Assembly (NCBI GenBank): GCA_002104895.1
Contig: MCFG01000169.1
Span: 21,001 to 85,000, forward strand
DNA length: 64,000 bases
From: Anaeromyces robustus
Taxonomy: Eukaryota > Neocallimastigomycota > Neocallimastigomycetes > Neocallimastigales > Neocallimastigaceae
Direction of reading: 5' to 3'
This document shows positions 1-64,000 of this stretch, piece by piece. Within the stretch, counting starts at the first letter, position 1. Each line of letters begins with the position of its first letter. The translations under genes and the position numbers were made by a program. Under the pieces are notes generated by a model that did not search any database, was not told where the DNA came from, and saw only the letters and a program-made list of their open reading frames with translations.

Positions 1-1
1 G

Positions 2-877
2 AAGTTCTACGATGCCTTCTCTAAGAACATTAAGTTAGGTATTCACGAAGACAGTACTAACCGTGCTAAGTTATCTGAATTCCTTATGTTCTACTCTACT
101 AAGTCTGGTGAAGAAATGACTTCCCTTAAGGATTACGTTACTCGTATGCCAGAAAAGCAAAAGAACATTTACTACGTTACTGGTGAATCCAGAGCCGCTG
201 TTGAAAACTCTCCATTCCTTGAAGCTCTTAAGAAGAAGGGATTCGAAGTTTTATACCTTGTTGATCCAATTGATGAATACATGGTTCAACAACTTAAGGA
301 ATACGATGGTCACACTCTCCAAAGTGTTACCAAGGAAGGTCTTGAATTAGAAGAAGATGAAGAAGAAAAGAAGAAGCGTGAAGAAGAAAAGGCTCAATTC
401 GAAGAATTATGTAAGACCATTAAGGAAATTCTTGGTGACAAGGTTGAAAAGGTAGTCCTTTCTAACCGTATTGTTAATTCTCCATGTGTTTTAGTTACTG
501 GTCAATATGGTTGGTCTGCTAACATGGAACGTATCATGAGAGCTCAAGCTTTACGTGATTCTGCTATGTCTTCCTACATGGCCTCTAAGAAGACTATGGA
601 AATTAACCCAGAACATGCTATCATTAAGTCCTTAAAGGCTAAGGATAAGAATGACAAGACCTTAAAGGATTTAGTTTACTTATTATACGAAACTGCTTTA
701 TTATCTTCTGGTTTCACTCTTGAAGATCCATCTAACTTTGCCTCTCGTATTCACCGTATGATTAAGTTAGGTTTAAGTATTGATGATGAAGAAGAAGCTG
801 AAATGGAAACTGATGCTCAAGATGATATGCCAGAATTAGAAGAAGTTGGTGAATCTAAGATGGAAGAAGTTGATTAA
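2..877 (+). CDS. HSP90: Cytosolic HSP90 chaperone, C-terminal part (5' end outside window)
   Basis: The frame is open from base 2, so the gene enters from the left; 291 residues are visible of a family usually about 700 long. They cover the end of the middle domain and the whole C-terminal dimerisation domain. Seen: the family signature [16 protein letters not shown] (residues about 53-68), a charged acidic/lysine segment (about 117-135), the highly conserved [17 protein letters not shown] block (about 180-196), and a final MEEVD. That pentapeptide is the known binding site for TPR co-chaperones and marks the cytosolic form. HSP90 is an ATP-dependent chaperone that matures client proteins as a dimer. 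Codon use (GGT, AAG, TTC, CCA) and GC content are clearly higher than in the rest of the window, as expected for a strongly expressed housekeeping gene. No intron is seen in the visible part. Confidence 0.97.
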
Positions 878-1545
878 GCGGGTTAATAAATTTAACTTTT
901 TTACTTTTCTAATTTATACAAAAAAAAAATTATAATAAATAATATAATTTAACCAAACGTTATATCATAAAAACAAAAAAAAAAAAATTACAAATTTTTA
1001 CTTATCTTAAACAAAACAAAACACATCTAAAATGAAAAACACACATATAATACAATACAAATACATTTTTTAATAAAGTGGATAAAAAAAAATAATAAAA
1101 AAAAAACAAGGACTGTCTTTAAAAGATAAATAAACTTTTAAAAGAATTGAAAGTCCTTTTATTATTTTTTCTAACACTTATATTTTTCTATTATCAAAAT
1201 AATAAAAACATATATTTAATATTTTTTTTAATCATTTAAAGTGCAATTTATATATAAAAACCATTAAAAAAAAAATTTTTTTTTAAATAAAAATTACAAT
1301 TTTATAAAATGTATATATAAAAAATATATTAAAAAAAAAATTAAAAAATAAAAAATTTAAAAAAAAATTAAAAATTTAATAAAAAAATTAAAAAAAAAAA
1401 AAAAAAAAATTAGGATTGTCTGTTCAAAAATTTATGAATTTTGTGTTTAATTTGGTATATATATATATTTTTTCCTAATGTTTTATCTTATGATTTATTC
1501 TATTCTAGCTATAATAGAATCTAAAACTTTTTGAATTTTGTGTTT
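878..1545. other. HSP90 3' flank, AT-rich, no gene seen
   Basis: Downstream of the HSP90 stop there is poly-A/T-rich sequence with no open frame of substance. The only visible structure is the inverted repeat near 1108-1158, listed separately. The right edge is where LINE-derived sequence begins. Confidence 0.6.
1108..1158. repeat. Short inverted repeat (hairpin) in the HSP90 3' flank
   Basis: AAGGACT at 1108-1114 is the exact complement of AGTCCTT at 1152-1158. Between them are two further self-complementary stretches (CTTTAAAAG and CTTTTAAAAG). It could be an mRNA 3'-end hairpin or a tiny MITE remnant; nothing in the sequence decides this. Confidence 0.45.
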
Positions 1546-1908
1546 TATTGATCACTTCTGATTTAGATAGAAATTTTTTTTATTTTTTAGATAGTCTTTT
1601 TAATAGTTTAGTTAGGACCAGTAATAACCCTAGTGTGGATAATAGAATAAATAATATTGTTAAGGGTTATAAAAGTAGTAATAATAGTATAAGTAATATA
1701 GATATATTAGGTAGTAAAAAAATAGTTAATAGGTATAGAATATATATTTTTTTAATTGGTGGTAGAGATTATGGTTTTAGTGATAGAATTAACAATAGTC
1801 CATACAAAAAGGAATGGGAATGTTTGTTTAAGTGTCAGACTGAATCTGGTACTTATTCAAAATCCCCATTCTTGTTGCGATCTGCGGCTCTATTGAATGA
1901 TATCATGC

Positions 1909-1920
1909 CTGTTGTCTGTA
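1909..1920. repeat. Target-site duplication of the full-length LINE (partner 7099-7110)
   Basis: CTGTTGTCTGTA occurs directly before the element at 1909-1920 and directly after its poly(A) tail at 7099-7110. Removing 1921-7110 restores an uninterrupted older LINE copy, which is what a target-primed insertion predicts. One more base (A) may belong to the duplication. Confidence 0.88.
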
Positions 1921-2528
1921 ACCTCTTCTGAGGACCTGTACTTCCATTCATTTGGAATGCTCAAAAGAGGGTAAATGCCTGTCGATACATGGCGACGTTA
2001 AGGGCATTTTATGAAGTCTCCTCAATAATTGTTCTTTTTTCTAATAATATGTATAAGTTGGATATGCAGGAAATGAGTTATTTGTATTTTCTTTTAAATT
2101 TACCTTTCATGTATTTCTGTATATTATCACTGTATGAATCCATTGTAATTGCTTTAATTATTGTATGAGCTTGATTCACTTTACTCAAAAGCATGTGCTT
2201 ATACTTTATTAGAATTTAGAATAGTTATTTTTGAGTTCTTCACCTTTAACTTTTTTTTTAATTTTCATGAATTTAAGAATTTACAAGATTTCAAATATAT
2301 TTACATTCGCAAAAAGAGATTTTTATAACAACTATCAATATTCTACAAGTGTTTTTATAATAGAGTAAAGAAGATAAACAATTGATAAATTTAAACAAAA
2401 AAAAAAAAAAAAAAAGAAAAAATTTACATTCAGTTATTACTAGTCTACATTTTTAACTCGATTTTTTTAGTTTAGTACTTTCATTTTACTTTTTTTATTT
2501 TTTTCATCAATATTAAATATAGATCATA

Positions 2529-5500
2529 ATGGTACGAAATTTTTATAATAGTAACGAAAATAGCAATGTTTTTGTTCGTGGATTCCGCTGTTATGGAACT
2601 GATATTAACAACACTAGCATTATCTTCATCAATGGCCTTCACTCATGGACCAATGCATATATGATGGATTTTCTGGAATCAAATCTTAAGGAATTCAACA
2701 AGTACATTCTTTCAGTTAAACGATCTATGTGTTCTAGAGGTTGGTATTTTAGGATCAAAGTTTTATCATCTGACTTTAAATTCGATGATTTCAAAAAGAA
2801 ATTTGTATCATATATCTCAAATGCTAGCTTGTCGTATAGTAATTGCACTCATTATATTCGTAAAAGGTCACTTCAACAGATCAGAAATCAACTATTTTCT
2901 CCTTCAACAAACTTTAATGATTCAATTAATAACCAAAGTAATTCTACAACAAACTTAAATGATTCAATTAATAACCAAAGTAAGTCTACAACAAACTTAA
3001 ATGATTCAATCAATAACCAAAGAAATTCTACAACAAACTTAAATGATTCAATTAATAACCAAAGTAATTCTACTACAACATCCTCACAATCTAATACTTC
3101 AGATTCTTTCCAACGCAACTCATTAGTTAGTATACACTCTAATCTCAACACTCTTAATTCTATCAAAGATAAGTTTACTTTTTGTCTCAGTTGGAATACC
3201 AATGGATGGAACCACGAAAAGAAAGATAGTATCGAATACTTTATCACATTATTCAAACCTCTTTTTCTCTGTTTTCAAGAAACAAAGAACGGTTCTGGTG
3301 CCAATAGTAGTCAACCATGTAAAGTCACTATTCCCAATTACCGATATTTTGTTAGAAGAGCCGTTGATAGTATTCCAGGCATGAGAGGTTTATTTTTAGG
3401 TTATCATAAATCTTGTCAAGCAATACTTGAAGAGAATTCATTTAATTACATTATTTCCTTAACCAATTATAATATCTACGACTCTAAATGCTCTGTTGGA
3501 AATGTATATATCCCTGTCAGCTCTCATTCTACACAAGTGAAGTGTGCTTTAGCAGAAGTTATTGATTGGCTTAATATTCATCGTGATCATGCTTCTATTC
3601 TTGTTGGGGATTTTAACATGAAAACAGTGGACCTTGAAGAAAAAATATCACCGATTAATGGTTGGATAATTTTACCTCTCAATAGTTCAAGAATCTCTTG
3701 GGTTCAAGGTAATTTATCTTCAGATATTGATCATGCTTTGGTTAATTATAAAATGTTGAACCTTATATCTTATGCTTCCTTTATTGATTATCACCCAGTC
3801 TCTGATCATAAACCAATGTTAGTATATTGTAAGAAAAATTTTGTTGATCTCTCCTTTACTCACCCAAAAAAGGTTGTTCAATGGAATAGAATTCGCTGTA
3901 AGGAAATGAAAAACGATATTGTTGACAATAACAAGTTTGCTATTTTAAATAATGAGATCTTTAATAATCCTTCTCTTTCTATTGATGATCTAGTTGATAA
4001 GTTTATTAATACTTCTAATTCAATTGCAGAGGACCTTGAAATTACATCTTCTACTGAAATTAGGAAATCAATGTTCCATATGTCACGTAATATTTACTGT
4101 CTTCAAAGAATCAAAAGCTTGAAGTATCGACAAATTGAAAAGAGCCATTTGGATTATGAACCTAATCAATTTATTATCCTTGTTGCATCTTATAATAAAT
4201 TATGCCAATCTATTCATAAAAAATGTAATGAATTTAGAAGACAAAACTATTTATTTTGGATTAAAGTAGGCTGCGAGGCTACCTTAAAAAATGACAGCAG
4301 AAAATCATGGTCATGGATTAAGAAGAATATTAAAAATAACAATCAGGAGTTATTTATACCTCATCCTATCAGAGACCACCAAGATAACTTAGTGTATAGT
4401 ACTAAAGATCAATTAGATGTTTGGTGCAATTATTATAAGAAACTTAGTTATGACTCTACTGGACATAGCATGAATAAAAAATTCTGGAAGAATTCTCCCG
4501 CTATTAATCGTATAAAGAGTGGAAATAACATAGTATGGGATATTAACCAAGATATCAGCATTGAAGAAATCAAAAAGGCCATCCTTTCTATCCCTAACTT
4601 TAAAGCCTCAGGTCCCGATGGTATCCCTATTGAATTTTATAAAGCTTTAATTCCTGATTCCTCTTCGAATGACTCTGTAAATAATGATTCCTATGTTCCG
4701 GCTGGTCTTAGTTGTTTCTGTTTCTTAATTAATCGTATTTGGAATGGTGATTTTCCTATTTTTTGGAATAATGCATCCATTGTTTCTATTCCAAAAAAAG
4801 GCGATCTTTCTAATTGTGATAACTATCGTGGTATCTCACTTATCAATAATGGTATTAAGATTCTTTCGAAAATTATTGCTTCTAGAATTTCTGAATATGG
4901 TATAAGTCATGGATTCATCAGACCAGAACAATTTGGCTTTCGGAATAAGGAAGAATGTATTAGTCTTTATATCTCTATTCTTTCTATTTGTCAAAGACGT
5001 AAATTCAAAGGGGAAGATACTTATATAGCTTTTCTGGATCTTAAAAAAGCTTACGATTCTGTGCCCATATATAACATCTTGTCGAAAATTTATACTCTTG
5101 GTATACAAGGAAAATGCTTTCAATTTTTGGAGAACCTATATCTGTCTTCCAAAGCTTGTGTTAAAATTAATGGACAATTTTCCGATTCTTTCAGAATACT
5201 TAAAGGAGTTCGACAAGGATGTCCCTTATCTCCTATACTTTTTAATTTGTTTATCAACGACATCTTCAACGATTGCCTGCATAATGGTGTGAAAATAGAT
5301 ACTGAATATTGTTGTGGAGGATTATTTGCTGATGATATTGTTCTTTGTGCCCCTAGTAGATCTCGTATGAACAAACTTCTTCGTTTAGTTGGTAAATGGG
5401 CTAAGGACAACGAGATGACTTTTGGAATTAATAAATGTGGCACATTAGCTGTTAGACATGAAAATTCGGAATATATTCTTAGAGAGGACCCTACCTTTTA

Positions 5501-6848
5501 TTTAACAGGAATCGCAATCCCTAAAACAGATTGTTATACTTACCTTGGTGTTCCCTTTCACAAAACTCTAGATTTAAAATTCGTTATTAGTAAAATGAAA
5601 AATAAAGTTAGTAAGGCTTTGTTTTCAATTCAAGGTTTTTTAAAAAATGATCTGATTCCTATTCCTCTTAAAAGAACTTTATTCTCTGCAAAAGTTATTG
5701 GACAAGTTTCCTATTACGCGCCTTTGCTTGGTTCTAACAAAAACAATACTAGTTCTACACAAACAATAATTAACAAAGGTTTTTATTGGATTTTAGGCTA
5801 CTCGAAACCTAATTCTTTTGTTTCTATTTATTGCATCTCAAAAGAACTCAATATTCCTCCACTTTCTGGTAAATGTGCTTTAGCTCAGGTTAGATGTTTT
5901 AATAAGTGGAAGGACTCCAACTGCATTATCTCAAAGATAGTTAATAATGTTGCTACAACAAGAAAATGGACTTGGGACAAAGAAAGTAAAATATTAAATG
6001 ATAAATTAAACAATATTTCATCCTCTACTAAAGAAATTATGGAATTCTATTGGGACAGAGACATGAACAGTGATAAATCAATTAAAGCTAAAACTTATAA
6101 ATTGTACAACTTTGAAGAATCAAGAAGTTACTTAAAGCTTAATCTAGAATTTCCTGAATATAGCAAAGGTTTTCGGTGGATACTTAGGGCAAGATGTGGA
6201 TATAAAATTGATGCTAGAGTTGCAAAAGCTGCTAAAATGATTAATAATTCTTGTCCTAATTGTTGTTCATGTTGTTTCCATTGTGACAGTTATCAGAGAA
6301 TTGATCATTGGTTTATAAATTGTTTCTTATTTAAAAATCTTCGTATTGATCACTTCTCTGATCTAGATAGAAATTTTTTTTATTTTTTAGATAGTCTTTT
6401 TAATAGTTTAGTTAGGATCAGTAATAACCCTAGTGTGGATAATAGAATAAATAATATTGTTAAGGGTTATAAAAGTAGTAATAATAGTATAAGTAATATA
6501 GATATATTAGGTAGTAAAAAAATAGTTAATAGGTATAGAATATATATTTTTTTAATTGGTGGTAGAGATTATGGTTTTAGTGATAGAATTAACAATAGTC
6601 CATACAAAAAGGAATGGGAATGTTTGTTTAAGTGTCAGACTGAATCTGGTACTTATTCAAAATCCCCATTCTTGTTGCGATCTGCGGCTCTATTGAATGA
6701 TATCATGCCTGTTGTCTGTAAAAGACAACATATATTATTCAATAAATTTAAAACCAACCTCTCCAGGAACGTCAATGCTGATAACACAGTAGGACAGCCT
6801 AGTAGGGCAAATGCCGATCCTATTTCCGACCCTAGTGGAATAGGATAG
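2529..6848 (+). CDS. LINE polyprotein: AP-type endonuclease, reverse transcriptase, C-terminal zinc finger
   Basis: 1439 residues. N-terminus (1-120): unassigned, possibly nucleic-acid binding. 127-182: four 14-residue Ser/Asn/Thr-rich repeats. About 215-435: endonuclease/exonuclease/phosphatase fold, with N223/N225 in SWNTNGW, the metal-binding E251 in FQETK, GDFN 360-363, and the catalytic-type SDH 425-427. About 680-960: reverse transcriptase with GPDGIP (695-700), AFLDLKKAYDSVP (834-846), GVRQGCPLSPILFN (893-906) and the catalytic FADD box (933-936). C-terminus: CPNC (1242-1245) with H1260 and C1265, resembling the zinc-finger module behind many LINE reverse transcriptases. These domains nick the target and copy the element RNA in place. 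All key residues looked for are present, so the protein could be active. Confidence 0.93.
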   Translation: MVRNFYNSNENSNVFVRGFRCYGTDINNTSIIFINGLHSWTNAYMMDFLESNLKEFNKYILSVKRSMCSRGWYFRIKVLSSDFKFDDFKKKFVSYISNASLSYSNCTHYIRKRSLQQIRNQLFSPSTNFNDSINNQSNSTTNLNDSINNQSKSTTNLNDSINNQRNSTTNLNDSINNQSNSTTTSSQSNTSDSFQRNSLVSIHSNLNTLNSIKDKFTFCLSWNTNGWNHEKKDSIEYFITLFKPLFLCFQETKNGSGANSSQPCKVTIPNYRYFVRRAVDSIPGMRGLFLGYHKSCQAILEENSFNYIISLTNYNIYDSKCSVGNVYIPVSSHSTQVKCALAEVIDWLNIHRDHASILVGDFNMKTVDLEEKISPINGWIILPLNSSRISWVQGNLSSDIDHALVNYKMLNLISYASFIDYHPVSDHKPMLVYCKKNFVDLSFTHPKKVVQWNRIRCKEMKNDIVDNNKFAILNNEIFNNPSLSIDDLVDKFINTSNSIAEDLEITSSTEIRKSMFHMSRNIYCLQRIKSLKYRQIEKSHLDYEPNQFIILVASYNKLCQSIHKKCNEFRRQNYLFWIKVGCEATLKNDSRKSWSWIKKNIKNNNQELFIPHPIRDHQDNLVYSTKDQLDVWCNYYKKLSYDSTGHSMNKKFWKNSPAINRIKSGNNIVWDINQDISIEEIKKAILSIPNFKASGPDGIPIEFYKALIPDSSSNDSVNNDSYVPAGLSCFCFLINRIWNGDFPIFWNNASIVSIPKKGDLSNCDNYRGISLINNGIKILSKIIASRISEYGISHGFIRPEQFGFRNKEECISLYISILSICQRRKFKGEDTYIAFLDLKKAYDSVPIYNILSKIYTLGIQGKCFQFLENLYLSSKACVKINGQFSDSFRILKGVRQGCPLSPILFNLFINDIFNDCLHNGVKIDTEYCCGGLFADDIVLCAPSRSRMNKLLRLVGKWAKDNEMTFGINKCGTLAVRHENSEYILREDPTFYLTGIAIPKTDCYTYLGVPFHKTLDLKFVISKMKNKVSKALFSIQGFLKNDLIPIPLKRTLFSAKVIGQVSYYAPLLGSNKNNTSSTQTIINKGFYWILGYSKPNSFVSIYCISKELNIPPLSGKCALAQVRCFNKWKDSNCIISKIVNNVATTRKWTWDKESKILNDKLNNISSSTKEIMEFYWDRDMNSDKSIKAKTYKLYNFEESRSYLKLNLEFPEYSKGFRWILRARCGYKIDARVAKAAKMINNSCPNCCSCCFHCDSYQRIDHWFINCFLFKNLRIDHFSDLDRNFFYFLDSLFNSLVRISNNPSVDNRINNIVKGYKSSNNSISNIDILGSKKIVNRYRIYIFLIGGRDYGFSDRINNSPYKKEWECLFKCQTESGTYSKSPFLLRSAALLNDIMPVVCKRQHILFNKFKTNLSRNVNADNTVGQPSRANADPISDPSGIG
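2907..3074 (+). repeat. Four 42-bp in-frame tandem repeats in the LINE ORF
   Basis: Four consecutive 42-bp copies encode TNFNDSINNQSNST and three near-identical versions (TNLNDSINNQ...). They form a flexible hydrophilic linker between the N-terminal region and the endonuclease domain. The repeats keep the frame, so copy number can vary without breaking the protein. Confidence 0.9.
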
Positions 6849-7132
6849 ATCAATTTTACTTTAATTCTATATTTAGAATTAAGGGCTGTATGGATTTATT
6901 GTTTTTAAATATTATTATACTTCTTTTTTTCCTCCAGTATTATCTATTATTATCTATAATATTTTACTGGTTTTTATTTTTTTTAGTATCATTTTTTTTC
7001 ATTATGTGTTTTTTTTATGATTCATGTATTTTAATATTTAAATTCAATAAAGTTGACGTACAAATTGTGTGCCATAAAAAAAAAAAAAAAAAAAAAAACT
7101 GTTGTCTGTAAAAGACAACATATATTGTTCAA

Positions 7133-7186
7133 CATGAAAGTGTATTCTCTTCATTTAGTCTAAAAAAAAAAAAAAAAAAAAAAAAA
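7133..7186 (+). mobile_element. 54-bp poly(A)-terminated mini-insertion with a 14-bp target-site duplication
   Basis: About 29 bp of sequence ending TTTAGTCT followed by ~25 A's is flanked by perfect copies of CATATATTGTTCAA (7119-7132 and 7187-7200). Its unique part resembles the last bases before the poly(A) of the second LINE family at 9385-9421 (AAAGTGTATTC...TTTAGTCT). It is therefore best read as an extremely 5'-truncated copy of that family, inserted into the older LINE copy. Confidence 0.85.
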
Positions 7187-7560
7187 CATATATTGTTCAA
7201 TAAATTTAAAACCAACCTCTCCAGGAACGTCAATGCTGATAACACAGTAGGACAGCCTAGTAAGGCAAATGCCGATCCTATTTCAGACCCTAGTGGAATA
7301 GGATAGATCAATTTTACTTTAATTCTATATTTAGAATTAAGGGCTTGTATGGATTTATTGTTTTTAAATATTATTATAATACTTTTTTTTTTCCCTCCAG
7401 TATTATTTATTATTATCTATAATATTTAAACTGGTTTTTATTTTTTTTTAGTATCATTATTTTTCATTATGTGTTTTTTTTTATGATTCATGTATTTTAT
7501 TTATTTAAATTCAATAAAAGTGACGTACAAATTGTGTGCCATAAAAAAAAAAAAAAAAAA

Positions 7561-7658
7561 GGTATACTTACCTTGGTATTCTTTTTCGCAAAACTCTTTT
7601 CATTTTATTAAAAATAAATTTTAAATCAAGATAATAAGGCTTTGTTTTCAATTCAAGG

Positions 7659-7691
<33 letters not shown>

Positions 7692-8062
7692 TGATTTAAT
7701 TCCTATTCCTCTTAAATGAACTTAATTCTCTGCAAAAGTTATTGGACAAGTTTCCTATTACGCACCCTTGGCTTGGATTTAAACAAAAACAATACTAGTT
7801 CTACTCAAAACTATTATCAACAAAGGTTTTTTATTGAATTTTAGGTTTCTCAAAACCTAATTCATTTGTTTCTATTTACTGCATTTCTAAAGAACTCAAT
7901 ATTCCTCCATTCTCTGATAAATGTGTTTTTAGCCTAAGTTAAATGTTTTAATAAGTGGAATGACTTCAACTGTATTATCTCAAAAATAGTCAATAATGTC
8001 TCTACAACAAGAAAATGGACTTGGGACAAAGAAAGATATTAAATGATAAATTAAACAATATT
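7561..8062 (+). mobile_element. Decayed LINE fragment (reverse-transcriptase C-terminal side)
   Basis: The sequence parallels 5531-6022 of the full-length element (for example the CYTYLGVPF region and the stretch encoding TTRKWTWDKE), but with many indels and an inserted poly-T tract near 7661-7684. No open frame survives. It starts directly after the poly(A) of the older LINE copy and stops where a different LINE begins. Confidence 0.8.
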
Positions 8063-9421
8063 TCCTTCTTTGCTGAACCTCTTAGCTTCTGATGTTATTG
8101 GTTATAGTCTTAACAAAGAATTTTGGGAAGATAAATTTGGATCTCCTCCTCCAAACTCTTCTGAATGGAATATTAATGGTCCAATTACTATTTCTGAAAT
8201 TTACGAAACCGTTTCTTCTTTGAAAAATAATAAAGTTCCAGGTCCTAATGGTATTCCTTCTATATTCTTCAAAGCTTTCTTTTGTGAATATTCTTCAAAT
8301 AATAATCAACCAAACAATCAATCAGACAAATCCCTCTAACTCAGTTATTCTGGATTTTATTAAATGTTTTGAATTATTATTTAATAGAATTTGGGATGGT
8401 GATTTCCCGTCTGAATGAAATTCTGTATCGATTATTTCTATTCCTATAAAAGGAGACCTTTCTGATGGTAACAACTATAAAGGAATTTCTTTGATTAACG
8501 TCAGTATTAAAATCATTACTAAAATTATCACTAACAGAATTACTACTAATTATGCACTTAAACATAATTTAATCTGTCCAGAACAGTTTGGTTTCTGTTA
8601 TAAAGAAGAATGTATTAGTCTTTACATATCAATCCGTGAAATATGTCAAAGAAGAGATTTTCTAAATCAATTTACTTACCTTGCTTTTCTTGATTTGAAA
8701 AAAGCCTACGATTCTGTTCCTATCTACAATATTTTAACCAAATTAAATAATCTTGGTATACGTGGTAAATGCCTTAATTTTATTACAAACCTCTACCTTA
8801 CCTCGAAAGCTCGTGTCTTGCTGAACAATCAACTTTCAAATGAATTCCCTATAAATTGTGGTGTTCGTCAAGGTTGCCCTTTACCCCCAATTCTATTCAA
8901 TTTATTCCTTAATTATATTTTAAATAATTGTTCTAACTATGGAGTTTCATGTGATAATTCAATCTGTTGTGACGGTCTCTTTGCTGATGATATTGTTCTT
9001 ATTGCCCCTTTCAAGAAGAGTAAAACTCAGGTCACTTTTATTCCATGTACACGATTGGGCTAAAACTAATGAAATGACCTTTGGTATCAACAAATGTGCT
9101 AACAATGGTTGTTAAACCACTCAAACTCTTTCCTCCTCATAATTACTGACCTTCTTTCTAGATATCAATAGAATTTCTAAAACTTCTTGCTATAAATATT
9201 TTGGTATCTCTTTTATTATTATATTCTCTTTTCCTTAAACCTATTATTTCAAATCTCAACTTAAAACTTAACCTGACTATAAATCCATTCACCCGTTTTC
9301 TCCTTTAATCGTAACATTTCTTTGGTTCTTAAAATCTAAATCTATTAATAATTATTTATAATAAATAATAAATAAAAAAAATTATAAAAGTGTATTCTTT
9401 AGTCTAAAAAAAAAAAAAAAA
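8063..9421 (+). pseudogene. Second LINE family: broken reverse-transcriptase fragment with 3' UTR and poly(A)
   Basis: It encodes a reverse transcriptase related to, but clearly diverged from, the full-length element. Seen are GPNGIP (Asp of the usual GPDG changed to Asn), NNYKGISLIN, CPEQFGF, AFLDLKKAYDSVP, GVRQGCPLPPILFN and an intact FADD. The frame shifts between about 8339 and 8380, there is an in-frame TGA at 8416, and it breaks again after 9063 with homology continuing to about 9220. The 3' part (9220-9385) is AT-rich untranslated sequence ending TTTAGTCT plus poly(A). A similar 3' UTR recurs near 22215-22335, so this is a distinct subfamily. Non-functional. Confidence 0.85.
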
Positions 9422-9422
9422 T

Positions 9423-9735
9423 TGGACTTTCAATTGTAAGGCCTTTGAAAATGATAGAAATACAATTCTTAACTACGCCGATGATTTATTTTTTGAGGTT
9501 TGCATTATAACTATTGAAGATAAATCACTGGAAATATCTATGGACTTGGACGAAGATTATGAAGATAATATATATTACTTGATGCTTAATGTTTTCTTTA
9601 ATGGGCGTTATGTATTTGAAAAACTAAATATTGATGTGGAACCGAAATGGGATAAACAACTTTTAAAATTCTTGTATTTAATGATTATTAGAGTTAATAG
9701 ATTTGAAAAATATTTTAAAAATTCTTTGTTTTTTT
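9423..9735 (+). pseudogene. Unidentified gene fragment, interrupted by a LINE tail
   Basis: Directly after the poly(A) at 9421 an open frame begins without a start codon and reads about 100 residues (WTFNCKAFENDRN..., then NYADDLFFEV, then MDLDEDYEDN from 9540). The composition is that of a normal soluble acidic protein, not a low-complexity shadow. NYADDLFF superficially recalls a reverse-transcriptase YADD box, but the surrounding sequence does not match the LINEs here, so no function is assigned. Its 3' end is duplicated around an inserted LINE tail, after which the frame is lost. Probably a truncated host or transposon gene. Confidence 0.5.
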
Positions 9736-9807
9736 ATGATTCATATATATTAATATTTAAACTCAATAAAGATGATGTACAAATTGTGTGTTTTAAAAAA
9801 AAAATTG
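9731..9807 (+). mobile_element. LINE 3'-tail insertion with long imperfect target-site duplication
   Basis: About 77 bp match the last bases of the full-length LINE's 3' UTR (TATGATTCAT...CAATAAAG...GTACAAATTGTGTG) and end in poly(A). They are flanked by a ~66-bp direct repeat (9665-9730 and 9808-9876, roughly 10% different), consistent with an old insertion that made an unusually long target-site duplication. Confidence 0.65.
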
Positions 9808-9876
9808 AAAATTCTTGTATTTAATGATTATAAGAGTTTTAATAAATTTGAAAAATACTTTAAAAATTATTGTATT

Positions 9877-10269
9877 TTTTTAAAATGATTTCATTTTGTT
9901 TCTTATCCTAATTTTAATTGTCATGACTGTTTTAGACATATTTAAATAACTAAAACTTCTATGTTAGATATAGGTAATCTTTATATTTATAATTTGGATA
10001 GAAATTATATATATATATATTTGTATCTACAGTGTATGAAATTTAGAATCAGTGTATACTTCCTTAGAATATTTTTGAATTTATAGACGACTCTATCATT
10101 ATTATAAAAATTAGATTCATCAAAATACCTTTTAGTATTAATTTGAACTTTCTTCATTGATTTTTTTTAGGATCTTTGTTTAGGACTAATTTACTCTTTT
10201 TGGACTATTATAATATTCTTTTTTTTTTTTAGTTTTTTTTTTTCCTTTATAAAAGAATTTTTTCTTATT
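9877..10269. other. AT-rich spacer, no gene seen
   Basis: No open frame, hairpin or recognisable repeat of note; probably degraded retrotransposon 3' UTR sequence. Confidence 0.4.
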
Positions 10270-10368
10270 TTATATTTTTATATGATATCACGTGTATTAA
10301 ATATTTATATGTAACATTTTAAGTATAAAAATTCAATAAAGTAATAAAATTACTGTCTGTTATAAAAA
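10270..10368 (+). mobile_element. LINE-like 3' tail remnant
   Basis: It ends AAAATTCAATAAAG...CTGTCTGTTATAAAAAAA, parallel in layout to the full-length LINE's AAATTCAATAAAG...GTGTGCCATAAAA end. No coding part was recognised. Confidence 0.4.
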
Positions 10369-11010
10369 AACTTCTTTCCAAACTAATAGATTGCTAGGAA
10401 GAGGAGGTATTCCAATTGAGACATTGGCATTAATTATCAGAAATTATTTTATTTCATATTTTAGGTTCTAATAAGAAAGGAACATATAAGACTCAATCTA
10501 TTTTTTATAAAGAACTTTTTTTTCTTGAGTCTTGATAAATAAATAAAAAACTAGACATTGCTGGGGAACAGAGATAATGGTATGAACAACTTATCAAAGG
10601 TTTATCCAAGTCTCCTGTTCCGAATATTGTGGGTTTGTCGCATTTTCTTACTTTTTTTTATTCTAATTGTAAATATAATAATAAGAACACTCCGGGTGGC
10701 TTCAAGGGTGTTGACGTCGAAAAAAATAAGGCATTAAATTTAATCCGATACGGATACGAATGATATCTTATTCGTTGAATGGGAGAGGTTAGAAGTTTAA
10801 CTTCTTTCCTTTTTATTTATTTAATATTTTTAATTGGATTAATATCCGTAATAAATTTTGTTAAATTCTTGTATCTTTTATTACTTGTTTTAATTTTACA
10901 TTTCATGTATTATATATTTCTTTCTTTAATGTAATATATATGTCACATGTATGTTTAATTTAAATTAATAATTTTTAAATAAAGATTAATCCTAGTCTAA
11001 AAAAAAAAAA
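10369..11010 (+). mobile_element. Decayed LINE C-terminal fragment with poly(A)
   Basis: Broken frames resemble the C-terminal region of the LINE protein: LLGRGGIPIETLALIIRNYF and SNKKGTYKTQSIFYK align with the IPIPLKRTLFSAKVIGQVSYY and GSNKNNTSSTQTIINK part of the full-length protein. Further on, IAGEQ and YEQLIKGLSKSPVPNI are readable. The piece ends AATAAAGATTAATCCTAGTCT plus poly(A), the same TAGTCT-A ending as the second LINE family. Many stops; non-functional. Confidence 0.6.
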
Positions 11011-13426
11011 TTGATAAATAAATCTATCAGTTCCCATATTTTATTTTATTTTAGAGTAGAATTAGCATTATCTTCTTTAATATCAGAAAAAAAATATTAC
11101 AATATTTTCATTTCTATTGGAATATGCTTCAAATATTTCAATTTTAATAATAATTTTTAACTGTTTAAATTATTATTATATTTTAATAATAAGAAATTTG
11201 TGTCTTTTTAAAAGTTTATTTAAAAGGAAAATATTTCAAAATTAAAGCTAATATTTATTAAAACTATATTAATATATAAAGTTTCCCACTATTCATGATA
11301 ATGATAATATAAAAGAAGCTATCTTAATTTTTATGATAGTACTAAATATTATAATGAAGCTATTTTATGATAATTATATAGTAATAAAGATAAGAATTAT
11401 GATAACATTATCAATATTTAAAACAAGAATTCATGTTATTTTCATAAAACACAATTTGAATCTTAATAATATATTAATAATATATTATTAATATATTATA
11501 TTACTAAAATGTAATTTTTTTTTTATTTTTTACTAAAATTATCTGGTATACTTAACTTACTATTGTTTTCTAAATAAGGTTATTATGATTTTTAATTGTC
11601 ACTCTAATTTATTGGGTAAATAATGTTGACTATTTTGTAATTAATAAATATTAGTTTTAATGCAATATTAACTTTTTTAGTATATAACAAGAAGTTAAAT
11701 GATATTATAGGTTAAAAGTAAATAATATAATTTTTTTAAATTAAATTTAATTAGATTTAAAATATTATGATATTTGAATAGTGGATCAAATATTATAAAG
11801 AAATATTGAAAATATTGAATAAATAATATTTTAGTAAAAAAAAATTATTTTAATTAACTATAACAATATTAAAAAGGAAAATATTTTTAATTATAAAATG
11901 TTTTCTTATGTATAGTTGGCAAATGATTAAACTATTATTTTTATATTATCTCATTTGTTATTTATTTATTTATTTATTTATTTATTAAAAAATATTTTTA
12001 AAAGACTCTTTTTTAAATAAAAAGTACAATATGTTAAGTATTATATATTTAGTTTTATGTATCCATAATTTTTATATTTGAATTTCAAAATTAAAAAATG
12101 ATATTAATAAAATAATTTAAATAAAGTTTATGATATTTAATATTGTTTCATCTTTAATTTATCTATTAAAGAAAAAAAAAAAAATTAAAAATTACTGTTA
12201 CATTTTTTGCATAATATAATTTTATTTAATTAATAAATAATAATAATAATTAATAATAATAATAATTAATAATTAATAATTAATAATTAATAATAATAAA
12301 AAAATAATAATTGATAATAATAAAATTTATATGATATAAATAAAAAATCAATGTTATAATATTAAAATTATAGGGAATAAATTCGTATTGTTTTTTTTTT
12401 TAATTAATAAATCATTATGACATAAAAATTTTTTTTATTGCTATTATTTGATTTATTTAATAAAAAATTAATTAAAATTATATGTATTATAATCAATAAT
12501 ATATTACTGTATATTATTAATATATTATATATTATTATGTAATTTTTTTTATTATTATAATTGAAATTACCTTTTTAATCAAAAAAGAAAAAAAAAATTT
12601 TTTTTCTCCAATTTATTTATAATTATTAAAATAATAGTTAAAAAAAATTAAATGTTCTTTTAAAATATTTATAATAAATGATATATTATAGTTTGGAAAT
12701 ATTTTCTTATTAATATTGACTTTGATTTTTTAATTATAAGTTTTTTCATATTATTATATTATTATTTTTCATATTTCTAACTACAGATATTTATATAAAA
12801 AAAAATAAATGTTTAAAAAATTTATATTATAAATTTTATTACATTTATAAAATTTAAAAATTAATAAAATTTTATATTATATTTTTATAGTTTTTTTAAA
12901 CCAATAATATACAAGATTCTATTTTAAAATTTCTTGGAAATTTTTTTTTTTTAATTAATTTTGGTGTAACTAGGTATTATATCAAAAAATTTTAATTTTT
13001 AAGAATAGAATTACATAAAAATACATTAAAAAAAGAATGTAATAATTATTTTAATAAATAATATTAGGTTTATAACAATATTTAAAATATTAAGAAGTGA
13101 ATATTTATATTTGATATTTTAAATTATTATTATTATTTAAACTAAATATATTATGTTTTTTGATAATTAATCTCTGGTATTTTTATATTTTTTTTTAACA
13201 AAGAATAGATAATAAAAAATTAAAAAAATCTTATATAATATAATTAAAAAAAAAAAAAAAAAAAGAAAACGTGTAAAAACTATGCCACCTATATTAATAT
13301 TGTTAATTATTATAAATTTTATTAGATATATATATATATTACTCAATACTAATTATATTTTATATAGAATTTTGAATAATAATATAAATGAAAATTTATT
13401 GGAATAATATTAAAAAAAAACAATTT
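11011..13426. other. Long AT-rich intergenic region before the CotH array
   Basis: No gene on either strand. Near 11281-11530 there is a degenerate version of the hairpin-containing block found upstream of CotH genes 2 and 3 (AAAGAAGCTATCTTA, ATTCATGTTATTTTC). From about 13270 the sequence resembles the upstream blocks of genes 3, 4 and 6. The rest is simple A/T sequence with TAA-type microsatellite near 12235-12330. Confidence 0.6.
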
Positions 13427-13435
13427 ATGACTCAT
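13427..13435. promoter_or_regulatory. ATGACTCAT palindrome upstream of CotH gene 1
   Basis: Perfect 9-bp consensus of Gcn4/AP-1-type bZIP factors, ~500 bp before the gene 1 ATG, inside a block also found upstream of genes 3, 4 and 6 (site kept in each). A role is inferred only from conservation and the known motif. Confidence 0.45.
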
Positions 13436-13532
13436 AAACTTTATTATAACCCTTTTTTAACATTTATTTTAACATATTTTTTTTCATATATCATAAATCT
13501 TTACATATCTCATAAATTTTGTATTAAATTCC

Positions 13533-13568
<36 letters not shown>

Positions 13569-13695
13569 TATTATTTAATAACTTAACTAAAAAAATAATA
13601 ATTATTTTATTAATAAAAGTAATTTTTAATAAAAGATAATGATTATTAAATAATTATTAATTTATTAATTATTTTTCAATTTTTTTTTTTTGTAG

Positions 13696-13703
13696 TATAA
13701 ATA
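13696..13703 (+). promoter_or_regulatory. TATA box of CotH gene 1
   Basis: TATAAATA followed about 10 nt later by ATTTTCTCTTT, 237 nt before the ATG. The same TATA plus TTTCTC arrangement at 212-237 nt is found in all six CotH genes. Confidence 0.6.
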
Positions 13704-13932
13704 GATAGCATTTTCTCTTTTTTTTTTTAATAAAGTTTTAATAAATCATAACTTTTTTGTGTAAATAATTATTTAAATATTAATTTCTTTCAATTTTTGT
13801 TATATATAAAAATTTAGTATTTATTTATTATAAAAAAATATTATTTATTTTATTTATAGTAGTTATAATATTTATTAAAATTGAAATAAAATATAAATTA
13901 TTACAAATAAAAAATTCTAAATAGAAAATAAA

Positions 13933-16493
13933 ATGTTAACAAAAATTGGAACAGTATTGCTTTTTGGTAAATGATTTAATTATTTAAAACTTATGAAGAA
14001 AATATCTATAATTTAATTTAATTGTTAAAAGTTGATATATGAAAAAAATATAATTAATATTTTATTTATTTATTTTCTTTTTAAAAATACTGTTATATTA
14101 TTATTTAAATTTAAATTTAATAATTATGTACCATTATTAAAAATATAAAATATATAAAACTTACAATATAAAATATAAAATATAAAAAAAAAATTTTTTT
14201 AAAAAAAAATTAAAAATATAAATAAAAATAAAATAAAATATAAAAATTATTAGCTTATGGTGCATTAGGTTTAGGTTCATTTGTCGGTGATTCAAAACGT
14301 GCAGAAATTTTTGAATTAACAGATAATGAAGTTGCAATATTTAGAGTTACATTACCAGAAGAAGAATTTGTAACTTTAAAAGAAGAAGGTGGTGAAGGTC
14401 TTAGTTTTGACTTTGGAAGTGGTTTTAACTTTACCTTCCCAGATTTCAATAATACTGAAGGTGGCGGTTGGCCAGGCTTTGGTGGAGATAACCAAGGTGG
14501 TGGTTGGCAAGGTTTTGGTGGAGATAACCAAGGTGGTTTTGGTGATAACCAAGGTGGTGGTTGGCCAGGTTTTGGTGGAGATAACCAAGGTGGTTTTGGT
14601 GATGACCAAGGCGGTGGTTGGACAGGCTTTGGCGGTGATGACTGGGATTTCGGTAATTTCAGTTTTGCAGGTTTTGATCCATTCTCTAAAGATTCATTCA
14701 AAACAAAGAATGCTACTATGACTGTTGAAATTAACGGGTATATATAATAATAGTAATAATATATATATATTTATATTTATTTTTTATCGTATATATTAAT
14801 AATATTATAAATACATTAATTTTTTTATATATATTTCTTACATTTTTTCTTCCTTTTTCTATATTTTTAATTATTATATTTTAAAATTAATAATGAAAAT
14901 TAATTAAATAAATTAATAAATAATAAATAATAAAGAAAAATTAAATCCTATAAGAAGGTTACTTTTGGTTTAGGTGGTAGTTCTTCTCGTGCTTTTGCTA
15001 AACAAGGTTATAATATTAAGATTCGTGGTAATAAAGATTTATACGGACGTTCTCAATTTAGAATTCGTCCTGATTCTCGTGAAGCTACTTATTTAAGATC
15101 AAAATTAGTTTGTGATATGCATAATCGTTTAGGACTTCCATCTATTTCTGCTAATTATGCTACTTTATATATTAATGATGAATATATGGGATTTTATATT
15201 TTGATGGATTCTATTAAATTACCATGGATTGAAGATGTTTATGATGATCCAGACTCTACTTCTTTATATAAATGTAAATCTACTAATAATCATTTAACTG
15301 TAAAATCTTCATCAAATGGATGTGTTAATGAAAATGATGAAGTCACTGATAATACTGAATGGATAGAATTTTTAACTACTTTAGATAATGCTAAATCTCC
15401 AGAAGATATTGAAGACATTTTTGATATTGATCTTTTCTTAAATGAAATGGCTTTTGAATATTTATCTGGTTCATGGGATCATTATCTTAATTTTGGTCAT
15501 AACTTTAGTTTGTATAAACCAAAGAATGATAAATGGAAGATTTTATATTATGATTTCGATGGTGAACTTGGTCAAGATACTTCTATGGGTTCAGGATTTG
15601 GTAGATATACTAATGATAATACAGATTATCCATCTTATTCTTTCGAAGAATTCGCTGCTAAAAAAACTCATCTTCTTGATATTTTAATTTTCCAAAATAC
15701 TACTCGTTTTGATAATATTCTTAAAAATTTTGTTACTAATGCTTTCAATCCAACTATTCTTTTCCCACATATTGATGAATTAAAAGAATTTATTAGACCT
15801 TATGTTGAATTAGATAAAACTCCAGATGAAAATGGTAAATATCCAGGAAGACTTAATGAAAATTCTGGTGATTATTCTTTTGCTGAATGGGAAGCTAATT
15901 GTGAATTCACTACTGTTGATTCTTCTCAATTTGATAATGGTTATGGTTTAAAATATTGGATTCTTCAAAAATACAGATATGTTTGTAAAACTTATAATAT
16001 GGATTGTGATCCAGTGTATATGGATGAAAACTATCAATACACAATTGATAAATCTGTCGAATCAACAGGTTCTAAACCATGGGATCGTCCACAACAACAA
16101 CAACCACAAACTACTACAACTCAACAACCTCCAGAACAACCAGAACCAACTACTACTGTTGATGTTGTTCCACCACAACCAACTGAAACTATTATTACTC
16201 CAGAAGTTCCACAATATAATTGTTGGGCTGAATTAATTGGTTATCCATGTTGTCCACCACACAACAAAATAGTATTCAGTCATGATGAAAATGGAGATTG
16301 GGGATATGATTATAAAACTAATCAATGGTGTGGTATTACCCCATTTGTTGCACCAGCTGAAGAAGAATGTTGGTCTGAAATATATGGATATTCATGTTGT
16401 AAAGGATGTACTATTTATGAATCAGATGTAGATGGTAATTGGGGTTATGAAGATGGTAAATGGTGTGGTATTCCATCCTATTGTCCAGTTTAA
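13933..16493 (+). CDS. CotH gene 1: secreted CotH-family protein with two fungal dockerins
   Basis: Exons 13933-13966, 14254-14737 and 14936-16493 (GT-AG introns of 287 and 198 bp) give 691 residues. Exon 1 begins MLTKIGTVLLF and, with the start of exon 2, forms a signal peptide. Residues about 20-172 are an N-terminal region. They include a Gly/Trp/Asn-rich repeat insert (GGGWPGFGGDNQ-type, encoded about 14458-14655) that no other copy has. The CotH domain has FGLGGSSSRAFAKQGYNIKIRGNKDLYGRSQF, GSWDHY (D354) and DFDGE (379-383), the likely catalytic and metal-binding acids. A Pro/Thr/Gln linker (about 553-598) leads to two dockerins (600-640 and 651-691; CWAELIGYPCC..WGYDYKTNQWCGI type). Dockerins anchor enzymes to fungal cellulosome scaffoldins. 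Bacterial CotH proteins are spore-coat protein kinases; the substrate here is unknown. Confidence 0.93.
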
Positions 16494-17590
16494 ATTATTT
16501 TACTTTTTTAATCAGAGATAAAAGTAAGAAATTGAAAATGAAAAAAAAAAAAAGAATAATCTTTTTATTAAAATTTAAAATAATTATATATTTACACAAA
16601 AAATAAATTAAAAAAAAGTAAAATAATTTGAATCACAGAAGTAAAAACAAAAAAAAAAAAAAGTGTAATATATACTTTTTTTATTTATTTATGAAAATTA
16701 ATATTTAAATATAATAGTAATATAAAAAACGTATATACGAAAAATTATAATGTATTGATTACATTATAAATTTTTACTTGAAAATAAAAGATTTCTGTTG
16801 TTTTTTTAGAAAAATAGAAAAAAAAAATAATAGTTAATAATAATTCTTAAAGAAATATAAACTGAAAAAAAAAAAAAAAAAAAAAAAAATTTATATATAA
16901 ATATTATTAAAATAATTCTATATAAATATGATTGAAACCAAATTTATATATATATTTTAAAATGTATTAAAAATAATACTTTCAAAAATATATAAGTTAA
17001 ATTATCGACTAAATGTTTTTATTATTATAATATTTAATACTAAAAATGATTTTATAAACAAAATGTAAATGTAAAATGTAAAAAATTAAGAAATTATACT
17101 TCATAGCAATCAAACAAGAAATAAAAAAATTATAAACTAATAAATGAATTATTTTTTTATTGAGTTTTGAATTAATGTTTATAGCATTATTATAAAGTAT
17201 ACCTTTTTTTTAACAAGAATGTTTAATATTAAATCTCTAATTTATTGGACACTATATTGTCTTCTTTACTGATATGGTCATTTTTTTATTCATTTTTTAT
17301 TTTTTTTTCTGTTTTTATTTTTTTTTATTCTTATTCTTTTTTTTATTATATTTATTTTTCTTTATATATATTATTATCTATAATGTTTAAACTAGTAATA
17401 TATTTTAATATCTTTTCAATAATCAAAAAAATGAAGAAAAGTAAATAATTTTAGTTTAAAAAGGTTCATCGTTTTATGCTAAAACTATAATTTAATAAAT
17501 TTAAATAAATATTTTAGTACAACATTTTTTTTGTTTTTTGTTCGAAAATTCTAAAACGTTTAATTGTATACAAAATATGTTACACAAATT
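16494..17590. other. 3' flank of CotH gene 1, shared with the other CotH genes
   Basis: The ~750 bp after the stop are recognisably repeated after each CotH gene: TTTTAATCAGAGATAAAA just after the stop, then ATTTACACAAAAAATAAATT, GAAAATTAATATTTAAATATAAT, and near the end AACAAGAATGTTTA (17212-17226). The block was therefore duplicated together with the gene. No gene inside. Confidence 0.6.
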
Positions 17591-17594
17591 ATCT

Positions 17595-18085
17595 TAATAA
17601 TATGTAGCTATGATTATGGTTACTTCTAAAGGTTATTAATATTAAATCTTAAAAAAAATTAGTTTAATTGTTTTTTTTTATTTTATGTTTTTTATAAATT
17701 TACCATTAAATGTTCTGTAAATTATATGAATGAAAAGTTCATTTAATGTAATATTCAATATTTTGGTAATTACATTTCAAGTTATTTTTAATTTATAGCT
17801 TTTATAGCTATGTTAATAATTACTTCTAAATGTTATATAATAAAAAATAAAATAAAATTATAATGATATTATACGTTTATAATTTACTATAATACATTCT
17901 CTAAATTTCAAATAAAAAATTTTAAAAAAAAAACTATAAAATCAAAAATATTTAAATATTTTATTGATATTTTATTTTTTTTACATTTAATATATATAGT
18001 TACAATTATGATTACTTATAAAAAAATTATATATATAAACGTTGTTATGTTTTTATCATAACACATTCCATAGATTATATGTTGA
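17595..18085 (+). repeat. Dispersed hairpin-array repeat, partial copy A
   Basis: It holds the last three of the five stem-loop units described for copies B-E, in degenerate form. Unit starts (AGCTAT...TTACTTCT) are at 17606, 17806 and, much altered, near 18000. The first and last keep inner pairing (ATGGT with ACCAT; TTATGAT with ATCATAA). The left part of the repeat is missing. Confidence 0.6.
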
Positions 18086-18516
18086 AAAGAAATTAAGACA
18101 CTTAGAATGATTTATTAATAAATATAAGAGAATAGATGAATCAATATCATGAAAATATTATTTCATATTTATTAAATAATTTTAAATTAATAATTAAACA
18201 TTTTTTAAATTTATAAGTACCTTTATTATATAATTTAAAAATTCAAATTATTTAGTAAAGTATTTATATGTGTGTATATATATATATATTTTTTTTTTGT
18301 CATATTTTTTTTATTATTTTTATTTAATTAAAAAAAAGTAAAAAATAAAATAATATGATACTTTTTTTATTAATAAATTCTTCATTAAATATTGTACTCT
18401 ATTAATAAAAATTATTATTTTTATACTAATAATTATAAAAAATAATAATTTAGGGAAAAATTTAAAATTAAAAATTATATATATAATTTTCCACTATTAT
18501 TAATAATAATAATATT

Positions 18517-18583
18517 AAATATTGAAAAGAAGTTATCTTTATGAAAACAATATTATAATAAAGATAGCTTCTTTTCAATATTT
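18517..18583. repeat. Long perfect-type hairpin upstream of CotH gene 2
   Basis: The arm at 18517-18542 (AAATATTGAAAAGAAG...) and its complement at 18558-18583 pair over 26 bp with one mismatch and a 15-nt spacer. A second copy lies at 30179-30242 upstream of CotH gene 3 and a degraded one near 11310, so it travels with the CotH upstream block. It could be a MITE or a regulatory or RNA hairpin. Confidence 0.75.
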
Positions 18584-18713
18584 AGCATTACCATAAAAAT
18601 AAACATAAAATTTATAATTCATATTATTTCATTTTATTTTTATAAAATGAAATGAAATTATACTAATATATTATTAAAGAAAAATAATTATGGGATAATA
18701 TATATATTTTTAG

Positions 18714-18723
18714 TATATAAAGG
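18714..18723 (+). promoter_or_regulatory. TATA box of CotH gene 2
   Basis: TATATAAAGG followed by TATCACTTTCTCTTT, 212 nt before the ATG. The whole stretch from here into intron 1 (to about 18990) is nearly identical to that of gene 3 at 31304-31580. Confidence 0.6.
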
Positions 18724-18925
18724 TATCACTTTCTCTTTTTCTAAAAAAAATTTTAATAAATCATAATTTTTTTGTGTAAATGGTTATTTAAATATTATTT
18801 TATTCCAGTTTTTATTTATTATAAAATAATTCTATTTATTTATATATAGTTTTTTTTTAAAAAAATTATTAAAATTGAAATAAAATTATAATTTATTACA
18901 AGTAAAAAATTCTAAATAGAAAAAA

Positions 18926-21193
18926 ATGTTAACAAAAATTGGAATAATATTACTTTTCGGTAAATGATTATTTATTTATAAAACATGTAAAAAAAATATT
19001 TATTATTTAATTATTTATTATTATTAAATATATATAAAAAAATAATTAATATTTTATTCCTTTTTTATATATATAAATATAATGTTAATTGTTAAACTAT
19101 TATGTATATTAAAAATTAATAATTATGCACCATTATTAAAAATATAAAATATAAAACATACAATATATAATATAAAAAAAATTTTTTTAAAAAAATGAAA
19201 ATATAAATAAAAATAAAATAAAATATAAAAATTATTAGCTTATAGTGTATTAGGTTTAGGTTCATATATTGGTGATTCAAAACGTGCAGAAATTTTTGAA
19301 TTAACTGATAATGATGTTGCAAAATTTAGAGTTACATTACCAGAAGAAGAATTTACAACTTTAAAAGAAGAAGGTGGTAAAGGTTCTACATTTGACTTCG
19401 GAAGTGATTTTAACTTTACCTCCCCAGATTTTAATAATATTGAAGGTAGCAGTTTTGATCCATTCTCTCAAGATTCATTCAAAACAAAGAATGCTACTAT
19501 GACTGTTGAAATCAACGGGTATATATATAGTAATATATATATTTAATTTTTGTCATATATAATTATATTATAAATATATTAATTTTTATATTAATTTTAT
19601 ATATATTTTATATTTTTTTTCCTTTTTTTTATTATATATTTTTAATTATTATATTTTAAAATTAATAATGAAAATTAATTAAATAAATTAATAAATAATA
19701 AATAATAAAGAAAAATTAAATCTTATAAGAAGGTTACTTTTGGTTTAGGTGGTAATTCTTCTCGTTCTTTTGCTAAACAAGGTTATAATGTAAAGATTCG
19801 TGGTAATAAAGATTTATACGGACGTTCTCAATTTAAACTTCGTCCAGATTCTCGTGAAGCTACTTATTTAAGATCAAAATTAGTTTGTGATATGCATAAT
19901 CGTTTAGGACTTCCATCTATTTCTGCTAATTATGCTACTTTATATATTAATGATGAATATATAGGATTTTATATTTTGATGGATTCTATTAAATTAAGAT
20001 GGATTGAAGATGTTTATGATGATCCAGACTCTACATCTTTATATAACTGTAAATATATTAATAATCAATTAACCGTCACAACTTCATCAGAGGGATGTGT
20101 TAATGTAAATGATGAAGTAACCGATAATACTGAATGGATAGAATTTTTAACTATTTTAGATAATACTAAATCTCCAGAAGATATTGAAGACATTTTTGAT
20201 ATTGATCTTTTCTTAACTGAAATAGCTTTTGAATTTTTATCTGGTTCATGGGATCATTATCTTAATTTCGGTCATAACTTTAATTTATACAAACCAAAGA
20301 ATGATAAATGGAAGATTTTATATAATGATTTCGATAGTGAACTTGGTCAAGATAATTCTGTAAATACAGGTTTTGGTCCAAATATTAAAAAAAATACAGA
20401 TGTTCCATCATATTCTTTCGAAGAATTCGCTGTTAAAAAAACTCATCTTCTTGATATTTTAATTTTCCAAAATACTACTCGTTTTGATAATATTCTTAAA
20501 AATTTCGTTACTAATGCTTTCAATCCAACTATTCTTTTCCCACATATTGATGAATTAAAAGAATTTATTAGACCTTATGTTGAATTAGATAAAACTCCAA
20601 ATGAAAATGCTGGTTATTATTCTTTTGCTGAATGGGAAGCTAATTGTGAATTCACTACTGTCGATTCTTTTCAATATTATTATGGTTATGGTTTAAAATA
20701 TTGGATTCTTCAAAAATATAGATATATTTGTAAAACTTATAATATGGATTGTGATCCAGTATATATGGATGAAAACTATCAATACACAATTGATAAATCT
20801 GTCGAATATAAAAGTCCTGAAACTCAACAATCTCCAGAACAACCAGAACCAACTACTACTGTTGATGTTGTTCTACCACAACCAACTGAAACTATTATTA
20901 CTCCAGAAGTTCCACAATATAATTGTTGGGCTGAATTAATTGGTTATCCATGTTGTCCATCACACAACAAAATAGTATTCAGTCATGATGGAAATGGAGA
21001 TTGGGGATATGATTTCAAAACTAATCAATGGTGTGGTATTACCCCATTTGTTGCACCAGCTGAAGAATGTTGGTCAGAAATATATGGATATTCATGTTGT
21101 AAAGGATGTACTATTTATGAATCAGATGTAGATGGTAATTGGGGTTATGAAGATGGTAAATGGTGTGGTATTCCATCCTATTGTCCAGTTTAA
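18926..21193 (+). CDS. CotH gene 2: secreted CotH-family protein with two fungal dockerins
   Basis: Exons 18926-18959, 19239-19518 and 19711-21193 give 598 residues, the shortest of the array. Signal peptide MLTKIGIILLF...; the exon 2 variable region is short and lacks the Gly/Trp repeats of gene 1. CotH signatures are present: FGLGGNSSRSFAKQGYN, GSWDHY (D286), and DFDSE from 311 (Gly to Ser relative to genes 1, 3 and 6). It lacks the ~10 residues (GKYPGRLNENS in the paralogs) between TPNEN and the YYSFAEWEANCEF block, an in-frame deletion. The Pro/Thr/Gln linker is shorter. Dockerins at 508-548 and 558-598; the spacer between them has one Glu fewer. Same strand and family as its neighbours; presumably docked to the cellulosome, substrate unknown. 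Confidence 0.92.
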
Positions 21194-21945
21194 ATTATTT
21201 TACTTTTTTAATCAGAGATAAAAAGTAAAAAATTGAAAATGAAAAAAAAAGAATAACCTTTTTATTAAAATTTAAAATAATTATATATTTACACAAAAAA
21301 TAAATTAAAAAAAGTAAAATAATTTGAATAACAAAAGCCAAAACAAAAAAAAGGTATAATATATACTTTTATTATTTATGAAAATTAATATTTAAATATA
21401 ATAGTAATATAAAAAACGTCATATATACATACAAAAAATTATAATGATTGATTACAATATAAATTTTTAATTGAAAATAAAAAATTTCTATTATTTTTTT
21501 AGAAAAATAGAAAAAAAAATAATAGTTAATAATAATCCTTAAAGAAATATAAACTGAAAAAAAAACAATTTATATATAAATATTATTAAAATAATTCTAT
21601 ATAAATATGATTGAAACCAAATATATATATATATATTTTAAAATGGATTAAAAAAAATAAAAAAAAAACTTTCAAAAAATATATAATATTTAATAATAAA
21701 AATGATTTTATAAACAAAATGTAAATGTAAAATATAAAAAATTATTAAAAAATTAAAACTTTATTGAAATTAAATAAACAAAAAATAAAAAAATCATAAA
21801 TTAATAAATTATTATTTTTTTAGAGAGTTTTGAATTAATATTTATAGCATTATAGCATTATTGTAAAGAATACATTTTTTAACAAGAATGTTTAACATTA
21901 AATTTCTAATTTATTGGATACTACATTGTCTTCTATATTTTTTTA
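21194..21945. other. 3' flank of CotH gene 2, shared block
   Basis: Closely parallels the gene 1 3' flank (16494-17260), from TTTTTAATCAGAGATAAA to AACAAGAATGTTTAACATTAAATTTC and a TTGTCTTC stretch. It is then cut off by LINE debris at about 21950. No gene. Confidence 0.6.
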
Positions 21946-21954
21946 ATTGTTGGA

Positions 21955-22600
21955 AGAGCTTTATTGAATGATATCATGTCTGTTATATGCAAAAGACAAC
22001 ATATATTGTTCAATAAATTCAAAACCAACCTCTCCAGGAACGTCAATGTTGATAAACACAGTAGATCAGCCTAGTAGTACAAATGCCGATCCTATTACTG
22101 ACGTTACCGACCCAAGTGGAATAAGATAGATCAAGTTTACTTTAATACTCTATGTAGAATTAAGGGCTAGTATGGATTTAATATTTTTATCTATGACTAT
22201 ACTACTATATCCCTTTTGTTAATTCCTTTTTCCTTAAACAACATATTATTTCTAACCCTAAACTCAAAACTTAACCTGACTATACATTCATTTTTTTATT
22301 TTCTCTTAAATTGTAACATTTCATTGATTTTTAAAAGAAGTATTCTTTTTTCTATATTATTTTTTTCTTTAACATTCTAATAATAATATAACCAAAAAAC
22401 CTAATATATATTAAATAGTGGATTTTTTTTTTGAGTTTTGGTCATAAACCTGTTAACTCTAATGTTTGTATTTATACTATATCTTGTGAATTTTTGGTTT
22501 ACTCCCTTTTTAGCTATTTGTAATATTGCTCTTGTTCGTTGTTTCAATAATAGAAAAAATATTTGTATTATGAAGCACACTTATTGATTCCAAAGGTAAA
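21955..22600 (+). mobile_element. LINE debris (C-terminal end, 3' UTR, then an out-of-order internal piece)
   Basis: 21955-22190 matches the end of the full-length LINE ORF and early 3' UTR (GAATGATATCATG, AAAGACAACATATATTGTTCAATAAA, CCAACCTCTCCAGGAACGTC). 22215-22335 resembles the second family's 3' UTR (TTCCTTAAAC..AACTTAACCTGACTATA). 22440-22590 encodes broken frames resembling an earlier protein region (SNVCIYTISCEF; ALVRCFNNRKN against ALAQVRCFNKWKD). The internal piece lying after the tail shows rearrangement or two separate insertions. Confidence 0.7.
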
Positions 22601-22949
22601 ATAAAAAAAAATGAAATAAAAAATATAACAAATATATATACATATATAGTATTAATTATTAAAGAGAGTTTAATAAAGATATTAAAGAATTTTATTTTAT
22701 AGAAAAATAAATGTATTTTAATAATTAATTTATGTATATATCATTGACTAATTTATTTTAAAGAATATAAAAATATAAATATTGAATTAATATTTAATGT
22801 TTATATTATAATAATAACTTAATGTATTATATGAATATAAGTTTTTTATTTGTAGTTTTTAGTTTAACCTTTAAATTATTATTTAATTATATTTTTCTTA
22901 CTTCACCACTAATTATAAAAAAAATTTAATTTTATTAAAGGTAAAGTAA

Positions 22950-24700
22950 AAAATATAAATAAATAATAATTTATAGTAAATTATTATTTTCATTAATTAA
23001 ATTGTTAAGTAGAAAAATAATATTTATGTAATTCTATTTACTATAATGTATTATAGTTTTTATTTTTTTTAAAAAAATATTTAAAGAGTAAAATTTAAGC
23101 AAAAAATATTATTTTATCAAAATTCATAATTTATAATTAGTATTGTAAAAATACTAATTAAAACTAGGAAAAAGCGAAGAAGATACAAAAAATAAAATAA
23201 TAAGCGACAGTTGAAGGCTTTGAAGATCTTCACTTTTAAGTAGAATAAATAAAAAAAATGAAAATATACATTTTCTTTAATTTATTTTACAACTAATCTA
23301 TAGCTAGAGTAAATAGTTACTTCTTATTCATAATATAAGCTTTAGTAAATAATTTGATTTAAATAAAAAAAACTTTAGTGAAGATCTTCACGTTTTTTAA
23401 TTAGTACTATTTCGTTCTATGGATTAGTTCCTTATTTTCCATTAATAACTATATAATAATCATAAATAATACAAATATTCCATTATTTAGTATTTTCTAT
23501 TTATAGAAAAAAAAATGGTACAATGACGTTCAAAAAATCTTATTAGAAGATATTCAATATATTCAATTCTTTTGTAACTACTTATTAATTTATTTATAAT
23601 ATACAGCTATAATAATAGTTACTTCTAAACTATTTTAAAATAACTATATAGTTTTAATAAAAATATTTTGCGTTAATAATTTTACTATTATAACTTCTCT
23701 AATATTATAAATAAAAAAAAGATGATTAGAAGACCAATTAACCAGGAAACTATTATTACACTAAATGAAATGGAAGAAAGAAAGATATAAAATCAACAAA
23801 AAGTATATATAAAAGAAAGTTGAAATTTTTAAAATGAATCCTTTTATATATAATATACAGCTATGATAATGGTTACTTCTAAAATATTTTTAATATTAAA
23901 ATTTTTAATATTAAATCTTAAAAAAAAATTAGTTCAATTTTTTTTTTTTAATTTACTTTTTTTTAATAAATTTACCATTAAAAGTTCAGTAGATTATATA
24001 AATGAAAAGTTCATTTAATATATTATTTAATATTTTGGTAACTACATTTCAATTTATTTTTAATTTATAGCTATGTTAATAGTTAATATCATTATAATAT
24101 AAAATTATAATGATATTCTGCGTTTATAATTTACTATTATACATTCTATAAATTTTAAATAAAATTTTTAAAAAAGGTCTTAAAATCAAAAAATGAAAAT
24201 GTTTAAATTTTTAATGATAATTTTTTTTTTACATTTAATCTATAGCTATGATTATGATTACTTCTAAAAATATTTTATAAGAAAAATTTTATATATAAAC
24301 GTTTTTATGTATTTATATAATAACATATTCTATAGATTATATGTAGAAAAGAAATTTAAGACCATTTAGAATGATTTATTAATAAATATAAGAGAATAAA
24401 TGAATAAATATCATGAAAATATTCTCTCATATTTATTAAATAATTTTAAATTACTATTAAACATTTTATAAATTTATAAGTACCTTTATTATATAATTTA
24501 AAAATCAAATTATTTAGTAAAGTATTTATATATACTTTAGAATATATATTTTTTATTTTTATTTAATTAAAAAAAAAAGTAAAAATAAAATAAAATGATA
24601 CTTTTTTACTAATAAATTCTTCATTAAATATTAATATTTTAATAATGAAGATTATTATTTTCTATATTTTTAGTTGAAATTAAATTTATAACTAAAAAAT
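22950..24700 (+). repeat. Dispersed hairpin-array repeat, copy B (complete)
   Basis: About 1.75 kb, similar along its length to copies C (39055), D (51965) and E (58915). It opens with AT-rich sequence and a conserved more complex stretch (AGGAAAAAGCGAAGAAGATAC, 23167 on, and the palindrome TGAAGATCTTCA at 23221-23232, again as GTGAAGATCTTCAC at 23378-23391). Five stem-loop units follow, with AGCTA(T)...TTACTTCT-type starts at 23302, 23605, 23859, 24069 (degenerate) and 24244. Unit 1 pairs 23291-23303 with 23417-23429 (one G-T pair) and AAATAGT with ACTATTT. Unit 5 pairs 24231-24245 with 24330-24344 at 14 of 15 positions. No ORF. Confidence 0.85.
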
Positions 24701-24819
24701 ATATATAATATATATATATAATTAAATAATTATATATAAATTGGACATCTATTATATATCTAAACTAACAAATCATTTATTAAATAAATGAAAATAAATA
24801 TAAAAAAAATAAAACAGAA

Positions 24820-25132
<313 letters not shown>

Positions 25133-26513
25133 ACTTTATAAATTATTATTATTATTACATTATTTTTTTTTTTTTAATATCTATAAAAGCTTGTATAAAT
25201 TTGATATTTACTATAAATATTTATGTTAATGTAAATATATATATATATAAATTAATATATATAAATTATATATAATTAAAAAATTTTTTTTGTTTATAGT
25301 TGTAATGTTGTTATTATTATTACAATAAATAATAGCTTTTATATTAAAGTATATAATTAATTTGTAATCTTTTATATCTTGAAATTATTTTTTTTTCTTA
25401 AAGTGAATAATATAAAATATCAGAAGAATTATATTATTTTTTTTTAATTTGCTTTATTATATGAACTTTTAACAATATATATTATTAAAAAATAAAAAAA
25501 AATATGTATAATGATAGGAATTCACGAATAAGATTTTTCTGTTTTTTATTCAATAATAATTGTATTTTCTGAGGTTATGTTTTAATTTCTTAGGTACTAT
25601 ATAAAGTAAAATAAAATACAACACCAAATATATAATACATCCTTATTGAAATTATTCTTAACCAAAATTATAAAGGATACATATCAAATATTAATACTTT
25701 ATACATATTAATAGTTTAAGAAAGTTTTAATAAAGCATTTATATATAGTTTAAATATAGAATTAAATATAATTTTATTAAAAAAATTTTATTTAATGATT
25801 AATTTGCTTATTTGGTATGCAATTTAATTAATTTATTACAAAAACTTTATTAAATACAAGTTTTTTAATAAAATTATTTTTATGCTTATTCGAAATTTAA
25901 CTGAATTTTTATTTTTCTTAAATTAATTTCTTATGTAGTATTAATTTAATACTATGCCTCAATTTATGAATTAACAAAAAAATTTATTATAAAAACAACA
26001 AAAAGTTTTTCGAAAGTTCAACTTCATCAATATTTTTTTTATTATTAATTTACTATTAATTCAATAATATTTTATTTTTTATTAATTAATTAATAATTTA
26101 ATTATAAAACTGAATTTAATATTAATATTATAACAAAAATTTAATACATTCTAACTGCATATAAATGTAATTTTATTAATTATTTTATTCTTACCTTATT
26201 ATTATTAGTTATAATTATTTATTTATTTATTTATATTTTATTGCTTTCTTGTTTTCTATTTATTCATTTTATTTATTTGTTTATTTATTTTTATTTATTT
26301 ATTTTTATTTATTTATTTATATATTTATTTTTATTTATTTATTTATTTTTATTTATTTATTTATTTATTTTTATTTATTTATAATTTATTTATTATTTAT
26401 TTGTTTTTTATATTATTTACTTATTTTTTATTTTTTTTCTTTAATTTATATATATATATATATATTTCTTTTTTACATTTTTATATTAGCAATTTTAAAC
26501 ATTTATTATTAAT
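25133..26513. other. AT-rich spacer upstream of the vWA gene, with TTTA microsatellite
   Basis: No gene seen. 26217-26440 is a TTTA/TTTTTA microsatellite whose apparent ORF is low-complexity. A TA run (26449-26465) precedes the start of the vWA gene. Confidence 0.6.
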
Positions 26514-29500
26514 ATGATCGATAATAAAGATATAGTTTTATATCCTTATCAAAAAGGACATATTGCTGAATTAAATGTTGAAGAATCAATTGAAGGAAAT
26601 AATTCAAATTATGAATTAATTTTGATTATTGATAGGTCAGGTTCAATGAGCTATAGTTATCCAATTCTTATTAAAAAATTAATTCCACAGCTTTTAGATT
26701 TATTAAGATTCCCAGAAAATAAAGCAATTCATTTTATAGCTTTTGAAGATTTTGTAGAATACAGAAAATTTACAAAAAAAGATTTCATGAATTGTTCAGA
26801 ATCAGCTACTGGTGCTATTGAAAAAATGACTGATGTTTTTCCACACCTTGAAAAAATTTTTATTCCAGAAAATCAAAAAACTCCTTTTAGAATACTTACA
26901 CTATCTGATGGTCAATTGGTAGTTGCAGAAGAAAGAAGAAATGTTCCTATATTAGCATCTAAGTTTTATGAAAAAGTAAAAGGTAAATTCAGAATTAATT
27001 CACAAGCAATTAGATACTTTACTTCATGTTCCCAGCCTGATACAATGGCTCTGGCTTCAATTTTACAATTGAATACTATAAATGAAGCAACATTAATTGA
27101 TATTAGTTCTAAAGATTCATATATTGAATCAGCCAAAAAAATATGCGAATTATTTAAAAATGATGGATTTGATTTAGATTTAAAAATAAAATCAAATAAG
27201 GAATGCATTAAGGTAGCTCCTTGGGTTGATGTAAAAAATGAAGTTGCATTATATACTGGAAAAAATATTTTTTGGATTGAAAATTTCGATGAAAAGACTG
27301 AATTTATTATTAAAATAGGAGATGAAGAAATAAAAATGAATATAAAATATGGAGAAGAATTAACAATTTTAAACTATTCCGGAATTTTATCTACAAAAAT
27401 ATCTGAATTTATGAATAAATTAAAAATTTTAAGACTTATTAATGGTTCAAATGCTGAAAAAGAAATTGATTTAATTATTCAACAATTTAAGAAATTTGAA
27501 GATAGTTTAATAGTAACTCAAGAAGATGAAGAAATAATTTTAAAAGATGGAAAATTAGCTTCAAGACTCGTATTTTTAAGAAAATTAATTAATAAAAGAA
27601 AAGGTCTGATTTCAAATCAAATGGATATGATTAAAAATGAGAACCGATTATCACAATTAAATAGTCAACAAAAAGCAGATTATTTAAGAAATGTTGATAA
27701 TACAAAATTAGGAAAAGGACTTGCAAGAAGAGCATTAAATAATGAAGGAGATGTAGATGAAGTTATTTATAGAGAAATCGAACAAATATCAAATCATATA
27801 GATGAATTAAAAGATATTGATTATTCAAAGCATCCTTCTAGTTTTTATTCATTTTCGACTACCATTGAATCACTTGAAGAATTATGCGCCTTATATAAAG
27901 ATCCAATTTTTAAAGAATTAGAAATTACAGATATTTTAAAATTTTTTAACATTGTCGGTGTTGCTTGTAATGGAAATATTGGAGATTATCCTGACCCTTC
28001 TATTTACTTGATTAATAGAATATATCCAGGATGTTATATTAGTATCAGTGATATTGCTACTGCAGAAGAATATTCAAAGGGAAATGACCATTTATGTGAT
28101 CCAGGTACTAAAGGAATCATTAATAATTGTATTCCAGTATTTAATGATGAAAAATTGTATAGTTTTTTGAAAAAATATTCTCCAAGAATGTTAGAATTGT
28201 CAGCAGGTATTGGAATGAGAAGAGTACTTGCCGATATTCCTTTAACTTTTGAATCTACTATTTTGTCAGGATTATGGAGAACTATTAATGTTTTAAAAGA
28301 TGTTAAAAGTGAAATAAATATAAATGTATTTAAGAATATATCTGATACCATGAAATTAGTATGTGGAAAAAAATATAATGGTGTAATTGAAATAGTAAAA
28401 GGTCAATTAAAAAGCAAGAGTAATAAAAATGCATTATATATTAATAGTTATAGTCTATTTCAAATGTTACCTGTAATTTATAATTGTGCCTCAGATAAAC
28501 TTTTGGATGCGAACGAATTAAGTAATATTTATCGAGCTATTACAAGGTATGAAATATATAAAATAATAAGAACAAGAATTAGAAAATCAGGCGATAAATT
28601 GGATTATGTAAAAGAAAGCTTAAAAAAGATATTAGGTATAAATACTGAAAAATATGCAACAAAATTACCTGAACTATTTGAAAAAATAGAAAAACCAAAA
28701 TTTTTTGACAACTACTTTTTAGATAAAAATATCATTAATAATTATAAAAAATTGATAGGTTGGACTGAAACAATTCCATATAGTTATATGTTATTTTCTA
28801 AACTATTTGAACCAAATTATATTGAAAGCATTAAAAACCTTAAATATGAATTTTCAAAAGAATATCTTGGAATTAATTATGATTATGACAAATTTATTGC
28901 ATTTAATATTGTCCAGTCTTTAGTATTTAACGAAAAAAGTGAAAGGGATGATGACTATAAAAAAATCATGAAAATTATTGACTCTAACAGAGAAGAAGAA
29001 GTAGATTATTTCTTAAAAGAGCAAACAAAAAAAATATATGAAGAGGATTATAAAAATAGATATTCCAATCAAATGAAAGAAGAAGAAAAAATAGTAATAG
29101 ATGAATTAATTGATAAAATAATTTCATGTGAAGAAATATCTGAATTTAAAAATTTAATGAAAAACGGAATAACAAAGGGATATTTAAACTATAAATTTTT
29201 GAATGAATCTTCCAATGGATATTTTGAATTAAAAAATAAATTTTTAGATGAAAAATTAGATATTCCTTTAAGATATGAAAAATTATATATGATGTTAATG
29301 GGAAAAGATGAAGATGAACAAATTATTTGGAATAATGGAAATGGAATAAGAAGTGGTATGATGGATTATAAAGAATTTATTTTAAAACATAATCCATCTA
29401 CTTGGGAGGAATTTAAAAAACATAAAAAATTTTATGTATATAGGGATAAATATAATAGACATGGCCATTCTAATTCTAAAGTTTCATTCTGGGCAATGGG

Positions 29501-29603
29501 ATATAAATCTTTACAAGAATTTATTGAAAATTCAAGCGAAGAAGAAGTTAGGGAATATAAAAAGATTCATTATAATTGCTGTGGATTTGGAAGTTGGAAA
29601 TGA
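26514..29603 (+). CDS. Large von Willebrand factor A-domain protein, function unknown
   Basis: 1029 residues without introns; no signal peptide or membrane segment seen, so probably intracellular. The vWA domain lies at about 33-230, with a complete metal-ion-dependent adhesion site: DRSGS (D40, S42, S44), T99 and the SDG Asp (D132). The rest has no motif I recognise. It includes a Lys/Glu-rich helical stretch (about 330-430), a central block with ELSAGIGMRRVLADIPL, and a C-terminal half rich in Asn, Lys and Ile ending ...YNCCGFGSWK. The ATG at 26514 is the first in frame and is followed at once by coding composition. vWA domains usually mediate metal-dependent protein binding. The gene sits alone between CotH genes 2 and 3; its codon use is AT-rich. 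Family and origin are undetermined. Confidence 0.85.
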   Translation: MIDNKDIVLYPYQKGHIAELNVEESIEGNNSNYELILIIDRSGSMSYSYPILIKKLIPQLLDLLRFPENKAIHFIAFEDFVEYRKFTKKDFMNCSESATGAIEKMTDVFPHLEKIFIPENQKTPFRILTLSDGQLVVAEERRNVPILASKFYEKVKGKFRINSQAIRYFTSCSQPDTMALASILQLNTINEATLIDISSKDSYIESAKKICELFKNDGFDLDLKIKSNKECIKVAPWVDVKNEVALYTGKNIFWIENFDEKTEFIIKIGDEEIKMNIKYGEELTILNYSGILSTKISEFMNKLKILRLINGSNAEKEIDLIIQQFKKFEDSLIVTQEDEEIILKDGKLASRLVFLRKLINKRKGLISNQMDMIKNENRLSQLNSQQKADYLRNVDNTKLGKGLARRALNNEGDVDEVIYREIEQISNHIDELKDIDYSKHPSSFYSFSTTIESLEELCALYKDPIFKELEITDILKFFNIVGVACNGNIGDYPDPSIYLINRIYPGCYISISDIATAEEYSKGNDHLCDPGTKGIINNCIPVFNDEKLYSFLKKYSPRMLELSAGIGMRRVLADIPLTFESTILSGLWRTINVLKDVKSEININVFKNISDTMKLVCGKKYNGVIEIVKGQLKSKSNKNALYINSYSLFQMLPVIYNCASDKLLDANELSNIYRAITRYEIYKIIRTRIRKSGDKLDYVKESLKKILGINTEKYATKLPELFEKIEKPKFFDNYFLDKNIINNYKKLIGWTETIPYSYMLFSKLFEPNYIESIKNLKYEFSKEYLGINYDYDKFIAFNIVQSLVFNEKSERDDDYKKIMKIIDSNREEEVDYFLKEQTKKIYEEDYKNRYSNQMKEEEKIVIDELIDKIISCEEISEFKNLMKNGITKGYLNYKFLNESSNGYFELKNKFLDEKLDIPLRYEKLYMMLMGKDEDEQIIWNNGNGIRSGMMDYKEFILKHNPSTWEEFKKHKKFYVYRDKYNRHGHSNSKVSFWAMGYKSLQEFIENSSEEEVREYKKIHYNCCGFGSWK

Positions 29604-30178
29604 AAAGAAAAAAGGATTAATTAAGCAATAAATTATTATTTCTTTAAAAGATAATTTTTTTTATTTAATATTGTTTTAGATATTAGTATATAAATATTTT
29701 AAAAAATATAATTACTTAAATTCATAGAAAAATTTTCTATTTTTAGAATTTATTAATTTTTTTTTATTTTTATGATAAGTATTATTAATATATATATATA
29801 TGTATTTTTTTTTCATTGTAATATACTATTATATCTACAAAAGATAATAGTTGAATTCTTTGTTTTTTTTTTATTTTTTTTATTTAATGAAATTTTTTTT
29901 AAATATTCTCTTCTTTTTATTCCTTTTTAATTTTCATTTTCTTTAATTGTTATCAATATCAATAAACTTAATTTGTTGCATGTATATTAAATAATAAATT
30001 AAATAAAAAATATTTTATCAAATAAAAAAAAAATAACTTTAAACTGTTAAAATTATTATTATTTTAATACTACTTCTACTACTACTACTATTAATAATAA
30101 TAATTTAGGGCAAAATTTTAAAATTAAAAACTATATATATATATATATATATAATTTCTCACTATTCATGATAATACT

Positions 30179-30242
30179 AAATATTGAAAAGAAGCAATCT
30201 TTATTATTATATAGTTTTCATAAAGATAGCTTCTTTTCAATA
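30179..30242. repeat. Long hairpin upstream of CotH gene 3
   Basis: Arms 30179-30204 and 30220-30242 pair over ~23 bp (AATATTGAAAAGAAG with CTTCTTTTCAATA) around a ~15-nt spacer. It is the counterpart of the hairpin at 18517-18583. Confidence 0.72.
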
Positions 30243-30871
30243 ATTCATATTATTTCATTTTATTTTTATAAAACAAAATGAAATTATATTAATATATTAT
30301 TAATGTATTATTTATTTATTATTAAAATGTAAAAATGTAATTCACTTCGTAATAAAATTATCTTTGGTATATTTAATTATTATTGGTTAGACACAATTTT
30401 TTTGTTTTAATTATTTATTAATATAACATATTAAAAAGCCAAGTATTTTTTAATTATAAAATGTTTTTATTATATAATTTATTAATAAACGGTTAATTTA
30501 TTATTTTTGTAATACTCGATTAATTTATTGTTAGAATATGAAAAATATGTGTTCAATGTATCAAAATGTAATGTATTGATTAATATTAAAGCCACAATAT
30601 ATTAATATAAAACCATACAATTATATAATTTAAAAATTTCTTATCATAAAATATTAATAAAGTTGACATAAATATTAAAATAAAATGTGTTTATGACTAG
30701 TTTTTTATTATAGTTTTTAAAGTATATAAATTTAATGTCAAGTATGTCAAGTATGCTTTTATATAAGCCACTTTTATTATATTGCTAATTTTTATAAATT
30801 TTATTAGTAATATTGAGTAATATTATAAATGAAAATTTAATGGAATAATATATATAGAAAAAAAATCAATA

Positions 30872-30880
30872 ATGACTCAT
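30872..30880. promoter_or_regulatory. ATGACTCAT palindrome upstream of CotH gene 3
   Basis: Same 9-bp bZIP-type site and same surroundings (AAATTTAATGGAATAATAT before, AAACTTTATTATAA after) as upstream of gene 1; ~640 bp before the ATG. Confidence 0.45.
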
Positions 30881-31006
30881 AAACTTTATTATAAATATTT
30901 ATTTTGATACATATTTTTTCATATTTCATAAAATCTTTAAATATCACAAAGCACAAAAATTTTGTATTAAATTAACATATTTTAATATGAATTTATACAT
31001 AAACTA

Positions 31007-31008
31007 TG

Positions 31009-31082
<74 letters not shown>
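31007..31082. repeat. AAAT microsatellite
   Basis: Pure (AAAT)n run of about 19 units. Confidence 0.95.
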
Positions 31083-31083
<1 letters not shown>

Positions 31084-31303
31084 GTAAACATGGTTAAATA
31101 AACAATTAAAGTTATATTATATTAATATATATATTAGTATATTAGTAGTTGTCAATAACTCTTTTTCATTTGTAAAAAGATAAAGATAAAAATAAATTAA
31201 TAATTATTTAATTATTTAATATCTCTATTTTTTATTTTAAAATGTTTATTTTATTAATTATTAATTATTTTTTAATGTAATACATATATATATATATTTT
31301 TAG

Positions 31304-31313
31304 TATATAAAGG
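31304..31313 (+). promoter_or_regulatory. TATA box of CotH gene 3
   Basis: TATATAAAGG, 212 nt before the ATG, in a block almost identical to the gene 2 promoter. Confidence 0.6.
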
Positions 31314-31515
31314 TATCACTTTCTCTTTTTCTAAAAAAAATTTTAATAAATCATAATTTTTTTGTGTAAATGGTTATTTAAATATTATTTTATTCCAGTT
31401 TTTATTTATTATAAAATAATTCTATTTATTTATATATAGTTTTTTTTTAAAAAAATTATTAAAATTGAAATAAAATTATAATTTATTACAAGTAAAAAAT
31501 TCTAAATAGAAAAAA

Positions 31516-33783
31516 ATGTTAACAAAAATTGGAATAATATTGCTTTTCGGTAAATGATTATTTATTTATAAAACATGTAAAAAAAATATTTATTGTTTAA
31601 TTATTTATTATTAGTTAATATATATAAAAAAAGTAATTAATATTTTATTTCTTCTTTTTTTTTTTTTATAATTATTATTATATTATTATTTAAATTTAAA
31701 TTTAATAATTATATACCAATATTAAAAATATAAAATATAAAAAATAAAATGAAATAAAAAATAAAAATTATTAGTTTATGGTACATTAGGGTTAAGTTCA
31801 TTTATCGGTGATTCGAAACGTGCAGAAATTTTTGAATTAACTGATAATGATGTTGCAATATTTAGAGTTACATTACCAGAAGAAGAATTTGTAACTTTAA
31901 AAGAAGAAGGTAGTAAAGGTCTTAAATCTGTTAATGTTACAGAGCTCAATAATGCTGAACGTAACAATACTCAGAATAGTAAAGTACAAGGCTCCCAGAA
32001 AGATTCATTCAAAACAAAGAATGGTACTATGACTGTTGAAATCAATGGGTATATATAATAATAATAATAATAATATAAATAATAATATATATAATAATAT
32101 AAATATTTAATTTTGTAATATATAATAATATTATAAATATATTAATTTTATATATATATATATATAAATTTTGCATTTTTTTTTTTTCTTTCCATTTTTT
32201 TTTATCTCTATCTTTAATTGTTATATTTAAAAATTAATAATGAAATGAAAAATAATATATAACAAAGAATAACTAAATCTTACAAGAAGATTACTTTTGG
32301 TTTAGGTGGTAGTTCTTCTCGTAAGTATTCTAAACAAGGTTATAATGTAAAGATTCGTGGTAATAAAGATTTATATGGACGTTCTCAATTTAAACTTCGT
32401 CCTGATTCTCGTGAAGCTACTTATTTAAGATCAAAATTAGTTTGTGATATGCATAATCGTTTAGGACTTCCATCTATTTCTGCTAATTTTGCTACTTTAT
32501 ATATTAATGATGAATATATGGGATTTTATATTTTGCTTGATTCTATTAAATTAAGATGGATTGAAGTTGTTTATGATGATCCAGACTCTACTTCTTTATA
32601 TGAATGTAAATCTACTTATAATCAATTATCTGTCGAATCTTCATCAGAAGGATGTGTTAATGTAAATGATGAAGTAACCGATAATACTGAATGGATAGAA
32701 TTTTTAACTGCTTTAGATAATGCTAAATCTCCAGAAGATATTGAAGATATTTTTGATATTGATATTTTCTTAACTGAAATAGCTTTTGAATATTTATCTG
32801 GTTCATGGGATCATTATCTTAATTTTGGTCATAACTTTAATTTATACAAACCAAAGAATGATAAATGGAAGATTTTATATAATGATTTTGATGGTGAACT
32901 TGGTCAAGATTCTTCAATTAATGCAGGTTTTGGTCCAAATGCTAATACAAATAGAGATTTTCCATCTTATACTTTCGAAGAATTAGCTACTAAAAAAAGT
33001 CATCTTCTTGACATTTTAATTTTCCAAAATACTACTCGTTTTGATAATATTCTTAAAAATTTCGTTACTAATGCTTTTAATCCAACTATTCTTTTCCCAC
33101 ATATTGATGAATTAAAAGAATTCATTAGACCTTATGTTGAATTAGATAAAACTCCAAATGAAAATGGTAAATATCCAGGTAGACTTAATGAAAATCGTGG
33201 TGATTTTTCTTTTGCTGAATGGGAAGCTAATTGTGAATTTACTACTGTTGGTACTACTCAAAGAGATAATGGTTATGGTTTAAAATATTGGATTCTTCAA
33301 AAATACAGATATGTTTGTAAAGCTTATAACATGGATTGTGATTCAGTATATATGGATGAAAACTATCAATACACAATTGATAAGTCTATCGAATTTGAAG
33401 GTCCTGTAATTCATCAACCTCCAGAACAAAAAGAACCAACTACTACTGTTGATGTTGTTCCACCACAACCAACTGAAACTATTATTACTCCAGAAGTTCC
33501 ACAATATAATTGTTGGTCTGAATTAATTGGTTATCCATGTTGTCCATCCCACAACAAAATAGTATTCAGTCATGATGAAAATGGAGATTGGGGATATGAT
33601 TATAAAACTAATCAATGGTGTGGTATTACTCCATTTATTGTACCAGCTGAAGAAGAATGTTGGTCAGAAATATATGGATATTCATGTTGTAAAGGATGTA
33701 TTATTTATGAATCGGATGAAAATGGTAAATGGGGTTATGAAAATGGTAAATGGTGTGGTATTCCATCCTATTGTCCTGTTTAA
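31516..33783 (+). CDS. CotH gene 3: secreted CotH-family protein with two fungal dockerins
   Basis: Exons 31516-31549, 31775-32048 and 32268-33783 give 607 residues. Signal peptide MLTKIGIILLFVYGTLGL. The exon 2 variable region is Asn/Ser-rich (VTELNNAERNNTQNSK). CotH domain with FGLGGSSSRKYSKQGYN, GSWDHY (D284) and DFDGE from 309; intact GKYPGRLNEN segment. The linker is short (PPEQKEPTTTVDVVPPQPTE), then dockerins at 516-556 (4 Cys) and 567-607 (6 Cys). The gene lies in the same orientation as the other five, between the vWA and ankyrin genes. Predicted secreted, cellulosome-associated; substrate unknown. Its promoter and exon 1 match gene 2 almost base for base although the bodies differ. 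Confidence 0.92.
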
Positions 33784-34805
33784 ATTATTTTTACTTTTTT
33801 TTAATCTGAGATAAAAGAAAAAATAGAAATTGAAATAAAAAATTTAAATAGAAACAAAAAAAAAAAAAAGAATAAACTTTTTAGTATAATTTAAAACAAT
33901 TATATATTTACACAAAAAAAAGAATTAAAAATAATAAGAAAAATAATTTGAATAATAACCAAAGAAAAAGTAAAAACAAAAACAAAAACAAAAACAATAG
34001 CAAAAACAAAATAAAACAAAATAAAACAAAATAAAACAAAATAAAACAAAATAAAATAAAACAAAATAATTTGAATATTAAAAGCAAAAACAAAAAAAGT
34101 GTAATATAAATAATATATATATTTTTTAATTTATGGAAATTAATATTTAAATATAATTATATATGTAATAGTATTATAAAAAAGTTTATAAAAACTTTTA
34201 TTGATTACATTATAAATTTCTATTATTATTATTATTATTATTATAAAAATAGTAATAATAGTTAATAATAATTATAAAAGAAATATAAAGAAAAAAAAAT
34301 ATACAATTTTTATATAAAAAAAGAAAAACAAACAAGAAAAAAAAAAAAAAAAAATACTTTAAAATATATTAAATTATTTAAATCATATAGACCAGTTATT
34401 TATATTATTATAATATTTAATAAAAAAATGTTTTTATAAAAAAAAATAAATATATATAATATAAAAAACTAAAAAATAAATAAAGAATATAAATTATAAC
34501 CTATAAATTATTTTTTTTAGTGAGTATTAAATTAATATTATCATAATTGGCAATAGTTAAATATACATTTATATTAACAAGGACGATTAATGTTGAATAG
34601 ATAGGATATAATAATGGTATCTCGAATTTTGTTATTACATTTGAAGAATTTAATAGGTTTTATATTTGTAATGTCTTTGTAAATTAAATATTAATAATTA
34701 AATTATATATATATATATAATTTATAAAATATTATATCATAACTTAATAAAGTCATATTATCTACATTTAATTTAATAATTATTTTAATGATTTTATAGA
34801 TATTT
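33784..34805. other. 3' flank of CotH gene 3
   Basis: Shared CotH downstream block, here with an AAAAC/AAAATAAAAC simple repeat (about 33970-34075). It ends with AACAAGGACGATTAATGTTGAATAG (34577 on), the diverged form of the conserved end of the block. No gene. Confidence 0.55.
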
Positions 34806-35185
34806 ACTTGTTTATTATTTATTTATTTGCTTATTTATTTATTTATTAATTATTCACTTATTATTTATTATTTATTTGTTTATTTATTTGCTTATTTATT
34901 TATTTATTTATTAATTATTCACTTATTATTTATTATTTATTTGTTTATTATTTATTTATTTGCTTATTTATATATTTATTTACTTATTCATTTATTTATT
35001 ATTTTTTATTTATTTGTTTATTTATATACTTAGTTATTTATTTTTATATTATTTATTTACTTATTTATTTATTTATTTATTATATACTTGTTTATTATTT
35101 ATTATATTCTTGTTTATTATTTATTTAATTGGTTACTTATTTACTTAATTATTTATTTACTTATTTATTTATTTTTTATATTCAA
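34806..35185. repeat. TTTA-type microsatellite, ~380 bp
   Basis: Imperfect TTTA/TTTG/TTAC tetranucleotide array. The small ORFs across it are repetitive leucine/tyrosine strings and are not genes. Confidence 0.9.
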
Positions 35186-35267
35186 TTAAATAAATTTAAT
35201 TATTATTATTATTATTATATACTTTATTTAATGATATAAATAAAATAAAATAAAAAAAAGAAAAACA

Positions 35268-36095
35268 TTAATATTTTTTGAATTTTTTACCTTTAGCTCC
35301 ATGATCTTCTAAATGTTTTATTATACTATCATCAATTATTTTTGGTCTATTTCTGCCACCATAACGCTTATAAGTTTCATTACATCTTGCCATGGTTAAT
35401 GGTGTATCATTATAAATATTTTTCATATTTACATCTGCTCTATGCTCCACTAAATACTTTACTATATTAAAATTTCTATAATAGCAAGAAATAATTAATG
35501 GAGTACCACCAATATTATCTTTTATATTGATTTCTGCTCCATGTTTCACTAAATATTGTACTGTATCAAAATTTCCACATAAACATGCATAGTTTAATGG
35601 AGTAGTACCATATCTTTCCTCCTTTTGTTAGCATTCTTTCCGAGCTGCACTAAACATCTCACAATATTTGTATTATATGATACAGTTAAATGTGCCCCAT
35701 GGTCCACTAAATATTTTACTATATTAATATTATCATTATTACATGCTATTAATAATGGGAAATTATCATATTTATTTTTCATATTAATATCGGCGCCATG
35801 ATCAACTAAATATTTCATTAATTCTTCATTATTTTTCTTACAAGCTATGAGTAATGGTGTATTTCCGTTTTTATCTTCAATGTTTATTTCAAATCCTTTT
35901 TCCACTATAAGTTTTATCAATTTCATATTACCTTTTTCACATTCCTTTATAAATGGGATTTCACCATTTTTAAGTGGTACATTCGTATATGCTCCACATT
36001 GAATTAAATATTCTATTATTTCAATATTATTTTTATTATAGGCCGTATTGAATGAAATATCACCATTTTTGGTTTTAAAATTGATATCTGCCCAA
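35268..36095 (-). pseudogene. Frame-broken 3' part of the ankyrin-repeat gene
   Basis: Downstream of the stop at 36075, ankyrin repeats continue in other frames. From about 36095 down to 35594 one frame reads GADINFKTKNGDISFN..., EIPFIKECEKGN, NTPLLIACKKNNEELMKYLVDHGADINMKN and further repeats to a stop at 35594. After a second shift near 35600-35640, another frame reads GTTPLNYACLCGNFDTVQYLVKHGAEINIKD... to 35268. About seven repeats are recognisable. The first break looks like a deletion inside a repeat (KYLL then directly GRYQF, where the repeat pattern calls for DHGADIN). Either the gene is decaying or the assembly has errors here. Confidence 0.75.
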
Positions 36096-38474
36096 TAAAT
36101 ATTTTATTATTTCAAAATTTTCATATTTACACGCTAAAATTAATGGTGTTTCATTATTTTCATTTACTACATTCACTTCTGCACCATGATCTACTAAATA
36201 TTTAATTACATCGATATCATTATAATTACATGCATAAATTAATGGTGTACTACCAGAATAATTTTTCATGTTAACATCTGCTCCATTATCTACTAAACAC
36301 TTAACTATATCAATATTCTGACACGCTTCATATAATACTGTTTTATAATAACAGCTTTCTATATTTACTAAAATATCTGCTCCTTTATTAATCAGATATT
36401 TTAGTAAATTTAAATTACCTTTTTTACATACTATAAATAATGGGGTTTCAAAATTTTTAATTCTTATATTAATATCTGCTCCATGATCCACTAAATATTT
36501 TATTAATTCTTCATTTTCATTTGAACACATAATGGATAATGGTGAATTATAATTTTTATCCTTTACATTAATATCTGCACCATTTTCTATTAAATACTTT
36601 ATTAATTCATCATTTTTATTATTACATGCAACTATCAACGGAGAATCCCTAGTATATTTGCTTACTGCATTAATATATGCTCCCTTATTAACCAAATATT
36701 TTACAATATCGTTCTGATTTATATTACAAGCAGTGATTAATGCCAAATCACTACCCTCAGAGTTTATACATAATCCATGATCTATTAAATATTTTGCCAT
36801 AGTAATATTTTTATTTTTACATAATATTTCTAATAGAGTACTTAAACTTTTATTTATATCTGCTCCTTGATATACTAAATATTTTATTATATTATCATTA
36901 TTTTGCTTACACGCTTCTATTAGAGGTGTATTCCAAGAGGTATCTCTTAGATTAGGATTTGCTCCGTGATCTACTAAATATTTTATTAACTTTTCATTAT
37001 TCATTCTACATGCTACTGTTAGAGGTGTATTCTCATAGTCTCTTACGTTAAGATTTGCTCCGTGGTCTACTAAGTATTTTACTAACTTTTCATTATCCAC
37101 TTTACATGCTTCAATTAATGGTTTCATACTACGATCATCCATTTTCATATTGATATCCATTCCATGATTTATTAAATAACTTATTAAATTCTCATTTCCA
37201 CTCTTACATGCTAACATTACCACTGTTTTATCTTGTGCTCCATGTTCTACTAAACATCTAAATATTTTATCATTTTTATCATTATACGCTTTAAGTAAAA
37301 GGCTCTTACCATTTTTGTCTTTTACATTAACATCTGCTCCGAGTTTTATTAACAATTTTGTTAAATCTTCTTTTCCATCATTATATGCCATTAATAATAT
37401 TGTATCACCTTGATTATTTCTTTTTTCTGTATCCATTCCTCCAAGAATTAAATACTCTATTAATTTTTTATATTCTTTTTTATAAGCAATATAAAGTGGA
37501 GTTTCATTATATTTATTTTTTATATTTATATCTGCTCCATGATAAATTAAATATTTTATTAAATCTTCATTTTGATTTTTACATGCTATAAGAAACGGTG
37601 TATCACCTTTTTTATCTTTTACATTTATTTGTGCTCCCTGTCTCACTAAGTATTTTGCTAATTTATAATTATTTTGTTTACAAGAAATAATTAATGCTGT
37701 ATCCCCATTTTTGTTCTGTTCATTTATTTTCGCTCCATGATAAATTAAATATTTTATTAAATCTTCATTTCGATTTTTACATGCTATAAGAAACGGTGTA
37801 TTACCTTTTTTATCTTTTACATTTATTTGTGCTCCATAATAAAATAAATATTTTATTAAATCTTCGTTTTGATTTTTACATGCTATAAGAAACGGTGTAT
37901 CACCTTTTTTATTTTTTACATTTATTTTTGCTCCTTGACTCATTAAATATTTTACTAATTTATATTTATTATTTTTACAAGAAATAAATAATGCTGTATC
38001 CCCCTTTTTGTTCTGTTCATTTATTTTCGCTCCATTTTCAACTAAAAATTCAACAATATTTTCATTAGAATATTCACACGCTATAATTATTGGCATATTA
38101 CCATTTTCACTTGTTAAATTGATATCTGCACCATAAAGAATTAATAATTTAACAATATTTATATTATTTTTATAGCAAGCATTACTTATGGGTGTACTGA
38201 CATTCCCACTACCATTTTTTCTAAAATTAATTAAAATTGGGTTTCCTTGAATTTTGGTAACTATAATGTTTAATTCTTTATTTGAAACTTTTTTTTTATT
38301 TTTACGAAATAAAAGTAATTTTAATATTATGTCATTAATTGAAGTATAAGTATAAAAAAAAATATTCAACAATTTTTCATTATTATCGTTACATAATTGA
38401 TAAACGACATCTTGTAATCTACTTATATTATTTTCTTTAATTAATTCATTAATTTGTTTTTCATTAATTTTCAT
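36075..38474 (-). CDS. Large ankyrin-repeat protein (about 22 repeats)
   Basis: 799 residues: an N-terminal ~85-residue region (MKINEKQINELIKENNISRLQDVV...) without known motif, then about 22 ankyrin repeats of ~33 residues with the usual TPL(I)xACxxxNxxLIKYLVxHGADIN pattern. Ankyrin repeats are protein-binding scaffolds; no catalytic or membrane segment is seen. Repeats 4, 5 and 7 share TPFLIACKN(Q/R)NEDLIKYL almost exactly, also in DNA, so part of the array was duplicated recently. The start ATG (complement of 38472-38474) is followed directly by coding composition. The gene runs opposite to all CotH genes. Its stop follows an apparent frame-breaking deletion, so the original protein was probably ~230 residues longer. 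Confidence 0.85.
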   Translation of the reverse strand: MKINEKQINELIKENNISRLQDVVYQLCNDNNEKLLNIFFYTYTSINDIILKLLLFRKNKKKVSNKELNIIVTKIQGNPILINFRKNGSGNVSTPISNACYKNNINIVKLLILYGADINLTSENGNMPIIIACEYSNENIVEFLVENGAKINEQNKKGDTALFISCKNNKYKLVKYLMSQGAKINVKNKKGDTPFLIACKNQNEDLIKYLFYYGAQINVKDKKGNTPFLIACKNRNEDLIKYLIYHGAKINEQNKNGDTALIISCKQNNYKLAKYLVRQGAQINVKDKKGDTPFLIACKNQNEDLIKYLIYHGADINIKNKYNETPLYIAYKKEYKKLIEYLILGGMDTEKRNNQGDTILLMAYNDGKEDLTKLLIKLGADVNVKDKNGKSLLLKAYNDKNDKIFRCLVEHGAQDKTVVMLACKSGNENLISYLINHGMDINMKMDDRSMKPLIEACKVDNEKLVKYLVDHGANLNVRDYENTPLTVACRMNNEKLIKYLVDHGANPNLRDTSWNTPLIEACKQNNDNIIKYLVYQGADINKSLSTLLEILCKNKNITMAKYLIDHGLCINSEGSDLALITACNINQNDIVKYLVNKGAYINAVSKYTRDSPLIVACNNKNDELIKYLIENGADINVKDKNYNSPLSIMCSNENEELIKYLVDHGADINIRIKNFETPLFIVCKKGNLNLLKYLINKGADILVNIESCYYKTVLYEACQNIDIVKCLVDNGADVNMKNYSGSTPLIYACNYNDIDVIKYLVDHGAEVNVVNENNETPLILACKYENFEIIKYLLGRYQF

Positions 38475-38709
38475 ATTTTTATTCTTTTAAAATATAAAAT
38501 AGTATTCCCTATTTTTTAATGTTCTAAAAATCGTTACTTCCTTTGAATTATTTATTATAATTCAAATAACATCATTACTAATTTTAATTAAAATTATTTT
38601 TGAAAAAAAAATAAAAAAAAAAAAAAAATAAATAAATAAATAACAAAGTTTTTTGTATAAAATTTTACAGCAATATATTAAAAGAGTGAAACAATTTATT
38701 TATTTTCTT

Positions 38710-38752
<43 letters not shown>

Positions 38753-39054
38753 TGTATTTAAATATTAGAATTAATTTTTTTTTTTTAATTTAAATTATTG
38801 AAAATAAATGATAAAAAATGCCAAAATTGTTGAACTATATTAATCAATTCTGTTGAAAATTCAAAAAAAAAATTTTTTTTCATTACAAATAATGACTTAT
38901 AAATTAATATAATGTTTATTAAATATAGATAATAAAGAAAATTAAATTCCAAGTCAATTCAGTTTAAGAGGAAAGATTCATATCTTAATTTGGAGTAATT
39001 AAAATTATTATTATTATTATTATTAAAGTTTTTATTATTTTTAATATTTCTATA
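38475..39054. other. AT-rich spacer 5' of the ankyrin gene
   Basis: No gene. TTTA microsatellite at about 38708-38752 and an AATAAATA run before 38642. It would contain the ankyrin gene's promoter; no specific element recognised. Confidence 0.5.
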
Positions 39055-40951
39055 AAAAATTTACATTAATATAATATATTTACAGAATATTAGAATATTC
39101 TAAATATTTTGTTAAAATTTTAAGTGGTTGGGCAAGAAAAATAAACTTAAAAAATATTTAAAATAAATATTTTTTATGTAATAGTAATTAATATTATTTA
39201 TTATTTTTCAACTTAACAATTTAGTTAATAGTAAATGAAAAATAAGTAGGAAAATAATATTTATATAATCGTATTTACTAAAATGTATTATAGTTTTTAT
39301 TTTTTTAAAAAAGTATTTAAGGAGTAAAATTTAATCGAAATATTTTTTTTTCAAAGTTCATAATTTATAATTAACATAATAAAAAATGTTAATTAAAATT
39401 AGGAAAAAACGAAGAAGATACAAAGAATAAAAACAATAAACAACAATGGAAAGCTTTGAAGATCTTCACTTTTAAGTAGAATAAATAAAAAAAATGAAAC
39501 ATCTACATTTTTTTTTGATTTATTTTACAACTAATCTACAGCTATAGTAATTAGTTACTTCTTAATAATCATATAAGCTTTAGGTAATTCGATTTAAGAA
39601 AAAAAAAAACTTTAGTGAGGATCTTCATTTTTTTTTTAATTAGTACTATTACTTATTTTGTGGATTAGTTCTTTATTTTCCATTAATAACCATGAATAAC
39701 CATAAAATAATCATAAATAATAAAAATATTCAATAATTTCCATTTATGGAGAAAAATGGTATAGTAATGTTCAAATAGTCTTATTGAAAGATATTCAATA
39801 TTATGTTCAATACTTTTGTAGCTACTTATTAACTTTATTTATAATATACAGCTATAATAATAGTTACTTCTAAACCATTTTAAAATAATTAATATTTATA
39901 TTTTGCGTTTATAACTTTACTATATATAAATTCTGTAATATTATAAAAAAAAAAAAAAAGATGATTAGAAGATCAATTAATCAGAAAACTATTATTACAC
40001 TAAATGAAATGAAATGGAAAAAAAAAGAAAGATAAAAATCAACAAAAAGTATATATCAAAAACATTAAAATTTTTAAAATGAATCCTTTTATATATATAA
40101 TATACAGCTATGATAAATGGTTACTTCTAAAATATTTTTAACATCAAATCTTAATAAATTAGTTTAATTTTACGTTTTCTAAAATAAATCTACCATTATA
40201 TATTCTGTAGATTATATAAATGAAAGGTTCATTTCATACAATATTTAATATTTTGATAACTACATTTCAATTTATTTTTAATTTATAGCTATGTTAATAG
40301 TTACTTCTAAATAATATACAATAATAATATAAAAAAAATTATAATGATTTTCTACGTTTTTTTTTTTAAATTTACTATTATACATTCTATAAATTTTAAA
40401 TAAAAAATTTTTAAAAAAGACCATAAAATCAAAAAATGTTTAAATTTTTTATTGATAAATTTTTTTTCTTTTCTATATAGCTATGGTTATGATTACTTCT
40501 AAAAATATTCTATAAAAAATTTTTTTTATATATAAACGGTTTTGTATATTTATATCATAACAAATTCTATGGATTATATGTAGAAAAGAAATTTAGACCA
40601 TTTAGAATGATTTATTAATAAATATAAGAGAATAAATGAAACAAATATTAATTATTCTTTTATAATTATTAGTTAATTTACATTACTATTAAACATTATT
40701 TAAATTTATAAGTACCTTTGTTATATAATTTAAAAATTCAAATTATTTAATAAAGTATTTATATACTACATGAAAATATATATATATATATGTTTAATTT
40801 TTAATATTATTTAAAAAGAATTAAAAAATAATAAATTAACTAATATAATTCGTTCTTATTATTAAAAAGTTATTCATTAAATGTTTATACATTATTAAAA
40901 AAAATTTTTTTATCATATAAATTTTTAGCTGAAATTAAAACTTTTAACCAA

Positions 40952-40960
<9 letters not shown>
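39055..40960 (+). repeat. Dispersed hairpin-array repeat, copy C (complete)
   Basis: Starts near the palindrome TTAGAATATTCTAA (39090-39103). It carries the GCGAAGAAGATAC-type stretch (here ACGAAG) and GAAGATCTTCAC, then five stem-loop units with AGCTAT...TTACTTCT starts at 39540, 39850, 40106, 40287 and 40479. In unit 1 AACTAATCTACA (39529 on) pairs with TTGTGGATTAGTT with a G-T pair. The similarity to copy D continues through 40961-41540. No ORF. Confidence 0.87.
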
Positions 40961-40982
<22 letters not shown>

Positions 40983-41035
40983 ATAAAACAAAACTAATAA
41001 ATCTTTATTAAAGAAATGAAAAAAATAAAAAATAA

Positions 41036-41083
<48 letters not shown>

Positions 41084-41540
41084 AATAAAAAACAAAAACA
41101 ATACTATAACACTAATTAAAAAAAATTAAATAAATAACTATAAAAATGTAATAAAATGATAAAAAATTAAAAAAAAAGTAATAAAAATAACAAAAATAAA
41201 TAAATAAAAAAAAAATATAAAATTACATAGAAAATAAAACTGTTTTCTCTTTTTTTTTCTTTTTTCTTTTAATTGTTATACTTTATATTATAGTAAAATT
41301 TAACAATAATTATATATATCATAATATTATATATTATTTATTGATATTTTATTAATATATACAAAAATTATAATTTATTTAATGCATAAAATTCTAAGAT
41401 TATAAATAATTATTATTATCATTTTTTATTATTAATTCAGTGTATAAATTTTTTTTATATTTATATATTAGTTTATTATTATTACTATAAATTCATTTTA
41501 TAATTTTTATTTTATTTATTAAAGATATTTCTTTTTTTAT
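40961..41540. repeat. Extension shared by copies C and D, with a 45-nt poly(A)
   Basis: AATAAAACAAAACTAATAAA, ACTGTTTTCTCTTTTTTTT and TAATATTATATATTATTTATTG stretches recur at 53985-54520 in the same order. Copy C has an uninterrupted poly(A) at 41037-41081 that copy D lacks. Confidence 0.7.
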
Positions 41541-41889
41541 AAAATGTTTGTTTATATTATGTAAAATAAATAAAAAATTATATATACTATACTAAGATTG
41601 TAGTTTTATTTTCTTTTGTTTCTTTAATTAATTATTGGTTATATTATTATTATTATTATTATTTGTTATAAACAATAATTTTTATATTATTAAAAATTTA
41701 ATCTTTTCTTATAATAGATATTAGTAATAATATAAAAAAAATTTATTGGAGCTTTATTGTAGCTAGATATAAAAAAAATAATTATAACTCTTTATTGTAT
41801 TGTATAAACATTTATTTTTTCCATAGTATAAAATGTAGACTTTAGACTTTTTATTATTACTATAATTAATAGTAAAAACGTTTTTATGA

Positions 41890-41999
41890 GAAAATATAAA
41901 TATAAAATGTAAAAAACTAAGAAATATAAACTTCATAGAAATTAGAAAATATAAATATAAAATGTAAAAAACTAAGAAATATAAACTTCATAGAAATTA
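41890..41999. repeat. 55-bp minisatellite, 2 copies
   Basis: Two tandem copies of a 55-bp unit containing GTAAAAAACTAAGAAATATA and AACTTCATAGAAATTA. The paralogous block before gene 5 has three copies. Confidence 0.9.
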
Positions 42000-42473
42000 A
42001 ACAAAAATAAAAAAAAAAAATAAAAAAAAATTATCAATTATAAATTAATTTTTTTTAATTACTTTTGAATTAATATTATTGTATTATTTTTAATTAAATA
42101 TTAAGCATTTGTTAACAAGATTGTTTATTATTGAATAAATTAGGATATAATAATATATCTCTTATTCATTAAAAAAAATTAAAGTATTGTGTTTATTTAT
42201 TATAAAAAATAATTATACTAATATTTAAAAAAAAATCATAAAAATATCAAATTTTATTTATTACATATATATCAATATATATATATATATTGATATTTTT
42301 ATTATCATTATTGTTTTTACTATTATTACTATTATTATTATTAAAATTTTTATTATTATTATTATTATTAAAGGAAATATATCATATTTTCCATCAATAA
42401 AGTTCTATATTTCATAAAAAAAATAATTAATTTCATTAACACTTGAAGTTCATTTATTATTTTTCACAACTTT

Positions 42474-42753
42474 TTCAATAATTTTTAATAGGATTATAAG
42501 AAGGTAAAATTTAGTAGTTGTATTAGTATTTCAATAATTTTTAATAGGATTATAAGAAGGTAAAATTTAGTAGTTGTATTAGTATTTCAATAATTTTTAA
42601 TAGGATTATAAGAAGGTAAAATTTAGTAGTTGTATTAGTATTTCAATAATTTTTAATAGGATTATAAGAAGGTAAAATTTAGTAGTTGTATTAGTATTTC
42701 AATAATTTTTAATAGGATTATAAGAAGGTAAAATTTAGTAGTTGTATTAGTAT
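42474..42753. repeat. 56-bp minisatellite, 5 identical copies
   Basis: Five copies, identical by eye, of a 56-bp unit (TTCAATAATTTTTAATAGG...AAGAAGGTAAAATTTAGTAG...). The corresponding site before gene 5 (about 47368-47423) has a single diverged copy, so the amplification is local and recent. Confidence 0.95.
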
Positions 42754-43024
42754 TAAGTAGTATTAATAATAGTTAATAGTGGTTATAGAGTTGTAGTACT
42801 TGTACTAATAGTAGTAGTTGGATTAGCTTTATTGTTAGTATTAATACTAAATATAGTTTTGTGATAATTAAAGTATCTACAATTATTAATTCTGTAGAAG
42901 TATTAATTAGTAAGTTATATTGCATCGTTTTTTTTTTTTTTTTTTTTTAGTAATACATATTAAGCAATTATATAAAAGAAAATTTAATGGAACAATATAT
43001 ATATATATTTATAAAAAAACAATT

Positions 43025-43033
43025 ATGACTCAT
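43025..43033. promoter_or_regulatory. ATGACTCAT palindrome upstream of CotH gene 4
   Basis: Same site and flanks (AATTTAATGGAACAATAT before, AAAC after), ~830 bp before the ATG. At the matching place before gene 5 (about 47712) the site is lost. Confidence 0.45.
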
Positions 43034-43630
43034 AAACAAATTTTTCCATTTGATATAAAATATATTTATAAACTTTAATTAATATAAAAAATATTACACA
43101 TAAATTTATTCCTGATTACATTAAAAGTCATATGTCCTAAAAGAGGAAAGAACCTGTTATATCAACATTTATTTTTACATATATTTTTTATATTTAATCA
43201 ATATTTAAATGTCATAGTCACATAAATTTACATTAATTTATATTATATTCCATAAAAATAAAATTATTACATAAATTTACATTAATTTATATTATATTCC
43301 ATAAAAATAAAATTATTAAGTGAATTTTATTTATAAATATTTAGGTAAATTAGTGAAATGTATTTTCCATGTATTAAAAAAAATAAATATGTGTTATATA
43401 TCGTGACATAAATACATAGATTAAATTAAAAATAAATTAAAAATAGATTAAAAGAATATTAAACTGAAAGTTATACATAGATTATATATTGTTAGTTGCC
43501 AATAACTATTTTTTATTAATAAAAAATGAAAAGAAAAAAATAAAAAGATAGTGATTTTCAAATAATTAATTAATTATTTGTTTATTTATTTTATGTTTTA
43601 AAATGTCTATTATATTATTTATTTTTTTAA

Positions 43631-43640
43631 TATAAAAAGA
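43631..43640 (+). promoter_or_regulatory. TATA box of CotH gene 4
   Basis: TATAAAAAGA followed by TGCTATTTTCTCTT, 233 nt before the ATG. Confidence 0.6.
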
Positions 43641-43863
43641 TGCTATTTTCTCTTCAAAAAAAGTTTTTTTAATAAATCATAATTTTTTCGGTAAATAATT
43701 ATTTAAATATTAATTTATTTCAATTTTTGTTATATATACAAAAGATTTAGTTTTTATTTACAAAAGAATTAGATTTATTTATATAAAGCTTCAATAATAA
43801 GTTTAAAAGTTGAAATAAAGGATATAATTTACTACAAGTAAAAATTCTAAATAATAAAATAAA

Positions 43864-46142
43864 ATGTTAACAAAAATTGGAATAATATTGCTTTTTGGTA
43901 TATATTTATTTATTTATAAAACTTATAAAAGAAAATATCTATAATATAATTATTTGCTCTAAATTTATATATATATAAAATCATATTTATTTTTTTTATT
44001 TATTTTTAAATATTATTTTATTATTTTAATTAAAATTTAATAATTATATACTATTACTATAAATATAAAATATAAAAAATATAATATGAAAATATGAAAA
44101 TATATTATTAAAATTATTAGCTTATGGTGCATTAGGTTTAAGTTCTTTTATTGGTAATACAAAACGTGCAGAACTTTTTGAATTAACAGATAATGAAGTT
44201 GCCAAATTTAGAATTACATTACCAGAAGAAGAATTTGCAATTTTAAAAGAAGATGGTGGTAAAGGTATTGAAAAACCAAAGATCAATTCTAAAGTCCTTA
44301 ACGATGATAATCAAGATACAGATATACAAGACTTAAAAGATGATCCCATTTCTGACATTAATAAATTACTTAATATAGATTTATTTAAAACAAAAAATGC
44401 TACTATGACTGTTGAAATCAATGGGTATGTATAATATATATATTCAATTTTGTAATATATAATTATATTATAGATATATTAACTTTTATATTTTTTTAAC
44501 CTTTTCTCTCTTTTTATATCTCTATTTTTAATTATTATATTTAAAATTAATGATGAAATAAAAAAAAAATATATAACAAAGAACAACTAAATCTTACAAG
44601 AAGATTACTTTTGGTTTAGGTGGTGGTTCTTCACGTAATTATGCTAAACAAGGTTATAATATTAAAATTCGTGGTAATAAAGATTTATATGGACGTACTC
44701 AATTTAAACTTCGTCCTGATTCTCGTGAAGCCACTTATTTAAGATCAAAATTAGTTTGTGATATGCATAATCGTTTAGGACTTCCATCTATTTCTGCTAA
44801 TTTTGCTACTTTGTATATTAATGATGAATATATGGGATTTTATGTTTTACTTGATTCTATTAAATTACGATGGATTGAAGCTGTATATGATGATCCAGAC
44901 TCCACTTCTTTATATGAATGTAAATCAACTAGTAATCAATTAACTGTTGAATCTTCATCAGAAGGATGTGTTAATGCAAATGATGAAGTAACCGATAATA
45001 CTGAATGGATAGAATTTTTAACTGCTTTAGATAATGCTAAATCTCCAGAAGATATTGAAGATATTTTTGATATTGATCTTTTCTTAACTGAAATAGCTTT
45101 TGAATATTTATCTGGTTCATGGGATCATTATCTTTATTTTGGTCATAATTATGATGTATATAAACCAAAAAATGATAAATGGAAGATTTTATATAATGAT
45201 TTTGATGCTGAACTTGGTCAAGAAGTTGTTTTTATTGAAGATACAGTTCAAAATGCTAATAAAAATAGAGATTATTATTCTTACTCTTTTGAAGATTTCG
45301 CTGCTAGAAAAACTCATCTTCTTGATATTTTAATTTTCCAGAATACTACTCGTTTTGATAATATTCTTAAAAATTTTGTTACTAATGCTTTCAATCCAAC
45401 AATTCTTTTCCCACATATTGATGAATTAAAAGAATTTATTAGACCTTATGTTGAATTAGATAAAATTCCAAATGAAAATGGTAAATATCCAGGTAGACTT
45501 AATGAAAAATCTGGTGATTATACTTTTGCTCAATGGGAAGCTAATTGTGAATTTACTACTGTTGATACTACTGACTTAGGTAATGCTTATGGTTTAAAAT
45601 ATTGGATTCTTCAAAAATACAGATATGTTTGTAAAGCATATAATATGGATTGTGATCCAGTATATATGGATGAAAACTATCAATACACAATTGATAAATC
45701 TGTTGAATCTCAAGCTTTTCATATTCCATGGGAAGAACAACAAGAAGAAACTATTACCACTCAACAACCTCCAGAACAACAACAACAAGAACCAACTACT
45801 ACTACTGTTGTTATTGTTTCACCACAACCAACTGAAAGTATTATTACTCCAGAAGTTCCACAATATAATTGTTGGGCTGAATTAATTGGTTATCCATGTT
45901 GTCCATCCCACAACAAAATAGTATACAGTCATGATGAAAATGGAGATTGGGGATATGATTATAAAACTAATCAATGGTGTGGTATTACTCCATTTGTTGC
46001 ACCAACTGAAGAAGAATGTTGGTCAGAAATATATGGATACTCATGTTGTAAAGGATGTATTATTTATGAATCGGATGAAAATGGTAAATGGGGTTATAAA
46101 AATGGTAAATGGTGTGGTATTCCATCTTATTGTCCAGTTTAA
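43864..46142 (+). CDS. CotH gene 4: secreted CotH-family protein with two fungal dockerins
   Basis: Exons 43864-43897, 44121-44424 and 44582-46142 give 632 residues. Signal peptide MLTKIGIILLFAYGALGL. The exon 2 variable region is Asp/Lys-rich (LNDDNQDTDIQDLKDDPISDIN). CotH domain with FGLGGGSSRNYAKQGYN, GSWDHY (D294) and DFDAELGQE from 319 (Ala where genes 1, 3 and 6 have Gly, and Glu instead of Asp at the end of the motif). The linker carries HIPWEEQQEETITTQQPPEQQQQ. Dockerins at 541-581 and 592-632. It is the closest relative of gene 5, from which it differs by few substitutions; this copy has an intact frame. Predicted secreted and cellulosome-docked; substrate unknown. Confidence 0.93.
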
Positions 46143-46600
46143 ATTATTTTTACCTTTTTTAATTTGAATAAAAAATTAAAATTAAAAAAAAAAAATGAAA
46201 AAATAGAAATTAAAATAAAAAAAATATAAATATAAAACAAAAATAAAAAAGAATAATCTTTTTAATAAAATTTAAAACAATTAAATTTTAACACAATTAT
46301 ATATTTATACAAATAAATTAAAAAAAGTAAAATAATTTGAATAACAAAAGCAAAAAAACAAAAAAAAAAAAGTGTAATATAATTATACATATATAATAGT
46401 AATATGAAAAAGTATATAAAAATTTTTAATATATTATTAATTATGTTACAACTTTATATTATTATATTAAAAAAAAATAATTAATTCTTAAAGAAATATA
46501 TAATGAAAAAAAAAATATTACTAAAATAATTTCATATAAATATAATTGAAATCAAATATATATTTTAAAACGTATTAAAAAAATACATTTTCAAATATAT
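46143..46600. other. 3' flank of CotH gene 4
   Basis: Shared CotH downstream block (ATTTTTACCTTTTTTAATTTGAAT, CAATTATATATTTATACAAATAAATT, GTAATATGAAAAAG). No gene. Confidence 0.55.
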
Positions 46601-47181
46601 TTTGGTTAAATTAAATGATTTTAATTATTAAATAAAATGTAGATTTTAGATTTTTTATTATTACTATAGTTAATAGTAAAAACGTTTTTATGGGAAAATA
46701 TAAATATAAAATGTAAAAAACTAAGAAATATAAACTTCATAGAAATTAGAAAATATAAATATAAAATGTAAAAAACTAAGAAATATAAACTTCATAGAAA
46801 TTAGAAAATATAAATATAAAATGTAAAAAAATAAGAAATATAAACTTCATAGAAATTAAACAAAAATAAAAAAATGAAAATAAATTATCAATTATAAATT
46901 AATTTTTTTTTAATTACTTTTTAATTAATATTATTGTATTATTTCTAACTAAATATTAAACATTTCTAAACAAGATTGTTTATTACTGAATAAATTAGGA
47001 TATAATAATATATCTCTTATTTTTTAAAAAAAAATTAAAAGTATATTTTTTTTTGTATTTATTTATTATAAAAAATAATTATATTAATATTTAAAAAATA
47101 TCATAAAAATATCAAAATTTATTTATTATATATATATATCAATATATATATATGTTATTGATATTTTTATTATCATTATTG

Positions 47182-47230
<49 letters not shown>

Positions 47231-47611
47231 AAATATTAAAAATTATTATTATTATTATTAACTGAAATATATAATATTTTCCATCAATAAAATTCTATAT
47301 TTCATAATAAAAAAAAATAATTAATTTCATTAACACTTGAAGTTCATTTATTATTTTTCACAACTTTTTCAATAATTTTTAATAGGATTATTAGTAGGTA
47401 TAATTTAGTAGTTGTAGTTGTATTTGTATTAAATAGTATTAATAATAATAGTAAATAGTGGTTATAGAGTTGTAGTAATAGTACTCGTAGTAATAGTAGT
47501 AGTTGGATTAGTTTTATTATTAGTATTAATACTAAATATAATTTTATGGTAATTAAAGTATCTACAATAATTAATTCTGTAGAAGTATTAATTAGTAAGT
47601 TATATTGCATC

Positions 47612-47659
<48 letters not shown>

Positions 47660-48463
47660 TAATAAATATTAGTTATTATATAAAAGAAAATTTAATGGAA
47701 CAAAAAAAAAAACAATTATTTATACTATTTTTGAAATTCACCAAATCCACTTATTTTTTAATATTTAATTTATATTATTTTTTATAGTTTTATAATATAA
47801 TATATGCTTTTATTATATTATATTAAAAATTTACTTAAATAGTAAAATTAACAATATATTTAAAAAATGTTATTGTATTTATAATTAAGAAGTGGAATTG
47901 TTATAAGAAGGTTTATTGAAATAGATAAACAAAATATATAAATAAAGTTTAATTAATTATTCCCTAAAAGAGAAAAGAACCTGTTATATCAACATTATTT
48001 TTACATATATTTTTTATATTTAATCAATATTTAAATGTCACAGTCACATAAATTTACATTAATTTATATTATATTCCATAATATATATTAATTTATATTA
48101 CTGAATAGTTTAAATAAAATACCTTATTAAGTGAATTTTATTTATAAATATTTAAATAAATTAGTGAAATGTATTTTCCATGTATTAAAAAATATAAATA
48201 CGTGATATAAATACATAGATTAAATTAAAAATAAATTAAAAATAGATTAAAAGAATATTAAACTGAAAATTATACATAGATTTGTAAATAATAAATATTT
48301 AAATATTATATTAATAAATATAATATTTATGTATTTTTTGTTACCAATAACTCTTTTTATTAATAAAAAATAAAAAGAATAAAAATAAAAAGACAGTGAT
48401 TTTCAATTAATTATTTATTTATATTATGTTTTAAAATGTCTATTTTATTATTTTTTTTCTTAA
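46601..48463. repeat. Upstream block of CotH gene 5 (partner of 41830-43630)
   Basis: Same order of landmarks as the block before gene 4, with changed repeat numbers: three 55-bp units (46694-46858), a longer TTA microsatellite (about 47180-47228), one 56-bp unit, and a poly(T) of 45 (47613-47657) against 21 before gene 4. No gene. Confidence 0.8.
46694..46858. repeat. 55-bp minisatellite, 3 copies
   Basis: Three tandem copies of the same 55-bp unit present twice at 41890-41999; the third has AATAAG for ACTAAG. Confidence 0.9.
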
Positions 48464-48473
48464 TATAAAAATA
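48464..48473 (+). promoter_or_regulatory. TATA box of CotH gene 5
   Basis: TATAAAAATA followed by TAACATTTTCTCTT, 234 nt before the ATG. Confidence 0.55.
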
Positions 48474-48697
48474 TAACATTTTCTCTTCAAAAGAAGTTTT
48501 TTTTTAATAAATCATAATTTTTTTTGGTAAATAATTATTTAAATATTAATTTATTTCAATTTTTGTTATATACTAAAAATTTAGTTTCTATTTATAAAAG
48601 AATTCGATTTATTTATATAAAGCTTTAATAATACGTTTAAAAGTTGAAATAAAGGATATAATTTACTACAAGTAAAAATTCTAAATAATAAAATAAA

Positions 48698-49237
48698 ATG
48701 TTAACAAAAATTGGAATAATATTGCTTTTTGGTAAATATTTATTTATTTATAAAACTTATAAAAGAAAATATTTATAATATAATTATTTGCTCTAAGTTT
48801 ATATATATAAAACCCAAATTATTTTTTATTATTATAAATACTATTATATTATTATTTAAATTAAAATTTAATAATTATACACCATTACTAAAAATATAAT
48901 ATATAAAAAATATAATATGAAAATATAATATATATTATTAAAATTATTAGCTTATGGTGCATTAGGTTTAAGTTCTTTTATTGGTAATACAAAACGTGCA
49001 GAACTTTTTGAATTAACAGATAATGAAGTTGCCAAATTTAGAATTAAATTACCAGAAGAAGAGTTTGCAATTATAAAAGAAGAAGGTAGTAAAGGTATTG
49101 ATAAATCAAAGTTCAATTCTCTGAGACTTAGCGATGATAATCAAGATATAAATAAATATCTTTCTGAAGTTATTAAATTACTTACTGCAGATTTATTTAA
49201 AACAAAAAATGCTACCATGACTGTTGAAATCAATGGG

Positions 49238-49277
<40 letters not shown>

Positions 49278-50970
49278 GTTATATATAATAATATTATAGA
49301 TAAATTAATTTTATATATATATATTTTTAATTTTCTCTTTTTTTTTTTTATCTATTTTTAATTATTATATTTAAAATTAATGATGAAATAAAAAAAAAAT
49401 ATATAACAAAGAACAACTAAATCTTACAAGAAGATTACTTTTGGTTTAGGTGGTGGTTCTTCACGTAATTATGCTAAACAAGGTTATAATATTAAAATTC
49501 GTGGTAATAAAAATTTATATGGACGTACTCAATTTAAACTTCGTCCTGATTCTCGTGAAGCCACTTATTTAAGATCAAAATTAGTTTGTGATATGCATAA
49601 TCGTTTAGGACTTCCATCTATTTCTGCTAATTTATGCTACTTTATATATTAATGATGAATATATGGGATTTTATGTTTTACTTGATTCTATTAAATTACG
49701 ATGGATTGAAGCTGTATATGATGATCCAGACTCCACTTCTTTATATGAATGTAAATCAACTAGTAATCAATTAACTGTTGAATCTTCATCAGAAGGATGT
49801 GTTAATGCAAATGATGAAGTAACCGATAATACTGAATGGATAGAATTTTTAACTACTTTAGATAATGCTAAATCTCCAGAAGATATTGAAGATATTTTTG
49901 ATATTGATCTTTTCTTAAATGAAATAGCTTTTGAATTTTTATCTGGTTCATGGGATCATTATCTTTATTTTGGTCATAATTATGATGTATATAAACCAAA
50001 AAATGATAAATGGAAGATTTTATATAATGATTTTGATGCTGAACTTGGTCAAGAAGTTGTTTATATTGAACGCGCATTTCAAAATGCTAATAAAAATAGA
50101 GATTATTATTCTTACTCTTTTGAAGATTTCGCTGCTAGAAAAACTCATCTTCTTGATATTTTAATTTTCCAGAATACTACTCGTTTTGATAATATTCTTA
50201 AAAATTTTGTTACTAATGCTTTCAATCCAACTATTCTTTTCCCACATATTGATGAATTAAAAGAATTTATTAGACCTTATGTTGAATTAGATAAAACTCC
50301 AGATGAAAATGGTAAATATCCAGGTAGACTTAATGAAAAATCTGGTGATTATACTTTTGCTCAATGGGAAGCTAATTGTGAATTTACTACTATTGATTCT
50401 ACTGAATTAGGTAATGCTTATGGTTTAAAATATTGGATTCTTCAAAAATATAGATATGTTTGTAAAGCTTATAATATGGATTGTGATCCAGTATATATGG
50501 ATGAAAACTATCAATACACAATTGATAAATCTATTGAATCTCAAGCTTTTCTTATTCCATGGGAAGAACGAAATAAAAATACTATTACTACTCAACAACC
50601 TCCAGAACAACAACAACCAGAACCAACTACTACTGTTGTTGTTGTTTCACCACAACCAACTGAAAGTATTATTACTCCAGAAGTTCCACAATATAATTGT
50701 TGGGCTGAATTAATTGGTTATCCATGTTGTCCATCCCACAACAAAATAGTATACAGTCATGATGAAAATGGAGATTGGGGATATGATTATAAAACTAATC
50801 AATGGTGTGGTATTACTCCATTTGTTGCACCAACTGAAGAAGAATGTTGGTCTGAAATATATGGATATTCATGTTGTAAAGGATGTATTATTTATGAATC
50901 AGATGAAAATGGTAAATGGGGTTATAAAAATGGTAAATGGTGTGGTATTCCATCCTATTGTCCAGTTTAA
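48698..50970 (+). pseudogene. CotH gene 5: CotH-dockerin gene broken by a 1-base insertion
   Basis: Exons 48698-48731, 48951-49236 and 49412-50970 follow the family pattern and splice sites. In exon 3 the frame is open until GCT AAT TTA TGC at 49626-49637, where genes 1 and 4 have GCTAATTATGCT and GCTAATTTTGCT. One extra base within 49631-49634 moves the frame and a TAA follows at 49650-49652. From there the correct frame is open without other defects to the normal end, including GSWDHY, DFDAELGQE and both dockerins. As read, only the N-terminal region and first part of the CotH domain would be made, without dockerins. The lack of any second lesion suggests very recent inactivation or a sequencing error. 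Confidence 0.85.
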
Positions 50971-51964
50971 ATAATTTTTACTTTTTTTTTTAATCTGAGA
51001 TAAAAATTTAAGAAAAAAAAAAAAAAAAGAAATTAAAAATAAAAAAAAAAATATAAATATAAAACAAAGAATAAAAAAAGAATAATCTTTTTTAGTATAA
51101 TTTAAAACAAATACATATATTACACAAAAAAAAATTAAAAAAAAAAGAGTAAAATAATTTGAATAATAAAAGCAAGAAACAAAAAAAGAAAGTATAAGAT
51201 ATACTTTTTTTTTTTTTTATTTATGAAAATTAATAATTTAAATATAATTATTATTATATATATATAAAAGTAATATGAAAAAATTATAAAAAAATTTTTT
51301 TAATGTATTATTAATTACATTATAAATTTCTATTATTATATTATAAAAATATAATATAATATACATATTTTATATAAATATTATAAAATTACTTAATATA
51401 AAATATAATTGAAATCAAATATATATATTTTAAAATGTAAAAAAAAAAAAATACATTTTAATATAAATATTAGTTAAATGATTTTAATTATTAAAAATAT
51501 ACATATCAATTATTTTTATTATTATAATATTTAGTAATAAAAATATTTTTATAAGAAAATATAAATATAAAATGTAAAAAAACAATGGAATAAAATCTTT
51601 ATAGAAATTAAGCAAACATCAAGTAAAAAAAAAAAAATTGTAAATTAAACAAACATCAAATAAAAAAAAAATTAGAAATTAAGCAAACATCAAATAAAAA
51701 AAAAATTATAAATTAAGCAAACATCAAATAAAAAAAATATATATATTATAAATTAATTTTTTTTTTAATTACTTTTGAATTAATATTATTGTATTATTAT
51801 ATTATTTCTAACTAAATATTAAACATTTATTAACAAGAATGTTTATTATTGAAAAGATTAGGATATAATAACATAGCTCATATTTAATTAAAAAAAAAAA
51901 TTAAGATATTATTTTTTTTGTATCTATTTATCACAAAAAAAAAAAATATCATATAAATAATAAA
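50971..51964. other. 3' flank of CotH gene 5, with its own ~35-bp tandem repeat
   Basis: Shared downstream block, then at about 51605-51735 four units of ~33-37 bp containing AATTAAGCAAACATCAAATA plus poly(A). They lie at the position where the blocks before genes 4 and 5 carry the 55-bp minisatellite. The end has AACAAGAATGTTTATTATTGAAAAGATTAGG. No gene. Confidence 0.6.
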
Positions 51965-53975
51965 ATTTTAACTTTAGTATATAGAATATTAGAATATTCT
52001 AAATATTTAGTAATGTTAATGTAAAAATTGTGTATATAATTAATAAAAATAATAAAAATATCAATATATATAATAAATAAATTTTGAAATTTTTTAAGTG
52101 TGGTACAGCAAGAAAATATATACTTAAAAAATATTTATTTTAAATATTTAGATTAACTTTGTTATTTTTATGTAATAGTAATTAATATTATTTATTATTT
52201 TTCTACTTAACAATTTAATTAATAGTAAATGAAAATTAAGTAGAAAAATAATATTTATATAATCGTATCTAAAAAAATGTGTTAATATAGTTTTTTTTTT
52301 TTTTTAAAAAAGTATTTAAGGAGTAAAATTTAATCGAAAAAAATTTTTTTCAAAGTTCATAATTTATAATTAACATAATAAAAAATGTTAATTAAAATTA
52401 GGAAAAAGCGAAGAAGATACAAAGAATAAAAACAATAAAAAAAAAACAATGGAAAGCTTTGAAGATCTTCACTTTTAAGTAGAATAAATAAGAAAAAATG
52501 AAACATTTACATTTTTTTTTTGATTTATTTTACAACTAATCTACAGCTATAGTAAATAGTTACTTCTTAAAAAATTATAAAAGCTTATAGTAATGATATG
52601 AAAAATAAACTTTAGTGAGGATCTTCATTTTTTTTTTAATTAGTACTATTTACTCGTTCTGTAGATTAGTTCCTTATTTTTCCATTTAATAACCATCATG
52701 AATAACCATAAATAATCATAAATCATAAAAATATTCCATCAATATTTTCCATTTATGGAGAAAAATGGTACGGTGACGTTCAAAAAAATCTTATTGGAAG
52801 ATATTCAATATGTTCAATACTTTTGTAGCAACTTATTAATTTTATTTATAATATATACAGCTATAATAATAGTTACTTCTAAACCATTTTAAAATAATTA
52901 ATAATTATATTTTGCGTTTATAACTTTTACTATTATAAATTCTGTAATATTATAAATAAAAAAAAGATGATTAGAAGATCAATTAATCAGAAAACTATTA
53001 TTACACTAAATGAAATGAAATGGAAAAAAAAGAAAGATAAAAATCAACAAAAAGTATATATCAAAAACATTAAAATTTTTAAAATGAATTCTTTTATATA
53101 TATAATATACAGCTATGATAAATGGTTACTTCTAAAATATTTTTAACAACAAATCTTAATAAATTAGTTTAATTTTACGTTTTCTAAAACAAATCTACCA
53201 TTATATATTCTGTAGATTATATAAATGAAAGGTTCATTTCATACAATATTTAATATTTTGATAACTACATTTCAATTTATTTTTAATTTATAGCTATGTT
53301 AATAGTTACTTCTAAATAATAAACAATAATACAAAAAATTATAATGGTGTTCTACGTTTTTTTTTTAAATTTACTATTACAGATTCTATAAATTTTAAAT
53401 AAAAAATTTTTAAAAAAGACCATAAAATCAAAAAATGTTTAAATTTTTTATTGATATTTTTTTTTTCTTTTTTATATTTAATCTATAGCTATGATTATGA
53501 TTACTTCTAAAAATATTCTATAAAAAAATTTTTTTATATATAAACGGTATTGTATATTTATATCATAACAAATTCTATGGATTATATATAGAAAAGAAAT
53601 TTAGACCATTTAAAATGATTTATTAATAAATATAAGAGAATAAATGGAACAAATATCATGAAATTATTCTTTTATAATTATTAGTTAATTTACATTACTA
53701 TTAAACATTTTTTAAATTTATAAGTATCTTTATTATATAATTTAAAAATTCAAATTATTTAATAAGTATTTATATACTACAAAAAAAAAGAATATATATA
53801 TATATATATATATATTTAATTTTTAATGTTATTTAAAAAAAAATTAAAAATAATAAAGAATAATATGATACGTTCTTATTATTAAAACAATTTATTCAAT
53901 AATAATACTATATAAAAAAATGGTTTTAATTTTAAAAATTTTTAGCTGAAATTAAAAACTTTTAACCAAAAATAT
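51965..53975 (+). repeat. Dispersed hairpin-array repeat, copy D (complete)
   Basis: The clearest copy. Five units: (1) AACTAATCTACAG 52534-52546 with CTGTAGATTAGTT 52659-52671, inner AGTAAATAGT 52551-52560 with ACTATTTACT 52645-52654, both perfect; (2) outer 52845-52860 with 52942-52956, inner 52865-52873 with 52929-52937; (3) outer 53101-53112 with 53210-53222, inner AATGGT 53121-53126 with ACCATT 53198-53203; (4) AATTTATAG 53285-53293 with CTATAAATT 53386-53394, inner TAATAGT with ACTATTA 53373-53379; (5) 53473-53488 with 53575-53589, inner TTATGAT 53495-53501 with ATCATAA 53562-53568. CTAT follows each left outer arm and TACTTCT follows each left inner arm. No ORF. Confidence 0.9.
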
Positions 53976-54520
53976 ATATATAATTATACAATAAAACAAA
54001 ATTAATAAACCTTTATTAAATAAATGAAAAAAATAAAAAATAATAAAAAAAAATAGAAATAAAAACAAAAATAATACAACAATAATTAAAAAAGAATTCA
54101 ATAAATAACTACAAAAATGTAATAAATAGAAAATTAAACAAAAATAATAAAAAATAAATAAATAAATAAAAATATTAAAATTACATAGCAAATTAAACTG
54201 TTTTCTCTTTTTTTTTCTTTTAATTGTTATGTTTTATATTTAACAATAATTATATATATCATAATATTATATATTATTTATTGTTATTTCATTAATACAT
54301 ACAAAAATTATAATTTGATTATAAATAATTATTACAGTATATTAATTATTATTATCATTTTTATTATTAATTCAAGTGTATTCATTTTTTTTATATTTAT
54401 ATATATTAGTTTATTATTATTAGTATATATTCATTTTATAATTTTTATTTTATTTATTAAAAGATATTCCTTATTATTATTATATATAATTTTTTATATT
54501 ATGTAAAATAAATAAAAAAT
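53976..54520. repeat. Extension of copy D shared with copy C
   Basis: Matches 40961-41540 in order (AATAAAACAAAATTAATAAA, TTTTCTCTTTTTTTTC, TCATAATATTATATATTATT), without the long poly(A). Small ORFs here are low-complexity. Confidence 0.65.
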
Positions 54521-55385
54521 TGTATATAATAATAATAAGGTTGATCTCTTTTCTTTTTTTGTTTCTTTATTTAAAATTGAAATGTTATATTTTTTATTTT
54601 ATTATTTAATATAAATAACAAATTTTTTTATATATTAAAAATGTAATCTTTTTCTTTTTTTGTTTTCTTTATTTAAAAATTGTAATATTTTTTTTATATA
54701 TTAAAAATGTAATCTTTTTACTTTTTTGTTTTTTTTTTCTTAGCAATAATTATTAGTAATATTATGAACGAAAATTTATTGGAACAAGATAAAAAAAAAA
54801 AAAAAAAACAATTATGACTCATAACTCTATTATAACAAATTTTTTTATCCATTTTTTCTTAACATATATATTTTCATATTTAATAAATATTTGAAAATCA
54901 CAATAAATTTTATATTATAATAGAATAGAATATATTTTTATATTACTGAATAATAATATATTTTTATATTACTGAATAATAATATATTTTTATATTACTG
55001 AATAGTTTAAATATAAATATTAAAGTAACTTTTTATTTATAAATGTTTAAATATATACAGGAATGTATTTTACATGTATTAAAAAATGTAAACACGTGTT
55101 ATAAATACGTGACATCAAATACATAGATTAAATTAAAAATAAATTAAAAATAGATTAAAAGAATATTAAAGTAAATTATACATAAAATTTGTAATAATGA
55201 ATATATAAACATTTATATTAATAAAGATAAATTTTATATTAATAAAGATAATGTTTATATGAAGTTGCCAATAACTCTTTTTTATTAATAAAAAATAAAA
55301 AGATAGTGATTATTCAAATAATTATTAATTTATTTTTTGTTTTAAAATGTTTTATTTTATTAATTATTTTTTAATTTTTTTTTAA
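54521..55385. other. Upstream block of CotH gene 6
   Basis: Resembles the upstream blocks of genes 4 and 5 (AAATTTATTGGAACAA, ATTAAATTAAAAATAAATTAAAAATAG, TTGCCAATAACTCTTTTT), with a three-fold ~27-bp repeat TATATTTTTATATTACTGAATAA at about 54929-55010. No gene. Confidence 0.6.
54814..54822. promoter_or_regulatory. ATGACTCAT palindrome upstream of CotH gene 6
   Basis: Same 9-bp site and left flank as for genes 1, 3 and 4, ~800 bp before the ATG. Confidence 0.45.
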
Positions 55386-55395
55386 TATAAAAAGA
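55386..55395 (+). promoter_or_regulatory. TATA box of CotH gene 6
   Basis: TATAAAAAGA followed by AAACATTTTCTCTT, 229 nt before the ATG. Confidence 0.6.
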
Positions 55396-55614
55396 AAACA
55401 TTTTCTCTTCAAAAAAGGTTTTTTTTTTTTTATAAATCATAATTTTTTTTGGGTAAATAATTATTTAAGTATTAATATATTTCAATTTTTGTTATATATC
55501 TAAAAATTTAGTTTTTATTTATATAAAAAAATTCGATTTATTTATATAAAGCTTTATCAATAAGTTGTATAATTTATTAAAAATAAATAATTATAAATAG
55601 AAAAAAAAATTAAA

Positions 55615-57975
55615 ATGTTAACAAAAATTGGAACATTATTGCTTTTTGGTAAATATTTATTTATTTATAAAATTTATAAGAAATAATTATATATTAGAAA
55701 TATTTTCTATTACTTTTACAAGTTTATATATATATATATAAAAGCATATTCTAATTTTTTATTTATTTATAAATATTATATTATTATTTTATTTATATTA
55801 TTATTAAAATTAAAATTTAATAATTATAAACTATTACTAAAAATATAAAATATAAAATATAAAAAATATAATATGAAAATATGAAAATATAAAATATAAA
55901 ATATATTATTAAAATTATTAGCTTATGGTGCATTAGGTTTAAGTTCATTTATTGGTGATTCAAAACGTGCAGAAATTTTTGAATTAACTGATAATGAAGT
56001 TGCCAAATTTAGAATTACAATACCAGAAGAAGAATTTAAATCTTTAAAAAATGAAGGTAGTGAAGGTATTGATATTCAATTACACGATGGTAATTATTAT
56101 ACTGATGAAGATGTTGAATACCCCACTGCTTTTTTAGATTATCCTTTAGATAATCCATATACTAAAGATTTATTCAAAACAAAGAATGCTGCTATGACTG
56201 TTGAAATCAACGGGTATATATAACAATCTATATATGTTCAATTTTATAATATATAATTATATTATATTATATTATAAATATATTAGCTTTATATATATAT
56301 ATATATTAAATTTTTTTCTTTTTTTTTCTTTCTTTCTTTCTTTCTTTTTTTTTTTTTTATCTATATTTTCTAATTATTATTTTTAAAAAAATCAATAATA
56401 AATCTATATATATTAATTAAATAAATTAATAATTAATAAAGAAAAACCAAATCTTATAAGAAGGTTACTTTTGGTTTAGGTGGTAGTTCTTCTCGTGCTT
56501 TTGCTAAGCAAGGTTATAATATTAAGATTCGTGGTAATAAAGATTTATACGGACGTTCTCAATTTAGACTTCGTCCTGATTCTCGTGAAGCTACTTATTT
56601 AAGATCAAAATTAGTTTGTGATATTCATAATCGTTTAGGACTTCCATCTATTTCTGCTAATTATGCTACTTTATACATTAATGATGAATATATGGGATTT
56701 TATATTATGATGGATTCTATTAAATTAAGATGGATTGAAGATGTTTATGATGATCCAGACTCCACTTCTTTATATGAATGTGAACCTATTAATAATCAAT
56801 TAACAGTTAGTACTTCATCCGAAGGATGTGCTAATGAAAATGATGAAGTAACCGATAATACTGAATGGATAGAATTTTTAACTGCTTTAGATAATGCTAA
56901 ATCTCCAGAAGATATTGAAGACATTTTTGATATTGATCTTTTCTTAACTGAAATAGCCTTTGAATATTTATCTGGTTCATGGAATCACTATCTTTTATTT
57001 GGTCATAACTTTAGTTTATATAAACCAAAGAATGATAAATGGAAGATTTTATATAATGATTTTGATGGTGAACTTGGTCAAGATATTTCTATTCGTGAAC
57101 CATTTGATCGTGTTATAAATACAAATTATCCATCTTATACTTTTAACGATTTTGCCATGAAAAAAACTCATCTTCTTGACATTTTAGTTTTCAAAAATTC
57201 TACTCGTTTTGATAATATTCTTAAAAGTTTTGTTACTAAAGCTTTCAATCCAACTATTCTTTTCCCACATATTGATGAATTAAAAGAATTTATTAGACCA
57301 TATGTTGAATTAGATAAAACTCCAGATGAAAATGGTAAATATCCAGGTAGACTTAATGAAAATTCTAATGATTATACTTTAGCTGAATGGGAAGCTAATT
57401 GTGAATTTACTACTATTCGTTCTACTCAATTTTATAGTGGTTATGGTTTAAAATATTGGATTCTTCAAAAATACAGATATATTTGTAAAGCTTATAATAT
57501 GGATTGTGATCCAGTATATATGGATGAAAATTATTCATATACTATTGATGAATCTGTTGAATATAAAATTACTGAAACTCAACAACCTCCAGTACAACAC
57601 CAACAACAACAAGAACCAACTACTACTATTACTGCTTCTGCCGCTGTTGTTCCACCACAACCCACTGAAACTATTACTACTCCAGAAGTTCCACAATATA
57701 ATTGTTGGGCTGAATTAATTGGTTATCCATGTTGTCCATCCAACAACAAAATTGTTTACAGTCATGATGAAAACGGAGATTGGGGATATGATTATAAAAC
57801 TAATCAATGGTGTGGTATTACTCCATTTGTTGTCCCAACTGAAGAAGAATGTTGGTCTGAAAAAATGGGTTATTCATGTTGTAAAGGATGTATTATTTAT
57901 GAAACGGATGAATATGGTAAATGGGGTTATGAAAATGGTAAATGGTGTGGTATTCCAACCTATTGTCCAGTTTAA
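55615..57975 (+). CDS. CotH gene 6: secreted CotH-dockerin protein with an altered putative active site
   Basis: Exons 55615-55648, 55922-56213 and 56442-57975 give 619 residues. Signal peptide MLTKIGTLLLFAYGALGL; the exon 2 variable region is Tyr/Asp-rich (GNYYTDEDVEYPT). CotH domain with FGLGGSSSRAFAKQGYN and DFDGE from 315. However, the GSWDHY motif reads GSWNHY (N290, codon AAT at 56983-56985), 25 residues before the DFD motif, where the other five copies have Asp. If that Asp is catalytic, as in CotH-type kinases, this copy may be inactive. Exon 3 has Ile for the Met kept in the other copies before HNRLGL, so a search for ATG-initiated frames misses the first part of exon 3. Linker rich in Gln and Thr; dockerins at 528-568 and 579-619. 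Last gene of the array. Confidence 0.92.
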
Positions 57976-58187
57976 ATTATTTTTACTTTTTTTTTTTTTT
58001 TAATCTGAAATAAAAAAATTAAAAATTAAAAATTAAAAGGAAAAAAAAAAAAAAAAAAGAATAGAAATTGAAAATAAAAAAATTTAAAAAATGTAAATAA
58101 AAAAATAAAACAAAGCGAAGAAGAAAATAAAAAAGAATAATCTTTTTTTAAGTATAATTTAAAACAAATATATATATATTTACACCA

Positions 58188-58225
<38 letters not shown>

Positions 58226-58914
58226 AAAGTAAAAATAATTTAAATAACGAAAGCAAAAAAACCAAAAAAAGAAAGTATAAAATATACTTTTTTTATTTAT
58301 GAAAATTAATATTTAAATATAATTACTATTATATATATATATATATAGTAATAATAATATGAAAAAAAAAATAATTATAAAAAAAATTATTTAATGTATA
58401 ATAAATTTACATTACAAATTTCTATTATTTTATTATAACAAAAATAATAGTTAATAATATAATTCTTAATATATATATATATATATATATATAAAGAAAA
58501 AGAAAAAAATTTATATAAAGTAGAATTGAAATCAAGTATAAATGTTAAAACATATTAAAAAAAAAAAAAAAAAAAATCGATTTCCACAATATATTAGAGA
58601 AAAATTAATTAAAAAAAAAAAAAAAAAGAATTTTAATTATTATTAAAATAATGTAGATCAATTATTTTTATTATTATAATAATTAATAATAATAAAAAAA
58701 AGTTTTTTATAAAAAACAATTATAAAATAGAAAATATAAATGTAAAAAAAAATAAAAAAGAAAAAAAACAAAAAAAAAATAAAAATAAAAACTAAGAACT
58801 TAAAAAAACTTTATAGTAATTATAAGAATAAAATAAAAATAAAAATAAATAAATAAAATATAAAAATATAAACTAAAAAAAAAAAAAAAAATTTTTTTTC
58901 TGTAAAATTATTTT
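57976..58914. other. 3' flank of CotH gene 6
   Basis: Shared CotH downstream block (ATTTACACCAAAAAAATTT, GAAAATTAATATTTAAATATAATTA) with several long poly(A) runs. The apparent minus-strand ORF is Phe/Leu low-complexity. No gene. Confidence 0.55.
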
Positions 58915-59126
58915 TTATTATTAATATATTTATAGATTATTAGAAAATTAGAATATTCTAATAACCCTTAAAAAAAAACCAAATAAAAAATTTTTTAATT
59001 TTTTTAGGTTAGTGTGGTAAAGTAAGAAATATTATTATTTATTATTATTATTTTTTTATTTGACAATAAAAAAACTAAATAAATAAAATTTTGTTTTAAA
59101 TATCTCCTTTTATTTTATTATTATTA

Positions 59127-59175
<49 letters not shown>

Positions 59176-61024
59176 ATTATTTTTTTGCTTAACAATTTAA
59201 TTAATATTACATAAAAAAATAAATAGAAAAATAATTTTTTTTTCTGTAATTTTATTTATTAAATGAAAATATTATAATAATAAAGTTTTTATTTATTTAT
59301 TTATTCTTTTTTTCTTTAAAAAAAAAAAAAAAAAAAAAAGTATTTAAAGAGTAAAATTTAATCCAAAAAATAAAAAAAATTGTTTTTTCCTCAAAGTTCA
59401 TAATTTATAATTAGCATTATAAGATGTTAATTAGAATTAGGAAAAAGCGAAGAAGATACAAAGAATAAAAAACAATAAAAAAAAAAAAAAAACAATGGAA
59501 AGCTTTGAAGATCTTCACTTTTAAGTAGAATAAATAAGAAAAAATGAAACATTTACATTTTTTTTTTGATTTATTTTACAACTAATCTACAGCTATAGTA
59601 AATAGTCACTTCTTAAAAAAATAATAAAAGCTTATAGTAATGATATGAAAAATAAACTTTAGTGAGGATCTTCATTTTTTTTTTTTTAATTAGTACTATT
59701 TACTCGTTCTGTAGATTAGTTCCTTATTTTTCCATTTAATAACCATGAATAACCATGAATAACCATGAATAACCATAAAATAATCATAAATAATTAAAAT
59801 ATTCCATCAATATTTTCCATTTATGAAGAAAAATGGTACAGTGACGTTCAAATAGGCTTATTGGAAGATATTCAATATAATGTTCAATACTTCTTGTAGC
59901 AACTTATTAATTTTATTTATAATATATACAGCTATAATAATAGTTACTTCTAAACCATTTTAAAATAATTAATAATTGTGTTTTGCGTTTTACAACTTTT
60001 ACTATTATAAATTCTGTAATATTATAAATAAAAAAAAAAAAGATGATTGGAAGACCAATTAACCAGGAAATTATTATTACACTAAATGAAATGAAGTGGA
60101 AAAAAAGAAAGATAATTAGAAGACCAATTATCCAGGAAATTATTATTACACTAAATGAAATGAAATGGAAAAAAAAAAAAGATAATTAGAAGACCAACTA
60201 ACCAGGAAATTGTTATTACACTAAATGAAATGAAATGAAAATGAAAAAAAAAAAAATCAACAAAAAACATATATTATAAAATATTGAAATTTTTAAAAAA
60301 AAAATGAATCCTTTTATATATATAATATACAGCTATGATAAATGGTTACTTCTAAAAATATTTTTTTTAATATCAATTCAATTAAAATAAATTAGGTTCA
60401 TTTTACGTTTTTTTAAAAAATCTACCATTATATATTCTGTAGATTATATAAATGAAAGGTTCATTTCATTTAAATATTCAATATTTTGGTAACTAACATT
60501 TCAAAAAAAATTTTTTTTTTTTTAATTTATAGCTATGTTAATAGTTACTTCTAAATAAAAATATACAATTATATAAAATAAATTATAATGGTGTTCTACG
60601 TTTTTTTAAAAATTTACTATTACAGATTCTATAAATTTTAAATAAAAAAATTTTTTTAAAACAGACCATAAAATCAAAAAAATGTTTATTGATAATTTTT
60701 TTCTTTTTTTTTATATTTAATCTATAGCTATGGTTATGATTACTTCTAAAAATATTCTATAAAAAATTTTTTTTTATATATAAACGGTATTGTATATTTA
60801 TATCATAACAAATTCTATAGATTATATGTATAAAAGAAATTTAGACCATTTAAAATGATTTATTAATAAATATAAGAGAATAAATGAATAAATATTATGA
60901 AATTATTCTTTTATATTTATTAAATAATTTTTACTGATTAAACATTTTTTTTTAAATTTATAAGTACCTTTATTAAATAATTTAAAAATTCAAATTATTT
61001 AATAAAGTATTATTTATATACTAT

Positions 61025-61062
<38 letters not shown>

Positions 61063-61145
61063 TATGCTATTTAAAAAAGGCTAACAATAAACAATAAAAA
61101 ATTAAATAATATGATACGATACGTTCTTATTATTAAAAAAAATTA
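58915..61145 (+). repeat. Dispersed hairpin-array repeat, copy E (complete)
   Basis: Same architecture as copies B-D: AGAATATTCTAA near the start, AAGCGAAGAAGATAC, GAAGATCTTCAC, then units starting at 59591, 59930, 60331, 60531 and 60726. Unit 1 outer arms are perfect (AACTAATCTACAG with CTGTAGATTAGTT); a C in the left strand (AGTCACTTC) lies just past the inner helix. Between units 2 and 3 this copy has a triplicated ~70-bp segment (60041-60240) that is single in copies B, C and D. No ORF. Confidence 0.88.
60041..60240. repeat. Three ~70-bp tandem units inside copy E
   Basis: Units starting at 60041, 60110 and 60180 each contain GGAAGACCAATTAACCAGG-like sequence, ATTATTACACTAAATGAAATG and a poly(A). 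One unit occurs at the same place in copies B (23720), C (39959) and D (52965). Confidence 0.88.
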
Positions 61146-61189
61146 TTTATTCGATAAATGAATAAAAAAAAATAGAAATAAAATGAATA

Positions 61190-61600
61190 AAATGATAATT
61201 AAAATAGGAATTATATAAATAACTACAAAAAAAAATAAGAATAATAAAAATAAATAATGAAAAATAAAAAAAATAATAAAATAATAAGAATAATAACAAT
61301 AAATAAATAAAAAAATAAAAATAAGAATAATAAAAATAATAAAAATAATAAAAATAAATAAAAAATAAAAATAATAAAAATAAATAAATAAAAAATAAAA
61401 ATAATAAAAATAAATAAATAAAAAATAAAAATAATAAAAATAAATAAATAAAAAATAAGAATAATAACAATAAATAAATAAAAAAATAAAAATAAGAATA
61501 ATAAAAATAATAAAAATAATAAAAATAAATAAAAAATAAAAATAATAAAAATAAATAAATAAAAAATAAAAATAATAAAAATAAATAAATAAAAAAGATA
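61190..61600. repeat. AATAAT/AATAAATA higher-order satellite
   Basis: A/T tri- and tetranucleotide units (AATAAAAAT, AATAAATAAAAAA) arranged in longer periodic blocks. The 156-residue minus-strand frame across it is a Phe/Leu/Tyr repeat and not a gene. Confidence 0.85.
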
Positions 61601-61612
61601 TTAAAACTATAT

Positions 61613-62407
61613 ATCAAATAAAAATATTTTCTTTTTCTTTTCTTTTTTTTTTTATTTTATTTTATTTTTTCTTATTTCATAATTTCATATTAAAGTAAAA
61701 TATTAAGAATGAATATATATATAGTATAATATTAATATTTTATAAATAAACAAAATAAAATAAGAATTAAATAAATATAAAAAAAGATTAATATCCTTTC
61801 CAAAATCTAGTATTAGAAAAAATTAGCATTAATATCTCACAAAGATCTTTTAATCTTATTCTATAAAGTAGTAGAACACATCTTTACATTTTAATAATAT
61901 TAAAACGGAATGATTCATTAATACAAATAATAGTATTATTACAGAATTTATGAAATTACCATTTCAAATAGTAATATATATATAGAGAGAGCATACAGTA
62001 CAAATTAAAAAAAATTTTTTTTGTATAGTTAATCATTTTATAAATTAATAAAACAAAAAAAAAAAAAAAAAAAAAAAAGATATTTTTTATATTATTCTTA
62101 TTGATTAAATAATATTCAATTATTATATATATTAAACAAAAAAAAAAAAAATTACAGTGTGAAAATTTCGCTTTGAAACCAACAATTATAAAAGAATTTC
62201 ACCTCATTATTATAATTTCAATATAAAAATGAATTAATTATTGATATTTTAATTAAGACTAGAAAGATCAACAAAACTTTAAATACCCTAATTAACTTTA
62301 TACAAAAATTTTGGTGGTTATATAATAATTTAATAATTAGTATAAATAATTTTTTTTTATTATAATTATACTTATTACATGAAAATTTAAATAAATAAAT
62401 AAATAAT

Positions 62408-62447
<40 letters not shown>

Positions 62448-62496
62448 ATTATATAATAAATAAATAAATATATAAATAAATAAATAAATTATATAA

Positions 62497-62551
<55 letters not shown>

Positions 62552-64000
62552 ATGATATAATAAATTAAATAAATACTATACTAATTAAAATTTATATATG
62601 CATATTATTTTAATAATAATATTTAAGTTAAATAAGATTATCAAATAGGGATTTTTAAATTTTTCATTTTTTATTTTAAAGTAATACAAAAAAAAAGATA
62701 GAAAAATTGTATTACATAATAATGTTACATAATATTTTATAATTTTCATTTCAAATTAAAATATCATTATTTTATAATTAGAATTATTATTTAAATAATA
62801 ATAAATAAAAATAATAATAATAATTATTTCTTCTAATTATTTACTTGTCTTAAAAAAAAGAATTTAACAATTAATTGTTATTCTATTATTAAAATTATAA
62901 ATATTCTATTTAACCCATAATAAAAATTCTTTTATTATTTAATATATATAAATATAAATATAAATATAAATAAATAAACATATAAATTTATATGTCATAC
63001 AATCAACATTTTTTTTTTACTATTAAAGTTTGTACATTATAAATACAAACAACTAAAAAGTCAATTCATTGAATTCATATTTATTATTATATACTATTAT
63101 ATATAGTATTTAATCTTTAAGTCAAGTAAATAATTACTGATAAAAGTAAACTTTTTGTGATGATTTATTCTTTTTTTTTTTTTTTTTTATAAACAAAATA
63201 TATTTATATATAAATATATATATATATTTGGTATAATCAAAATGAATTATAATTATTTATTTATGGATTAAAATAATCTCTTAAAGTAATAAAGTATTAC
63301 ATCATTACATCAATAATTAATATTGTTTAACTTTTAATTAATATATTTTACTTTCCTATTTTCATAATATTTATTATTAATTTATTCATCTATTATTATT
63401 TTTATTATTTTTATTATTTTTGTAACATGAATTTTAATTATTATAAATATTAATATTAATATTAAAATTAATATTAATTATTCCCTTAATGATTTATTTA
63501 TTTATTTATTTATTTAGGATTTATTTATTTATTTATTAATAATGCAATGCTTAATCTTAATCCATAGAGATTAACATAAATATATGACTTTAAATAAAAT
63601 AAAATAAAATTATTTATTTTTTATTTCTATTTCTATTTCTATTTCTATTTCTATATATGGTATTTTGATATTGTTTCAAAAAGAAAAAAAAATTATATTA
63701 ATTTATTAATATGGAAAATTAATCGTCGTTTTTTTTTTTTTTTTTAAATTAAATTTTTATTATTAATATTATTAAAAAATATTTTATTTATTTATTTATT
63801 TATTTACTTATTTACTTATATTATTTATTTCTTATGTATTTATTTACTTATTTATTTATTTATTTACTTATTATTTACATGTATTTATTTATATTTATTT
63901 ATTTACTTATTTATTTATTTATTTAGAAAAATAAGTTTACCATTTATAGTTTAATTTAAAAAAAAAAAAGTGTTTTATCCTTTACAAAAAAAAAAAAATT
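61613..64000. other. Repeat-rich right end, no gene seen
   Basis: Contains AAAT microsatellite (about 62391-62555), a TTTCTA hexanucleotide run (about 63623-63653), TTTA/TTTACT microsatellite (about 63783-63927) and poly(T/A). 61795-62280 is more complex (AGATCTTTTAATC, TAGTAGAACACATC, GTGAAAATTTCGCTTTGAAACC with a matching GAATTTCAC) but has no coding frame. Confidence 0.6.

Follow-up and report, generated by a model that had tools for sequence, protein, structure and literature searches.

Multi-hairpin arrays whose stems change in matching pairs suggest a so far undescribed structured non-coding RNA in the anaerobic gut fungus Anaeromyces robustus. The window analysed here, a stretch of 64,000 nucleotides (C78:21001-85000, from an assembly of 70 Mb in 769 contigs), is very AT-rich in base composition and holds 23 copies of the hairpin in five arrays (A to E); a further 21 copies are spread outside the window over five more contigs of this genome, both sets being matches of a covariance model, R1. 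The layout common to the units is P1, CTAT, P2, TACTTCT, a variable loop, P2', approximately 5 nt and P1', with the outer helix P1 usually closed by CAG/CTG. The CTAT motif is present in 36, and TACTTCT in 35, of 40 units compared.

Each array contains two to five hairpins, and arrays A to E align with a sixth copy, on contig C12, with identical unit types in an identical order; array A has kept units 3 to 5 and lost units 1 and 2. The preliminary description had presented copy D as five stem-loop units, which is borne out by the model matches at 52537-53590 (Table 1), and had put the number of units at about 23; there are exactly 23 in the window, among the 44 matches of model R1. Unit D1 pairs over 13 contiguous outer and 10 inner base pairs, as claimed, and the inner arms given for unit 3 (AATGGT/ACCATT) and unit 5 (TTATGAT/ATCATAA) are correct. 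The outer arms require amendment: those of unit 1 (CTACAG/CTGTAG) stand, whereas the left arm of unit 3, for which the same arms had been given, reads ATACAG, so that the outer helix of D3 comprises only 5 contiguous base pairs, and unit 4, given as CTATAG/CTATAA, reads AATTTATAG/CTATAAATT. In a comparison of copies B, C, D, E and C12, each of the five unit types shows higher conservation in its arms than in its loop, by a narrow margin in unit 5 (left arm 0.88-0.97, right arm 0.84-0.95, loop 0.60-0.87). Units A4, A5, B4, K5 (in the C12 copy) and those of contig C344 are weak or decaying. The left arm of K5 (locus L018 of C12, minus strand, approximately 4555-4670) reads CCACAG CTAC GATTACGAT and differs from that of D5 by four changes, all T to C, with two pairs broken. 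In array E, a stretch of approximately 85-90 bp (GATGATTGGAAGACCAATTAACCAGG...) is tripled between units 2 and 3 (60034-60260); the same stretch is single in B, C, D and C12.

Table 1. Hairpin units and accompanying elements of the arrays in the window (positions are those of the window)
Feature	Positions	Strand	Basis
Unit A3	17598..17730	+	model R1, 52.2 bits
Unit A4	17798..17914	+	model R1, 66.6 bits
Unit A5 (decaying)	17990..18083	+	model R1, 48.1 bits
TATA-like element, array B, one mismatch	23073..23086	+	motif search, alignment
Unit B1	23294..23432	+	model R1, 47.5 bits
Unit B2	23597..23712	+	model R1, 58.7 bits
Unit B3	23851..24002	+	model R1, 39.1 bits
Unit B4 (TACTTCT lost)	24061..24161	+	model R1, 58.3 bits
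Unit B5	24236..24345	+	model R1, 68.5 bits
TATA-like element, array C	39309..39322	+	exact match
Unit C1	39532..39673	+	model R1, 51.3 bits
Unit C2	39842..39948	+	model R1, 60.3 bits
Unit C3	40098..40220	+	model R1, 77.1 bits
Unit C4	40279..40402	+	model R1, 65.3 bits
Unit C5	40471..40582	+	model R1, 68.7 bits
TATA-like element, array D (AAAAGTATTTAAGG)	52308..52321	+	exact match; 237 nt before AGCTAT of unit 1
Proposed transcribed stretch, array D	52335..53790	+	ends inferred from conservation
Leader hairpin AATTAACAT/ATGTTAATT, array D	52373..52398	+	alignment of copies, by eye
Unit D1	52537..52674	+	model R1, 65.5 bits
Unit D2	52851..52957	+	model R1, 64.3 bits
Unit D3	53103..53225	+	model R1, 79.7 bits
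Unit D4	53284..53401	+	model R1, 74.6 bits
Unit D5	53479..53590	+	model R1, 77.1 bits
TATA-like element, array E	59336..59349	+	exact match
Unit E1	59583..59724	+	model R1, 58.9 bits
Unit E2	59922..60029	+	model R1, 65.8 bits
Unit E3	60323..60452	+	model R1, 67.7 bits
Unit E4	60523..60644	+	model R1, 74.4 bits
Unit E5	60718..60830	+	model R1, 78 bits

Pattern searches led to diverged relatives on contigs C365 (two arrays, one of them ended by the contig end), C434, C344 and C752. All matches of two such searches (18 and 31, respectively) fall inside arrays; another search gave 27 matches, with non-units at three places, namely C78:114593 and C313:34344, which are coding-like by eye, and C19:81645, where the best model score is 10.5 bits. 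No solitary unit was found among the pattern matches examined individually. The helices of the relatives have letters unlike those of the window: P1 is CTGCAG/CTGCAG and CCACAG/CTGTGG on C365, TCACAG/CTGTGA on C434 and TCAACAG/CTGTTGA on C752, and P2, which is TAGT/ACTA, TGGT/ACCA or TGAT/ATCA in the window, is CAGT/ACTG on C752. The C752 arrays are five repeats, approximately 2.2-2.5 kb apart and 97-100% identical over 560 bases, each of which carries a second unit start; in an unconstrained fold of one such second unit, the order is P1, CTAA, P2, TACTTCT, a large branched loop, P2', ATGTT and P1'. When the C752 and C434 arrays were used as DNA queries, the similarities beyond the known places were short and weak and were taken for low complexity. 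The members of the family are known from one genome only. In the C365 and C434 units (loci L055 and L056), ATAAGT is seen by eye closely 3' of the right arm of P1.

Model R1 was trained on 22 units, out of 34 full ones known at that stage, with C752 and C344 outside the training set. Over 137 kb from 15 sources, it gave 44 matches with E values of at most 5, every one at a place where a unit was expected (23 in the window, 5 each on C12, C365 and C752, 4 on C344 and 2 on C434), with recovery of 23 of 23 window units and also of the untrained relatives on C752 (E of approximately 4e-7) and C344 (E from 0.001 to 0.5). As a control, 84 viral and prokaryotic loci that contain the left motif by chance (2 + 2 + 80 listed of 120 pattern matches) yielded 7 matches within the same limit of E 5, of which the best had E 0.28 and 28.9 bits.

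The window carries a series of CotH-like genes, one of which, when scanned, showed CotH and CBM_10 domains, and the arrays of the window probably multiplied by riding in tandem duplications with these genes. No CotH-like match lies within 9.9 kb of the C12 copy, so that the link of the window arrays to CotH is probably a case of hitch-hiking. An ankyrin-repeat gene is located at 35594-38486, before array C, and ankyrin-like remnants are recognizable by eye near the arrays of C365 (L055, approximately 1500-1740, minus strand) and C752 (L066). Elsewhere in the window, a 56-bp tandem unit is present in five perfect copies (42473-42754), and a 1034-codon open frame (26499-29603) has no Pfam match at E 0.001; by eye, its start resembles a von Willebrand A domain.

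The preliminary description had held that the pairing exceeds chance, and this assertion withstands comparison with shuffled, slid-partner and tree-aware controls. Over 22 units, again taken from those 34, and 12 pairs, 90.9% of the cells pair, and the covariation score is 0.381, compared to 0.198 in shuffles (0 of 500) and at most 0.151 in controls with slid partners. In the same set, neither the pairs changed on both sides (8 vs 5.9 in shuffles; 42 of 500) nor the further pair types (12 vs 13.0; 445 of 500) stand out. When the window is excluded and nine units from contigs C365, C434, C344 and C752 are scored by themselves, the value is 0.403 vs 0.156 (0 of 500 shuffles), with 6 of 12 pairs changed on both sides (13 of 500) and 373 of 500 for further pair types.

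Because kinship alone can lift sequences above shuffles without any structure, a tree-aware null was built, in which each simulated column matched the real one in its commonest base and parsimony count, the count being allowed to differ by one change where suitable columns were few. It was applied to 32 distinct arm sets and 13 pairs, from 40 units; omitted were the C365 unit ended by the contig, two degenerate C344 units, one of the five copies on C752 and the second, very long-looped unit of the repeats there, and unit C344_1, with a P1 that is probably misplaced, was retained. The score of 0.357 exceeds this null (mean 0.126, sd 0.034, largest of 1000 simulations 0.256), the tree of which is, as a weakness of the test, derived from the same arms. 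Thus, the covariation signal that was to be sought in the aligned units lies above the phylogenetic null. The cells changed on both sides (49 vs 10.6 in the null, largest 32) and the paired fraction (0.877 vs 0.742, largest 0.827) likewise surpass it, and 5 of the 13 pairs singly reach p below 0.05. Single hairpins are often not unusually stable: a folding z below -1.5 on the plus strand is found in 20 of 38 distinct hairpins (from the 40 units), and 7 of 39 units have only 1-2 contiguous P1 pairs beside the closing end. The case for structure therefore rests on covariation and recurrence, not on energy.

A TATA-like element, AAAAGTATWWAARR, with the aligned core AAAAAAGTATWTAARRAGT.AAAA, is found upstream of approximately 12 arrays: B (with one mismatch), C, D, E, C12, the two of C365, C434 and the five of C752. 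It lies on the strand of the array, 229-487 nt before the AGCTAT of the first unit. Three of the four exact matches in the window precede arrays C, D and E; the fourth, at 46408, follows a CotH gene at 44577, has no array behind it and possibly marks a lost one. Array A has no such motif; on C344, the 1.3 kb that precede the first unit contain none at fewer than 2 mismatches, and matches with one mismatch are not above chance in the window (23 vs 18.7 in shuffles). The identity among copies is only 0.682 in the block 52305-52345, because of gaps around the motif. The weight of this putative promoter element, judged from sequence, comes from its repeated presence in comparable positions ahead of arrays with leaders that can no longer be aligned. 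Two loci on C634, where the longest frames are 111 and 82 codons, also carry it, and our guess is that it is a general promoter element of A. robustus.

Among the five copies, identity is 0.864 in the leader (52346-52537 in D) and 0.849 in the stretch 53583-53790, and falls outside the array to 0.611 before 52300 and 0.453 after 53790. The hairpin in the leader of D (Table 1) reads AATTAGTAT/ATACTAATT in copy B. The arrays are assigned to the plus strand because of the upstream motif alone. The minus strand folds better in 27 of the 38 hairpins (mean z of -2.00 vs -1.66), perhaps due to the G's of AGAAGTA, and G-U cells number 9 vs 6 A-C cells in the 40 units; wobble pairs and energies thus leave the strand undecided, with energy slightly favouring minus.

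We infer from these sequence features that the arrays are transcribed from the plus strand and act as RNA, and that processing takes place. A family of promoter-driven non-coding transcription units, with the hairpins serving as bound modules or excised small RNAs, is the reading that we consider fairly probable. The suggestion of a polycistronic array of structured non-coding RNAs thus gains partial support, from covariation beyond the tree-aware null, the diverged relatives on C365, C434, C344 and C752, and the TATA-like element upstream of most arrays. Transcription of most arrays would start behind this element, on the plus strand, and proceed through a leader of some 200-450 nt into two to five copies of one hairpin. 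In each copy, the letters of P1 would drift with pairing kept, an unpaired CUAU would face approximately 5 free nucleotides, and beyond the inner helix P2 a conserved unpaired UACUUCU would open the variable loop. Two unpaired motifs held by drifting helices are the usual sign of a recognition element, and P1 and P2 would present CUAU and UACUUCU to one protein. An RNase III-type enzyme would cut the hairpins from the precursor as stable RNAs of approximately 80-145 nt, and the number of hairpins per transcript, together with the number of arrays, would set the dose; that dose matters is suggested by the presence of several modules in each array and by the local amplification (C78 and C752 with five arrays each, C365 with two). 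The hairpins are probably bound and excised, excision being the weakest step. For the mechanism as a whole, with one protein reading both motifs, excision by an RNase III-type enzyme and dose set by copy number, the chances seem to us somewhat below even.

The evidence does not tell excision apart from one long non-coding RNA in which the repeated hairpins remain uncut, as binding modules that act together on one transcript in the manner of the A-repeats of Xist or of roX RNA. Two to five modules behind one upstream element, and a leader and a stretch after unit 5 that are as conserved as the units, are compatible with such an uncut RNA, which we nevertheless regard as unlikely, given that the modules differ freely in number, spacing and loops.

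Less likely still are microRNA-like precursors, in which Dicer would cut the P1-P2 duplex and Argonaute would take a left-arm strand of 20-24 nt. The polycistronic precursors of fungal milRNAs and plant-type miRNAs have arms over 20 nt and variable loops and occur in clusters, all of which applies to the units. Moreover, the left arm is the more constant strand, and the same genome encodes Argonaute (a Piwi match on C178) and Dicer-like RNase III genes (two RNase III matches each on C216, C405 and C765, one of the latter across 8 stops). For four Neocallimastigomycota genomes, Dicer and Argonaute have been reported, but not a clear RdRP (PMC5796279). Such precursors would, however, leave unexplained the 4 x 5 internal loop that is kept in the middle of the duplex and the conserved, unpaired TACTTCT outside the helix. 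A miRNA family has a fixed seed, whereas the middle of the left arm varies here.

The preliminary description had named related terminal-inverted-repeat elements as the alternative. That the units are such elements (MITEs), or palindromes of DNA that arm-to-arm conversion maintains, now appears very improbable, even though AT-rich inverted repeats are common here, the wobble pairs do not resolve the strand and the C12 copy adjoins a LINE-like fragment and has a left border inverted relative to D. The inverted border (51940-51975 of the window vs 3695-3740 of reversed L018) is a short AT-rich stretch. Arm conversion would tend to complement CTAT, but the facing loop complements it in none of the 40 units, and of four possible pairs with it can form one at most; the mismatch itself is thus kept, which sits poorly with inverted repeats that are preserved as DNA. 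The unit order shared by the arrays, the upstream element on one strand and the absence of solitary units among the pattern matches examined individually also speak against mobile elements. Clean target-site duplications had been proposed as a refutation of the RNA reading; in 39 of the 40 units, they are not consistently found beside the terminal repeats, with one of 7 nt, of A/T-only sequence, and the others of 0-3 nt.

A protein-coding signature (TAT AGC TAT GAT TAT GAT TAC TTC TAA, or YSYDYDYF-stop) has next to no probability. It is true that several units, B5 and D5 among them, stay open in this frame up to the stop, and that between units 2 and 3 all five copies have a frame that begins with MI(R/G)R(S/P)INQ and, in D, reaches 59 codons, above the 95% point (55) of base-shuffled sequence. 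However, units 1 and 3 of most copies have one extra base, and the MI.R.INQ frame varies in length (59 codons in D, 24 in C, 22 in B, 48 in E and 33 in C12) and is taken as non-coding, not as disproved. No long reading frame is common to the copies, and the covariation of the right arm would be left unexplained.

Searches against known RNA families gave no match in the window or in L055, L056, L061, L066 and L018 at the curated scores of Rfam 15; a permissive search yielded one match in array D (RnaG, 20.9 bits vs a cut-off of 153) and none in L055 6000-7100, L056, L066 and L067, and ARAGORN with bacterial settings predicted no tRNA or tmRNA gene in the window and five loci. Box H/ACA snoRNAs, which are often polycistronic, share with the units the stem, internal loop, stem anatomy; in contrast to them, the units have no Rfam match and no regular H or ACA box by eye, and their internal loop is small and constant and thus offers no guide pocket. 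Y RNAs and nematode stem-bulge RNAs likewise consist of two helices around a conserved internal loop; the units differ from these in the lack of an Rfam match, the other conserved letters and the tandem arrays. In the open-access literature on small, micro and non-coding RNA of anaerobic gut fungi, which are important fibre degraders of the herbivore gut, we found no structured RNA family of these organisms. From a covarying, locally amplified family that probably has a promoter, transcripts, the ends of hairpins and binding motifs can be predicted. The arrays also show that selected RNA structure can reside in AT-rich intergenic DNA, which is easily dismissed as noise.

The nearest known system in logic is that of the dictyostelid Class I RNAs, which have an 11-nt motif beside a 6-bp end stem and one DUSE approximately 60 nt from each start (PMC7919456). 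By analogy with that account, the fungal units may be said to work like Class I RNAs: in both, a short end stem drifts with pairing kept, a motif lies by the 5' side of the stem, the interior is variable, and intergenic clusters are accompanied by an upstream promoter element (PMC7919456). The fungal hairpins are, however, larger, have CTAT and TACTTCT as motifs and a second helix between these, several of them follow one element at a distance of 229-487 nt, and the host is a fungus, whereas that of Class I RNAs is an amoeba (PMC7919456). With other motifs, a second helix and a distant element, in a comparison made by eye and with no Class I model, the units are not counted as members of the class. 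It is at best a tentative proposition, and a rather doubtful one, that anaerobic gut fungi have in these units a hitherto undescribed class of hairpin RNAs bound by protein, with multi-hairpin precursors, promoters of their own and tandem amplification, which would be a counterpart of the dictyostelid Class I RNAs in its logic but would not share their descent.
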